64,000 bases of DNA from Margaritifera margaritifera (lineage: Eukaryota; Mollusca; Bivalvia; Unionida; Margaritiferidae), in contig JAQPZY010001549.1 in the NCBI GenBank assembly GCA_029931535.1, positions 2,999,001 to 3,063,000 on the forward strand. Reading direction: 5' to 3'. Positions 1-64,000 of the stretch are shown piece by piece. Under the pieces are notes generated by a model. It did no database searches, was not told the origin of the DNA, and was given only the letters and a program-made list of their open reading frames with translations. The translations under genes and the position numbers were made by a program. Every line of letters begins with the position of its first letter. Position 1 is the stretch's first letter.

Positions 1-839
1 TTTGCTTATTACATGACCAAAATTCGGTTAAATTGTACTTATGAATATGAATATTGATACATTTTATCCAAGTACAAGCCGTAGATACATTAATATACCA
101 ATCAAAATTTAAGGTGATAATACATCAGTTTCGGTAAGACGGATGGTTAACTTGGTAAAAAAATGTTAATCTTTAAATTTGTCAAATTTGATAGGACTAA
201 TTCCTTTGTTGTAATAACCTGCAAAACATAAAATGAGGATTCCAAATCATTTCTCATACAGATCATTGAGATGTATCCTTCACGTGACAACGCTGGAACA
301 TAGTTTGTACAGGTCAAGCACTATTGTAATATCATCTCTAGGAGCGCGCTTGACGGGTTCAGAAATATACTGAAAATAAGAACAACCTATTAGCAAAAGA
401 TTCATCAATTGCTAATAAAAGAAACAATCTCTGAGAAATTGTACCATGATCAGAAACCAAAATAGATAGAAGAACATTCAAGAGTATTCTATGAATCGTA
501 GAAATATTTCATAATTTATAACATATCAGATACATGGGAGATCAATCAAAACAAGTGACGTTGGTTTGTTTGAAAACAATAAACTAATCCAAAATATTAT
601 TTGAATATACTGAAATTTATTACGAACGAATGCATTGCATCGTAAACAATTCCTCCCCTCCATATTAATGATTTGGAACCAGTTAATTCAAATTTTGAAA
701 AAGGAAACTTACTTAATAATTGTTTTTTTTCTCGAAATCCTCAATTGACGATCACGAAATAGAGTTGCCTTTCTTGGAGATACAAACCCGACACACGCTG
801 AATCAAGTTCAGCTAACTGAATGAGAGATTATATACATA
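1..839. other. AT-rich intergenic sequence
   Basis: No coding frame, RNA gene or clear repeat is recognisable here. The last ~60 bases may already be the 5' edge of the LINE relic that follows. Confidence 0.5.
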
Positions 840-2370
840 ATTACCACACTACAAAACAACAAACCTTCTGGTCCAGATTATATTAGCAGCTTCTTACTGA
901 AGAAAACACAATTTTCATTTACCAAACCACCATTACTACCTTTTATAATTCGTTAAATTTATGAAAATTGTCAAGTCAATGGAAAATGGCAAATGTGGTG
1001 CCAATATTCAAGAAGGACGATAAAATCTATTCCGTCAAATTACAGACCTATATCATATTGAGTAACATGACCAAAAGTTCAAAAGATTCATTTTATTTTT
1101 AAATATATGTATAAATCTTTCTATGAAAATGTTTTTCTTTACAAATATCAATATGGTTTAATACCTGGTCATTCAAACCCATATCAGCTCATGGATGTCT
1201 ATCGTAACATCTGCATTGCAATTGATAGAAGCGAAATTTCATGCATTATATTATGTGACATATCTAAAGCCTTTGATATAGTGTGGCAGAGAGGATTAAT
1301 ACTTAAATTGAAAAGATATGGAATTTATGGAAATCTACTGTATCATAAGATGATTACTTAGCTAAGAGGACTCAGATAGTCATTGTTGGAAATGAATTCT
1401 CATACCTTGGACAATTCACTGCAGGAGTACCTCAGGAATCAGTATTAGGTCTCTTTCTTTTTCTTGTATAGATTAATGATATAGCCGAAAGTTTAAAATC
1501 ACTGATTACAGTATTTGCTGACGATTCCTTTTTAAACTGCATATTGCCTGATCCATTTTTCATTCAAAGCGTATCGGATTGGTCAAATCTCTGGCTTGTT
1601 AATTTTAATCCATCCAAAATAGAGTGCGTCCTTTTTATCAACCGACAGCTGGAGTGCATGCAAGACCTTGAATTTTTTGGTGAAAAGATTCGTTTTGTTA
1701 CATCACATATAAATCTGGGAATTATTTTGTCATCCAATGATTCTTGGAGCAACCATATGTAATCTATAATGCATTCTGCATCTATGCGTATTCAACAACT
1801 GAGGAAGTTTAAACATGTAGTATCAAAACATAACCTGAATAAAATTTATTTAACCAACATTCGCCCAATTCTTGAATATGCATCTGCAATTTGATCTTCC
1901 TGTACTAATGCAAAACTACAGTTTGAAACAGTCAGAATTGTTTCTGGACTACCAATATTTGCTAGCAGAGAAGCACTTTATTTTGAAACTGGATGGCCTA
2001 CGCTTGCAGACAGACGAAGCATAAAAATCTCAACAGTTTTTACAAACTTATCAACAACCAATCTCCGATTTTTATAATGAATTTCCTCCCACCTTGTTTG
2101 CGAGGCACAGAGACTTATAAATCTAAGGAACTCGAACACTATCATTCAATATCAATGAAGAACCTCTTTAGTTCAAAAAATTTAAACACACTGCTTGGAG
2201 TTATTTAACATTTGGTAATAGGCAAGCTTCTGTGCTTTTAAACTGGTTAAGATAACAATGTAGTTTTCTGAATTATGATATATTTAGATGTAATCTCGTC
2301 AATGATCCTTCCTGTTCATGTGGATTTTCAGTGGAAAACAACTATCATTTTCATTTTTAATGAAGACTTT
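840..2370 (+). pseudogene. Non-LTR retrotransposon (LINE) reverse transcriptase relic
   Basis: Conceptual translation in shifting frames gives the landmarks of a non-LTR retrotransposon reverse transcriptase in the right order. A 'NKPSGPD'-like block lies near 870, the catalytic block CDISKAFDIVWQRG near 1255, a GVPQ..VLG block near 1425, a degraded YADD box (FADDS) near 1515, and a C-terminal CSCGFSVENNYHF zinc-like motif near 2310. The frame is broken by many stops and indels, so this is an old 5'-truncated copy. The endonuclease domain is not visible. The family is probably of the Jockey/RTE kind, but I cannot assign a clade by eye. Confidence 0.8.
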
Positions 2371-3409
2371 TTAATAACGCAATAAATGAGCGTTATCACA
2401 GATTATAAGTAACGAATATTAATATTGATACATTTTTATTTGGTAAAGAACTTTACACAGCAGAAAAAAACATTTAGCTACGAAAGAAGTGCAGAAATTT
2501 CCTATTAACACAAAACGATTCACAAACATGGGATTACTGTTTTGTTCCATTATGACTACAGCTAGAAATTTTACGTACCGGACCACACCAAACACTTTCC
2601 CTCCGCTGTTATTCTTCCATCATGAATCTCATTTCCTTATATCTATGCACGTCATTTGTCTGACTATTTCCACAACTCTTTCCTGCGTGCTCGTTAAGTT
2701 CGTTAATTAAATATCTATTTATGTTTATAATGAAAAGGAAATTGTAAGTGGAAAAATCCAATAATTTTGCCCTGCATACGCAATTGTGATCTTTTTGGCA
2801 ATACAATATATTTAAACTAACTAAAGCAAGAAAACAAGAAAACCCAACAAATGTCGCAGTGATATGGAACGACACTCAAGCTTACCTGTAATTGCAGAAT
2901 TACTGCAAAAGATTTTAGAGCAATATTGTAATGGTATGTCGATAAAAACTAAATTTAAACAGAGATAGCTGGTTACGCACACACAAATACCTACACGCAC
3001 ATGGAAAGAACTATGAATAGTATGTCTGCAATATCACTATTTCTTTTAATTCACGAGTGAATAGGAAATAAAACTGTAACTAGTACTGAATTTAAAATAT
3101 GTTATGGCTCACTTTAATTCAGTATAGTTTGTTTAGGTTTTGACATTGCCACGTATTGATGTTGCACTGACGTGTCAAAATCATGACCAGTTTCTGAACA
3201 AAGGCAAGGGGATAGGGAGCATTAGGCTTCATTGTTTTCTTCTTTACATCAATAAGTGAATGTCGCCAATTCGTCTCGCGCCTGGGGATGCTTTGTCCCA
3301 ACATTTATTTAGTGTTACATTTATATAAATGAAAACAATTTTCTAAACATATCAATGTATCGTCAGTTGATTTATATATCAGTTCATTAATCAATTCAAC
3401 AAGCCAACC
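2371..3409. other. Intergenic sequence without recognisable genes
   Basis: AT-rich sequence with only short open frames that lack recognisable motifs. Nothing else is supported. Confidence 0.5.
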
Positions 3410-3487
<78 letters not shown>

Positions 3488-3489
3488 TT
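3410..3489. repeat. (CTAT/GATA)n microsatellite
   Basis: About 19 near-perfect tandem copies of CTAT, decaying at the right edge. Confidence 0.97.
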
Positions 3490-3573
3490 AACTAACTATC
3501 TATCTACCTGAATTTCTTCATTATCCATAGTTACCCGGAATTTTGGTATTCTGTGTTTCCTATTATGCCTGTA

Positions 3574-4159
<586 letters not shown>

Positions 4160-4312
4160 TCAGAGTAATTATGAATATATTTACAATATGTACATGGTAG
4201 CACCTTGGATAGTATAATTATGAATATATTTACAATATGTACATGGTAATACCTTGGATAGTATAATTATGAATATATTTACAATGTACAAGGTAGCACC
4301 TTGGATAGTAGC
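4160..4312. repeat. Three-copy ~49-bp minisatellite
   Basis: Three consecutive copies of a ~49-bp unit containing 'tatgaatatatttacaat', 'gtacatggta' and 'ccttggatagta'. The third copy has a 2-bp deletion. Short open frames across it are repeat artefacts. Confidence 0.9.
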
Positions 4313-4903
4313 TTCATTCGTAGAAGTGGATATATATAGAGAGAGAGAGACATTTACCAATAGGTTCCAAATATGCACTCATTCAATCTTATTGCTATCC
4401 GGTTACTCGTGTTCTCTTTGACAGTATTGTTAGCCGGGCCCATGCTTAATTCTGGATCAGAGCTAATGTCGATCAAAGGAAGTGGAGTTCATTTCATTAG
4501 GTATCAGTTTTTAGTCATTCGTTGTATTTAGGAAATTTAAATTCAAGAATAAGCGCCATATCAGTTGATCTCAAACGTGAAATTATAATCCGAAAGTAGT
4601 AAACCTTCATATATAATAGCTCCTTAAGAGAGCACTACACAAATTCCGAACAAGGTTGGTATTTAATACATAGAGAAAGGCAGATTAATAGAAAATCACA
4701 TATTAAAAGCGTCTGATTACGGACTAAATCCTCCAGTCACAATGTTTCCCATTTAATTCACAACATCTTTCACTTATTGTAACTTGTAAGCAGGACACTA
4801 ATATCTGGTTATATCACCTACGAGGTAGATATATAGGAATACGAACACTTTATTTCAGTAATATAGGCCACCGGCCCAATAAACAAATAGGAGGTGAGTA
4901 TAA
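4313..4903. other. Intergenic sequence flanking the Polinton
   Basis: Host flank to the left of the Polinton target duplication. No gene is recognised. Confidence 0.5.
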
Positions 4904-4909
4904 CAAGTA
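4904..4909. repeat. Left target-site duplication CAAGTA
   Basis: The six bases CAAGTA directly abut the left TIR and are repeated exactly at 24417-24422. Six-bp duplications are the hallmark of Polinton integration. Confidence 0.93.
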
Positions 4910-5204
4910 AGTAGTTGAGGGGGGTAACTGGGTACTGGGGGGCCTCTCTGGGTACTCTATGGGATTTAACGTTGCGGGGGCACTCTGGGTACTCTACGGG
5001 AAATTAACATTCTGGGGCCTCTCTGGGTACTCTACGGGAAATTAACATTGTGGGGCCTCTCTGAGTACTCTATGGGAATTTAACATTGGGATCTCTCTGG
5101 GTACTCTACGGGAATGGATCATAGCGGGGGTCAGTACATACGGGGGTGTGGGAATAGAATTAATCTTTCTTGAAAAAGGGGTGGTCCTCAAAAGGACCGT
5201 TGGA
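4910..5204. repeat. Left terminal inverted repeat of Polinton
   Basis: Reverse complement of 24119-24416 with about five differences seen by eye plus a C-run length difference. The outer part contains roughly five degenerate ~38-bp direct units built around 'ctctctgggtactctacggg' and 'aattaacatt'. The innermost 40 bases carry a histone-type stem-loop and purine element reading outward on the minus strand. Confidence 0.95.
5164..5198 (-). terminator. Orphan histone-type 3' end signal in left TIR
   Basis: On the minus strand this reads GGTCCTTTTGAGGACC (a perfect 6-bp stem with a TTTG loop, 5198 to 5183), then ACCACCCC-like sequence, then CAAGAAAGA (5172-5164). No minus-strand gene ends here. 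The signal is present because the TIR copies the terminator of the right-end gene. Confidence 0.8.
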
Positions 5205-5262
5205 TTTTTTGTTTTGTTAAAGTTCATCTAGAGGTGTGGGCACCTCTCGGGCTTTGCCCTGC

Positions 5263-5616
5263 ATGTTTCTTCTTCTTCAACAGCAGCAGAAAGAAGAAGA
5301 AGAGAGAAGAAGAAGACAAAGTGAGGAAGAAATCAGACCGCAGTTAGAAGAGGAGGAGAAGAAGAAAACAGTAAAGGAAGGCATCAGTCCTGAAGAAAAA
5401 ACCGTAAGTCTTTTAGAGGAGATATTATATGAGTTAAAATGGATGACCAATGTCTATAAGTATTCTTTCACTCATCAACCACCTAAACTAAAAAGACCAT
5501 CACGGGCTAAACAACATTCTTCCAAGCCTACCAGTTCTAGTGAGATGCCACCACCAGTGACTACCCCCATGAGCAAAACACCAGCAGCAGGATTTGGATT
5601 AGGTCGTGGTAAATGA
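5263..5616 (+). CDS. Charged coiled-coil protein, probably 5'-truncated
   Basis: A 117-residue product from the first ATG at 5263. Residues ~6-45 are Gln/Glu/Lys/Arg-rich and likely form a coiled coil. A hydrophobic helix (SLLEEILYELKWM) and a basic KRPSRAK patch follow, then a Pro/Ser/Thr tail ending GLGRGK. Decayed relatives at 41927 and 45686 share the helix and KRPSRAK region, but the 41927 copy also has ~80 upstream residues beginning with a WGAP..DTSY motif that are absent here. No TATA box is visible upstream, and the TIR boundary lies 58 bp before the ATG. I infer that TIR copying replaced the original promoter and N-terminus. Function unknown. It ends in a histone-like stem-loop 74 nt after the stop. 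Confidence 0.6.
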   Translation: MFLLLQQQQKEEEERRRRQSEEEIRPQLEEEEKKKTVKEGISPEEKTVSLLEEILYELKWMTNVYKYSFTHQPPKLKRPSRAKQHSSKPTSSSEMPPPVTTPMSKTPAAGFGLGRGK

Positions 5617-5690
5617 CCACGACAATTGAAGTTGATTATGTAAAAACTTCAAAAAGTTTGTTTTAACCAAACAAAAACAAACACCCCAAC

Positions 5691-5726
5691 GGTCCTTTTT
5701 AGGGAAACCAGATTTCTAGAAAAGAA
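5691..5726 (+). terminator. Degenerate histone-type stem-loop after the 5263 gene
   Basis: CCCCAAC precedes GGTCCTTTTTAGGGAA, followed by ACC and a purine stretch (agaaaagaaat). The inner four base pairs are intact (one G-T wobble); the outer two G pairs are lost unless a bulge is allowed. It resembles the 22973 and 24125 signals in sequence and spacing. Confidence 0.6.
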
Positions 5727-5922
5727 ATCAAATTGCCAAAATCAAGTTAAAACTTAAAAAATCCCATTGTCTTGTATATCAGTGTGAGTGCGTACGTGCA
5801 TCTATACTCTAAAACAAAATAACACAAAATCACTTACTTTTTTCCAGTCTGTTGTATTCTCTCCATTTTTTTTTACAAAATAATTCACCAATGAACATAT
5901 AACACCAAAAAAGTTCTTTTTT
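5727..5922. other. Short intergenic spacer
   Basis: Convergent spacer between the plus-strand end gene and the minus-strand zinc-knuckle gene. No motif is recognised. Confidence 0.4.
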
Positions 5923-6401
5923 TCACTGTCTTTCTCTCTTGTTCTTCTTGAATTTCTTCTTCATAGGGATCCTGACCTTCACAGGAATCATATCTTCCAT
6001 TTCTTCTTCTTCTTCATTCTCACTGTCTTCCATTCTTCTCACTCTCTTCTTACTTTTCTTGATGATATGTTCTTCTTCTTCTTCTAGGTTTGTTGTTGAA
6101 TCGGCTTCCTCTCTCTCCTCTGGTAGATTTTCTTGTTCTTGTTCTTTCTGAGGACATTCCGAAGACCAATGTCCTGGTCCTTTACAATGATATCTTTTGT
6201 TTTGTCTCTCTTTTGCTGTTGACGTTGTGGACATTCTGGAGCCCAATGTCCTTTCTCTTGACAGATATAACAAGTATCTTGACTTTTATCTCGAGCGGTA
6301 GAGGAGGAGGAGTAGTCCTTACTCTTACTGCTAGTATACTTTCAAATGACTGTCTGCAAATCTCTCACAAAAAAAGCAATCTGTCTTTTTGACTCTTCCA
6401 T
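5923..6401 (-). pseudogene. Zinc-knuckle protein gene, broken
   Basis: Reading leftward from an ATG at 6401 gives MEESKRQIA.FVRDLQ, then a TGA stop at codon 20. The frame continues to a good CCHC knuckle (CYICQEKGHWAPEC). A frameshift then leads to a second knuckle, YHCKGPGHWSSEC, whose first Cys position is Arg. The C-terminal half is a Glu-rich acidic stretch and then a Lys/Arg tail. Three further decayed copies (42835-43253, 44800-45215, 47783-48110) confirm the gene family. In the 43253 copy the first part is open through the knuckle, so the stop here is a lesion. Probable nucleic-acid-binding protein. It shares a divergent promoter with the polymerase gene. Confidence 0.75.
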
Positions 6402-6443
6402 CTTTACAGTTTGAAAGTTCAATCACCACAGACAGATTCTGAA

Positions 6444-6490
6444 GGTACGAAGGTCTCTCTTTATATACTCTCCTCTCTCTATATAAAGAT
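6444..6490. promoter_or_regulatory. Divergent promoter between zinc-knuckle and polymerase genes
   Basis: Two TATA boxes point away from each other. TATATAAAG at ~6480 serves the polymerase gene (ATG at 6531), and its mirror, AGTATATAAAGAGAG on the minus strand near 6460, serves the zinc-knuckle gene (ATG at 6401). The CTCTCTC-rich spacer is shared. The decayed copy keeps a similar 'tatatatagggagaga' tract near 43312. Confidence 0.7.
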
Positions 6491-6530
6491 ACCTGGGTGA
6501 AACTGAATCAGTTTCAAAGTAAACTTCAAG

Positions 6531-9500
6531 ATGAAAAGATCACGCCCCAATCATGAGAAACCAGAAGAAGAAACCAAGAGACCACGACGAAGATTTTCCG
6601 TGCCACCACAAACATCCTTAGATGAACTACTAGTTCAAGTCCATGCCAGTGACTTCGAAGAAGAGATGAGTGAACCTGAAACCTTACCATCTTCCAAACC
6701 ACCCAAAACAAAAACCAACACCAGAACCCCAAACCAAGAAACACCATCTAGTCCCTTGGCTCCTCCTGAAAATTACTATCGGATTCGAGAGAGTCAAAAA
6801 ATTACCTCTCGAAAATTTAGAACCACGGCCTACACTCACACTGTTCACTTCAAAGACTTCAAGTCCGAAGTACCTCCCGAGAAAGCGGCGGGGTTCATTT
6901 CCGATTTGTGGGGTTCTGTTTTACAGAACTTGAAACAGCAATGTGGAGCCAAAGAAGATGATCGTTTGAGACTGTCAATTCATCATGACAATTTGAAGAG
7001 TCCCGTTTGGATTGAGTTCAGCACCCCGGCAGAATTAACGCCAGACAAAGTCATGTCCAAAATAGAACATGTACAACAATCCAATGACAAGTTTACTATC
7101 ACCGATGGAAAGGCCACACTCTACATGACACACGTTGCTCCACCTCGAGGAAGTGGACGAAGCAGAAAACCGTTATTGGTGGACGATCTTCGTACTACCA
7201 AATTCAGTGTCGTCCAAATTAACAATACTCAAGACCAAATGTGCTTGGCCCGAGCTATCGTGGTGGGCCGCACCTATGCTAACAAGAACGAGAGTAAAGA
7301 ATGGAAAAAAGCCTGGAATAACATTCGACGATCTAACAAATACAAACAACGAAAAGAAGCAGAACTCTTGTTGCAACAAGCGGGGATCCCTAAAGAGACC
7401 GTGTGTGGTATTTCTCAAATGCAGAAACTTCAAGATGTTTTGGCTCCTCACTATACTTTGAAAGTTCACCCTCAAGAAGTGCGCGGAGCTCTACTGTTTC
7501 GAGGCCCCGATTTCCCTGAAGGAAAATACATTCATCTCTATCACCATCAAGAACATTTTGATACCATCACTAGTATTACCGGATTTTTGGGATACTCTTA
7601 CTACTGTGAGTAATGCAACCATGGGTTTAATAGTCGAGAGAAACACCTTCATTGCGGAAACACATTCATTGCGGAGCAAGATGTCGGGGGTGTTTAGCAG
7701 ACCAACCATGCCTTCCTGAACAACAACAAAATCACGTCCATTGTGAGGTGTGTCGACGAAGTTTTGACAGTCCTTCTTGTTACCAACAGCATCGCAAGAC
7801 ACAAGGTCACCAACAAAAATGTGCTTGCGAGTTATTGAAATCGTGTTCCACGTGTGGACAACTCATTCGTACCAACAACTCCAAGAGACACGTTTGTGCT
7901 GGCAAGAAAAAATGTTCTATTTGTCATCAGATCGTCGATTTTGATCATCGATGTTTTATTCAAAAGTTTGACAAGACAGAGAAGAAAGAAATAAAGAAGA
8001 ACAAGAACCAAGTAGATTTCATCTTCTTTGATTTTGAATGCATGCAAGAAACAGGCATTCACATTCCTAATTTTTGTGTGCACATCGGGCTTGTGATCAG
8101 TGTATTCAAGAATCCATTCATTTTCACTGTCCTCATTGTAGTCGAATTCCAGGAGGACGTGAAAAAATCTTTCGTGGAGTGAACACTTTGTCTGAGTTTG
8201 CTGAATGGGTTTTAGACCCTACCACCCACGACAGTTGGAGCGAAGAAGACATTCAACGTTACGGAGATTGTCATCGGTATGCCACCGTCATAGCTCAAAA
8301 TTTTTCGGGATACGATGGACAGTTTTTACTCAGTTATTATTTGAACCATGGGACCGAACGACCTGAAGTCACCATGAACGGAAAAAAGCTCATCTACATG
8401 AAAGTAGGACAAGTCCAGTTTAAAGATTCAATGAGTTATTTGGCCATGCCTTTGAGTCCCATGCCAAAAACGTTTGGCATGACAGAAATGGCTAAAGGCT
8501 ACTTTCCTCACTTCTTCAACACGGAAGCTAATCAACAGGCCGTCCTACCTCATTTGCCTGACCTTCATGATTACGACCCCGATGGAATGCGACCCGAACA
8601 GCGAGAAGCTTTTCACACTTGGTACCGCGCTCACCAGAACGATCCATTTGACTTTCAAGAAGAGATGCTCAAATATTGTCGATCGGATGTGGATATTTTA
8701 AGACGTTGTTGTGGAAAGTTTCGAGAGTTATTTTTTGATTATGGAGAGGTCCATCCTTTAAAAGATGCAGCCACCTTACCTAATGCCTGTTCCTTAGTCT
8801 ATAGGCAAAATTTCATGCCCGAGAACCAACTAGCCATCATCGACTCCAACACGGGTCTCTTTGCTAGTCGTCAATATTCGGTCAAATCTTTACGTTGGTT
8901 TCATTACTTGTGTGAAAAAGAAGACAAATGGATACAACATGCTAGAAACGGAGGAGGAGAAAAGAAGATTGGAGGTTATTCCGTGATGGATTTGATTTAG
9001 AAAACCCGCACACAGTATACGAGTTTCAGGGTTGTTTGTTTCACGGATGCCCTACTTGTTATCCTGACCGAGACATGAAAAACCCTTATTCAGATTCTAC
9101 CATGGAACAGTTATACGAACAGACTTGCCAACGACGACTCAAGTTAGAAAGTCAAGGATACCAAGTGGTAGAAATGTGGGAGCACAAGTACGATCGACGT
9201 TTGAAAACCGATCCTGAATTTAAGAACATTACTCAAAGTTACGACGCGGCCGACATCGAACCTTTCGATCCGCGACACAGTTTATTTGGAGGACGAACCA
9301 ATGCCACTCGCTTGCTGTACGACGTGAATGAATCCCAAGGGGAAGAAATCAAGTACATTGACGTGTGTTCTTTGTATCCACCGGGCACCCTGAAATTTTG
9401 ACAGAACACATCGAAGTGGAACACATTCGTCAATACGAAGGATTAATCAAATGTAAAGTCTTACCTCCGACAAACTTGTACCATCCCATCTTACCTCACC

Positions 9501-10289
9501 ATTGTCAAGGAAAACTGATGTTTCCTTTATGTCGGACGTGTGCCGAAACGTGCAACCAAGATCATCCCTGTCACCACACGAAGGAAGAACGGTCTTTGAC
9601 AGGAACGTGGGTGAGCGCCGAATTGTTTAGGGCACTGGATCGTGGATACCCTTTGTTGAAAGTGTACGAAATCTGGCACTTTCCAACTACAGCCCAATAC
9701 CAAAAGGACGACGCCACCAATCATCCAGGCATTTTCTCGGGGTACGTCAATCAGTTTTTAAAACTGAAACAAGACCAAAATCGATTCAAAGAAGAATACC
9801 GTGACATCGAAGGCATCACTTTGGAAGAGGTGGGAAAAAATGAAGGAAAAAGATCGTTTGCCAAAGTGATGCTCAATTGCTTGTGGGGAAAAATGGCCCA
9901 ACGTACGATCTTACCCAAAACGGAATACGTCACCGATCCTTATCGCTACTTTAAACTGGTGGACGACAAAAGTATACTAGTCAAACACGTCGAAATCGTC
10001 CGCGATGATTTGATCTTACTCAATTTCGAAAAAGAACCCAAGTTTGTCAAACCTGACAAACTTTGAGGTTTTAAAAAATGCTTTACTGTCTGGACAAGTG
10101 AAAGACTTTCGAGTACCCACGTTTGAACCTCACAAGATTGTACGACTAAATAATCATCAAATCGTGACTCGACCTGTTCAAAAAGTGTATCGTATTGTGT
10201 ACCAAAAACGAGTGAGACTTCCAGATCACACGACTTTACCTTACGGACACGTCAATTTGGAGGAGTATAAAAAAAGGAAACCCTCTTGA
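6531..10289 (+). pseudogene. polB: Protein-primed family B DNA polymerase (Polinton pPolB), broken
   Basis: Would replicate the element by protein priming. The basic, Pro-rich N-terminus and ~360-residue N-terminal domain run to 7610. A Cys/His-rich zinc region follows (7640-7960), then Exo I (FFDFEC, 8024), Exo II (NFSGYDGQF, 8299), Exo III (YCRSDVDIL, 8674), Pol A (DVCSLYP, ~9360) and Pol B (KVMLNCLWGKM, 9863). Lesions: a TAA at 7611; a 17-nt tandem duplication near 7640; single-base-type frameshifts near 8070 and 8985; a deletion plus frameshift just after Pol A (~9385); and a deletion near 10045 that removes the Pol C (DTDS-type) catalytic motif. The enzyme must be inactive. The C-terminal YKKRK codons double as a TATA box. 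Confidence 0.93.
10266..10275 (+). promoter_or_regulatory. TATA box inside the polymerase 3' end
   Basis: TATAAAAAAA lies in the last codons of the polymerase frame (encoding Tyr-Lys-Lys) and 44 nt before the first BIR ATG. A near-identical GTATAAAAAAAGGAA occurs at 10947 before the third BIR gene. Confidence 0.65.
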
Positions 10290-10309
10290 AGAGACACAAC
10301 ACCAAGAGG

Positions 10310-10582
10310 ATGTCTTCAACATGGGCTTTACCTGACTATTGTGATTGTACCAGTCGATTGAACACGTTTAAAAAATGGCCTTAAGGGGATCGATTACCCA
10401 CTGCCATCTCTTTAGCCAGAGCAGGATTTGTCTACTTTGAACAGGGAAGTTTAGTGAAATGTTTCAGTTGTGGTGCAAGCATTCGCATGAGTCCTAAAGA
10501 TTCAGCTATCGTGGAACATACCAGATGGTCACCAAACTGCGCTTACCTTTCTTTAGCGTTTCCACGGATGACATTACAATAA
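10310..10582 (+). pseudogene. BIR (IAP-like) gene 1, one nonsense codon
   Basis: A 90-codon frame encoding a single BIR domain, interrupted by TAA at codon 25 just after TFKKWP. Beyond the stop the domain is well preserved: LARAGFVYF, then zinc ligands C51, C54, H70 and C77 in CFSCG..HTRWSPNC. Its 3' third is ~95% identical in DNA to BIR gene 2, so the two are tandem duplicates. The leader 'gacacaacaccaagagg' resembles that of gene 2. BIR proteins bind caspases or IAP antagonists in animals. There is no RING domain. Confidence 0.85.
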
Positions 10583-10595
10583 GACAACACCAAAG

Positions 10596-10976
10596 ATGAC
10601 TTCAACATTTGCTTTGCCTGACTATGGTGAGTGTGACAGTCGCTTGAAGACTTTCAAAAATTGGCCTAAGCACATGCCTGACTATTGTTATTGTCCTCAT
10701 CGATGGAGTACAAAAAAACTTAGGAACAATGGATTACCTACTTCCTACGCTTTAGCCAGAGCAGGATTTGTTTACTTTGGACAGGGCACCAAAGTACAGT
10801 GTTTAAGTTGTGGTGTCACTATTCGTATGGATTGTAAGAAATCAGCTCTCCTGGAACATGTCAGATGGTCACCAAACTGTGCTTACCTTTCTTTAGCGTT
10901 TCCACCGATCACATTACAATACTTTTCGGATGGTACAGTCGACAGGTATAAAAAAAGGAACCCCTTCCAAGCCTAG
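10596..10976 (+). CDS. BIR-domain (IAP-like) protein 2
   Basis: A 126-residue protein with one BIR domain. R16 and the TFKNWP motif are near the N-terminus, LARAGFVYF follows, and the zinc ligands are C69, C72, H88 and C95 (CLSCG...EHVRWSPNC). Between the WP and LARAGF motifs it has ~20 extra residues (PDYCYCPHRWS..) that look like a partial repeat of its own N-terminus (PDYGECDSRL), so the fold may be altered. No RING or CARD is present. It starts 13 nt after BIR gene 1 ends. The C-terminal RYKKR codons contain the TATA box for gene 3. Predicted role: modulation of host cell death, by analogy with viral IAPs (inference). Confidence 0.88.
   Translation: MTSTFALPDYGECDSRLKTFKNWPKHMPDYCYCPHRWSTKKLRNNGLPTSYALARAGFVYFGQGTKVQCLSCGVTIRMDCKKSALLEHVRWSPNCAYLSLAFPPITLQYFSDGTVDRYKKRNPFQA
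10947..10956 (+). promoter_or_regulatory. TATA box inside the BIR 2 3' end
   Basis: TATAAAAAAAGGAA overlaps the codons for Tyr-Lys-Lys at the end of BIR 2 and lies 68 nt before the BIR 3 ATG. Confidence 0.65.
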
Positions 10977-11014
10977 CCCTTCATTCTAACTTTCAACGTT
11001 AACCAAGCAAGAAG

Positions 11015-11590
11015 ATGAGTCACGACTTGGAGTGTGATGCAGTACCATGCGATGAAACGGATTCTATATGGTTTGGCATTCCCGATTCACACGTTCAAAC
11101 GGATTCCGTAGCTTGTAACATCTTGGATTCAGGACCCTCTCCGAGTCTCACCACCACCACCACCACTCATCGACAACCCTCTAAAGAGTCAGTACGGCCT
11201 TTTTGCTTCAGTGGAAATACTAAAGGAACTGATATTGACGTTAACGACAACAAGGTCAATGTTGGTCAATATTCGCATGTCAGAATACCTGTGAGTTTAC
11301 CTGGTTATTCCAAGTATGAAAGTCGACTCGAGTCATTCAAAGACAAGTGGCCAAAATTTCTAGAAGGACCTAAACCGGAAGGTTTAGCTAGATCTGGATT
11401 TAAATACACGGGAGATGGAGATAAAGTTCAATGTTTCAGTTGTGGTGTGAAACTTCACCATTGGGAGCCTACCGACTCAGCTTACATTGAACATGCCAGA
11501 TGGTCTCCGCACTGTCACTTCTTACCTTTAGTGGCCTTAGAAGAGTACGGGTACGATGAGCCAGATGCCAAACAAAAGAAGAAGAAGTGA
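11015..11590 (+). CDS. BIR-domain (IAP-like) protein 3
   Basis: A 191-residue protein. The first ~85 residues are acidic and Ser/Thr-rich with a poly-Thr run and no recognised fold. A canonical BIR occupies ~95-170: R104, SFKDKWP, LARSGFKYTGDGDKVQCFSCG with ligands C140, C143, H160 and C167, plus the W150/D154 pair usual in IAP-antagonist-binding grooves. A basic KQKKKK tail follows. No RING is seen, so any effect would be by binding caspases or antagonists rather than by its own ubiquitin-ligase activity. It is more divergent from BIR 1/2 than those are from each other, so it is either an older duplicate or a separate capture. The frame is intact. Confidence 0.92.
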   Translation: MSHDLECDAVPCDETDSIWFGIPDSHVQTDSVACNILDSGPSPSLTTTTTTHRQPSKESVRPFCFSGNTKGTDIDVNDNKVNVGQYSHVRIPVSLPGYSKYESRLESFKDKWPKFLEGPKPEGLARSGFKYTGDGDKVQCFSCGVKLHHWEPTDSAYIEHARWSPHCHFLPLVALEEYGYDEPDAKQKKKK

Positions 11591-11601
11591 AAAAAATTTC
11601 C

Positions 11602-12657
11602 ATGGCGGAGGAGAATACTTCTTTAGAAGAATACATTACTGGTTTACCTTTGGAGTTGCAAGAACATATTTTTCAGTATATTCCTAGCTTAGAAGATTGC
11701 ATTCGTGGTTTACCTTTGGAGCTACGAGAACGGATTTACAAAGAATTTGTTCAGATTCAAGTGAAACGTAAAGAACAGTTACATCCTTTACGACATACAT
11801 GCTGTAACCATTGGTATTTGAAGGCGATAAGACATTTGATTGAGGTCGAGATATTCAAATGGTCAGACATTCATGAAAAACTAGACTTCACCTTTAAAAG
11901 ATTGGAGGGTGCCACCTACAATGTGGCAGTGGAATATAGAATTCGATGGAATGAAGTGAAGGAAAAAAATGTGACTAACAGACAAGAATACCAAAAACTG
12001 TTACAAGAACTGTCCCCTCAAGACGAATTACCTTTACGTCGTTTGAAATTAGATAGGATAATCACTCATCATAATGGATATCCTTTACCTACCGATTCCA
12101 TTTGGTTGGTGTGTGAGTATTTTGTCACCAAGAAGACCACTTTAGAAGACCGCATTCGTGACTTGCCTTTGAAGTTGCGAAAACGGATTTACGATGAGTT
12201 TGTCCAGATTCAAGTGAAACGTAAACTTCAAGTAATTCGTCGATTTCAATACTATGGCTACTTTCGCCGCATCAGAAATCTGATTCTGAACAACAACTAT
12301 CACCAGTATCGTGCAGAATACAAAAGAGAGTTACTTCTTTCCAAATCGGAAACTTTACCCAAGTACATTCGTGGTATGCCTTTGAATGTGCGCGAAAGGA
12401 TTTACCAAGAGTTTGTCAAGATCCAAGTGAAACGTAAACTCAAAGTCATTTCTCGATTTTTACACTATACCCTCTTCCAAGGTCATAGAAGAATGATTAT
12501 GGGAAACGTCTATCGCTGCTACTATCCTGAAGGAGACTGTCTCAAAAGGTACCAACCTTGTAAGCCTGGCTATAAAAACATGCCACCCAAGATACCTACC
12601 TTTGCCATCGACCCCTATAAAGAGGCGGCATGCCTGCGCTCTACACGTCACTCGTGA
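11602..12657 (+). CDS. Repeat protein with F-box-like motifs
   Basis: A 351-residue protein from ATG 11602 (Kozak context ccATGG), 11 nt after BIR 3. It contains one partial and three full copies of a motif of the form I.GLPLELRERIY.EFV.IQVKRK, at about residues 13-24, 33-54, 185-210 and 253-280. LPLELRERIY resembles the first helix of F-box or SOCS-box motifs, which recruit cullin ubiquitin ligases; the resemblance is by eye only. The spacers are helical and rich in basic and aromatic residues. Decayed copies with the same IRVKRK/IQVKRK repeats lie at 46670-47150, so this is a stable Polinton gene. Function unknown; an E3-adaptor role is a guess. Confidence 0.75.
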   Translation: MAEENTSLEEYITGLPLELQEHIFQYIPSLEDCIRGLPLELRERIYKEFVQIQVKRKEQLHPLRHTCCNHWYLKAIRHLIEVEIFKWSDIHEKLDFTFKRLEGATYNVAVEYRIRWNEVKEKNVTNRQEYQKLLQELSPQDELPLRRLKLDRIITHHNGYPLPTDSIWLVCEYFVTKKTTLEDRIRDLPLKLRKRIYDEFVQIQVKRKLQVIRRFQYYGYFRRIRNLILNNNYHQYRAEYKRELLLSKSETLPKYIRGMPLNVRERIYQEFVKIQVKRKLKVISRFLHYTLFQGHRRMIMGNVYRCYYPEGDCLKRYQPCKPGYKNMPPKIPTFAIDPYKEAACLRSTRHS

Positions 12658-12951
12658 AACGGATTCCGTGGAAGGAAATCACAGATCATGTTCAGATCTT
12701 AGAGGATTATAAACAAAGTGATACAAGAATTGTTTCCATTGAATTTTGGACGCTATGTGGTGTGTGTCTTAGTGACTTCTTATCTTGGAATTCGTTTTCC
12801 AGGACATTCGTTGTGGAATATTTTTGAGGACAAGTGTTTACCTTGGATTCTTTTGGAGGACCCGTGGTTGTTTTGGACTCAATTGTTGAGTTCAAAAAAA
12901 CAATATGACCCTGTGTTCTTCTTCGGACTTAGTAGAAGAAGAAGACTATAA
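12630..12951 (+). pseudogene. Small conserved Polinton protein of unknown function, frameshifted
   Basis: Starts at ATG 12630, overlapping the end of the F-box-like gene. Residues IPWKEITDHVQ are followed by a frameshift near 12715, after which the frame reads IQELFPLNFGRYVVCVLV...LWNIFEDK. The decayed relative at 47162-47420 starts at the equivalent ATG and preserves IP.KEV.D.VQ and IQQDDTIPVN, which supports one gene across the frameshift. The hydrophobic stretch YVVCVLVTSYLGI could be a membrane segment. No family is recognised. It overlaps the start of the next gene by ~47 nt. Confidence 0.6.
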
Positions 12952-13543
12952 AAACTTGATTTTATCAGTACACGAAAGACAAATTGTACTTAAAGCGTTG
13001 AGAGTGGTAATGAAAATCAGTGAGGAACCTCCATGTGAAGAAGACATTCGTCACACTTTATCTGTCTATAAAAAATTTCAAGAAGTGTGTATTGCTAGTG
13101 AGTTACACCAACAACTTTTCAACTGGAAAGATGTACGGCCCTGGAGAAACCTTGGTTTCCAATATTGGCTACAAGAAGTGGCTCAGTTTGCAAAGATTTG
13201 GCAACATGTTCATAAGGATCCAAAAGTGAAAAAATGGGAACCTCAATGGGAAATCCTGAAAGAGGAAAAAGAGGACCACACCGTTGTCCAAATACAACCA
13301 CCCCACCCACCCCCACCCCCCGAGGAACACAACCCTTCCTTACCGCCGCCGTCAGAGCATTCAAAAAAACAAAAGACGAGCAGAAGAATACCACACCAAG
13401 CAGTGTCTGTGTCTTTCATTACTAGGACACGAAACTATTGTCGTACATTGACTTGTTTATACGACAGTTTGATTGTTTCAGTGGGAGCCTTAATCGTGTA
13501 CCTGATAATTTTGCTTTGCTATTTTATGACTCGTTGGCTTTAA
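12905..13543 (+). CDS. Proline-rich, C-terminally anchored membrane protein
   Basis: A 212-residue protein. Residues 1-125 are mostly helical and charged. Residues 131-149 are a proline-rich linker (QPPHPPPPPEE, PSLPPPS), a basic stretch follows, and residues ~188-208 form a single hydrophobic segment (VSVGALIVYLIILLCYF) ending in TRWL. This topology fits a tail-anchored or single-pass membrane protein. A decayed homologue at 47470-47680 keeps VCIAS.LHQQ.F.WKDVR.W. No known family. Being next to the virion genes, it may be a virion or assembly membrane protein (inference). The frame is intact. Confidence 0.75.
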   Translation: MTLCSSSDLVEEEDYKNLILSVHERQIVLKALRVVMKISEEPPCEEDIRHTLSVYKKFQEVCIASELHQQLFNWKDVRPWRNLGFQYWLQEVAQFAKIWQHVHKDPKVKKWEPQWEILKEEKEDHTVVQIQPPHPPPPPEEHNPSLPPPSEHSKKQKTSRRIPHQAVSVSFITRTRNYCRTLTCLYDSLIVSVGALIVYLIILLCYFMTRWL

Positions 13544-13624
13544 TGACTTGTAAAAAAATGTTTTTGTTTGTTGTGTTGGTTTGTTCTTTAAAAAAAAAAA
13601 AAATAAATAAACGTGTATGAAACG
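13544..13624 (+). promoter_or_regulatory. Likely polyadenylation region and spacer before the ATPase gene
   Basis: Contains an A-run followed by AATAAATAAA at ~13601-13610, a plausible poly(A) signal for the upstream gene. Confidence 0.45.
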
Positions 13625-13631
13625 TATAAAA
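13625..13631 (+). promoter_or_regulatory. TATA box of the ATPase gene
   Basis: TATAAAA, 54 nt before the chosen ATG. The same 'acgtgtat..aaa..ata' and 'atgtcttg' context is kept before the decayed copy near 44325. Confidence 0.7.
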
Positions 13632-13678
13632 TGTCTTGGGTTTTTTGTCTTCTTCTCAAAAATCTTCCTACCTCAGTC

Positions 13679-14422
13679 ATGGCTACATCTTCTTCTTCTT
13701 CTGCCTCGTCTACCTCCTCGTCTTCTGTGGTTAAAGTGATTGACGAAAAGTTAGATCGTCAAAGTTGGAATGCTTTGTATCTGCGCCATCCATTTAACAT
13801 GTTGATTGCTGGACCGAGTGGTTCAGGGAAAACCGAATTTGTCAAACGTTTGATCGAACAAAAAGCTGATTTGTTTGATCATCCACCTCAACGTATCGTG
13901 TGGTGTTACAAAGAGTGGCAACCGTCTTACACGTTATTGAAAGAAAGTCAAGGAGAAACCATTTCGTTTGTGGATGGTATTCCTCACGAAGACGATGGAA
14001 TCGTGTCTGACGTGAGTCAAACCCATTTGGTTATTTTTGATGACATGTTAGGAGAAGACGAAGAAGAAATTAAACTTTGGTTTACACGAAAAGGACACCA
14101 TCGTAATGCTAGTATTGCCTACATTACTCAAAATTTATTTCAACAAAGTAAAGCCCATCGGACCATTAGTCTGAACGCCCATTACTTGGTCTTATTTAAA
14201 AGCCCCAGAGACAAATCTCAAGTACAAGTGTTAGCCAAACAGTTAGGGGCTCCTTGGCTCAATTATGCGTATGATGATGCCACTCAAACCCCTCACGAGT
14301 ATTTACTCATTGACTTAAAACCCACCACTCCTGACTATTTGAGATTTCGTGCCCAATTGTTTCACCCTTGGGGTCAAGAAGGTGGTCCTGTCATTTACAC
14401 GTCCCCTTCAACCCATTTTTAA
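13679..14422 (+). CDS. atp: Genome-packaging ATPase (A32/FtsK-HerA type)
   Basis: A 247-residue protein from ATG 13679 (context gtcATGG; upstream in-frame ATGs lie at or before the TATA box). A Ser-rich N-terminus is followed by a P-loop NTPase: Walker A GPSGSGKT at 45-52, Walker B HLVIFDDML at ~116-124, and a YITQN sensor region at ~148-152, then FKSPRDKSQ. This is the Polinton/poxvirus A32-like packaging ATPase, which drives DNA into capsids. Length and motifs look complete and the frame is intact, unlike most core genes here. Confidence 0.94.
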   Translation: MATSSSSSASSTSSSSVVKVIDEKLDRQSWNALYLRHPFNMLIAGPSGSGKTEFVKRLIEQKADLFDHPPQRIVWCYKEWQPSYTLLKESQGETISFVDGIPHEDDGIVSDVSQTHLVIFDDMLGEDEEEIKLWFTRKGHHRNASIAYITQNLFQQSKAHRTISLNAHYLVLFKSPRDKSQVQVLAKQLGAPWLNYAYDDATQTPHEYLLIDLKPTTPDYLRFRAQLFHPWGQEGGPVIYTSPSTHF

Positions 14423-14473
14423 AAAACTATAGAAACAACCTACTACGTCATTTCTGTCTCACAGTCTTTCGAG

Positions 14474-14974
14474 ATGACTTCCTTTCAACCTCATCCTTCG
14501 GCTAAATTGATTCGTGCCTTGTATGGCATCAGTCGTGAAAAAAAATGCACAAGTCCGTGCTCATTTATTAGAAGCGAGTCTTAAAGAAGTGTTATGATGG
14601 TTTACTTTGACGGCACGTCAATTACTGCAAGGCATCATTCACATCCCTCATCAAACTCAACGTTTTTTTTTCAAAAACGTAAAGGAGCATTGTCACAACT
14701 AGCTGATCCTAGAATCGATTCACGGACTAAAAAACAAATCATTTTAACCCCTGGTGGAAGTGGTTCTTTAGCAGGGGTCATGATTCGTTCCCTTTTGAAA
14801 TGGGATCCTAATGCCCAAACCAAAAAATCCAAAAAAAACTCCAAAAAAGAAGAAAAGTCCAAAGAAGAAAACCACCACCACCAAGAAAAAGAAGAAGAAA
14901 GGCAGCCCCCAGAAAAAGAAAAGTCGTGCCAAGAAGAAGAAAACAACACCTACCACAACTACCACCCGCCGTAA
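14474..14974 (+). pseudogene. Polinton core protein, first of two related copies, broken
   Basis: ATG 14474 opens a frame (MTSFQPHPSAKLIRALYGIS) that stops after ~36 codons. Matching pieces continue in other frames past an in-frame TGA near 14595 and a T-run near 14664, to KRKGALSQLADPRI...ILTPGGSGSLAGVMIRSLLKW. The layout (N-terminal helical block, 'KR' block, Gly-rich membrane-like end) parallels the intact 15493 gene, so the two are probably diverged paralogues. The last part overlaps the Lys-rich gene starting at 14811. At least three lesions are present. I infer a virion core role from the family; the biochemical function is unknown. Confidence 0.6.
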
Positions 14975-15434
14975 GAGAGGTACTGCAGCCAGGACGCAAA
15001 CGTACACCCGCAAAACACCACCACCCTTACCATCACCACCACAACAGTCCCCAATGATGATGACGAGGTCTCCTTTTGCGTCCACTTCATCCTCTTTGTC
15101 TTCTTCTTCTTCACCACCCTTTACGATGATGCCTGTCGAACCAGACTTAAGATCCGTGTTTCCTAATTTGATGCAAAAATGGAAATCTATTTCAAAAGTC
15201 ACCCCGTCGGGACCCTCGACTTCAGCTGATTTGGCCATGGCAGCAGCCGCGAACAAAGTACCGTCCCCTAAAACCAAAGTCCAAGAAAGAACTGGCGTGT
15301 TACAAAGTTTAGTGGATTTATCCAAAGAAGAATTGAGACGATTTAGTCCTTTGAAAACACCTCATCGTCGAGTGAGGCCTGTCATGAAGATGGTACGTCG
15401 TGCAGACAATCAGTGGAGACGTGTTCCAGTATAA
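14811..15434 (+). CDS. Lysine-rich, DNA-condensing-like protein
   Basis: A 207-residue protein. Residues ~1-55 are almost entirely Lys/Arg/Thr/Pro (runs such as KKKKSPKKKTTTTKKKKKK), like histone H1 tails or viral core proteins. A Ser/Pro-rich linker follows, then a C-terminal part with LRSVFPNLMQKW, LVDLSKEELRRFSP and a basic RRVRPVMKMVRR end. Likely binds and condenses element DNA in particles (inference from composition). The ATG at 14811 lies inside the preceding broken gene. The stop codon TAA is itself part of the TATA box (TATAAAATAG) for the next gene. Confidence 0.65.
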   Translation: MPKPKNPKKTPKKKKSPKKKTTTTKKKKKKGSPQKKKSRAKKKKTTPTTTTTRRKRGTAARTQTYTRKTPPPLPSPPQQSPMMMTRSPFASTSSSLSSSSSPPFTMMPVEPDLRSVFPNLMQKWKSISKVTPSGPSTSADLAMAAAANKVPSPKTKVQERTGVLQSLVDLSKEELRRFSPLKTPHRRVRPVMKMVRRADNQWRRVPV

Positions 15435-15439
15435 AATAG
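15430..15439 (+). promoter_or_regulatory. TATA box overlapping a stop codon
   Basis: TATAAAATAG spans the TAA stop of the Lys-rich gene and lies 63 nt before the ATG at 15493. Confidence 0.65.
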
Positions 15440-15492
15440 AAGGGTACCCTGCCAGAGACTTCAGACTTGTTTTTTCTACCCTACTAAAAAAG

Positions 15493-15921
15493 ATGACTCC
15501 TAAACGTATTCACCACCACCACCAAAAAAAGAAGAAAAGTAAAACCACCAAAAAAGGACGACTTCCACCTCGTCTGGCCAAACATTGGGATGTCTTGTCT
15601 GTCCTGACCAAATCCAATCCTCCCATGCGAAAACAACTCATTCAAACAGCCCCTAAAGAAATCATCGATACCGTGTGTGAATGTTGTTTGAACGTATTGA
15701 AAGGAACGGTACCTTTGTCCAAGATACAGAAACGAAAATTAGGGAAACATCGGAACGTTCTTCGTCAAATGGTGAAAAAGAAAATACCTCTTCAACAAAA
15801 GAAAAAAATGTTGGCACAACGAGGAGGATTTCTACCTATGTTGATAGGACCATCGTTAAAAATAGCAGCTCCTTTGTTAGGAACAATTGCTGGACCGCTT
15901 TTAGGAGGTGTCATGCGATAA
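15493..15921 (+). CDS. Polinton core protein with GGFLP C-terminus (pX/mu-like)
   Basis: A 142-residue protein. A His/Lys-rich N-terminus is followed by a helical domain (KQLIQTAPKEIIDTVCECC, LNVLKGTVPLSKIQKRKL), then RGGFLPMLIGPSLKIAAPLLGT and a Gly/Leu-rich hydrophobic end. This small protein is conserved across Polintons. The C-terminal RGGFLP-plus-hydrophobic segment recalls the precursor of adenovirus core protein X (mu); that comparison is by pattern only. Likely a minor virion core protein processed or bound in the capsid. The frame is intact. Confidence 0.75.
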   Translation: MTPKRIHHHHQKKKKSKTTKKGRLPPRLAKHWDVLSVLTKSNPPMRKQLIQTAPKEIIDTVCECCLNVLKGTVPLSKIQKRKLGKHRNVLRQMVKKKIPLQQKKKMLAQRGGFLPMLIGPSLKIAAPLLGTIAGPLLGGVMR

Positions 15922-15994
15922 CCAAAAAAAAAAGAAGATAAAAAGGACCACCCTTCTCTGAAAAGACCACACCTTTTTGGTACCTTTGGATGAA

Positions 15995-16596
15995 ATGGAA
16001 GGAAGAAAACTGACTTTAGTACCTTACAAACGATGGATGGAATTTCATCGTTGGAACGAACAACGGATACCTCATTTACCACCCAATCCTAATCTCAACG
16101 AGATGTCCCAGTTACAACAAGAATTACAATCCCTGATGGAACAAAACAATGTGTCAGAAACAGAAAAATCGCAACGGTACGGTCAACTTTTACAACGTCT
16201 ACAACTCTTTCGTCAAAAAGCAGTCGACGAAACAGCTCCACCCACTCTAAGAGATTTCAAAGCCCTGATGAAAAGCGAACCTAAAGTGGCTACCACTAAA
16301 ACAGACACCGGCACAGGAATGACCGTAAAAGAAGAAAAAGAAGAAGAAGAAGAATTACCTACTCTTAAAAAGAAAAAAAAGTTAGCCACACCCAGTTGGA
16401 TAAAAAAGATGTTGTCCACCCATTACCCTCAGAAAAGAAAAAGAAAGAAGTGAAGTCAGAAGTCAAAACAGAACCGATGACCCCTGTTCAATCCACATCC
16501 ACCTCCTTTACACCAGTGGCACGTCGGACACGTAAACAATCCAAAAAGATACCTCACGAAGAAAAGAGCATTGGGACTTGGTTGACTTATTCTTGA
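15995..16596 (+). CDS. Conserved Polinton minor protein (LVPY type), possible frameshift near the end
   Basis: Starts at ATG 15995 (aaATGG). The N-terminal LTLVPYKRWMEF motif, a helical middle and an acidic-then-Lys-rich region are typical of a small conserved Polinton protein of unknown function. The first frame stops at 16453 after KRKRKK. An overlapping frame continues to 16596 with protein-like sequence (KTEPMTPVQST..FTPVARRTRK). The A-rich run at 16433-16450 is a plausible frameshift site, so the true product may reach 16596. Upstream in-frame codons before 15995 lack an ATG. Confidence 0.6.
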
Positions 16597-16604
16597 GGGA
16601 AATC

Positions 16605-17724
16605 ATGGAGAAACTTTTAGCTAGCCTTTATTACAATCCTGGCCATGCTGCTGGTTACGGAGGAGTTCAAAAATTATATCGAGCTGCTAAAAGTAAATTG
16701 AAAATTGTACGTTTGCCCGAAGTACGACGATGGTTACAAGAACAATCGACGTACACGTTACACAAACCCATTCGACGTAAATTTTCTAGAAGTACCACTC
16801 AAGTGGAAGGCATCGATCATCAATGGCAAGCCGATTTAGCTGACGTCTCTCATTTGGCCACTTACAATCGTGGTCACAAATATTTGTTTTGTGTCATCGA
16901 CGTGTTTTCCAAATTTGCTTGGGTCGTGCCTTTGACCTCTAAAAGCAGTACCGAATTGGTAAGGGCCTTAAAATTGGTCTTGAAACAAAGTGGACGCCAA
17001 CCTTTACGATGGCAAACTGACAAAGGCACCGAATTTCTAAACCAAGCTTTTCAAAAAGAATTGAAACAAAGACAAATTCATTTTTTTACTACCGAAAATC
17101 CTGAAACCAAAGCCAGTATCGTGGAAAGTTTTCAAAGAACTTTGAAAGAACGCATGTGGAAATATTTTACACATCAACATACTCTCAAGTACATCGACGT
17201 GTTACCTCGTTTGGTCAAAGCGTACAATCAATCGTACCATCGTAGCATCGGATGTACCCGCGAAGAGGTCAGCCCTGAAAACGAAGTGACCGTGTTTGAT
17301 AAATTGTTTGGTTCACCCCAGAAAAAAAAAGAAGAAGAATACACCCTTGTTGGAGTTAAAGACAGGAGATTGGGTCCGCATCGGAAAAACCAAACGCACT
17401 TTTGACAAAGGTTATTTACCCAACTGGACCACCGAATTGTTTCGTGTCACTACCCCCGTGCGTGGACGTGATCCTCCCGTCTATAAATTGGAAGACATGC
17501 ACGGTGAAGTACTCAAAGGAACATTTTACGTGCCTGAGTTACAACGAGTGACTAAAAAAGAAGACACCTTGTACGACATCGAATGCATTCTCGAACAAAG
17601 AACACGGAAAGTAGGCAAACGTAGAGTAGAAGAAGTCAAAGTACGTTGGAAAGGATATCCTCCTAGTTTTGATTCTTGGATTGCTGCTTCTCAAGTCGTC
17701 GACTATAAAAGGAGAAAGAAGTAA
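16605..17724 (+). pseudogene. int: Retroviral-type integrase with chromodomain, one frameshift
   Basis: Would insert the element and create the 6-bp duplication. From ATG 16605: an N-terminal helical region (YYNPGHAAGYGGVQKLYRA), then the RNase H-fold catalytic core with D77 (WQADLAD), D139 (QTDKGTEF) and E174 (VESFQRTLKE), with 34 residues between the last two by my count. A frameshift at the A9 run (17322-17330) separates the core from an SH3-like module (GDWVRIGKTKRTFDKGYLPNW..F) and a C-terminal chromodomain (YDIECIL..KVRWKGYP..DSWI, ~17570-17720). Chromodomains steer integration to modified histones. The lesion could be a homopolymer sequencing error. The final DYKRRKK codons hold the next TATA box. 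Confidence 0.93.
17704..17712 (+). promoter_or_regulatory. TATA box inside the integrase 3' end
   Basis: TATAAAAGG encodes Tyr-Lys-Arg at the integrase C-terminus and lies 30 nt before the next ATG. A start site ~25-30 nt downstream would give an almost leaderless mRNA. Confidence 0.6.
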
Positions 17725-17733
17725 CTCAACAAC

Positions 17734-18174
17734 ATGCCATTCAACACAGCAACCACCACGACTTCAACGACTCCTTCACAGAGTTCTTCTCTTCAAGAAT
17801 TACAAAAACAACCGCTTTGGGTGTGGTGCGGAGAACGTGTGCCTAAAAATCAAATCGTCTTTTTCTGCCAAATTTTTGTAGTGTATTGTGTCATCGGAGC
17901 AGCTATTGCCAATTTGAGTTTGCAACAAGGGGACAAACAATTGTGGACCATTTTACTTAGCAGTTGCATCGGTTATCTTTTACCCAGTCCCTCTTTGAAA
18001 TTTACGACGACGACGGACAACAGTCACCACCACGGGAGTACGAGCAACGCCAGTCCACCTTCTTCTTCGTCCAGTCACCACCACAATACCAGTCCTCTTT
18101 TGGAACCTTTTAAACATCATTCTTCTGTTCACTTGAGTGACTCCTCGGACACCAGAACCACTTTGGAACTATGA
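17734..18174 (+). CDS. Conserved Polinton two-span membrane protein
   Basis: A 146-residue protein. A Thr/Ser-rich N-terminus and WVWCGERVPKNQ lead into two hydrophobic segments, ~41-62 (IVFFCQIFVVYCVIGAAIAN) and ~70-87 (LWTILLSSCIGYLLPSP). A low-complexity His/Ser-rich tail follows. The VPK.QIVFF...LSSCIGYLLP pattern is a recurrent small Polinton protein of unknown function. The tail is longer than the core needs. Its last codon overlaps the ATG of the capsid gene (ATGA overlap). Confidence 0.8.
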   Translation: MPFNTATTTTSTTPSQSSSLQELQKQPLWVWCGERVPKNQIVFFCQIFVVYCVIGAAIANLSLQQGDKQLWTILLSSCIGYLLPSPSLKFTTTTDNSHHHGSTSNASPPSSSSSHHHNTSPLLEPFKHHSSVHLSDSSDTRTTLEL

Positions 18175-19178
18175 ATGACCAATTTTATTTAACGTTACCT
18201 AGTGACAGTTCCATGGATGTGTTTCCCAACAACACCTTATGTTGTTTCACGGCCAAATTACCTCAATCCATTCAATTGGATCACGATGCTCATTGGGAAG
18301 TCAGTTTGGTAGAAATCATTCATCCTACGCAAATCATGAACATCAACAAAGGTCAAAACACTATCATTGTGGAAATCTTGAACAAAAAAGTACAAGATGA
18401 CTCGGAAAAAAATGATCCTAAAATCTGGGAAGGAGACAATAATAATCATAACATGAAGGGATCATTCAAAAAGGTCTCAGATGAAAAAGAAAAGGTCTTA
18501 GGGCAGTATACCCTGAGAATTCCTACGGGGTATTATTTTAGTTCTGGACATTTGGTGGACACTATTGAGTCCATCCTTGACAACCAATTTGGCAAAGCCT
18601 TAACTTGTAACAACAAAATTGTACGTGTCAGTTTCAATAATGTGGCACGCCGTTTCAACATTCAATTTTATATGATAGACCCAGAGAGTGGTGATGTCGT
18701 CAGCGACAAAACTGCTAAAGAAAAAGGTATACCCGAGCAGGAGAGAAGATTCATGACCATTGAATTTTCTCCTGGGTTGTATGCTATTTTGGGTGGAAAC
18801 AAAGAGTATACCAATCGAAAAGTTTCAACCAACATAGAATTCGCAGATGCTTTTCGTACCCCTATCGAAGTGAACATTGGACTGAATTTAATGTTTGTGT
18901 ACTCCGATGTGGTGGAGTACAACGTGGTGGGCCACACAGCTGCTCCCTTACTAAGAGTCATTCCTTTCAAAGTGGATACTGCTGCTGGTGCGTACGAAGA
19001 AGGTGGAAACACGTTTCACGTTCACCGTGAATTTGTACACCTTCATTATCTTCCAGTCAGTAAATCGTATTTTGACAGTGTCAACATTAGTATAAAAGGA
19101 GATTTATGACAAAGTGTACCATTCATTGACAAAGGAAAAGTCACGGTGAAACTACATTTTCGAAAAAAGGTTCTCTAA
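18171..19178 (+). pseudogene. px: Minor capsid (penton-like) protein, premature TGA near the end
   Basis: Starts FYLTLPSDSSMDVFPNNT, followed by FTAKLPQSIQL and WEVSLVEIIHP, the typical start of the Polinton minor capsid protein (single jelly-roll, penton-like). The body continues with IRIPTGYY-like, FNIQFY and FRTPIEVNIGLN.MFVYSD blocks. A TGA at 19107-19109 is followed in the same frame by 22 further codons including GKVTVKLHFR, a C-terminal motif expected in the family, before TAA at 19176. The stop is therefore a recent lesion that removes only the tail. I assign 'minor capsid' from pattern memory of the family, not from structure. Confidence 0.72.
19091..19099 (+). promoter_or_regulatory. 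TATA box inside the minor capsid gene 3' end
   Basis: TATAAAAGG, 112 nt before the next ATG at 19203, within codons for Ile-Lys-Gly. Confidence 0.45.
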
Positions 19179-19202
19179 CGTCTTGTAACATCCCAAAAAA
19201 AA

Positions 19203-19646
19203 ATGTATCCAGTGTACCGAGGAGTGGCTCGACAACGAGGACATGGTTTAGCAGATATGTTAAGATCAGCTTTTCGGACGGTAGCTCCTATTTTGAAACC
19301 GATGGTGAGTCGAGGATTTCATGCCTTAAAAGATGCCGCTTTGACACAAGGAAAAGAATTTTTGCAAAACGTCCTTATCGACAAACAAAATCCTAAAGAA
19401 GCCTTTATGAGAGCAGGCAAAAATGTGTTGATGAACACTGGTAAAGATCTTTTAGGTCTCCGAGAAAATCCTATAAATACGCTTCACGCTTCAGGCTCTG
19501 GCATTACTTCGTAGCAAGGACAAGGCAGAAAGAGACGACGACAACATCGAAATCCTTTCAAAGTTCATAAAAGAACACACGGCAGTTCCAAAAAGAATAA
19601 GAAAAGAAAAAGAACCATCAGAGAATTAGACGTGTTTGATTATTAA
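19203..19646 (+). pseudogene. Small basic virion-type protein, nonsense-interrupted
   Basis: Starts MYPVYRGVARQRGHGLADML, with an amphipathic helical region (FRTVAPILKPMVSRGFHALKD) and a GSG hinge. A TAG at 19512-19514 interrupts the frame, which then continues for 43 codons (GRKRRR, KKNKKRKR) and ends LDVFDY at 19646. The full layout (VY.G..RQRGHG start, helix, basic C-terminus ending D.F) matches a small conserved Polinton protein always found next to the major capsid gene and recalling adenovirus membrane-lytic or cementing minor proteins. That analogy is an inference. Confidence 0.7.
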
Positions 19647-19656
19647 ACCATTGAAA

Positions 19657-21023
19657 ATGATGCACCGAGATTCTTGCGAATGTACCAAGTCAGAACTGGA
19701 TATGTTTACCATGCCTCCCACCATGATGACGATGCAAGAATCCCAATGGGTGGAATTTCATCCTGTATCGTCTTTGTCGGATTCAGCTCCTATCGAATTT
19801 GAAATCAAAGGACAAACCGAAGATTACATCGATCTGAATGACAGCTACTTGTACCTGAAACTCAAAGTGATCAAAACGGCGGACAGCAGCCTTCCTGATG
19901 GCGATTCCAGAGTAGCTCCCGTCAATAATTTCATGAATTCCTTGTTCAGTTGGAATAGATTTGTACTTGAATAACAAACTGGTCAGCAGCAGTTTGGATA
20001 CTTACCCTTACCGTGCTTACTTGGAAAATCTCTTGACGTATGGAAAAGAAGCCAAGAACACTCATCTGGATGCTTCAGTGGTCTGGAAACCGGACACTCC
20101 GACATTGTTCGACAACACACAGGTGTCAGAACCGGCGAGGATTGAGGGTATTGATTTTGATCATGCAAGAATAACTCCAGCAGAGCCGCACAATGTGGGA
20201 TTTAACGACCGTCGAAAGAAAATCAGAGGGCACAGTTTAGAACTGATGGATCGTTTGCATTTGGACATGTGGTTGCAAGACAAGTATTTGTTGAACGGAG
20301 TAGATGTACGCCTGAGACTGAATCGCTGTAGTACCGCTTTCCATTTGATGGCTTTTGCTAACGAGTGGAAAACTGTCATCCAAGAAGCCAAACTTTACGT
20401 GCGACGTGTAGAAGTCTTACCAAAAGTAGCCAACGACATCAGTCAAACCTTGAGCAGAACCACTGCTAAGTATCCTCTTAGACGTGTGGAAGTGAAAACC
20501 TTTACTGTGGCCGCTGTACTCCGATCCATAGTCGAAGATCACGTCTTCCAAGGACAGCTCCCCAAACGCTTGCTGATTGGTATGGTCAGAAATTCAGCCT
20601 TCAACGGAGTTCACGATCAGAATCCGTTCCTGTTTCAGCACTTTAACGTCTCCAAGATAGAAGTCAGTCGAGATGGCAAGACCTTGTGTACCAGACCTTT
20701 TTGAACCTGACTTTGGCGCCAACGTAAAAAATTACCTACGATCTTACTTGACCCTGTATGAAGCCACAGGACAGTTAGGCACCAACACCAGCCACGGCAT
20801 TTCGTACGACGATTATGCAGGAGGGTATGCCTTGTGGGGATTTGATTTCACTCCGGACCAAGGCAGCGATGAAGGACATTTCCACCCTATAAAATCAGGC
20901 CCCCTTCGAGTGGAACTTCAGTTTACAGCTCCTCTAGCCGAGACAGTGAACGTCGTCTTGTTTGCAGAATTTGATAATACTCTAGAGATCAACAGTTTGA
21001 GAGAAGTAATTCTAGACTATTAG
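19657..21023 (+). pseudogene. py: Major capsid protein (double jelly-roll), two frameshifts
   Basis: Three overlapping frames join into one major capsid protein of the Polinton/adenovirus double jelly-roll type. The N-terminal part (VEFHPVSSLSDSAPIEFEIKG, YIDLNDSYLYLKL) shifts frame near 19955, after VNNFMNSLFS. The central part (LYLNNKLVSSS, GFNDRRKKI, LHLDMWLQDKYLLNGVDVRLRL) runs to 20690. A T-run at ~20697 shifts to the C-terminal part (FEPDFGANVKNYLRSY, GYALWGFDF, SGPLRVELQF, EFDNTLEIN). All expected blocks are present and in order, so only small indels separate the frames. Start chosen at ATG 19657. Confidence 0.92.
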
Positions 21024-21039
21024 CAGAAAAGAAAACAAG

Positions 21040-21570
21040 ATGCAGCACGAAGAAGAACTTATGGAGATAGATGAGGGGTTTTGTGAAGTGATTCAACAGT
21101 CACAAACTACCACAAAGGATTATGATGATGATGACGAAGTCATTCGTTCAGAACCTAAAAAAGAAGAAAACAATTCAGTTCCTGTGTTTACTGGATTTAT
21201 GGCTTGTCGATGGCCAGAACAGGAAAAACAGTTAGTGTCTTGTTATGCTCAGGAATTGACTGAAAGAATTAACAGTCTGATTAAAGAACAATGTTATGGA
21301 TGTCAAAACGATCATCCCAGTCAGATACAACACGACCAATGTATGATGTTGACAGGTGAAGAAAAATTGGATAACTATTTGGAAACGGCCTGGTCACAAA
21401 TCTCAGATGAACACGTGTTGAAACAGTGGTATAAAGTCTTGCAGAATTCTTCTTTTCCTACACTTACTCTTCTGGAGATCAGACGTATCGAAGGACTCAT
21501 TGAACAGAGTGCAGAGCCTATCCGACGTGAATATTCATGGAGTTACAAAGACAGATCAATTCAAGCATAA
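21040..21570 (+). CDS. Conserved Polinton CYGC..H zinc-binding protein
   Basis: A 176-residue protein. An acidic, disordered N-terminus (DYDDDDEV) precedes a compact domain with C85, C88, H92, H98 and C101 (CYGCQNDHPSQIQHDQC), a probable zinc site. A helical C-terminal part (LDNYLETAWSQ, LLEIRRIEGLIEQ) follows. The CxGC..DHPSQ..H..C signature recurs in Polintons, but I know no function for it. It sits between the capsid and protease genes, and the frame is intact. Confidence 0.8.
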   Translation: MQHEEELMEIDEGFCEVIQQSQTTTKDYDDDDEVIRSEPKKEENNSVPVFTGFMACRWPEQEKQLVSCYAQELTERINSLIKEQCYGCQNDHPSQIQHDQCMMLTGEEKLDNYLETAWSQISDEHVLKQWYKVLQNSSFPTLTLLEIRRIEGLIEQSAEPIRREYSWSYKDRSIQA

Positions 21571-21638
21571 AGTCAGGTGTGAATTGGTGATCTATTTTTT
21601 CCATTGAAGACAAAAAAAAAAGAAGAAGAAAGAAAAAA

Positions 21639-22181
21639 ATGGATACTAGAGAACTTTATTACCTATTGACTCGTAGTTCCTATACTTCTTCTTGGAATCC
21701 TGTGGTATGTGCTAAAGATGAACTACCTCATCGTAAACCGAAAAACGTTCATGCCTATATCATCAATACCGACGACAGTCATATACCAGGAACCCATTGG
21801 GTTGCCGTGAACTTTCCCAACGCTCACTGTGTGGAATATTTTGATTCTTATGGATTACCTCCTTTGGAAGACGACATCATCGACTTTATGAGAAGAAATG
21901 CCGTCTCGACTCAATTCAATAATGTTCGATTACAAGGATCGGATTCCATGGTGCGTGGACAATATTGTGTACATTTTCTTTATCACCGCAGTCTTGGATA
22001 TTCCTTAGAACATTTACTGACTTGGTTTAATAGTGACTATGCTAGAAATGATGCTAAAGTACAACAATGGTTTTGTGAACATTATGGTTATCTCTTGTCT
22101 TTAGCTCACAAGCGTCATGTCAATCAGAATGATGTCGATGTAGAAAGGTGGAGGTTTAGTTTACCACCCCAACGTTGTTAA
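21639..22181 (+). CDS. pro: Adenovirus-type cysteine protease, catalytic Cys replaced
   Basis: A 180-residue open frame with the adenain-like (C5-type) layout. The catalytic His is H53 (GTHWVAVNF), the acidic partner lies in VEYFDSYG (E66/D69), and the oxyanion Gln is Q99 (LQGSDS). The active-site motif should read CGQYC. Here residue 106 is Arg (codon CGT at 21954-21956), giving RGQYC, so the nucleophile is missing; the Cys at 110 is the second, non-catalytic one. The frame is otherwise complete, but the protein should be unable to cleave virion precursors. Confidence 0.88.
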   Translation: MDTRELYYLLTRSSYTSSWNPVVCAKDELPHRKPKNVHAYIINTDDSHIPGTHWVAVNFPNAHCVEYFDSYGLPPLEDDIIDFMRRNAVSTQFNNVRLQGSDSMVRGQYCVHFLYHRSLGYSLEHLLTWFNSDYARNDAKVQQWFCEHYGYLLSLAHKRHVNQNDVDVERWRFSLPPQRC

Positions 22182-22422
22182 CCTTGTAAATATGTTCCTG
22201 TTTTAAAAAAATTTCTTGTTGAATTGTTAGTATTTTTATGTTAGAATGATTATTGTTGATTAATAAAAATGGTTATTGTTGAAAAAAATGGTGTTGTGTG
22301 GTTTTTTTATTGAATTTTTAAAAAAAATAATTATGTTCTCTCTCTTTCTATCGATCTAAAAAAACTATCCTCTTTTTCCTCTATCTGTGATCTCACTGTC
22401 GATCTGAAAAAAAACCCTACCA
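22182..22422. other. AT-rich spacer with probable poly(A) signal
   Basis: Contains GATTAATAAAAATGG near 22257, a plausible poly(A) signal for the protease gene, and T/A-rich runs. No gene is seen. Confidence 0.45.
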
Positions 22423-22470
22423 TGTTTTCCATCGCGTCCGCGCGTTAAGCATATAAAGCGGTGCGTTGGC
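22423..22470 (+). promoter_or_regulatory. End-gene promoter cassette 1
   Basis: TGTTTTCCATCGCGTCCGC, then exactly 29 nt from its first base to TATAAAG (22452-22458), followed by CGGTGC. An almost identical cassette with the same 29-nt spacing precedes the 23516 gene. No other gene in the element has this upstream box. Confidence 0.75.
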
Positions 22471-22526
22471 CAGTGTAGTCATTCTCGTTGACTCGTCAAG
22501 ATCTCAATAGTTCCAAGAAGAAGAAG

Positions 22527-22943
22527 ATGGCAGCCACCAAGATTACAAAGCTGAATGAAGCTATGGTTAACATTCAGAGGGTGAAGAATCATTTGATGGA
22601 GACCAACCCAGAGAGAAAGACGATGACGTTCATTCAAATGGCACATGATCTAGTAGAAGAGGTCATGAGAGAAGAAATACTTCGGGAAAGAACAGAATGG
22701 GAGGCGACACAACGACTACAGCAGCAGCAGCAGCAAAGACAACAACAGCAGCAACAGCAACAACAACTTATGCAGTCCAACAAACTACCTGACGGCGAAG
22801 TAACTTGCAAGATTGACTGTGAAGAATTTGCTTTCTCTTTCACCCGAAAGAGACCTGCCTGTCTTAAAGCTGTGAGACCCATCGCTAAACGTGGCCGCCC
22901 TGCTGGAGCTACTGCCACGGCTACATCAACCCTAAGAAGTTAA
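22527..22943 (+). CDS. Poly-Gln, AT-hook-bearing small protein
   Basis: A 138-residue protein from ATG 22527 (aagATGG), 75 nt after the TATA box. A helical N-terminus (1-60; NIQRVKNHLMETNPERKTM) is followed by a poly-Gln tract (~64-80), a short Cys/acidic segment, and a basic C-terminus with KRGRPAG at 121-127, which matches the AT-hook core (RGRP) that binds AT-rich minor grooves. Likely a DNA- or chromatin-binding protein (inference). It shares its promoter cassette with the 23516 gene and ends in a histone-type stem-loop 29 nt after the stop. No family is recognised. The ATG is preferred over an upstream non-ATG frame because it follows the TATA box. Confidence 0.72.
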   Translation: MAATKITKLNEAMVNIQRVKNHLMETNPERKTMTFIQMAHDLVEEVMREEILRERTEWEATQRLQQQQQQRQQQQQQQQQLMQSNKLPDGEVTCKIDCEEFAFSFTRKRPACLKAVRPIAKRGRPAGATATATSTLRS

Positions 22944-22972
22944 AACAACAACATAACTTCTTAAAACCCAAC

Positions 22973-23010
22973 GGTCCTTTTAAGGGACACCCCAGTCTCT
23001 AGAAAAAGAT
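22973..23010 (+). terminator. Histone-type stem-loop and purine element after the AT-hook gene
   Basis: CCCAAC, then GGTCCTTTTAAGGGAC (stem with one G-A mismatch and one wobble, loop TTTA), then ACACCCC, then CTAGAAAAAGA 13-15 nt downstream. The order and spacing match a metazoan histone stem-loop plus downstream purine element. Confidence 0.72.
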
Positions 23011-23434
23011 TACTACTCTCAAATTGCCATATATAATGTGTTTTATATGTTTGTATGTTTTTGTGATAGTTGACCAAACAAAAAAAACCTTTTCCCTTTG
23101 TGTATTTGTGGAGTGTGTAAAATATATAAAAAAAAATTTAAAAAAAGGGTTGTGTGGTGTGTGAAAGTTTGATATAAAAAAATATAAAAAATAAATTGTA
23201 TGTGTGTTGAGTGTGCTTGGTTTATAAAAAAAAAAATTTAAACAAATTTTGGTTGGTATGGTGTGTGTTGTATATAAAAAAAATTTAAATCAAAAAGTAG
23301 TTTTGTTTAGGTCCGCGCTTTTTTAGAGTCAGGGGTGAGAGAGTACAAACAAAATCCGCGAAGCTTAAAATACGTCAGACGCTAGGCGGGGTAGTTGGTT
23401 TTTTAATTTTTTTTTGGTTTTTAGGTGTAAGGGA
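23011..23434. other. AT-rich repeated region between the two end genes
   Basis: No open frame of note. Four loose units of the form 'TGTGTxxG...TATAAAAAAAAATTTAAA' occur near 23106, 23160, 23212 and 23262, followed by a GC-rich stretch with 'gtccgcgc', 'tccgcgaagc' and 'gctaggcgggg'. It could be an enhancer, an origin-like region or a binding ground for the AT-hook protein, but nothing proves any of these. Confidence 0.4.
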
Positions 23435-23475
23435 TGTTTTCCTTCACGTCCGCACTTCTCACATATAAAGCAGTG
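23435..23475 (+). promoter_or_regulatory. End-gene promoter cassette 2
   Basis: TGTTTTCCTTCACGTCCGC and, 29 nt from its first base, TATAAAG (23464-23470) followed by CAGTGC. It matches cassette 1 at 22423 in sequence and spacing. The ATG follows 52 nt after TATA. Confidence 0.75.
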
Positions 23476-23515
23476 CCTTCCACAGTTGCGCTATTCACAC
23501 TTTCACTCTACAAGA

Positions 23516-24106
23516 ATGAACTCTGTTGAAATGTTACAAGAAGCTTGGGATAGAATGGTGGATGTGGAGTCTTTGATGGAAAGGTTGGAGTATTGGTGGA
23601 GATATCCTACCACCAAACCATTTGTCACCAGCCAACTAGCGGCTCTCAAATCAGCCAGAAGGTTGGTGAATGATGTTTTGGTCGAGGAAAGACAAAAATC
23701 TTCCTCAACCCCTTGCCGTGTGGGGTTCATCAAGAAGAGTCTGGATTTACTGCATGAGGTGGAGTACTTCCTTCACCTTGTTCAACAAGATGAATGGTTG
23801 TATCCACCCGCCAGTAACGCCAGGCGCGAAGAGGTGAACCTTCACATGGTGAAGGCATTGTTAAAGAAAGTTTTAGAGAAGGAAGTAGCCCACATTAAAA
23901 TCTTGTGGGCTCTTGAACGATCCAAGAAAGAACAGGCCAGAAAAGAAAAGGAATTCGAACGCCTGAATTTAAATTGGATGAAAATCCAAGATAAATTCCG
24001 GCGGATGAAACATCCTGACTGGCTACCTGATTCACCAACACTTCCAACCAAGAAAAAAAGATCCACTCCCTTCCTAAGCTTCTTCACCCAATGTTGGAGG
24101 AAATAA
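23516..24106 (+). CDS. Helical end-gene protein of unknown function
   Basis: A 196-residue protein from ATG 23516, chosen because upstream codons lie within the promoter. It is almost entirely helical and charged, with Trp-rich segments (MERLEYWWRYP, VQQDEWLYPP), a long Lys/Glu-rich helix (LERSKKEQARKEKEFERLNLNW) and a basic KKKRS patch near the C-terminus. No family or catalytic motif is recognised. The last gene before the right TIR, it ends in the best histone-type 3' end of the window, 18 nt after its stop. It shares its promoter with the AT-hook gene, so the two are probably expressed together. Confidence 0.72.
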   Translation: MNSVEMLQEAWDRMVDVESLMERLEYWWRYPTTKPFVTSQLAALKSARRLVNDVLVEERQKSSSTPCRVGFIKKSLDLLHEVEYFLHLVQQDEWLYPPASNARREEVNLHMVKALLKKVLEKEVAHIKILWALERSKKEQARKEKEFERLNLNWMKIQDKFRRMKHPDWLPDSPTLPTKKKRSTPFLSFFTQCWRK

Positions 24107-24118
24107 TAATCTTCCTCC

Positions 24119-24416
24119 TCCAACGGTCCTTTTGAGGACCACCCCTTTTTCAAGAAAGATTAATTCTATTCCCACACCCCCGTATGTACTGACCCCCGCT
24201 ATGATCCATTCCCGTAGAGTACCCAGAGAGACCCCAATGTTAAATTCCCATAGAGTACCCAGAGAGGCCCCACAATGTTAATTTCCCGTAGAGTACCCAG
24301 AGAGGCCCCACAATGTTAATTTCCGGTAGAGTACCCAGAGTGCCCCCGCAACGTTAAATCCCATAGAGTACCCAGAGAGGCCCCCAGTACCCAGTTACCC
24401 CCCCCCCTCAACTACT
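24119..24416. repeat. Right terminal inverted repeat of Polinton
   Basis: Reverse complement of 4910-5204. It begins inside the 3' UTR of the 23516 gene, so the gene's histone-type terminator is part of the TIR. It contains ~38-bp direct units around 'gtagagtacccagagaggcc' and ends CCTCAACTACT. Confidence 0.95.
24125..24159 (+). terminator. Canonical histone-type 3' end after the 23516 gene
   Basis: CCAAC, GGTCCT-TTTG-AGGACC (perfect 6-bp stem, 4-nt loop, 24125-24140), ACCCC, then CAAGAAAGA at 24151-24159, 10 nt after the stem. In animal histone genes the stem-loop binds SLBP and the purine element pairs with U7 snRNA. CAAGAAAGA is the sea-urchin form of that element. Confidence 0.85.
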
Positions 24417-24422
24417 CAAGTA
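24417..24422. repeat. Right target-site duplication CAAGTA
   Basis: Exact copy of 4904-4909, directly after the right TIR end. Confidence 0.93.
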
Positions 24423-24639
24423 TAAATACAGTAAGTGTAAGTACTTACATTTGTCTAATAGTTTTCCTATTTCCCTGCTTAACGAGTATAAACTTACAAA
24501 CTGATATAATTGTTTTTCTATGATTATTTCTTAGTGCATCAAACAATTTTCAAAATAGTTCTCTTCACGTGAGCTTAACTACAGAAAGAGAGGTAAATAC
24601 TTCACACAAACATCTTTAAATATTAGACAACAAATGAAG

Positions 24640-25745
24640 TCATATTCTGGTTTCCACAATGTTAAAGTCACAGTATGGACAGATTCTATCTCCATATTTC
24701 AATTTCTAAATACGTCCTGAATTAACCTTAATATAAATGTACCCACACACAGACATTACAGAATATATTCCCCAAAATAGGCTTGTTTAAGCAAAGTAAA
24801 TGATCTTCAACACGTACATCTGGCTTTAATATAATATATACTCTCAGTTTGTCCATGCTATTCACTTCTGTATACCAGTTGTCTGTATCTATATCTTTAC
24901 ATCTAGTCTTTAACATATTCAAAGGTCTGTTTATTCCCCATTCCATGGTTATACCATGCCTCACCAAAACCATAACTCGGTAAAAATTTCTTAACATTTA
25001 ACATTATGAAGGCAAATTGTTGAGCTACTACTTGTACCCTCAAGCCAAGAGAGTTGCATTTTATAACACAGTTTTGGCAATCGATTATCTGACATTTCAA
25101 GTAATTTCAACCAATATTTGGTAGGTCTGAAAATATACACATTTTTAAGAGAGTTACAGGCTAATTCTTAGCAAACAAAGCAGTTAGGACTAGACTTTCC
25201 TAACTGTAAAACATATTTACAAAAATTATCATGCACTCTTTCTACATCATGGGCTTCGCTAAAGCCCCATACTTCAGAGGCATAAGACAAAATGGGAAAA
25301 ATATTTTAGTACCAAAAATCTTTAATAAACTATAGTGTTTATCGACATGTGTTCCAAACTCCCCTTGACCAGAATACAACCCGTAGGTACTTATAATAAG
25401 AGCCAATCTTAAGTTTCTTGTCCCCAAAATACCATTTTTCTTAACCTCTTAATTACCGATCCTTGCGGACAGCCATTACCTCAGTTTTATCAAGATTTAC
25501 CTTCAGTTTCCAATATTCACAGTATTGTATAAGTCTATTAAATAAACTTTGCATTTCAATTGCTGTATCAGCCAGCAATACAAGATCATCTGCATAAAGT
25601 AGAAGAAACAGTTTAAACACATGTTCTATATCAATACCTTAGTTACCCGCAGAAAGTGTACTTCGCAAGTCGTTTAGAAAAAGTGACTAAGTAAGTAGTG
25701 ACAACATTAAAGCCCTGTCTAACACCTATTGGACACTAAAAGCCA
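24640..25745 (-). pseudogene. LINE reverse transcriptase relic, minus strand
   Basis: Reading leftward, LYADDLVLLADTAIEMQS and YWKLKVNLDKTEVM appear between 25600 and 25460, the catalytic YADD region of a non-LTR reverse transcriptase. Further fragments (SLVLTALFAKN, FSDLPNIG) follow, and a C-terminal CPYC zinc-like motif lies near 24680. Stops and frameshifts occur throughout. It is related in style to the relic at 49090-50950. Confidence 0.8.
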
Positions 25746-26784
25746 TCAGTTAATAAACTCGAAGATTTTCCACAAATAGCACAGATGTAGGTTTCAGATC
25801 AAAGACATGCGTCCCTGCTGTCAAAAGTGTGCAATGTTTCATCCACGAAAATACGATATTAGGGACATTTATACTTGCATAACACATACACACAGATAGA
25901 TAGAGAGAGAGATAGACATACATGAAGATAGACAGACAGATAGAATTCAGATAATTCCTAATATTCAAAAATAATTATAGATATTGCTGGCAGCTAAACC
26001 TATATACAAAGATAATTCATTAATGTATCAAGTCTGCTTAGTAAATAAAATAGCAATGTGTTACTTAAAAGAAATGCTATTTGGAGATATGAAATATATT
26101 CATATCATTCTATTATAAATAATACAAAACACATTATGTCAATTGATGAGGCGATATATCATCATGTTTGCAGAGAAAAAAAAAGAAAATATGTTTGATT
26201 TTCATTACATTTACTATAAACGGCATTTCATTTATTTCTTTATTTCTTTCTCTATTTATCTTTTCTTATATCAAACGCATATCTGGAAAGAATCATTCAG
26301 CTCTTTAATAAACAAACTGTGTCTATCACTACTTCACATTTTCTTCATCAGAACTCGGGGAATCAGGGGTAAATAATGAGCTTAAATACCCATTTCTACT
26401 TGCGGACTTGATATGCTGTTGTCTTTTAAACAAAAATAACAAAAATAAATAGAATAATACTGTAGGATTCGAACAAACTCCTGAACAATCCTAACTCGTT
26501 TCATTATCGCATTTTATTGGATGCATAAAAATGTTGTAATTATTTTAGTTAGTTATTGTCACATCTTATTAAATGTGTATTTTATGGGCCTATGGACAAC
26601 AATCGCATTAATTTACCAAATAACCAGTTATCCATCGCAGTCCGTCTTTTAAATGCTTTTTGTTAAATAAGCTTTAGGGGTCAAGGTGTAATGAACCTTT
26701 GCTACATTTTCTTGTCAAAGCAACATTGCGTAACATCTTCCTAGCGCATTCACAAAATTCCGTCATACATTGCATCCATTCAAA
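25746..26784. other. AT-rich intergenic sequence
   Basis: No gene is recognised. A short GATA/GACA-type simple repeat lies near 25895-25940. Confidence 0.5.
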
Positions 26785-27300
26785 AAAAGGTCAATAACTC
26801 ATACAAACACCACGGACGCACACACATGTATCAATATCTTTATCTTTTACATGATGACCATAAAATACACCAAGATTCACAGCAATCCATAACACATGCA
26901 AGACAAGCATCATGACTGGTTACGCTGACGAGATTGTGTTGAACACTACATTGAACTACACGACAAAAAAGGCAATAACTCCAGTAAAACATTGCTGGAG
27001 CAACGTGTTTTCATGATGTGCGCATTTTCAGGTGATGACCATAATATTGATTGAATTTCGTAGCAATCAATCAAAAACAGTGGGACTAGTGGCACTAATG
27101 CGATTGTGACACACACTGGTACAAAACAGAAAGGTCAGTAAAATTGTAACGAAAATTGCGGGAGAAAAGTGATTTATTGATATGTGCATCTTCAAATGAT
27201 GACCGTACTATTTACCACGTTTTATGGCAATCAATCAAAAACTGCGAAACTAGCTGCGCTAACGAGTGCCGGACGGAAGAACGGACTGATGGACACGAGG
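26785..27300. repeat. Three diverged tandem copies of a ~165-180-bp unit
   Basis: Units starting near 26785, 26966 and 27131 share 'ggtcaataact', 'gatgaccata', 'gcaatcaatcaaaaac' and 'gctaacgag' blocks in the same order. This is a satellite-like repeat of the kind common in mollusc genomes (host inference). Confidence 0.6.
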
Positions 27301-27399
27301 CTTACTATATATCCCTGCAGCGGAGGTAAACAAGTAACTGCTTTTTGGAGACATAATTTTACCCAGTAGCATTGAAATGACTGGATGGAAACACATAGA

Positions 27400-27730
27400 C
27401 CATTCTGGGTCGAGTAAGGGGAATAATTCCACCAAATTGCGACAAATTAGCTTTAAACAAGCAAGGGTCACCATCCCACCAAAAGGTGCCAAGTTATTTG
27501 TAAACCCAGTTGGTAAAGGTCATAATTCCACCACATGCGCAAAGTGCTCCAATGTATTTGTAAACCAATCAACAAGGGCCATATTGTCCACTAAAAGGTG
27601 TCCAATTATGTGTATACCCAATCCATAAAGGTCATAATTCCACCAATGCACCAAGTTATTTGTAAATCCAATCAACAAGGGTCATAATTCCACAAAAATC
27701 TGCTAAATTATTTGTAAACCTAGTCGGTAT
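27400..27730. repeat. ~60-70-bp tandem repeat, about five copies
   Basis: Repeated blocks 'aagggtcataattccaccaa', 'tgccaagttatttgtaaac' and 'ccaatcaacaagg' recur about every 65 bp. Confidence 0.75.
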
Positions 27731-29160
27731 TCTTTCTTATAGATACATGTGTAACTATTTTCAAAATTCGATTTATACATGCTTATTTCTTTCATCAGTT
27801 GAGATGAGTGCTTGACGAGCAAACAACTAAACGGACAAGAAGGTAAAGGGATACACACGTCCATGCAGTCAAAACGAAAGCAACATACCTCGATGTACTA
27901 ATTCCATTTGGGTCAAGCGTGCAATAAACTGAAGAGAAATACAATTTAAAAAACTCCCATACATACAATTAACGTGTTCTCATCGATATACAACAGGTCA
28001 CGTTTAGTTAATAAAGAGTGACTCTTGTATTACATTTGATGAATATGTACAACTGCATAACATTTTCAAAATGAGACCTGAACTACTTCCATGGCTCGCT
28101 ACGGACAATTTCCACGTATTGAATTACATATTACCTTCCGAACCCCTCCCACTCCCAAAACCAAGCCAAACCTGATCAACCCCAACCCCACCCCACCCCC
28201 GATAATAACGTATGGGTCGTAAACCAAAACTTGTTACATATATGACGTGTCCTGGTGCTAAAACTACATGTTTTAAGTTTGTTCAAAATGATTTAAAAAT
28301 TTTACAGTGACTAAAATGTTTGCATATTTTACCCTTGACCCCCTCCCAGGAACCTTAAAAGTGAGACCCAAAAACCATACCCCACTCGCAGATGGTAAGC
28401 ACATGGAAACACTATGTGCCAAGATCGGCGAATATCCACAAAGCTGTTTAGAAGGAGCAGCCGTTACGGACATACGGAGGGTATCGCAATAAAGGGTGGT
28501 GATAATGACTCATTTGAGTTATTGTACTTTGTTTTAGATCAGTATAGATTTTTTCGTGTTCCTAAATCTGATATCATTCAAAATCTTTCTGCAGTGTATT
28601 TAAAAACCTGGATGTGAGAACTTGATGTGACATTATACAAACGTCTCATGCAGGGCAAAACTCAATTGAATCAAATTGTAAAATTCTTCCAAGAGGGTGT
28701 TATAACCATAGCGACAAAACTAGTTTGGTGGCCCTCAACTTTGTCATTTTGACAAACTTACTAGGGACCCATCCCAAATTTAGTTCAATATTAAATATAT
28801 CAGGATGTCAAAAGTTTGAATAGTTGCCTACCCTGAGAATAATCTTTCTTACACTAATTACAGACAAGATTGAGGGAAGTCATGGCGATTAGTCATTAAG
28901 AGTTGTGAATTAATAAATTGTGAAGGCAGATTGCCAATTAATTATGTTTGGCTGTATTTATCTGTACATCTGTCCTTCACGGTGCTATGGACACTTTCAT
29001 GCAACATGGATACTTGTATATAATATTCCTGACAAATGTCACGGAATTGTGTATGATTTATATCAATATGTATATGTGATCAAAAATGTACTCGGGTTTC
29101 GTTGCCGCATACAGCGTTACCCGAGGGTGGTTTATTTTTTTCGGCTCTAGTTATTTCGAA
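27731..29160. other. Intergenic sequence
   Basis: No recognisable gene. Local pyrimidine-rich (28140-28200, 28330) tracts only. Confidence 0.45.
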
Positions 29161-30206
29161 ATACTGGGCGCGATTCACCCCATGCTGCATGTGCAAATTG
29201 CCTGCAGTGAACACCTAAGTAACTAGCTGCGCATATTTGTCACAGCTAGGGTACATATAGAGCAAATTCTCTATAAACAAATTACACTACGACGAGTCTT
29301 GTCAGAAAGCTTACCTCTTTACGGGAGCAAATCTTCAGCTGTAGAGCTGTCCTTATGTATGGTTTGGTGAATTGGAGTCACAGAACTTTGTGTGGTTTCT
29401 TGTGACGTGTACGCTGTGTCTGGTGACGTTGGCTCTGAAGAGTGTACTGGTGTTCTCGATGTGAGGGACCAAGGCTTCGCGTCCAGCGGGTCTGTGTTGA
29501 ATGTGAAGGCTCTCGAGGGATCCTTCAACAGACTGGGAGGGGTGGACCATGCGTGGTGGCTCCTTGACCATTGACTAGAGCGGGTGGAACCGGAGATACA
29601 TCTTGGACGTCAAATGGGCGCCACGATAGTTATATATATTACGTGTTCCATTTTATTGTTATTTTCACTATTGCTATCTGAGCAAAATTACATGTATTCA
29701 CATTTCAATATCGCTATATGTGTGATAGATTCATAATTTCATGCATTCACATTTCAATATCGTTATATGAACGACATATTCATAAATTCATACATATTCC
29801 AATATCGCTTGATGAATTGATAAATTGATAAGTTAATAGATTGATTAATAAATGAGTATTATATTGATAAGTGCATAAATCACATGCTTTGGTCACCCTT
29901 GGTGCTTAATAAGACCTTGTTTATATTAGGGTGTAGATCATATACTCTTATTTGTTGATTGGTGTTAGGATGTTATTCACGTTTGTTTAAAATTCCATTC
30001 GTTAAATTCATCTTTGATTTTTCTCGTTGAGTTTCTTGTTGTTGCTAGTTCCATGTTAGGAACTTTATAATTTTCCTTATCTTTTTGTTATAATGGTGTC
30101 AGATTTGTTCATCTTTAAATTGCGTTTATAAATAAACATCTTATTAACGCAGTTGCTTTCGGTGTCTTCACTAATCCAGTCCCAACCCGGCTTCATCCTG
30201 TGACAA
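29161..30206. other. Possible retroelement remnant
   Basis: A GC-richer island (29160-29630) with short overlapping open frames ends at 'gggcgccacgatag'. It is followed by AT-rich sequence with AATAAA near 30130 and an end at 'cctgtgacaacaac'. This could be the 3' end of a decayed LTR element plus its LTR, but no conserved domain is visible, so the call is weak. Confidence 0.25.
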
Positions 30207-30708
30207 CAACATTATTTCTCTTGTTATCAAAGGAAAGTGAAACGAATGCAGACATAAAACAAGAATACTTGTTTTTCCGTTCTATTTGGGAATTTTCGCC
30301 GATTTTATAATTTCAACTATCCTTAAAAGTGACATTAAGTAGCAGAAAACTGAAACTATCATGCTTTGTTACGATCAATTCTATTCGACCAGTACACTGA
30401 ATGGAAACATATATTTTATTAAGTGGGTCCCTCCATAGGTGGTTCACCATCACATTAGTGAACTGTAGCTTGCTGGTATAAGCAGATAAGTTGATTTCCA
30501 ACGTTGTGTTTCCATCTGTTTGAAGTTTATCAAATATCACCGTTGCATTATCTTCCTGATCATATATCTCTAGTTTCAAAGCTTCAACAAAAAACAATAC
30601 TTCATTAAAAGATGCTTAAAATGTGATAACATTATTCCGATTCATTTTTGGAAATTCAAAGTAATTTAGATTTTATACGCCAGCGCATATACAGGTGCTT
30701 ATCTGTAG
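30207..30708. other. Intergenic sequence
   Basis: One 94-codon minus-strand open frame (30313-30597) shows no recognised motif and is not called as a gene. Confidence 0.4.
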
Positions 30709-30803
30709 ACATACATACATACATACATACATACATACATACATACATACCTACCTACCTACATACATACATACATACATACATACATACATACATACAT
30801 ACA

Positions 30804-30833
<30 letters not shown>
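30709..30833. repeat. (ACAT)n microsatellite
   Basis: About 31 ACAT units with a few ACCT variants. Confidence 0.97.
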
Positions 30834-30834
<1 letters not shown>

Positions 30835-32529
30835 CAAAATTGTTATACATATATAAGTAATTATTTTGTCTTGTTTAAAATGAATATCTTTTATTATCTG
30901 GTTAAGTGCACGTGAGTTAAGTCAACATATTTGTTAACTGATTTCAAATTAAATGTATCCTGTTTTTTCAAACTAATTCCTTGTGTCCCTTTCAGAGAAA
31001 GCAAACAATTATCGTCATTTGTACGAATGACCACTGCTGAGTACAGATTTTTTTTATGTATTTGTTACAGTCAAATCATGAAAATAAAATATTCATGAAA
31101 TTGATGACTTTTTAAGTACATTTTGTTTAATGTCTGATTTATCTAAGAGTTTTGTTAAAATCGCTAAATTCTTAAGAATTTTAGGTAATTACTCAAATCT
31201 GATGGTCAAAATTACATTAAACTTACTGGTAGTTATTTTAGTAAACCTGTAATATCTTAATACAAATTGACTATTTTGAAAATCTTAATTCGTATCTTGA
31301 ATGTGGCTTCATTATAAGTAAATTTAATAAACCAATTCGCCTATCACATTAAATTTAACCTCAGTTGTTCAAAAGGACATATACTACCATGTACACGTTC
31401 ACCTGATTTAGTAAATGCCAATTTCTTGGCTGTGAAAAATGATAATTCTTTCCTATTGATAAGGGATTTCCAAATTAATTCGAAATTTACAAATTCCCCG
31501 CAACAACAAACGACAAAACAGCAATAAGAAAATAAATATAATAACAATACTTCATTATTAAGTTTTCCTGTATAGTCTATGGTATATCTGTGCAGTGTAT
31601 TGTTTGAAGTCATCTCCATCTAATTTGGAACATTATTATTTCAAGAATAATTTAAATTACATAATTGGTATGTGATCTACTTCAATGTTCCGAATATAAC
31701 TAGAAACTTGATTATAAGGCTAGGTGTCTAGTTATTACTAGACTAGTGATTTCAGAAAATATTACTGTATAACTCAGTTAGTATTTCGTCTTCTCCACTT
31801 TCATCACAGTAAGATTTGGAGTTATTTAATAATTTCTTAAAACTTACTGCAAACGTTAGTGAAGAAAGATAAACAAGTAGGAAATCCGACTAACTCCAGT
31901 ACGATTTATCAAAAACTAATTGAATTATATTCCTATTTCATTCATACTAGGAATATTTCTAATACGTTCGATTGAAAATTAAAAACTTCTATCACAATGG
32001 AGAAATCCGTATATATTGATGTTAGTAAGGGTATTCAAAGATCGGAGAGAGATAATGCATCTAATAAACAACTAGTAGTTTTCTTTAATATGCATCGCGT
32101 CCTAAAAAGAAAATTTCCCCCAAGTCATATACACCAGATAAAGACATATACTTTTATACTGCCTCAATACACAAACCAATCATAGGACTGGGTTGCACGA
32201 TGCAAAAAGAATGCGAAGCGAGAATGAAACAGTTACAAATCCTAAATATATTCTCATGCAAATGTGCATGATTTTTCCTCAAAATAAAACGTGAATAAGG
32301 GACTAGCTGCTGAAAACGGTCAAATTAACACAGGCTAATATTAAAACTGCCGCTGTCACACAACGTACATATTTTTTCAGATTAAATACTGTTCGTTGTG
32401 CTCATGCAGAACTTGTAATTTAACTCCGTTACATTTACCAAAAGCAATTAGAGGCTATTTCTGCGTGATCAATTAGAATTTGTTCCAAAAATAAATAAGG
32501 AACTACATAAATAAATACATTTACTTCTC
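30834..32529. other. AT-rich intergenic sequence
   Basis: No gene, RNA or clear repeat is recognised. Confidence 0.45.
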
Positions 32530-33390
32530 CATCAACAGGTGTATGATTGAATCAGGCAATCCATGTATACTTTTGTTAAAAAATCATTTGGTCCTATTAT
32601 TTATAAACTATAATGGTGCCAATAAACTCACAGAAATATTTTTGTATACTCTGACTGTCAGACTTTAGGACAAGTGCTTACTCGCTTTTTATATTTATGT
32701 TATCTACATTTACTTTGCATATAAGATACGAAATTTGTAAGCTACGCAAATTATCAAATACTAATATATTTCTCAACAGTTTCTGACCGGAAAATATACA
32801 TAGGTGTAGTACATTATTCATAACAGTGTTATTTTCTTGTACAATTATGAAACTGTCTACTAAAATGTCATAAATGAAAGTTACTATATGTGTGTAAATC
32901 ATGTATGCTCCCATTGCAGCGAAAAACCCTAAGGTCAAAGGAATTCTAAAATGTATTCTAAAAAAAATAAACAAATACTTTAGTGATATCAAAATCTGAG
33001 GTCATCTGACTATATATTAGATTTTATTTCTCTATAAACAGTTTTTGTGGAATCGTGGTAATGAGGTCGGAACGTACAGACCGACAAATATACAGAGGGA
33101 CAGATGGATTAACGCACGTACATGCAATTCAACGGATGGAAAATACATAACCAAGATGCCTTTCATGTGATCAATGTGGGATGGGATGAATAACTAGCAG
33201 CAAATGAAAATGAAACCCAATTGATTCTAATCTTCACTAAAATATATTGTTTTAGAACATAATTATCGCAAAATAACACTGAAAATAATGCATTCACCAT
33301 GACACATGAGCCATTCTACTGATACTGTTACAGAAAGGAAGTGAAGTTTATCTCTATTAAATAAAATATCTCAAGCAAATGCAGGTTGGT
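32530..33390. repeat. Unclassified interspersed repeat, copy 1
   Basis: Diverged direct copy of 34530-35340. Shared blocks include 'cataagatac..a..tttgtaa', 'agaccgaca', 'ataattatc.caaaat.ac' and 'gcaggttgg'-like ends. No coding capacity. Confidence 0.6.
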
Positions 33391-34529
33391 TTTTCTTTAT
33401 TTTCTTTCCTTGTATTTATGTATTTTTGTATTTACTTACTAAAATTATTTTTTTATTTCAATTGCAGAACTGGAACAAAATGAATTATTATAATCACCAA
33501 TTTAATTTTTTTTCACCACTTACTATTTTCTATATCAGAGCTCTAGGAACTAAAAGGGACTTTTGCCGTATATTATACAGTGACATAACCGTTTGTTATT
33601 TCTAGGCTTGATGTTGATTTGCTTTCTGAGCAAAAGAAGCAAAAAGGATAGTGGAGAATGGTTCAGACGAACGTATGAAAGACTTTTTCTAACTCTGATC
33701 ATTGTCACATTTATCACATGCAGAAAAGTCTTGAAATTATTTCAATAATTTTACTTTCTCGGTTCATTCAACATATTTCTCTGCTGTACCTACTGATAAC
33801 AAGTCATCAGTCACCTATATTTAAGAAGCGACCTTCACCTATATTTAAAAAGCGAAGGTTTTTATATAGTTGTTCGTACAGAAATAAACCGTATCCCACC
33901 ATGCCCCATATTTGCCAATCATGAGGAAATTCAACAAATGAGAGAGAATACTGCGTAAAAAGTTTGCTTAATATTGTAAACATTGAATCACATTAACACG
34001 GAACAAATATACGTAAACAATCTGGTAGAAGTAACTGTTGTCAAGTTGCGTCTAAATTACTGGACAGACACACAGTACTAATTCTTGGTCAGGTAAGGAT
34101 CATAATTCCATCAAGATCTGAAAGGAAATTTGTAATTTCAGTAAATCACTTTTGTTGCTAACAAAAGTATATTTTTAAAACATTATTTACTTATTTGTTA
34201 TCAGCTGACACACCTGTTTCTTTCCACTCAATTATAAGCATCACTTGTGTACAAATTTAAAAATACAGTTAACACCTTTTTAAGCTGAAATCAAGAGTTA
34301 AATTAAAGCCATAACATGTTTTAATTCTTTGAAATTAGTCTTGTTTGTTTTATCTGTACGATAAATTTGAGCATTGTCTCAAATTTGAGGAATTCCTTAT
34401 TTCGTTTTTGAAGAATAAAAAGGTCTCCCAGATGAAAAGATTTAGAACTAGTTATTTTGCGCCCTTTCTGCGATATCTACATCTCTGGAAAATCCAAGTA
34501 TTATCAGAAACGTCATAAAAACAGGTATG
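33391..34529. other. Intergenic sequence between two repeat copies
   Basis: No gene is recognised. A 23-bp direct duplication ('tcacctatatttaagaagcga' type) lies near 33805-33860. Confidence 0.4.
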
Positions 34530-35340
34530 ATCGAATAAAGCAATCAAAGCGTTTGCCTATTTGGTTTGGTTCCATAATTCATAAACTTTAAGATTTTCTA
34601 TAATTTCATAGAAATATATTCTCTATATTCTGGCGATCTGTCAATAACAAAAATACACTGGGAAAGAACTTGCTGGACCGCTAAGTTTATGTCGACTGCC
34701 TTTACTTGTTACATAAGATACAACGTTTGTAAACATTATCAAAGATTGATATTGTATTCAACAGTTATTTTCTTTTGGAAAGGCGTGTATGATCATTAAA
34801 ATGTGATTACTGTGCCAACTAGGAATGATATTACATAAAACTAGATATGTGTTTAAAAACAATTTCACAAAATAGTTCCAAAATTATCTTTCTGAAAAAA
34901 TTTTGTGAAAAATAACTGTCTAGTGTCATGTAACACCAATCAGCACATGTACATATGCATAAACAGATACCCACAAAGTTTTATTTGCCTACATTAATAA
35001 GTTTTGGGAGAGCGTTCTAACGAAGTTCTCGGGACTGATGGACTGACGGATATACAGACCGACAGGAGGAGGGACGGACGAAAGGACAGGGTCAAGTCAA
35101 AAATGTCCCTACTGCAAGCAGTGGCAGCATAAATAACAACAAGAGAAAATAAAATCTAGTCGATTTCTACCTTCACGAAGTAAACTAGTTTAAAATATAA
35201 TTATCACAAAATGACCCTCAAAACAATGCACACACCATGTCACGTGAGCATTCTTACAGATACCCTTATAGAGAGAAAGTGAAAACTATCTACAGAAAAC
35301 AATTCGTCTTAGACAGAAGCAAGAAGTGTACAGGTTGGCT
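34530..35340. repeat. Unclassified interspersed repeat, copy 2
   Basis: Same order of blocks as copy 1 at 32530, including the 'ctgatggactgacgg..tacagaccgaca' segment and the 'acaaaatgaccctcaaaacaatgca' segment. Confidence 0.6.
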
Positions 35341-36892
35341 ATAACATTATTCATATCAAACAACATTTGTGTGTCAAGTGTTATTTGGAAGACACATACA
35401 TGAAACTATATCAACATTTACCCAGGGTCCACACAAATTTAATTGAATCTGTTTTAATGAAAACGAGGTTTTATAACAGTTTATTCACAATCTGCGCTGG
35501 AACTACGGTATATGAAAGCTCAGCTGCCGGCCCCACACTGAGTGAGACCATGTCTGAAACCTGCCCAGACCAGTCTGGACCGGTTGCCATCTTGCATATA
35601 GGGGCGAGGCACTTTATTACCATCGTCTCGGAGTTAAACAGCCTTTCATGTACTGACTTGCCATTAAACACCAACCAATCAATCAATCAATCATTATTTC
35701 CGTTGATATTCCGTGAACCAGATTTCTAATTCGATTACATTTTTGCAAACTGCTAATAAAATAGTCAGTGTATAACATCTCAACTTTATCGTTATTTCAA
35801 TATAACAATCTAAATCTTTATATAAATTTTTAATTTTAAATTCCCTATTGCACTCAATACTAGCTATAAATGTCCATTGCAGCAGAATGAGAAAGGATAT
35901 AAAGGTATTTTAGCCGAAATAGGAATACATATGCTGCTCTCGACCCTAAAATGAGAAGTGAGACGGATGTGTGTAAAAACTGTGCATTGTACGATACCAG
36001 TGTGAAACTTGGCAGAAAACATTGTTAGATAACTAGGATACAAATAATATATGGAGACATATGGCGTCTAAGCTGCGTAGTTTAGTGCATACTGTATAGA
36101 GTTTTATGCTATTTTGTTTACAATACACATGAATTTGTACGCAAGACGTTGATACATAGAAATATTAAGTATGTCGTGTCATGAAAGCTCATTGTTCTCA
36201 CTTCAGGTCATATGAATACAACCAACTTCCTCTACTACATCCAGTATGGCAGACATACATAATGGTTTGTGTCTTTTTCCTGAACATGAAGTATCAGATG
36301 AAACTATAGAGTGTATTCGATGCATTTCTAGAGCTTGCATGATATTTAGAAATAGTTTCATTCCTGGTATGAATATACATATTGCCTTATCCAACACCTT
36401 CCGGTCTTGAAATAAATTGACTTTTCCTTTAAATGAGTGATAGAAATAGCAAACGCAGTATGTATCCATTTCATTTGTATTGATAAGACCATATGCTACG
36501 ATTTTCATGTCATTAGCAATGACTATTTTAGATGAATTTTTTTCAATTTATTTTGGCCATACTGTGCCAGGAAATATTTATTTGATGGGATTTGATGATT
36601 CCTTCGCCCATCAATATTTAAAAACAATAATTAAACAAAAGGAAATAATACCGCGCACCAAATGTGTATAAATTCTAGAATTTACCCTGCCATAATCATC
36701 TTCACAAAGCACAATGCAGTGCATTGCAGAGTACTAGCGGATTAGCGTATTAGCGTTTATTTCGAGCCCTGGGAATAGGTATCTAAGTTAATCTAAAGAT
36801 CCCTCCGTTGCTTATTAGAGATTCCTCAGCTACTGAGGTAGGACACTCCCACAAATTTGATCATGCATTCGAGGCATGTAAGGAATTTTATA
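35341..36892. other. Intergenic sequence
   Basis: A GC-richer patch at 35530-35690 has an open frame on both strands and an (AATC)n tail, which suggests a SINE-like insertion, but no promoter boxes were identified. The rest is AT-rich. Confidence 0.35.
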
Positions 36893-37640
36893 TTACAACG
36901 CACTACCTAGCCTCAAACGAAGTGAGGAAGTGACCGGAAGCCACCTTAGTATGGTGGAGGAAATTGAATTACCATGAGGAACCACCATGTCATCGGAGTG
37001 AAGGCCGTGCATCTGATAAAGCTTTGAACAATATCGTGATATCATATTAGGACACCCACACGTCTCATGGTGTTTTCGTTTTGTTCCTATAACTGCGAAG
37101 AAAGCTGGTATCCAGCCAGTGGATGCACAGTGGATGCACGAAACGGTGGATAAGCCCCACATTTATCCGGTCCGAGTATATTTGAAATTTCATATATACC
37201 TATGTACCTAAAGTGTTTCATATATACCTATGTACCTAAAGTGTTTTCCTGTGCCGAAGTCAAGATACAATTCTTCAAGTTTAGGAAGCTTTACTGAGGC
37301 AACAGCAAAAATAGCGTTGGTGTAAACTGTATATATTGCAATTTTCTTGTATCCTACAGTACCTGTTACATGAAGAATGATACGTGTGTCCACTTCTTCA
37401 TGTATGCATGGGGCCAAACAAGAAAGGTCATGGCTTCGACTGCAATAGTATACACCATCTCCTTTTGTTGACACAACTTAGTCTTTGTGTGCAGGTTTGG
37501 CAAACAACTTGCAAGATATTTGAAAAGCTCAGATGTATTGCCATTTTCTCTAAGAAATTCCTTACAACCTTTTCCCCTCGTGTCCCCGGTAGTACATCGC
37601 TACTTAAACGGTTTCATTACTATATTAAATAAAGAGTTTT
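36893..37640 (-). pseudogene. Decayed mobile-element ORF with EEVDTR motif
   Basis: Reading leftward with frame changes: FLRENGNTSELFKYLAS, a CQQKEMVYTI block, IHEEVDTRIILHVT, KLPKLEELYLDFGTGKHFRYI and ILGPDKCGAYPPF. The order FLR..N..ELF - HEE.DTR - FGTGK.FRYI - LGPDK matches a repetitive ORF found in many invertebrate and fish genomes, whose function I do not know (possibly nuclease-like). Stops and shifts show it is dead. A 31-bp tandem duplication at 37187-37245 lies inside it. Confidence 0.55.
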
Positions 37641-38907
37641 TTTCCGAAAACCTTCTACCATTTGACAGAGAGTGTAACCGGTATACGATACTGTATGAAT
37701 TACATTGAATATCGAATAGAAACGGGTCATGTAAGTTCAGTCTCTGACAATTTACAGGATTCGTATGGAAAAACTAGTTAAAAAGTTAATACTGTACCCT
37801 AAATTATTTTATTTGGAGTTCATCTTTAGACATTTTTGTATGGCACATCCACATTCATACATAAATGAATACTACAGTGTCTACTCTAAAGTCTGTTCAT
37901 CCTGATGTACAGAGAGAAAGAGAGAGGGTGGATGGGGTAGGAGCAGAAGAAGAATACAAACTATGTATGTATAATATGGAAATACAAGTTTTAATTACAT
38001 GTATAAATGCAGATATATTTCCTAAATCGGAAAAGAAAGTGTTTACAAAAGTGATATCGCCTCTGTGACGATAAAAGTGGTATCGCCACTGCGGTTATAT
38101 CAATTTTCTCCCACTGATACATTTTCATATGTCATTATGAAATATATAATAAAAGAAGTTATTAACTTGTTTTGGCTGATATAATTTCTGGAGTGGAAAT
38201 AAAAAATCAAAGGGATTTAAAGTCGCGCAAACAAAATGAAAACAAGATACTTACCCCCACCCCTCCCTACCACGCTCAACCCCTTCTGTACTAATTGCAT
38301 ATATACGGCGGACATTGCATGTAAAAAAACAAAACGCTGCATCAAGCCATGGTTCGTTGACACGTTTAGAAATTGCCGAATTTTGGGATATTGTATCTCT
38401 AGCAACATCCTGGAGTATCTTTGTAAATAGGAGTATTAGATCAACTTCATTCCATGAAGTTAACGTGTTCACACCAAATGCAACAAATCAGGTTGATCAA
38501 ATTAAGACAGACTTTACCATTATATTTGATGAAAATGTATATCGACGTTTTATTTTCGAAACTCTGTCTCACACATAGACCCAGAGATAGAGACGGTGGG
38601 TGGGTGGTGGTGGGTTGTGATAGCATAATCGACATGATAAACAAAGACAATTTAGCAATTCAAACAAAAATTAAATTTCCATCATCCCTAATTTGGATTA
38701 TGCTGACTCTGATATGGGCGATTCGAGATTCACCGACGATCCTAATAATAAATCACACGCGTTTGGAGGCACCTTATCACCGTGTCAAGTTTGGTAACCC
38801 TCCCTTATTGCAAGTCAAGTGCTTGACCTCCTTTCAAAAATAAGGTCTGAAATTTTTTCCATTGCATCATTAATGTACTGATAAACGTTTTGAACTTTTA
38901 ACGGTTT
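37641..38907. other. Intergenic sequence
   Basis: Several short open frames on both strands without motifs. None is supported as a gene. Confidence 0.4.
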
Positions 38908-38908
38908 T

Positions 38909-38942
<34 letters not shown>

Positions 38943-38943
38943 T
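38908..38943. repeat. (GT)n microsatellite
   Basis: About 17 GT units, one interruption. Confidence 0.95.
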
Positions 38944-39341
38944 TAATTGGGGGCGGGGTGGACAGGAGAATTTGACATTTTAGATATGTATGTATGTGGT
39001 AGTGTTTAACGGCACCTCAGCACAAACGTGGCTATGTAATGTGAACAAAGAGTTAAGTTCCAAAAATGTTGAACGAAATGCACAAAAATTTAGGAAGTTA
39101 AACCCTTCCAAAAATGTAAAATTAAGTACAAAAAAATAAAATATAAAGCATAATAATATTACAATTCTGTAAAATGTATATAAAAAATAACAGATACAGG
39201 TAACACATGTAAAATCCCTAAACCATCAATAAAATTTTTTTATAAACCGCATTCCTTTACAAAGTCCAAGATTTTCTAGGGTGGTGCGTCCTCATAGTTT
39301 ATTCAAGCGGTTTATGTTAAAATACTTCTGTCTCACAATTT

Positions 39342-39770
39342 TCATCTCTCTCCGAGACCTTGAGGTTTGGGAATATTACTTCTTAAATATATTGGAAAGT
39401 GGCCACTACCATATAAGTTGTCACCAAGCCCCCAAGAGAAGTCAAGTAAAAGAGCTGAACTGCAAATAGTCAAATCTAAGGACGAATAGGATCCAGTGAC
39501 AGGATGCAGGTAGGAATACGACTTATCATCAAAAGGCAAAGATTGTGTTTTGAAACAAGGTCTTCTTTCTTTTTCCCTCTCTCGTTAATATCTTTACAGC
39601 CCCAAAGTGTATGGTGACCGTTAAAGTCGTCTAGCAAAACAAAATGCGCCAGCAACAGTTCAATAAGGTGGTCAAGATCAGACTGATTGATTGGAGTGAT
39701 TGGATGGAGATATGCTACACACGAATGGCTACTACACTTAAAAATAAGTATCAAATATAAGCAGAATGTT
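39342..39770 (-). pseudogene. LINE AP-endonuclease domain relic
   Basis: Reading leftward in two frames: LLDDFNGHHTLWGCKDINERG (endonuclease DFN..H..WG block), EDLVSKHNLCLL, YLHPVTGSYSSLDLTICS (SxxDL block) and GSGHFPIYL (the S.H catalytic block, with Gly for Asp). This is the APE-type endonuclease of a Jockey-like LINE. The matching reverse transcriptase is not adjacent. Confidence 0.82.
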
Positions 39771-41839
39771 TAGTAGATAAAGTAATGAAAAGTAAAAGCG
39801 CGTGTAATTTTTTTTTATAGGTATAAAGCTGCCTAATCCGAATCCTAAATTACTTCTTATTCGCGAGAAAGATCATGTCTATACAAACCTTGATCTCAAT
39901 TTTAGGTGATCGCTATGAAATTGAAAACAAATAATAGCTTTAAAACAAAACACGCTGAGTCAAGTACAAAAGAGTTGGAACATCATGTAGTTTCCTAGTC
40001 AATCAAACATATAAAAACATTCAATTATCATTTTGTAATCATTCCACATTGTAAACGCATCTCACGAGGTCATTTATTTCTTTTTTTCTTTCTCTCTATC
40101 TCTAGTTTCAAATCTACGAGAAGCTATCTTGTAGTTTCGTTAACTTTAATAATGCATTTTTTATTTTCAAAAAGAGATTATGTAGCATTCTATTTTATCT
40201 TCCCTTGTTAATAATAAAGAATTTTTTTAAAATGTCAACTTGTATTATCCTCTAATGTCTTACGTATTTGATTATAAAACGAGTCCGGGTTAAAAAATAT
40301 TTACTAGTTGTATCAAACTTTATACAGGTGCTGCCAGATTGGTAAATACGGTTGTTGTTGAGTTTTATGTTACTACTAACTGTCTCACTTACTGCTGTAG
40401 GACCTGTTTCTGTATTTCTCTCATTGTTCAAAGATAAACCTAAGTCACTATGTCCTCCTAAGGATATCATCATGCCGTACTGTTCACTTTACATGACAAA
40501 ACATATGTTGCAGGTATACCATGAAAATCTATTACTTTCCCATCTTCATCTTTGTCCTGACAGTCAATCAATTGAAGGTATCTTTTTGTAATTACTTGTA
40601 ACTATGCATGAAACGAGACGCAGTGGAAAACAATTTGGCATTCATTTGGTGGAGATCAATGTATACATTTGGGATTTCAAAAACCCACAAACAGTATCAG
40701 ATGCAGTAGATACCTTCATAGTTTTAGGTTATTGAATTCTAACAATTTAGCACTGTAGTTAGTTATTTAAACCGTAGAATGTTTGCTCTGAGTGCTCTGA
40801 AATGTTCAATTGTGTTCCAAACGTTTAACATCTGTACTGTCTTCGTCGTCACGATTTGCTGTCATTCCATCGTTGATATTAGTCCTGTCCATCTCTTTGT
40901 TGTAATATTCTCTAGGAATTAAAAGTCGTTGTTGCATTCTTGTCATTGACATAGTAAAATATATTGCTTTCTAGTTAACAGGACATATTGTAGTAATCAA
41001 CAAGAATATCTTATTCTCTGCAAACATATCGATACTTTTTCCATTTCTGTTACCAACTTGAATTGTAAAATAGATTCTTTCCTCATGAAGACCGTCGATT
41101 CTATATTGTTTTCCATTTGTGTAGGCTTCTCCTGTATCTTTTTCTCTTAGAATTTTTCCCTTCCACTAAAAATCGCACTTCAGTTTCTCGATCTGCACCT
41201 TAAGTGAGTCTCTGACATCCTGGATTGCGTTTTAAGCTCTTTAAGGTTGACTTTATTGTCACTTATAGCTGTCTTTATCGTGTGGCCGATTCTGCTTGAA
41301 TTACTGATTGCAAATGTTGCTTGTTCATCATGTTTTAAAACATTTTGTAGATCAACTTCTCCTTTAAAGCTATTGCAACAAAGCCTATCAGTGTTGTATC
41401 AAACGGGTAAAATTCAAAGGTAAAACTGCACGTGTAGCTATTTACTCAGTAACTAATCTGGCTGCTGATATTCCAATATCACCTGAAACTCGTGCTAAAC
41501 ATCGTTCACTGTTTGTATGCTATATTTTGTATTTCTTAGCAACACCTCTAAAATTTTCGATATCTCTGACCAAATCATTTTTTATTTCGTTAATTTTTGG
41601 CAACCTGAAATTACGACAATTGTCTATATGCTTTGTAAATATAAGAGTACTGCAATAAAGGTGTACCTTGAATCTAGCGACGGAGCATTTGGTACTTTTT
41701 TTACACATATATAGCTTAAGCATAGTATTGATAACCAGTTTTATCTCCAATGTAGATGTTCCACCAATCCAAACAGGCATTACAAAATTCAGTCAGATAG
41801 TGTGGTTTCTCTTCCAATCAGAAGAGAGCGGACGTTACT
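39771..41839. other. AT-rich intergenic sequence
   Basis: No gene is recognised in ~2 kb. Confidence 0.4.
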
Positions 41840-41926
41840 TGCAATATATAGGCGCACCAGCGTTCCTATGGTTTACCACTGCGGAACAGTTTGAATACCA
41901 TACATAATGCTGAAACAACGAAGACA

Positions 41927-42540
41927 ATGTATTGGGGTGCACCTTCTGCGGATACCTCGTATACTGGGAGCAATAGTGCTATTATTACGACTACTACTGC
42001 AGCTGTAACCAGCATTCTTCTTCCAGAAGAGGATGACTTCAATTTAGCTTTGGATGAATTCCTGTTCTCTCCGCAAGAATATTTGCCTGCGACGGTAGAA
42101 CTACCTTCACCTCCTTCTCCATCGTTACCATTAGTGGATGATTTCAGAAAGAAACAGAAGAAGAATTTTTTGCAACGACAGAAAGAAGCAAATTAAGCAT
42201 TTGCTCAACAACAGCAGGAAAGAGGAAAAAAGAAACTGAGAAGAAGAATAGAAGAGGACAACTTTTAATTCTGTATGGCATAAGGAAGGGATGAAAACGA
42301 AACGGTGAGTGTGTTACAGGACATTTTGAAGGAGTAAAAGTATCTGAGACAAATGTATCAGACTTCTTTAGCTCAACCGACGAGCAAGAGACCTTCACGT
42401 GCCAAGATTTCTAAACCTTCCATCAGCAATTGCTACTACCTCCACCAAAGCAGTATCAGCGTCAGCAGGATCAGTAGTACTTGACCGTGGAAAAAGAATA
42501 AGAAAGTTAAAGCTGATGATGTCAAGTCCATAAGTATTTT
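41927..42540 (+). pseudogene. WGAP/coiled-coil end gene, full-length but decayed
   Basis: ATG 41927 opens YWGAPSADTSYTGSN, then an acidic LPEEDDFNLALDEFLF segment and a Pro-rich stretch, to a TAA at 42194. The homology continues in other frames with a QQQQERGKKKLRRR coiled-coil-like part, a VSVLQDILKE helix and KRPSRAKISKP. The last blocks align with the 5263 gene of the intact element and the first ~80 residues have no counterpart there, showing the intact element's gene is truncated. It is followed by a histone-type stem-loop at 42561. A TATATAGG box lies near 41856. Confidence 0.72.
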
Positions 42541-42560
42541 GTGATTTAAAAAACGCCAAC

Positions 42561-42600
42561 GGCTCTTTTCAGTGACACCTATATCTCTTAGAAAAGATAT
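42561..42600 (+). terminator. Histone-type stem-loop relic
   Basis: GCCAAC, GGCTCTTTTCAGTGAC (close to the animal histone GGCTCTTTTCAG form, with two mismatched pairs), ACC, then TTAGAAAAGATA. Same order as at 22973 and 24125. Confidence 0.7.
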
Positions 42601-42834
42601 TCAACTCAACGATAGCCAAATGAAAATAAAACTTAAAACCCTTTCCCCATTATTCAATTGTGTGCGTGTCTTAGTATGTCTCAGTATCTTATCCAGACAT
42701 AACGTTTTAAAAAATCAAGACAAAGAGAGACTTACGTTTCTTTTTCTTTGGTATATTCTCTTTGAATAAGAAACACAATACAATTTCATAACACATCACA
42801 AAAGTTTGTTTTCTTTCTATCACTGTCTTTCTCC

Positions 42835-43253
42835 TTTTTTTTAATTTCTGCACTGGTGTGGGCTCTTCCTCTTCTGTGTCTTCTAGTTGTCTTGCCTTCT
42901 TGAATCTATTGACGATTATATATTTTTCTTCTGTTTCTGAAGAACGCTCCTCCTCCTGCTTCTCTTCCTGCTTGTTCTCTTTTTCTTAGGACACTCTGAA
43001 GACCAACGTCATCAACGTCGTTTATCCTGACAAAGATAATATGTATCTTTACCTTTGTTTCTCTTTTTCCTGTTTTTTCTTTTCCTTGGCGTTGTAGAGA
43101 TTCTACGGCCTAATGTCCTTTCTCTTGACAGACATAGAACGTATCTTGACTTTTATTTTGAGTAGAGTAGACCGCAGTCTTATTGGAAGTATAGTGTCTA
43201 ATGAATCCCTGTAAATCTCTGACGAGAAGGGCGATCTGTTTTGACTCTTCCAT
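42835..43253 (-). pseudogene. Zinc-knuckle gene, decayed copy
   Basis: From ATG 43253 leftward: MEESKQIALLVRDLQ, open through to VCQEKGH, where the Trp codon of the knuckle is a TAG. Frameshifted Glu-rich and Lys-rich parts follow. This shows that the N-terminus of the family is one frame through the first knuckle. Confidence 0.75.
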
Positions 43254-43366
43254 CTCCTTCACAGACTAAAATCTGAATGAATACATACTCGTAGGGTGAG
43301 AAGCTGTCTCTATATATAGGGAGAGAGTGTGTGTAAAACTAAGTCAAATACAATTTTGGAATGAAG

Positions 43367-44273
43367 ATGAAATGATCACACTATTCCAGCTAGAAGCCTT
43401 TAAAAGAAGCCAAGAGACGGCGACGACGACTTTCGGTGTCGCCTCATACGCTAAGTGTTAGCACATGTGCATGCCAGCGATTTCGAAGTGACATGAGTTA
43501 GCCTGAACCAACACCCTCAACGTCTGCCACAAGACAAAAGAGTTAAGATCCACCAAGAAAGAATGTTGTTCAGTGGCTCCCGAAGATTATTTTCACATTC
43601 GAGAGACCCAAAAAGTGACTTCCAGAAACTTTTGAACCATAGCTTACACGTACGCAATAAAATTTAAAGTGCCACCAGAGAAAGCAGCAGGTTCATTACA
43701 GATTTGTGGGATTTCTTTTTAGAAGCATGGAGACGACAATGCCAAGGTAAAGATGACGATCGTTTGAGGCTCTCCCTCCATCACGACAGTTTGAAGTGTC
43801 CTGTCTGGATCGAGTTTAGTACACCGGTAGAATTAACATCTTCCAAAGTCATCGACAAAATTCAACGCGCCCAACAATCCAATATCGAGTTTAAAATGAC
43901 CGATTGAAAAATTACTCTTCACATGACCCACATTTCACTTCCCAGAGATAGCCGACCACGCAAAGTGTTATTGGTGGTCGAAATCCGCAGTGCCAAATGT
44001 ATCGTCCAAATTGACAACTCACAAGATCAGATGTCCTTAGCCCATGCCATCGTCGTGGGTCGAACATATCTCGAGAAGAATGATACAACAGAATGGCAAA
44101 GATCAATGGCGTGTATTCAAAAATCGGACAGGCCCCAACAACGAAGAGAGACAGAACTCGTTTTGAAGCACGCAGGCATTTCCAAAGAGACGGTGTGTGC
44201 CATTCCTGAAATGCAGAAACTTCAAGACGTATTGTCTCCTCGTGATGATGCCTTATATGGTTTCGTGTTTTAA
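43367..44273 (+). pseudogene. polB: Polinton polymerase B N-terminal fragment
   Basis: Starts at the ATG equivalent to 6531 (aagATGAAATGATCAC against the intact copy's aagATGAAAAGATCAC). Blocks such as DDRLRLSLHHD, CPVWIEFSTPVELT, AIVVGRTY and ISKETVCAIPEMQKLQDVL match the first 310 residues of the intact element's polymerase. Exonuclease and polymerase domains are absent. Sequence resembling the ATPase promoter follows directly, so a large internal deletion has occurred. Confidence 0.88.
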
Positions 44274-44309
44274 TACTTGAAATGTAAATATGTTTTTGTT
44301 GTTACATTT

Positions 44310-44440
44310 TGAAAGAACAAACATTAAACGTGTATCAAATGGATACAATGTCTTGTGTCGTTGATGGTAATATCAGAATTTTCAACACTAATGTTATGGC
44401 TGCATCTTCCTGCTCTAACGGAAAACGTAATGTTAAAACT
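44310..44440 (+). pseudogene. ATPase gene start, remnant
   Basis: 'acgtgtat.aaa.g.ata.aatgtcttg' and 'ttatggctgcatcttcctgctc' align with the promoter and first codons of the ATPase gene at 13612-13700. The rest of the ATPase is missing. Confidence 0.6.
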
Positions 44441-45215
44441 ACAATTACTAACCAATACGCCTTTTGTAGTGACCAACACGCAATTATCTGCTATGCAAAA
44501 ACCAGATATCTTCTAGCCAGCGCCCACAGTGTAACATCAACATTCGGTTTGGAGCTACCATCACCCAGTTATCTACTATTCATCACACAATTATCTACTA
44601 TCCAATACCAATAATACACCATCTACACGCCGTTTGGAGCTAACATCACATGTGTGTGTTATTGTATTCATACAAAAAACACATTAAGACAAAGAGACAC
44701 ACGTCTTTTGGTATATTCTCATAAACAAAAATCACACTGAAGTTTCAAAGCACATAACAAAAATTCATTTTTTCTTCTTCTTTTGCTGTCTTTACTTTTT
44801 TAATTTCTACACTGGAATGCGGTATTCAGCAGTTTATTTCTGCTTGTCTTTAAATTTATTTGCAGGAATAGGTCTTTCTGTTTCTTCTTTTTTTTCTTCC
44901 TCTTCTCCTTCTGAAATTTCCTCCTTTTTCTCTTTTGTTCACTTTCTTGGGACACTCTGTACACCAATACAATGATAGCAGGTATCGTTACGTTTATGTC
45001 TCTTTTCCTTTGTTTCAGAGGTTTCTTTTCTTTGATGTTGTGGATATTCTGAAAACCAATGCCCTTTCTCATGACTGACACAACAAACATTTTGACTTTT
45101 ATCTTGAGACGAGTAGTATGGAGTTTTTGCAGAAGACTTGTTGAAAGTGTGTTTTGAATGACTCTCTGTAAACCTCTGACCAGAGGAGTCATCTGTTTTG
45201 GCTATTCAATCTTCA
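44424..45215. repeat. Left arm of inverted duplication
   Basis: The block 44424-44660 ('aatgttaaaactac', 'actaaccaata', 'tgaccaacacgca') plus the adjoining zinc-knuckle fragment reappear in reverse complement at 47783-48280. Confidence 0.8.
44800..45215 (-). pseudogene. Zinc-knuckle gene, decayed copy in left inverted arm
   Basis: Leftward fragments LVRGLQRVIQ, DKSQNVCCVSHEKGHW (knuckle with one Cys changed) and a Lys/Glu-rich tail. Multiple frameshifts. Confidence 0.65.
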
Positions 45216-45563
45216 CACATTAAAAATGCATAAGTATATTCTCTTGGTTAGGGGACTATGAACGAACCTAGATTTACCAGCAAAATATTATAGCACAGGT
45301 CTTTGGGAAAAAATACATTTGAAAAAAAGAAAAGCAAGGTTCGTGTTTTATTTCACGGAGCAACAAATTCACATTTCAAAAAGCAACACAAAGCCATGTT
45401 GTTTTTTTCACGGTATAACAAAGCTACTTTTTATAAAACAAAATTCATGTTTTCTCTCTTTCGTGGTGCAGGAAATCACTGACTTTTACTGTTGTAATAG
45501 AGCATAATTTAGTGAAGAAAAATAACTTTTGCTGTCTAGTAGCAACAACTGACACGTGACGTC

Positions 45564-45567
<4 letters not shown>

Positions 45568-45631
<64 letters not shown>
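45568..45631. repeat. (AT)n microsatellite
   Basis: About 31 AT units. Confidence 0.97.
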
Positions 45632-45632
<1 letters not shown>

Positions 45633-45685
45633 GCATGAGCGTTTCTACGATGTACCATTGATGAAGAGTTCAAGCATAGTATAGC

Positions 45686-45870
45686 ATGGCTGAAATGTAG
45701 ACTTGGAGTTGCGGTGCTCCTACGGTGGATACTTCTTATAGTCGGGGTGATAACATGACTAATGCTGCTGCAGGTTCTAGTGACATAGCAAGAGTAAAGC
45801 ATTGGACGTGGAAAAGGTGTAAGGAATTTGCAGTTGATTTTGTCAAGTCCATAACGTTTTTCAAAATACA
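45686..45870 (+). pseudogene. WGAP end gene, short decayed copy
   Basis: ATG 45686 with TAG at codon 5. Downstream sequence encodes CGAPTVDTSYSRGDN, matching WGAPSADTSYTGSN of the 41927 copy, then degenerates over ~100 nt. It is closely followed by a stem-loop relic. Confidence 0.6.
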
Positions 45871-45872
45871 TT

Positions 45873-45910
45873 GGTCCTTTTCATGGCCACCATTTCTCTT
45901 ATAAACAGAG
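45873..45910 (+). terminator. Histone-type stem-loop relic
   Basis: GGTCCTTTTCATGGCC with both outer G-C pairs intact, one mismatch and one wobble, followed directly by ACCA, the usual animal histone flank. The downstream purine element is weak (aaacagaga). Confidence 0.6.
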
Positions 45911-45919
45911 ATTCTATTA

Positions 45920-46660
45920 AATCATGGCCAACATATGTGTTTTTTGTGTGAGCCATCCTACTTTGCTTGTGTGTGATAGTCATTTTTACAGACAGACAGA
46001 AAAAAGTATTTTCTTAACAAGTACACAACACTCCATATAAGATGCATAACTTTTTTTCTCTCCATCCAGTTTAATGTATATAGAAGTCTCTGTTACTTTA
46101 CCTTTTGCCGTGTATTCAACATCAAACAGAAAATCTCTCTCTCTCATTCTTCCGTTTGGCACAACAAACGAATTCTATTAAACGCAAGATCACCACCCTA
46201 CAATTGAAAGTCAAACTTCAAAATCAAAATTAAGAAATGAAAATTTAAAAAAAGATACGTTTAAACATGAAAAAGAAAATTAATAATTGAAGCAAAATGA
46301 AATGAAAATTGAAATACCAAATTGAAAATGAAAAATTCAAAATACAATTTCATTTTTAGAGACAGAAAAAAATATTTTCTTAAGAAGTACAAAACACTCC
46401 ATGTACGATAGATAACTTCGATGCAGTTTACATTTTGTCATTAAAAAAATAACTGCACTTGAATATAAAAGTACACCATACCTTACGCTAACCTTATTTG
46501 TTTTTCATACAGTATCATTCTCCAACATTAAAAGTTCCAAGATATAAATATCATTTTTTAGTAGAGACACACCCCGAGAAAGATCAATTCCACACAGAAA
46601 AAATATGATCTACCCTACCAAAATTTAAACGAAGAAGAGTGTTATGTCATTTCATGCGGC
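45920..46660. other. AT-rich sequence inside Polinton remains
   Basis: No gene. A-rich segment with repeated 'aaattgaaaatgaaa'-like words near 46200-46350. Confidence 0.4.
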
Positions 46661-46669
46661 CAGACTAAT

Positions 46670-47150
46670 GCTGACCCAGATTCCTGTGAATGGATATTTC
46701 AGAGAACACGTTCAGAATTTACCTTTGGAATTGCGAGAACACATTTAAGTATTTTGAACGGATTCGAGTGAAACGCAAACTACAAATTATATCAACATCT
46801 TTAAACTGTTTCTATCTAAATCGCATAAGTAGGCTAATTCTCGGGAAAGACTATGATAGACACAAAACTATATGTAGATATAACGTTCTCGATGCCACGA
46901 CTTCTGCAATTAATGTGGCACCAAATTACATTTGTTTTAATTTGCCAGTTTACAACAGCACATTCTGAATCTAGCGTTGGAACTGCGTAAACGCTTTTGC
47001 AGAGCCTTTGTACAGATTCAAGTGAAACGCAAATAACAGCTGCATCCGAAATGGCATAGACATTTTAATCATTGGTATTTGAATCTTATAACAAGACTGA
47101 TTACTTGGAAAATGTTAAGATGTTCAGACATTGACCAGTTGCGAATACAT
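46670..47150 (+). pseudogene. F-box-like repeat gene, decayed copy
   Basis: Fragments LPLELREH, ERIRVKRKLQIIS, LALELRKRF and QIQVKRK, with the spacer 'HFNHWYLNLI' paralleling NHWYLKAI of the 11602 gene. Stops and frameshifts throughout. It preserves two of the repeats. Confidence 0.75.
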
Positions 47151-47161
47151 TATAAGAATTG

Positions 47162-47420
47162 CCATGTCACGACTTCTGTCATCAGTGATGCAACAAATTC
47201 CATAGAAGGAAGTCAATGACACTGTTCAAGACTATTTGAGTATCAAATACTTTTAAGAGAAGTGATTCAACAAGACGATACGATCCCTGTGAATTTGGAT
47301 GACGTGTCGTATGCGTGTTAGGGACTACATTTCTTGGCTTTCGTTTACCAGCAGATTTTTTGAGGCACATTTCTAAACAGTACTTCAAAGACATAACAGC
47401 CACAAATGTATATGTGCACG
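47162..47420 (+). pseudogene. Decayed homologue of the 12630 gene
   Basis: Starts at ATG 47162 (MSRLLSSVMQQIP), then TAG where the intact copy has Trp, then KEVNDTVQ and IQQDDTIPVN. This supports the 12630 start codon and gene. Confidence 0.65.
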
Positions 47421-47469
47421 AAAACTCATTATGTTAAAAAGTGCTACGAATGGTGATGCATACAAGTTC

Positions 47470-47680
47470 TCTACCTCGGTGTAAGGAAGACAATTATCTC
47501 CTCTTCATATTTACCAAGCAGTGTGTATAGCTAGTTGACTACACCAGCAGATTTTTGACTGGAAGGATGTACGTGACTGGAAAAGTCATGGATACGACAC
47601 CTGAAAACAAGAGGTAACTGATTATGCCAAAGACATTGTGTGTGTGACTGATGAAAGAGAGAAAACATGAAGTTTTTTTA
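47470..47680 (+). pseudogene. Decayed homologue of the 12905 gene
   Basis: Encodes VCIAS.LHQQIFDWKDVRDW and QEVTDYAKDI, matching residues ~61-97 of the 12905 product. The membrane anchor is not preserved. Confidence 0.7.
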
Positions 47681-47782
47681 ATGTAAACGTTTTCCATTAT
47701 ATATATATATATAGAAACATACAGAATGACAGTCAGATCCCCTACCTAAGGGAATACACTAATGCAGTTTCAATCTTTGAAT

Positions 47783-48110
47783 ATGGTAGCGCCATAACAG
47801 ATGACTCTTCTGGTCAGAGATTTACAGTGAGTCTTTCAAAAATACACCTTCTGGAGATACTGCAGACTACTTGTCTCAAGATAAAAGTCAAAATACTTGT
47901 CATGACAATCAAAGAAAAATACATTGGTTTCCAGAATGTAAACAACGTCAAAGAAACAGAAACTCTAAGACATTAGGAAAGAGAGACAAACGTAAAGAAA
48001 AAAGTGACTAAAGAGAAAAAGGAGGACATTTCAGAAGAAGAAGCAGTAACAGATGAGATCATCCCTGCAAAGAAATTTAAAGCAAGACAAGCAAAACTGT
48101 GTGAGGATGG
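47783..48110 (+). pseudogene. Zinc-knuckle gene, decayed copy in right inverted arm
   Basis: Plus-strand 'cagatgactcttctggtcagagatttacag', then DKSQNTCHDNQRKIHWFPEC, a damaged knuckle, then a Lys/Glu-rich end. Confidence 0.65.
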
Positions 48111-48280
48111 TAGATAACTGGATGATGGTCGCTCCAAACGGAATGTTGATGTTATAGTGTGGGTGCAGGCTAATAAATAACTGGTTTTTGGATAGTAGAT
48201 AACTGCGTGTTGGTCACTACAAACGGTGTATTGGTTAGTACGCGTAGTTTTAACATTAAATTTCCAGTTAGAAGGCATAG
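48090..48280. repeat. Right arm of inverted duplication (non-coding part)
   Basis: Reverse complement of 44424-44660; carries the internal repeat 'gatagtagataactg.gtg'. Confidence 0.75.
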
Positions 48281-48400
48281 AGACCCATAATGTTAAACCT
48301 ATTGACATTTTAATATTAACTTTCAGGTTAGAGGGCATAGAGACCCAAAACCAAAACATATAGCCTCAATGTTAAATTCCCATATTTTAATTTAACTAGT
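48281..48400. repeat. Decayed Polinton TIR
   Basis: Repeated 'taatgttaaa' and 'gcatagagaccca' words, and 'caatgttaaattcccata', match the ~38-bp units of the 24119-24416 TIR. Confidence 0.6.
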
Positions 48401-49089
48401 GGTCCAGAATTCTCATACATTACCTCCTGCCTGAAATTAGTTCATTATTATATCAATTTCCGTGAACATTCTTCCCTATATGTTTCTGCACTTACAAACC
48501 CTCTATGTTTTGACCATTAACCAAGCTGTCAATACATCTAGCTTCCTATGTTTTGAAAATTAGATAATCAAAAAATAAAGAAACGATAGCTGTCTGGAAT
48601 TTTTGACAGTGGTTTTCTCTTGATATTATTAGAGGTTCTTGAATAAATGTACACTATGTAATGGTAAGATACAAACCTTCCAGACAATAATTATTCTTAT
48701 TCAAATGCTTTTACAATGGCACACTAATGCTAAGAAGAAACGAATGTAATTTATATTTTTTTCCGACAGGTGGTATTCTGTTTACATAGGATTCCCCTAT
48801 GTACTTATATTAAAACAATAATGTATCTGTTCTTTTATCTTTCATAAACAGATTTCTAAATATAAAGAAATATTTCTGTTTGTGGACCTAAAACTGATGG
48901 TTACTAGTACTGAGCCAAGCAAAAACCAAAACAATCGAACGCCGATCTTGCTTGTGTTTTTCATCATTCAATGTTCAAGATTCTTTACCTGGTTATCTAG
49001 TCCACCGACCCATAATACAATAATGTGTACAAAGATAAAATATATCACCTGAAGTACGCATATACATATTGTGATTGCATTAAATATTT
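48401..49089. other. Intergenic sequence
   Basis: No gene is recognised. Confidence 0.4.
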
Positions 49090-50950
49090 TATTTATTTTC
49101 TTGTCGGTGCATGCAGCAAATGGTATATAAATAATGCAACTCTGTGAGTATAAAAAAGATTTGGTGTTGACATAAAGCCATACAATGTTTCTAGAGATGG
49201 ATTAGTATACCAAGGTTTGTCTGAATGTGTTTCTGTAAGATCTTGATAATGTTGACAAATGACAAATGCATGATATTCATCTTCTATAAACGACAAATTC
49301 CTGCGATCACAAATATTTTGCACAAACGATATGAAGTAGTAACACCATCATGTATATCAGTCTCTATAAAAAGTTTAGGACTAGAACATCCGAATCTCGA
49401 AAGAGCTTTACGGACTTGAAATGGTAATCCTATGGAAAGATACTTCTCAACATTTAATAGTGTTTTACAATGTTGATAATACCTACATTTTGACGACTGT
49501 GTGATTTTATCATGCCAATTTTCACTCATATAATCTTTCACTCTTTGAGAAATTACTGTTACAAATATACTGACGTGTCCAACCTCTTGCGATATCCATA
49601 GAAGCCAAAACCATAGCTAAATAAAAAAATTCTCAAATCTGATGCCCATATAACTTATCCGTTATCATCGAATGATTTAAGCATTTTGCCCAAATCTACT
49701 GGGTATCTGCCCCTATCCATATGCAACAATGTACATCAATATTGAACACACCGAAAGTAATATATAACACACAACCTTAGTCCACCACCTTCTCCAAGGA
49801 CAACATAATTATTCACATTACGTACGATACATAGATATTGTGTACAGAAGCGACATTGAACAGTTTCAATACAATCTGAACACAGTTTTACCATAGTATT
49901 TAATATTTTAAAGGCATCTTCACAGCTAAAGTACCCAAATTTCCTTTGGTAATAATAAATAACCATAACAGATTTGATATTCTGTGCTACTAATGTTTTT
50001 TTTTTCTTTGTGATAATCATTTGGGTGTAAATACAAGACCCATATATTTATAAAATAAAACTGTACCAATTTGTGCTCCATTACAAAAATATACTTTTCA
50101 CAATTCCTTAAAGGTCTTCCATTGCGAAACACAATTATTTTTGTCTTATCCAAGCTAAACCCTATTCTACTGGTATTATAAAAGCGTTCTGGTATGTGTA
50201 TATTTTGTGGCAATACTATCGCTGTATCGGCGCAATTAGCTACATCATCATCAGATAAGAGTGCTAAAAGATCAGGGACATTTTTTGATATAAACAAAAT
50301 ACGTCTAACACAATTTTCTCTCAGTAACCAAATCAAATCTTAAATGAACAAAGAACATAATAGTGGACTCAAAACACGACATTGTCTAGTCCCCTGCATA
50401 CAATCAAAGTATTTGGTTAAGGTTTCGCTCGACTTTACACATGACCGCAGGTTAGCGATATGTAATTTAAGATGGTTAAATATTTCCTATTGATACCTTT
50501 TGAGGCAAGACACTTCCATAATTAACGTGTTTGATCTTGTCAACTGCTTGAGAAAAATCTACATACAAAGAGTAACCCCCCCCCCCAATGTTTTTGACAT
50601 ATATTTGTGTATGACATATTGAAGAGTGAATATGTTATCTGTAGTGGAATATTCCTGCCGAACCCAGCGTGTGTTTCGTCAATAATGCAATTACTTTCAG
50701 TCAATTCATATAAGCACTTGTTTAAAATAGAGGTAAACATCTTACACATAGCATTAATGAAAGATATACCCCTAAATTTATTAGAATCGTGTAAAGAGCC
50801 TTTTTATGTAATGACCATGTAATACCCTCTTCCCACAAATTAGACAAAAGGACAGTATTAAAAACTTTGTTAAACAGTGCTACTAACGATGGTGTGATAA
50901 GCGGCACACAATACTTGAAAAAATCTATTACCATCCCATCTTAACCGCAA
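49090..50950 (-). pseudogene. LINE reverse transcriptase relic, minus strand
   Basis: Leftward fragments in several frames: ALFNKVFNTVLLSNLWEEGI and MCKMFTSILNKCLYE (RT fingers), IDETHAGFGRN, a degraded catalytic box (DVANCADTAIVLP near 50220), GFSLDKTKIIVFRNG, and C-terminal blocks (SKCRYYQHCKTLL, DEYHAFVICQHYQDL) near 49300-49480. Same LINE style as 24640-25745. Dead copy. Confidence 0.78.
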
Positions 50951-50994
50951 GCCGTTCCAGATTTTAGTCTACATATACAACTTCCTCTTCAGAT

Positions 50995-51745
50995 TGTTAC
51001 GACTCTATGGTCTAAGAAAAATGTAACAGAAAGAAAGTGAAACCAACAAATCAAGTAAAAATCAACAAGCAATTTATTATTAGATAATTAAAATGAAAAA
51101 TCAAAAAAGTCACTTACAGTAATGTGTTTTGAAATCCTAATAATCCAATAAGAATGATTGTTCTAATCACAAGTCCTAAATATAGAATGTTCCGAATTCA
51201 CGGCTGTGTCCTTGAATGTTATGATGTGCTAATGGTCTCCAAAGTCCTGATGTACTAGAAATCTTGATGTGCTGATGTCAAAATGAAGTATTCCAAAATC
51301 TCTGAATAAGTTCACATAAATTCCAAAATTGTCAATTAAAAATCCAAAATCCAAAAGTTTATGAGCACTGTTATAATCCAATGAATATTTAAAATAATTC
51401 CTCTCTTAGAATTTGGAATGAATTTTCACAACTGTAATAGCTCTTTACAAGACTGATGGTAATGTCAAAACTGAATAAATGTCCACCAAACATGGTATAT
51501 ATAAAGATTGGTCACATGACAGAATGTTCTAGAATATGAGTCATCTTAATGGAATTCTAACTGTAAACAAAATTCAACCTTGACCTTCAAATTGAGAAAA
51601 CATATTGATCAAAACAACCTAATTCAAAGACACTAGTTAAACATGTTTTTCCTGATAACATTAAGATCTAAGCAAATATTAAAGTGAAGAAACATTTACA
51701 ATTTCCTAAAATATTTATAATATTATATAAACATCATCCATAACA
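50995..51745 (-). repeat. LTR 1 (3' LTR of element A), 751 bp
   Basis: Plus strand reads TGTTACGACTC...CATCCATAACA, with TG..CA ends. A TATATATAAA-type box lies at 51496 and an AATAAA on the minus strand near 51072. By eye it is identical to LTR 2 apart from any difference I may have missed. Next to it, at 51746-51755, is the purine tract complement (CCTCCCCTC). Confidence 0.93.
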
Positions 51746-51883
51746 CCTCCCCTCATAAAGAAAAAGAAAGATTTATATAATAAAGCTTTCTTTTGAATAT
51801 ACATCTAATACTATAATAACCAAAATTACATAAGAACATGTTTTATGATACTGGACTTAATTACATCAAGCAATATTACATTT

Positions 51884-53433
51884 CTAGGCACGTGAGAGTG
51901 CATCTGCAATCACATTGTCTTTTCCCCTGATGTGTCTGATGTCAATGTTATATTCTTGCAATATCAAACTCCATCTCAACAATCTCCGATTTTTATCTTT
52001 CATTTTGTTGATGAAAGTAAGGGGATTGTGATCACTGTACACAATAATTGGAGAAAGAGCTGAGGTGACATACACTTCAAAATGCTGTAAAGCCAATATC
52101 AAAGCCAAACATTCCTTCTCAATTGTGGAATAATTTTTCTGGTGCTTGTTTAGTTTTTTAGAAAAATAACACACAGGGTGATCCACACCACTTTCGTCTT
52201 CCTGAATCAATACTCCACCAACCCCTACATCACTTGCATCAACAGATAATTTAAATGATTGGCTAAAATTTGGTGCAGAAAGAACTGGTGCATTCTTAAG
52301 CATGGCCTTTAACTTGTCGAAAGATTCCTGACACTTGTCAGACCAATGAAATTTGGTTTTCTTACTCAATAAACTTGTCAAAGGTTCAGCAATTTTGGAA
52401 AAATTGGAACAAAATTTCCGATAATATCCAGCCATACCTAGAAATCGCATCAGTTGCTTTTTACAAATTGGAACTTGAAATTCAGAGATAGCTTTGACCT
52501 TAGCTTCTATAGGTTTAACTTGACCTTGTCCCACAATATGTCCTAAAAATGTGACACAAGCATGGCAAAACTCACTTTTGCTCAAATTAATTGTCAGATT
52601 CACATCGCTGAGTCGATCGAAGAATTTTCGAATGGTTTCCAAATGATCTTCCCAGGTGTTGTTGTAGATAAGACGTCATCGATATAAGCGTCACAATTAT
52701 CAAGACCAAATGTTATCATGTTCATCAGACGTTGAAACGTTGCAGGCGAATTTTTCATTCCAAACGGCATGACTTTATATTGATAAAGTCCATCTGGAGT
52801 TACAAATGTTGAAATTTCTTTTGCCCTTTCCGTCAGTGGAATTTGCCAGAATCCTTTTAAAAGGTCAAACTTGGTGACATATTCCGCATTTCCAATTTTA
52901 TCAATGCAATCGTCCATTCTTGAGATTGGAAATGAATCAGTTTTGGTGACACTGTTGACTTTTCTATAGTCAGTACACATACGGAATGTATTATCTGGCT
53001 TGGGAACAAGAATACATGGTGAACTCCAGTTACTTTTACTTGGTTCTATGAAATCATTCTCCAGTAGATACTGAACTTCTTTCTTCAGATAGTTCTGTTT
53101 GAGAGGATTCATCCTATAAGGATGCTGTTTCACAGGTGCAGAATCTACAACGTTAACGTCATGATAAATTTTACTTGTTCGTGTTGGAACATCAGGAAAC
53201 AAGTGCTCATAGTAATGTAATAGCTGTTTTAGTTCATTTCTTTCCTGTTGTTGTAGATGTGAAAGTTTCTGGTCTAGGTTGTTCAATATTTCTGAATTCC
53301 GAAGATTGGTTATACCAGAGTCACTATAGTCTGATCGTATTCCATCGTTGATATCTTCACTGTGTGGGACAGGTACAACTAAATTAACTGAATAATTAGC
53401 TGGGCTATCTCTGTCAAAATATTCCTTTAACAT
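51884..53433 (-). pseudogene. Element A reverse transcriptase-RNase H, frameshifted
   Basis: Ty3/gypsy RT: QHPYRMNPLKQ, EPSKSNWSSPCILVPK, FRMCTDYRKVN, FDLLKGFWQIPL and YQYKVMPFGMKNSPATFQ, then the catalytic AYIDDV box. A 1-nt deletion at ~52670, relative to element B, shifts the frame immediately after it. The rest (FLGHIVG, LVDASD-type RNase H with SVDASDVGVGGVL, SDHNPLTF, DALSRA end) is open to the stop at 51884. Confidence 0.92.
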
Positions 53434-53476
53434 ATTTATATGACAAAGTTGTTTCTGTTTCCGTCTCCCAGGAGTG

Positions 53477-54499
53477 TTAATGATATAATTTTAAGTCATT
53501 TACTTTCTTTTCAACGGTATAAGGACCATAAAATTTAGCCTGAAGAGGATTTTGAGGTATGGGAAAGAGAGCCAGAACTTTGTCACCAGGTTTAAAACTC
53601 CTTTCCTGTGAATTTCTGTCATACCTTAATTTCATTTTTGACTGGGTAGTGTGAAGATTAGTTCTTGCTACTTCACAGGCCTTTGACAACTTGTATTTGA
53701 AATCAGAGACATAATCAAGAAGATTAATCTTTGAATCTTCATTTGAAAGAAGTTTTTCTTTCAATAATTTCAATGGTCCACGGACAGTTTGACCAAAAAC
53801 TAGTTCAAAGGGACTAAAACCCAACGACTCTTGAACTGATTCCCTAACAGCAAACAACAACAAATGAACACCCTCATCCCAATCCTTTTCTGTATCAAAG
53901 CAATATGATCGAATCATATTCTTCAAAGTTTGATGAAATCTTTCCAAAGCACCTTGACTTTCAGGGTGATAGGCAGAAGATTTAAACTGCTGGATGCCTA
54001 GTTCATGCATAACTTGCTGGAAAATTCCAGACATAAAATTTGACCCTTGATCTGACTGGACAGATTTGGGAAGGCCAACAAGTGTAAAAAACTTTACCAA
54101 AGCTTTCACAATAGTTTTAGTTTTTATATTTCTCAGAGGAATTGCCTCTGGAAATCTTGTAGATGTACACATGATGGTCAACAAGTATTGGTTGCCTAAC
54201 TTGGTTTTAGGTAAAGGACCAACACAGTCTACTATTATTCTACTAAATGGTTCATCAAATGCAGGAATAGGTTGCAGATGAGCCTTAGGTATCTTCTGAT
54301 TGGGTTTTCCTACCATTTGACAAGTGTGACAAGATCTGCAGTATTTAGAAACATCACTTTTGAGTTTCGGACAATAAAAATGATTCAAGATCTTGTGATA
54401 AGTCTTACGGACTCCTAAATGACCAGCCAAAGGAGTTTCATGGGCTAAATTAAGAATTTCCTGTCGATATGACTTAGGAACAACAATTTGATAGCTCAC
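53477..54499 (-). CDS. Element A integrase
   Basis: A 340-residue frame with a H2C2 zinc domain (H20, H27, C54, C57), and a catalytic DD35E core: D91 (RIIVDCVG), D150 (QSDQGSNF), E186 (GALERFHQTLK). A GPY/F module (FKPGDKVLALF, KFYGPYTVEKK) ends it. An extra T near 53492 separates it from the RT frame, which is continuous with the integrase C-terminus in elements B and C. It begins two codons after tolerable upstream sequence that is in frame with Gag-PR beyond a TGA. Confidence 0.9.
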   Translation of the reverse strand: MSYQIVVPKSYRQEILNLAHETPLAGHLGVRKTYHKILNHFYCPKLKSDVSKYCRSCHTCQMVGKPNQKIPKAHLQPIPAFDEPFSRIIVDCVGPLPKTKLGNQYLLTIMCTSTRFPEAIPLRNIKTKTIVKALVKFFTLVGLPKSVQSDQGSNFMSGIFQQVMHELGIQQFKSSAYHPESQGALERFHQTLKNMIRSYCFDTEKDWDEGVHLLLFAVRESVQESLGFSPFELVFGQTVRGPLKLLKEKLLSNEDSKINLLDYVSDFKYKLSKACEVARTNLHTTQSKMKLRYDRNSQERSFKPGDKVLALFPIPQNPLQAKFYGPYTVEKKVNDLKLYH

Positions 54500-54535
54500 T
54501 GACCACTCGTCACCAGCGGGTACATCAGGTGGTCT

Positions 54536-55795
54536 TCATTTCCTCATAAGGACCCCATTTTTCACAAAGTAACACACTGGAACTTGTGTGGCTTCAGTTT
54601 CACTAATAGCCCTCTGAAACAAACAAGATATCTCGGGATCTTGCTCCTGTTCAACGACAAGGGATTGTCGTTTGTCACCCTGAGTAGAACAAAGAGAATG
54701 AGTTGCCAAAAGAGGATCACTGTGATCAATACCATTTGATTGATCAATACCTGAGGAAAAAGTGACCTCATCAAAAGACTGACCAATACATGTGTCAGCT
54801 AAAGGAATAATATCCTGATCAACATCAATCTCAAGAGCTCTTTTTGTCATAGCTCTAGTAACTGCACAAGCAGGGTACAAATCAGGGATTTCAGTTTCGA
54901 CAGGATCAACTTTCTGATCCAAACAAGGCTTGTCAGTTACAAGTGGATTAACCACAACCTTATCTCCAGCTAGGTCATTGCCTAGTAATAAATGAACACC
55001 CTCTATGGGTAAAGAAGTCACTGCCCCAACAGTCACAGGTCCAGAAACTAAGTCTGATGCCAAATTTACACAATGGAGAGGAACATTTACAAAGCCGCAC
55101 TCTACTCCCTGAACAAGAACACTTTCACTTGAAGAAGACTCCTCAGACAAAGGCAAAGTACCTGATAATAAAAGACTCTGAGAAGCTCCAGTGTCCCTTA
55201 ATATTTTAATTGGGATAGGTTTGGCAGAATCACCAGTAAGTGATATAGAACCTTCTGACATGAATGGTTCATAAGCCTCCAAAATAGAATCAGACTGGGG
55301 TTTGTTTGACCCAACAAATGTATTGCTTTCAATACAAGACCGTGACCTTGACCTCGTAGAAATAAGAGCATTTGGAAAAGCTCTGTCTTTTCTCTGTTGC
55401 TTATTTTTCAACTTGAAGCAATCAGAAATAACGTGCCCTTTCTTTTTACAATAAGTGCACGTAGGAAGAGATAAGGATTTCTGATCAGTCTTATCAGATG
55501 TTTGATTCCTAACAGTTGTGCTGTTGTGAAATTTGGAAGTACTCGAATGAGATTGAAATGTTTTTTTACCAGAAAACTGCTGAGAGGACGACTTATTGCC
55601 AAATGAAATTTTGTGAGTCAAGGAATAATCATCAGCCATACGAGCAGCATTTTCCAAAGTTTCCACATTCTGCTCGTCAAGATAGGTTTTAACATCACTA
55701 TGGATACACCTTTTGAACTCTTCAATTAACTTTCTCATGCACTCTATCCCCTCCTGGATAGATTTTGAAATGAAATTCTGAACATTAGATGCCAT
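54536..55795 (-). CDS. Element A Gag C-terminus and protease
   Basis: A 419-residue frame. Residues ~20-62 match the capsid C-terminal/SCAN-like region (EEFKRCIHSDVKTYLDEQ, ADDYSLTHK). A CCHC zinc knuckle lies at C113, C116, H121, C126. The aspartic protease active site is DTGAS at 201-205 with HLLLGNDL further on, and the NGVLMRK segment usually found just before integrase ends the frame. TGA then stops it, and the same frame runs on into integrase. The usual Gag N-terminal half is missing; only ~165 bp separate the ATG from the LTR. Confidence 0.85.
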   Translation of the reverse strand: MASNVQNFISKSIQEGIECMRKLIEEFKRCIHSDVKTYLDEQNVETLENAARMADDYSLTHKISFGNKSSSQQFSGKKTFQSHSSTSKFHNSTTVRNQTSDKTDQKSLSLPTCTYCKKKGHVISDCFKLKNKQQRKDRAFPNALISTRSRSRSCIESNTFVGSNKPQSDSILEAYEPFMSEGSISLTGDSAKPIPIKILRDTGASQSLLLSGTLPLSEESSSSESVLVQGVECGFVNVPLHCVNLASDLVSGPVTVGAVTSLPIEGVHLLLGNDLAGDKVVVNPLVTDKPCLDQKVDPVETEIPDLYPACAVTRAMTKRALEIDVDQDIIPLADTCIGQSFDEVTFSSGIDQSNGIDHSDPLLATHSLCSTQGDKRQSLVVEQEQDPEISCLFQRAISETEATQVPVCYFVKNGVLMRK

Positions 55796-55936
55796 AGTAA
55801 ATGCTTGTTGGTTTCACACACAAAAATTTCTATATTTAAAAATCTTTGCCAAAGACAAAAAAAATTCAGAGACAAAATCAATATGAATTTCAAAAATAAC
55901 TTTAATATCTCTAATATGCTTTAAAGAAATTCAATC

Positions 55937-55957
55937 CCGGAACGACGAGCCCCCAAT
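55937..55957 (-). promoter_or_regulatory. Primer-binding site of element A
   Basis: On the minus strand the LTR end is followed by 'gaaat' and then TGGGGGCTCGTC, the first 12 bases of a tRNA-Pro type primer site, then GTTCCGGGAT. The site is unusually spaced from the LTR and diverges after 12 bases. Confidence 0.55.
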
Positions 55958-55960
55958 TTC

Positions 55961-56711
55961 TGTTACGACTCTATGGTCTAAGAAAAATGTAACAGAAAGA
56001 AAGTGAAACCAACAAATCAAGTAAAAATCAACAAGCAATTTATTATTAGATAATTAAAATGAAAAATCAAAAAAGTCACTTACAGTAATGTGTTTTGAAA
56101 TCCTAATAATCCAATAAGAATGATTGTTCTAATCACAAGTCCTAAATATAGAATGTTCCGAATTCACGGCTGTGTCCTTGAATGTTATGATGTGCTAATG
56201 GTCTCCAAAGTCCTGATGTACTAGAAATCTTGATGTGCTGATGTCAAAATGAAGTATTCCAAAATCTCTGAATAAGTTCACATAAATTCCAAAATTGTCA
56301 ATTAAAAATCCAAAATCCAAAAGTTTATGAGCACTGTTATAATCCAATGAATATTTAAAATAATTCCTCTCTTAGAATTTGGAATGAATTTTCACAACTG
56401 TAATAGCTCTTTACAAGACTGATGGTAATGTCAAAACTGAATAAATGTCCACCAAACATGGTATATATAAAGATTGGTCACATGACAGAATGTTCTAGAA
56501 TATGAGTCATCTTAATGGAATTCTAACTGTAAACAAAATTCAACCTTGACCTTCAAATTGAGAAAACATATTGATCAAAACAACCTAATTCAAAGACACT
56601 AGTTAAACATGTTTTTCCTGATAACATTAAGATCTAAGCAAATATTAAAGTGAAGAAACATTTACAATTTCCTAAAATATTTATAATATTATATAAACAT
56701 CATCCATAACA
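55961..56711 (-). repeat. LTR 2 (5' LTR of A and 3' LTR of B), 751 bp
   Basis: TGTTACGACTC...CATCCATAACA; shared by two adjacent elements. Confidence 0.93.
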
Positions 56712-56849
56712 CCTCCCCTCATAAAGAAAAAGAAAGATTTATATAATAAAGCTTTCTTTTGAATATACATCTAATACTATAATAACCAAAATTACATAAG
56801 AACATGTTTTATGATACTGGACTTAATTACATCAAGCAATATTACATTT

Positions 56850-58655
56850 CTAGGCACGTGAGAGTGCATCTGCAATCACATTGTCTTTTCCCCTGATGTG
56901 TCTGATGTCAATGTTATATTCTTGCAATATCAAACTCCATCTCAACAATCTCCGATTTTTATCTTTCATTTTGTTGATGAAAGTAAGGGGATTGTGATCA
57001 CTGTACACAATAATTGGAGAAAGAGCTGAGGTGACATACACTTCAAAATGCTGTAAAGCCAATATCAAAGCCAAACATTCCTTCTCAATTGTGGAATAAT
57101 TTTTCTGGTGCTTGTTCAGTTTTTTAGAAAAATAACACACAGGGTGATCCACACCACTTTTGTCTTCCTGAATCAATACTCCACCAACCCCTACATCACT
57201 TGCATCAACAGATAATTTAAATGATTGGCTAAAATTTGGTGCAGAAAGAACTGGTGCATTCTTAAGCATGGCCTTTAACTTGTCGAAAGATTCCTGACAC
57301 TTGTCAGACCAATGAAATTTGGTTTTCTTACTCAATAAACTTGTCAAAGGTTCAGCAATTTTGGAAAAATTGGAACAAAATTTCCGATAATATCCAGCCA
57401 TACCTAGAAATCGCATCAGTTGCTTTTTACAAATTGGAACTTGAAATTCAGAGATAGCTTTGACCTTAGCTTCTATAGGTTTAACTTGACCTTGTCCCAC
57501 AATATGTCCTAAAAATGTGACACAAGCATGGCAAAACTCACTTTTGCTCAAATTAATTGTCAGATTCACATCGCTGAGTCGATCGAAGAATTTTCGAATG
57601 GTTTCCAAATGATCTTCCCAGGTGTTGTTGTAGATAATGACGTCATCGATATAAGCGTCACAATTATCAAGACCAAATGTTATCATGTTCATCAGACGTT
57701 GAAACGTTGCAGGCGAATTTTTCATTCCAAACGGCATGACTTTATATTGATAAAGTCCATCTGGAGTTACAAATGTTGAAATTTCTTTTGCCCTTTCCGT
57801 CAGTGGAATTTGCCAGAATCCTTTTAAAAGGTCAAACTTGGTGACATATTCCGCATTTCCAATTTTATCAATGCAATCGTCCATTCTTGAGATTGGAAAT
57901 GAATCAGTTTTGGTGACACTGTTGACTTTTCTATAGTCAGTACACATACGGAATGTATTATCTGGCTTGGGAACAAGAATACATGGTGAACTCCAGTTAC
58001 TTTTACTTGGTTCTATGAAATCATTCTCCAGTAGATACTGAACTTCTTTCTTCAGATAGTTCTGTTTGAGAGGATTCATCCTATAAGGATGCTGTTTCAC
58101 AGGTGCAGAATCTACAACGTCAACGTCATGATAAATTTTACTTGTTCGTGTTGGAACATCAGGAAACAAGTGCTCATAGTAATGTAATAGCTGTTTTAGT
58201 TCATTTCTTTCCTGTTGTTGTAGATGTGAAAGTTTCTGGTCTAGGTTGTTCAATATTTCTGAATTCCGAAGATTGGTTATACCAGAGTCACTATAGTCTG
58301 ATCGTATTCCATCGTTGATATCTTCACTGTGTGGGACAGGTACAACTAAATTAACTGAATAATTAGCTGAGCTATCTCTGTCAAAATATTCCTTTAACAT
58401 ATTTATATGACAAAGTTGTTTCTGTTTCCGTCTCCCAGGAGTGTTAATGATATAATTTAAGTCATTTAATTTCTTTTCAACGGTATAAGGACCATAAAAT
58501 TTAGCCTGAAGAGGATTTTGAGGTATGGGAAAGAGAGCCAGAACTTTGTCACCAGGTTTAAAACTCCTTTTCTGTGAATTTCTGTCATACCTTAATTTCA
58601 TTTTTGACTGGGTAGTGTGAAGATTAGTTCTTGCTACTTCACAGGCCTTTGACAA
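56850..58655 (-). CDS. Element B integrase C-terminus plus RT-RNase H
   Basis: A 601-residue open frame, the best-preserved coding stretch of the array. Integrase GPY/F region (KPGDKVLALF, KFYGPYTVEKKLNDL, CHINMLKEYF), then a linker, then the full gypsy RT with FRMCTDYRKVN, YIDDVIIYNN, FLGHIVGQGQ and FLGMAGYYRKF, and RNase H (SVDASDVGVGGV, IEKECLALILALQHF, YSDHNPL, DNVIADALSRA). It shows directly that integrase lies upstream of RT in one reading frame. Its start is arbitrary: the true frame enters from the integrase core, broken at ~58724. Confidence 0.93.
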   Translation of the reverse strand: MSKACEVARTNLHTTQSKMKLRYDRNSQKRSFKPGDKVLALFPIPQNPLQAKFYGPYTVEKKLNDLNYIINTPGRRKQKQLCHINMLKEYFDRDSSANYSVNLVVPVPHSEDINDGIRSDYSDSGITNLRNSEILNNLDQKLSHLQQQERNELKQLLHYYEHLFPDVPTRTSKIYHDVDVVDSAPVKQHPYRMNPLKQNYLKKEVQYLLENDFIEPSKSNWSSPCILVPKPDNTFRMCTDYRKVNSVTKTDSFPISRMDDCIDKIGNAEYVTKFDLLKGFWQIPLTERAKEISTFVTPDGLYQYKVMPFGMKNSPATFQRLMNMITFGLDNCDAYIDDVIIYNNTWEDHLETIRKFFDRLSDVNLTINLSKSEFCHACVTFLGHIVGQGQVKPIEAKVKAISEFQVPICKKQLMRFLGMAGYYRKFCSNFSKIAEPLTSLLSKKTKFHWSDKCQESFDKLKAMLKNAPVLSAPNFSQSFKLSVDASDVGVGGVLIQEDKSGVDHPVCYFSKKLNKHQKNYSTIEKECLALILALQHFEVYVTSALSPIIVYSDHNPLTFINKMKDKNRRLLRWSLILQEYNIDIRHIRGKDNVIADALSRA

Positions 58656-58704
58656 CTTGTATTTGAAATCAGAGACATAATCAAGAAGATTAATCTTTGA
58701 ATCT

Positions 58705-59466
58705 TCATTTGAAAGAAGTTTTCTCTTTCAATAATTTCAATGGTCCACGGACAGTATGACCAAAAACTAGTTCAAAGGGACTAAAACCCAACGACTCTTG
58801 AACTGATTCCCTAACAGCAAACAACAACAAATGAACACCCTCATCCCAATCCTTTTCTGTATCAAAGCAATATGATCGAATCATATTCTTCAAAGTTTGA
58901 TGAAATCTTTCCAAAGCACCTTGACTTTCAGGGTGATAGGCAGAAGATTTAAACTGTTGGATGCCTAGTTCATGCATAACTTGCTGGAAAATTCCAGACA
59001 TAAAATTTGACCCTTGATCTGACTGGACAGATTTGGGAAGGCCAACAAGTGTAAAAAACTTTACCAAAGCTTTCACAATAGTTTTAGTTTTTTTATTTCT
59101 CAGAGGAATTGCCTCTGGAAATCTTGTAGATGTACACATGATGGTCAACAAGTATTGGTTGCCTAACTTGGTTTTAGGTAAAGGACCAACACAGTCTACT
59201 ATTATTCTACTAAATGGTTCATCAAATGCAGGAATAGGTTGCAGATGAGCCTTAGGTATCTTCTGATTGGGTTTTCCTACCATTTGACAAGTGTGACAAG
59301 ATCTGCAGTATTTAGAAACATCACTTTTGAGTTTCGGCCAATAAAAATGATTCAAGATCTTGTGATAAGTCTTACGGACTCCTAAATGACCAGCCAAAGG
59401 AGTTTCATGGGCTAAATTAAGAATTTCCTGTCGATATGACTTAGGAACAACAATTTGATAGCTCAC
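58705..59466 (-). pseudogene. Element B integrase core, frameshifted
   Basis: Same H2C2 and DD35E landmarks as element A (RIIVDCVG, QSDQGSNF, GALERFHQ). An indel in the 'gaagttttctctttc' run near 58724 breaks the join to the GPY/F region. Trp replaces Cys at the HFYWPK position, which is the usual residue. Confidence 0.88.
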
Positions 59467-59502
59467 TGACCATTTGTCACCAGCGGGTACATCAGGTGGT
59501 CT

Positions 59503-60762
59503 TCATTTCCTCATAAGGACCCCATTTTTCACAAAGTAACACACTGGAACTTGTGTGGCTTCAGTTTCACTAATAGCCCTCTGAAACAAACAAGATATCT
59601 CGGGATCTTGCTCCTGTTCAACGACAAGGGATTGTCGTTTGTCACCCTGAGTAGAACAAAGAGAATGAGTTGCCAAAAGAGGATCACTGTGATCAATACC
59701 GTTTGATTGATCAATACCTGAGGAAAAAGTGACCTCATCAAAAGACTGACCAATACATGTGTCAGCTAAAGGAATAATATCCTGATCAACATCAATCTCA
59801 AGAGCTCTTTTTGCCATAGCTCTAGTAACTGCACAAGCAGGGTACAAATCAGGGATTTCAGTTTCGACAGGATCAACTTTCTGATCCAAACAAGGCTTGT
59901 CAGTTACAAGTGGATTAACCACAACCTTATCTCCAGCTAGGTCATTGCCCAGTAATAAATGAACACCCTCTATGGGTAAAGAAGTCACTGCCCCAACAGT
60001 CACAGGTCCAGAAACTAAGTCTGATGCCAAATTTACACAATGGAGAGGAACATTTACAAAGCCGCACTCTACTCCCTGAACAAGAACACTTTCACTTGAA
60101 GAAGACTCCTCAGACAAAGGCAAAGTACCTGATAATAAAAGACTCTGAGAAGCTCCAGTGTCCCTTAATATTTTAATTGGGATAGGTTTGGCAGAATCAC
60201 CAGTAAGTGATATAGAACCTTCTGACATGAATGGTTCATAAGCCTCCAAAATAGAATCAGACTGGGGTTTGTTTGACCCAACAAATGTATTGCTTTCAAT
60301 ACAAGACCGTGACCTTGACCTCGTAGAAATAAGAGCATTTGGAAAAGCTCTGTCTTTTCTCTGTTGCTTATTTTTCAACTTGAAGCAATCAGAAATAATG
60401 TGCCCTTTCTTTTTACAATAAGTCCACGTAGGAAGAGATAAGGATTTCTGATCAGTCTTATCAGATGTTTGATTCCTAACAGTTGTGCTGTTGTGAAATT
60501 TGGAAGTACTCGAATGAGATTGAAATGTTTTTTTACCAGAAAACTGCTGAGAGGACAACTTATTGCCAAATGAAATTTTGTGAGTCAAGGAATAATCATC
60601 AGCCATACGAGCAGCATTTTCCAAAGTTTCCACATTCTGCTCGTCAAGATAGGTTTTAACATCACTATGGTTACACCTTTTGAACTCTTCAATTAACTTT
60701 CTCATGCACTCTATCCCCTCCTGGATAGGTTTTGAAATGAAATTCTGAACATTAGATGCCAT
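59503..60762 (-). CDS. Element B Gag C-terminus and protease
   Basis: A 419-residue frame nearly identical to that of A, with DTGAS protease. The first zinc-knuckle Cys is Trp (LPTWTYCKKKGH), so nucleic-acid binding is probably impaired. It ends at the same in-frame TGA before integrase as in A. Confidence 0.85.
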   Translation of the reverse strand: MASNVQNFISKPIQEGIECMRKLIEEFKRCNHSDVKTYLDEQNVETLENAARMADDYSLTHKISFGNKLSSQQFSGKKTFQSHSSTSKFHNSTTVRNQTSDKTDQKSLSLPTWTYCKKKGHIISDCFKLKNKQQRKDRAFPNALISTRSRSRSCIESNTFVGSNKPQSDSILEAYEPFMSEGSISLTGDSAKPIPIKILRDTGASQSLLLSGTLPLSEESSSSESVLVQGVECGFVNVPLHCVNLASDLVSGPVTVGAVTSLPIEGVHLLLGNDLAGDKVVVNPLVTDKPCLDQKVDPVETEIPDLYPACAVTRAMAKRALEIDVDQDIIPLADTCIGQSFDEVTFSSGIDQSNGIDHSDPLLATHSLCSTQGDKRQSLVVEQEQDPEISCLFQRAISETEATQVPVCYFVKNGVLMRK

Positions 60763-60928
60763 AGTAAATGCTTGTTGGTTTCACACACACACATTTCTAT
60801 ATTTAAAAATCTTTGCCAAAGACAAAAAAAAATTCAGAGACAAAATCAATATGAATTTCAAAAATAACTTTAATATCTCTAATATGCTCTAAAGAAATTC
60901 AATCCCGGAACGACGAGCCCCCAATTTC

Positions 60929-61680
60929 TGTTACGACTCTAGGTCTTAAAAAATATGTAACAGAAAGAAAGTGAAACCAACAAATCAAGTAAAAATCAAC
61001 AAGCAATTTATTATTAGATAATTAAAATGAAAAATCAAAAAAGTCACTTACAGTAATGTGTTTTGAGATCCTAATAATCCAATAAGAATGATTGTTCTAA
61101 TCACAAGTCCTAAATATAGAATGTTCCGAATTCACAGCTGTGTCCTTGAATGTTATGATGTGCTAATGGTCTCCAAAGTCCTGATGTACTAGAAATCTTG
61201 ATGTGCTGATGTCAAAATGAAGTATTCCAAAATCTCTGAATAAGTTCACATAAATTCCAAAATTGTCAATTAAAAATCCAAAATCCAAAAGTTTATGAGC
61301 ACTGTTATAATCCAATGAATATTTAAAATAATTCCTCTCTTAGAATTTGGAATGAATTTTCACAACTGTAATAGCTCTTTACAAGACTGATGGTAATGTC
61401 AAAACTGAATAAATGTCCACCAAACATGGTATATATAAAGATTGGTCACATGACAGAATGTTCTAGAATATGAGTCATCTTAATGGAATTCTAACTGTAA
61501 ACAAAATTCAACCTTGACCTTCAAATTGAGAAAACATATTGATCAAAACAACCTAATTCAAAGACACTAGTTAAACATGTTTTTCCTGATAACATTAAGA
61601 TCTAAGCAAATATTAAAGTGAAGAAACATTTACAATTTCCTAAAATATTTATAATATTATATAAACATCATCCATAACAC
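60929..61680 (-). repeat. LTR 3 (5' LTR of B and 3' LTR of C), 752 bp
   Basis: Same ends as LTR 1 and 2 but with several changes (for example 'aggtcttaaaaaatatg' for 'atggtctaagaaaaatg', and 'cacagctg' for 'cacggctg'). Confidence 0.92.
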
Positions 61681-61817
61681 CTCCCCTCATAAAGAAAAAG
61701 AAAGATTTATATAATAAAGCTTTCTTTTGAATATACATCTAATACTATAATAACCAAAATTACATAAGAACATGTTTTATGATACTGGACTTAATTACAT
61801 CAAGCAATATTACATTT

Positions 61818-63970
61818 CTAGGCACGTGAGAGTGCATCTGCAATCACATTGTCTTTTCCCCTGATGTGTCTGATGTCAATGTTATATTCTTGCAATATCA
61901 AACTCCATCTCAACAATCTCCGATTTTTATCTTTCATTTTGTTGATGAAAGTAAGGGGATTGTGATCACTGTACACAATAATTGGAGAAAGAGCTGAGGT
62001 GACATACACTTCAAAATGCTGTAAAGCCAATATCAAAGCCAAACATTCCTTCTCAATTGTGGAATAATTTTTCTGGTGCTTGTTTAGTTTTTTTAGAAAA
62101 ATAACAGACAGGGTGATCCACACCACTTTTGTCTTCCTGAATCAATACTCCACCAACCCCTACATCACTTGCATCAACAGATAATTTAAATGATTAGCTA
62201 AAATTTGGTGCAGAAAGAACTGGTGCATTCTTAAGCATGGCCTTAACTTGTCAAAAGATTCCTGACACTTGTCAGACCAATGAAATTTGGTTTTCTTACT
62301 CAATAAACTTGTCAAAGGTTCAGCAATTTTGGAAAAATTGGAACAAAATTTCCGATAATATCCAGCCATACCTAGAAATCGCATCAGTTGCTTTTTACAA
62401 ATTGGAACTTGAAATTCAGAGATAGCTTTGACCTTAGCTTATATAGGTTTTAACTTGACCTTGTCCCACAATATGTCCTAAAAATGTGACACAAGCATGG
62501 CAAAACTCACTTTTGCTCAAATTAATTGTCAGATTCACATCGCTGAGTCGATCGAAGAATTTTCGAATGGTTTCCAAATGATCTTCCCAGGTGTTGTTGT
62601 AGATAATGACGTCATCGATATAAGCGTCACAATTATCAAGACCAAATGTTATCATGTTCATCAGACGTTGAAACGTTGCAGGCGAATTTTTCATTCCAAA
62701 CGGCATGACTTTATATTGATAAAGTCCATCTGGAGTTACAAATGTTGAAATTTCTTTTGCCCTTTCCGTCAGTGGAATTTGCCAGAATCCTTTTAAAAGG
62801 TCAAACTTGGTGACATATTCCGCATTTCCAATTTTATCAATGCAATCGTCCATTCTTGGGATTGGAAATGAATCAGTTTTGGTGACACTGTTGACTTTTC
62901 TATAGTCAGTACACATACGGAATGTATTATCTGGCTTGGGAACAAGAATACATGGTGAACTCCAGTTACTTTTACTTGGTTCTATGAAATCATTCTCCAG
63001 TAGATACTGAACTTCTTTCTTCAGATAGTTCTGTTTGAGAGGATTCATCCTATAAGGATGCTGTTTCACAGGCGCAGAATCTACAACGTCAACGTCATGA
63101 TAAATTTTACTTGTTCGTGTTGGAACATCAGGAAACAAGTGCTCATAGTAATGTAATAGCTGTTTTAGTTCATTTCTTTCCTGTTGTTGTAGATGTGAAA
63201 GTTTCTGGTCTAGGTTGTTCAATATTTCTGAATTCCGAAGATTGGTTATACCAGAGTCACTATAGTCTGATCGTATTCCATCGTTGATATCTTCACTGTG
63301 TGGGACAGGTACAACTAAATTAACTGAATAATTAGCTGAGCTATCTCTGTCAAAATATTCCTTTAACATATTTATATGACAAAGTTGTTTCTGTTTCCGT
63401 CTCCCAGGAGTGTTAATGATATAATTTAAGTCATTTAATTTCTTTTCAACGGTATAAGGACCATAAAATTTAGCCTGAAGAGGATTTTGAGGTATGGGAA
63501 AGAGAGCCAGAACTTTGTCACCAGGTTTAAAACTCCTTTCCTGTGAATTTCTGTCATACCTTAATTTCATTTTTGACTGGGTAGTGTGAAGATTAGTTCT
63601 TGCTACTTCACAGGCCTTTGACAACTTGTATTTGAAATCAGAGACATAATCAAGAAGATTAATCTTTGAATCTTCATTTGAAAGAAGTTTCTCTTTCAAT
63701 AATTTCAATGGTCCACGGACAGTATGACCAAAAACTAGTTCAAAGGGACTAAAACCCAACGACTCTTGAACTGATTCCCTAACAGCAAACAAACAACAAA
63801 TGAACACCCTCATCCCAATCCTTTTCTGTATCAAAGCAATATGATCGAATCATATTCTTCAAAGTTTGATGAAATCTTTCCAAAGCACCTTGACTTTCAG
63901 GGTGATAGGCAGAAGATTTAAACTGTTGGATGCCTAGTTCATGCATAACTTGCTGGAAAATTCCAGACAT
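61818..63970 (-). pseudogene. Element C integrase-RT-RNase H, several frameshifts
   Basis: Pieces: integrase core to 63779, integrase C-terminus plus RT (63834-62434, YIDDVIIY intact), RT thumb/RNase H (62384-62160) and RNase H end (62126-61818). Frameshifts lie near 63789 (an extra 'caaa'-type unit), 62450, 62243 and 62090. The integrase-to-RT join is open here, as in B. Confidence 0.88.
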
Positions 63971-64000
63971 AAAATTTGACCCTTGATCTGACTGGACAGA

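Follow-up and report, generated by a model that had tools for sequence, protein, structure and literature searches.

Histone-type 3' ends and promoter elements on small non-histone genes of a Polinton family in Margaritifera margaritifera

The window analysed here is a stretch of 64,000 nucleotides of the Margaritifera margaritifera genome (assembly GCA_029931535.1, contig JAQPZY010001549.1, positions 2,999,001 to 3,063,000), and the coordinates below count from its first base. It contains a Polinton, which shares with Polinton/Maverick elements the DNA polymerase B (PolB) pieces, the rve integrase, the A32-type ATPase, the terminal inverted repeats and the 6-bp target-site duplication. The three enzymes are recognized by their Pfam domains, although those of PolB and the integrase seem to lie in interrupted or truncated ORFs. 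Candidate ORFs for the jelly-roll capsid proteins and the cysteine protease have no Pfam match; the ORF at 21639-22181 may encode an adenain-type protease. Each terminal repeat carries a tandem array with a 38-bp unit and 4.7 copies (4939-5114 and 24209-24384). The element differs from known Polintons in several small end-proximal genes with histone-type 3' ends and promoters, and in two ORFs, at 10596-11590, in which Pfam also recognizes BIR (inhibitor of apoptosis) domains. The element and its small genes are arranged as follows:

4904-4909 and 24417-24422: 6-bp target-site duplication CAAGTA
4910..24416, plus strand: Polinton, 19,507 bp, with AG...CT ends
5263..5616, plus strand: ORF of 117 aa, corresponding to the C-terminal portion of a gene that has 195 aa in relatives
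22527..22943, plus strand: ORF of 138 aa
23516..24106, plus strand: ORF of 196 aa

None of the three proteins has a Pfam match, a histone domain included. The 22527-22943 ORF contains the motif KRGRPAGA, which we take to resemble an AT-hook. The 5263 ORF lacks the N-terminal part of the 195-aa gene, and at 5266-5231 on the minus strand, just upstream of the minus-strand stem-loop listed below, lies a 12-residue remnant similar to the tail of a fourth small gene of the family (E 0.014), a likeness that can be taken only as a hint. A deletion or a repeat exchange has probably produced the left end of this copy.

The strongest signal is found 3' of the 23516 gene and is mirrored at the other end of the element:

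24125..24140, plus strand: histone-type stem-loop GGTCCTTTTGAGGACC, six pairs, loop TTTG, 3' of gene 23516-24106
24151..24159, plus strand: purine element CAAGAAAGA, with 10 nt between stem and element
5183..5198, minus strand: the terminal stem-loop, mirrored within the left inverted repeat

The initial annotation had described the first site as a six-pair stem with a 4-nt loop, followed by ACC and, 10 nt on, by a purine element, and the sequence reads exactly so, with ACC directly 3' of the stem-loop. The Rfam model RF00032, which was built independently of the window, matches 24120-24165 on the plus strand with 35.6 bits (E 1.2e-6), above its gathering score of 34 bits. An equal score is obtained at 5158-5203 on the minus strand, because the terminal inverted repeat includes the stem-loop at its inner border. 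The likeness to the replication-dependent histone mRNA 3' end includes the six-pair stem, the four-base loop, the flanks and the purine spacing; the difference is that the signal stands here on non-histone genes of a mobile element, where its processing is a prediction. The initial annotation took CAAGAAAGA for the sea-urchin form of the purine element; the present host is a mollusc, and the literature search showed this string in no paper. A 9-bp inverted repeat (GTTGGAGGA / TCCTCCAAC, 24093-24124) spans the 23516 stop codon, abuts the stem-loop and includes its AAC flank, and is similar in other copies (L134 and neighbours); either competition with the histone stem-loop or support for it is conceivable.

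Four further sites in the window had been reported as related signals or relics:

5691..5706, plus strand: degenerate stem-loop, 4/6 pairs, after 5263-5616; no RF00032 match
5718-5725: purine core AGAAAAGA of the 5691 site
22973..22988, plus strand: weaker stem-loop, 5/6 pairs, after 22527-22943; RF00032 19.9 bits, below gathering
23001-23009: purine core AGAAAAAGA of the 22973 site
41912-42530: decayed 5263-type gene upstream of the 42561 stem-loop
42561..42576, plus strand: decayed stem-loop, 4/6 pairs; RF00032 19.1 bits, below gathering
45801-45851: 17-residue gene remnant upstream of the 45873 stem-loop, a weak match (E 0.03)
45873..45888, plus strand: decayed stem-loop, 5/6 pairs; RF00032 16.3 bits, below gathering

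All four exist, but they are weaker than the terminal site, with only four or five of the six pairs, and the AAC said to precede every stem is ATT at 45873. The placement of relics after homologous genes holds for 42561, since the gene at 41912-42530, though decayed, is homologous to the full-length 5263-type gene (E 1.5e-21), but for 45873 it depends on a remnant of just 17 residues. A scan for the layout, designed after the sites were already known, returned 6 window sites with at least four pairs and ACC, while 200 dinucleotide shuffles gave 17 in total; once a purine element was required as well, the figures were 5 and 1. A chance origin of the signals was rejected on the basis of the RF00032 score and the shuffle scan. 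The window scans gave no signal after any other gene of this Polinton, and those genes presumably use ordinary 3' ends. The remains of a second, decayed Polinton at 43078-44241 match the 6531-7613 ORF at 45%.

In histone pre-mRNAs the SLBP protein binds the stem-loop while the purine element is bound by the U7 snRNP, and cleavage takes place with no addition of poly(A). This scheme is stated in parts by passages of three papers (PMC9756948; PMC5636114; PMC12775136). The same stem-loop and purine layout is described for cnidarian histone genes in a passage of PMC5011920, and clam histone mRNAs are given stem-loops, with purine elements for only some genes, in part of PMC6210712. In the present host, for whose H1 the named relatives among the matches listed are nearly all molluscan, H4 is repeated in tandem with a unit of about 8 kb, and a cluster stretch (L117) holds H2B, H2A, an H1-like gene and H3. 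Six H4 ends and L117 together contain ten sites that RF00032 matches with 25.9-38.0 bits, eight of which reach the gathering score, and the 35.6 bits at 24120-24165 fall within this range. A host histone 3' end reads, for example, GGCCCTTTTTAGGGCC-ACACAAACCTCT-AGAGAAGA; the purine elements of the host's own histone genes are AGAGAAGA, CGAAAAGA, AGAAAAGA or TGAAAAGA, and their core, read by eye, stands 12-13 nt after the stem. A TTGCC-like stretch occurs 3' of the purine element in the host histone genes (L111-L117) and in many element genes, the 22973 and 5691 sites of the window being examples. The SLBP domain (PF15247) is encoded in the host by two stretches of contig C413 (64.3 and 38.8 bits); a search of the host genome for U7 snRNA gave no match, but neither did its positive controls.

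The signal extends well beyond the window. The host genome (2.45 Gb) contains many relatives of this Polinton: relatives of the 23516 protein with 91-100% identity are found in at least 150 places (the best 150 of 4,259 first-look candidates), and the protein of a divergent relative, L008, has at least 150 matches at 55% or more (the best 150 of 4,812). Across the family, four small gene types carry the histone-type 3' signal. In the collected loci and the window, the 5'-arm motif follows 65/68 genes of the 23516 type (61 with six pairs, 4 with five), 10/10 of the 22527 type (8 with six, 2 with five) and 18/19 of the 5263 type (15 with six pairs, one with five, one with four and one spurious pick), at median distances from the aligned coding end to the stem of 19, 32 and 77 nt, respectively. 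The fourth gene (87-92 aa; L008, L045) adjoins a 23516-type or 22527-type gene in relatives and is likewise followed by stem-loops. In the 23516-, 5263- and 22527-type genes the purine core AGAAAAGA most often stands 12 nt after the stem (36/65, 15/18 and 9/10, with longer A runs counted in the last), and the core AAGAAAGA at 11 nt (21/65).

A scan of the host's Polintons with RF00032 had been proposed as a check. Genome-wide, all 75 matches that were scored, out of 508,685 first-look candidates, pass the gathering cut-off (34.7-45.8 bits), and none of these 75 adjoins a core histone gene. They fall into 73 loci, 72 of which match an element gene when matches to the stem-loop read as peptide are excluded; the remaining locus, L069, resembles the others only around the stem-loop. 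The 75 are a sample and no census, as the host histone genes and the two matches of the window are not among them. A histone gene misread as a Polinton gene was rejected as an explanation, as 0/73 loci match H2A, H2B, H3 or H4.

Retention of the stem was assessed in gene ends picked by protein similarity alone. Three sets were used: the 30 best matches of the 23516 protein, the window copy among them (set 1, L014-L043); 40 of the other 120 matches of this protein, chosen for variety (set 2, L118-L157); and 40 of the 150 matches of the L008 protein (set 3, L158-L197), where the protein match stops before the stem-loop, which was located via its flanks and purine element, with pairing not used. 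A recognizable stem-loop is present in 110/110 of these ends and all six pairs in 103/110. Sets 1 and 2 have six pairs in 67/70 (66 by strict count plus the six-paired L023, hidden from that count by a flank change), with five pairs in L027 and L028 and four in L043; set 3 has six pairs in 36/40, five in 3 and four in 1. Among the 70 close copies, diversity is 0-6% in the stem columns and 0-3% in the purine core; of the four loop columns, three have 29-66% and one has 0, the base immediately 5' of the stem has 49%, and the columns past the purine element and its TTAA mostly have 39-74%. Codon positions 1, 2 and 3 show 2.6, 1.0 and 4.9%, respectively, in 27 copies of equal length. Twelve close copies (L134-L137, L140-L142, L144, L145, L147, L149 and L151) have CATC or CCTC loops on intact stems; such loops, without the leading T, may weaken SLBP binding.

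The stem pairs also change together. When 32 different stem-loops drawn from several gene types are compared, pairing holds in 91.1% of cells, against 89.2% in shuffles (reached by 18/500), and two-sided changes occupy 11 cells against 0.9 (reached by 2/500); sliding the partner by one column lowers pairing to 52.6-55.2%. The third pair is U-A, C-G and U-G in 12, 10 and 10 variants, respectively. The gene tree shows 3 changes of the third pair and 12 of the fourth, whose states include U-G and an unpaired C-A. Many of the loci behind both the tree and the 32-stem test were obtained via RF00032, which favours paired stems, and a smaller shuffle of the nine distinct stems of set 3 showed no covariation (5.44 against 5.32 pairs). 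Compensatory changes, which the initial annotation had proposed to look for, are present in the larger test; the smaller one shows none. That annotation had named stems left unconserved in related elements as the result that would speak against it; with six pairs in 103/110 ends and covariation besides, the relatives have kept them.

The resemblance to histone genes is also found upstream of two of the genes in the window:

22425..22443, plus strand: promoter element TTTTCCATCGCGTCCGCGC before the 22527 gene
22452-22457: TATAAA before the 22527 gene
23437..23455, plus strand: 19-bp promoter element TTTTCCTTCACGTCCGCAC, common to host H2B and H1
23464-23469: TATAAA before the 23516 gene

In the host cluster, TTTTCCATCACGTCCGCGC stands before H2B and TTTTCAATCACGTCCGCGC before H1. 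The pattern TTTTCNNTCNCGTCCGCRC was written from these host elements and those of the 22527 and 23516 genes, and was compared across the window, L117 and the collected relatives. With up to 2 mismatches it matches the window twice, before 22527 and 23516, where 0.02 matches are expected; with up to 3 mismatches it matches L117 four times (0.06 expected), namely exactly at H2B and H1, once on the minus strand before H2A and once, with 3 mismatches, before the next H4. No match precedes H3 in L117. Within 220 nt of the ATG the element is found in 65/73 genes of the 23516 type (30/31 in the protein-selected loci) and in 12/13 of the 22527 type, its first base lying 61-111 nt upstream of the ATG, and a TATA within 100 nt accompanies 63/73 and 12/13, respectively. 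The fourth small gene has the element in 11/11 cases. Full-length 5263-type genes have it in 0/39; the five upstream regions of this type that were inspected contain CCAAT, TATA-like and mostly TGACGTCA sequences instead.

Taken together, these observations make it probable that a set of small genes near the ends of the Polintons of this family, none of them coding for histones, is expressed in the manner of replication-dependent histone genes. The reading that the element uses the 3'-end machinery of the host, put forward by the initial annotation, is supported at the level of sequence by the six pairs in 103/110 ends and the covariation; the host histone genes share the stem-loop and the purine element at the same spacing, and the promoter element common to host H2B and H1 adds further support. 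In the proposed mechanism, host SLBP would bind the stem-loop of the element genes and U7 snRNP the purine element, CPSF73 would cleave between the two, and the resulting mRNA, lacking poly(A), would be made and kept mainly in S phase. The arrangement suggests that the element times its signal-bearing genes to the phase in which the host copies its DNA. It is likely, with less assurance than for the use of the signals as such, that the whole histone gene format, promoter and 3' end, has been taken over for several unrelated element genes and has wired their expression to S phase. Counting against expression in the manner of histone genes are the loop variants, the missing promoter element in 39/39 genes of the 5263 type, the AATAAA past 22527, the nine-stem test, the U7 search in which neither U7 nor a control gave a match, and the failure to find the signal in short Polinton-like contigs of other organisms.

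Among the other explanations, use of the signals for germ-line or early-embryo expression, rather than for S phase as such, is possible and deserves some weight, though we hold it to be the lesser prospect. A transposon needs to multiply in the germ line, and oocytes keep histone mRNA according to a passage of PMC12803260. The promoter element, however, is common to the H2B and H1 genes of the cluster, and nothing in the sequence separates germ-line from S-phase use; both may hold. Dual 3' ends, either cut at the stem or polyadenylated downstream, would tie the genes only partly to S phase, which appears unlikely. This option draws on the AATAAA 246 nt past the 22527 stop (one of 6/23 ORFs with AATAAA or ATTAAA within 400 nt past the stop) and on the dual ends of the human H2AC18 gene mentioned in part of PMC9756948, but neither hexamer occurs within 400 nt past the 5263 and 23516 stops. 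It is very improbable that the element captured the flanks of a host histone gene, and that the signals are now unused relics spread by duplication of gene ends: the promoter element and 3' end are both host-like and the 3' flanks can be aligned between gene types, but the stem and purine core vary much less than the loop and downstream bases, the stem changes covary, and the dead copies of the window have lost pairs. A role of the hairpin at the DNA level, for example when the element is replicated, packaged or integrated by way of its terminal repeats, fits its place at the inner edge of the inverted repeat and can nevertheless hardly be maintained, as stem-loops also follow internal genes on the coding strand, with the flanks and purine element of the RNA signal and a fit to the RNA model RF00032.

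Transcript ends marked by hairpins are also known from giant viruses, in which a hairpin after the stop codon marks poly(A) addition. The hairpins of the Polinton likewise follow stop codons, but they correspond to the histone element of animals and not to a poly(A) mark. The histone 3' end is treated as the mark of one gene family. If expression through the histone pathway is borne out, this pathway can serve non-histone genes as well, and the copies offer many natural variants for testing the requirements of SLBP and U7; it also suggests how a Polinton could match the expression of its genes to host DNA replication. In such genomes, scans that rely on RF00032 to detect histone genes may pick up mobile elements in their place.

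Outside the host, the viral contigs searched gave 0 matches to the histone pattern and 5 to a looser one; RF00032 matched none of the latter at E values up to 1. The promoter pattern has 3 matches in them, two of which were inspected and neither of which is promoter-like, and integrase searches of the same contigs confirmed no relative. The 23516 protein has no match in a set of 5.8 billion proteins. A search of genome contigs returned thirteen loci, eleven of them (L198-L208) on contigs of metagenome-assembled genomes (MAGs). On these short contigs RF00032 has no match at gathering (L198-L208, L211 and L212), and the layout scan (L198-L208 and L211-L213) gave one chance-like site. No report of a histone 3'-end signal in a mobile element appears among the titles and abstract openings of the openly licensed papers found. 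Polintons and histone 3' ends are each known, and within the literature searched their union, to which a histone-type promoter element is joined, is new.

Two minor observations concern other mobile elements. The Polinton-type integrases of L198-L208 lie on contigs assigned to MAGs of bacteria (Ignavibacteria, Nomurabacteria, Limnohabitans and Poribacteria), which are probably eukaryotic contamination. In the window itself, retrotransposon ORFs for reverse transcriptase, RNase H and integrase extend over 51884-63813, apparently as two related copies.
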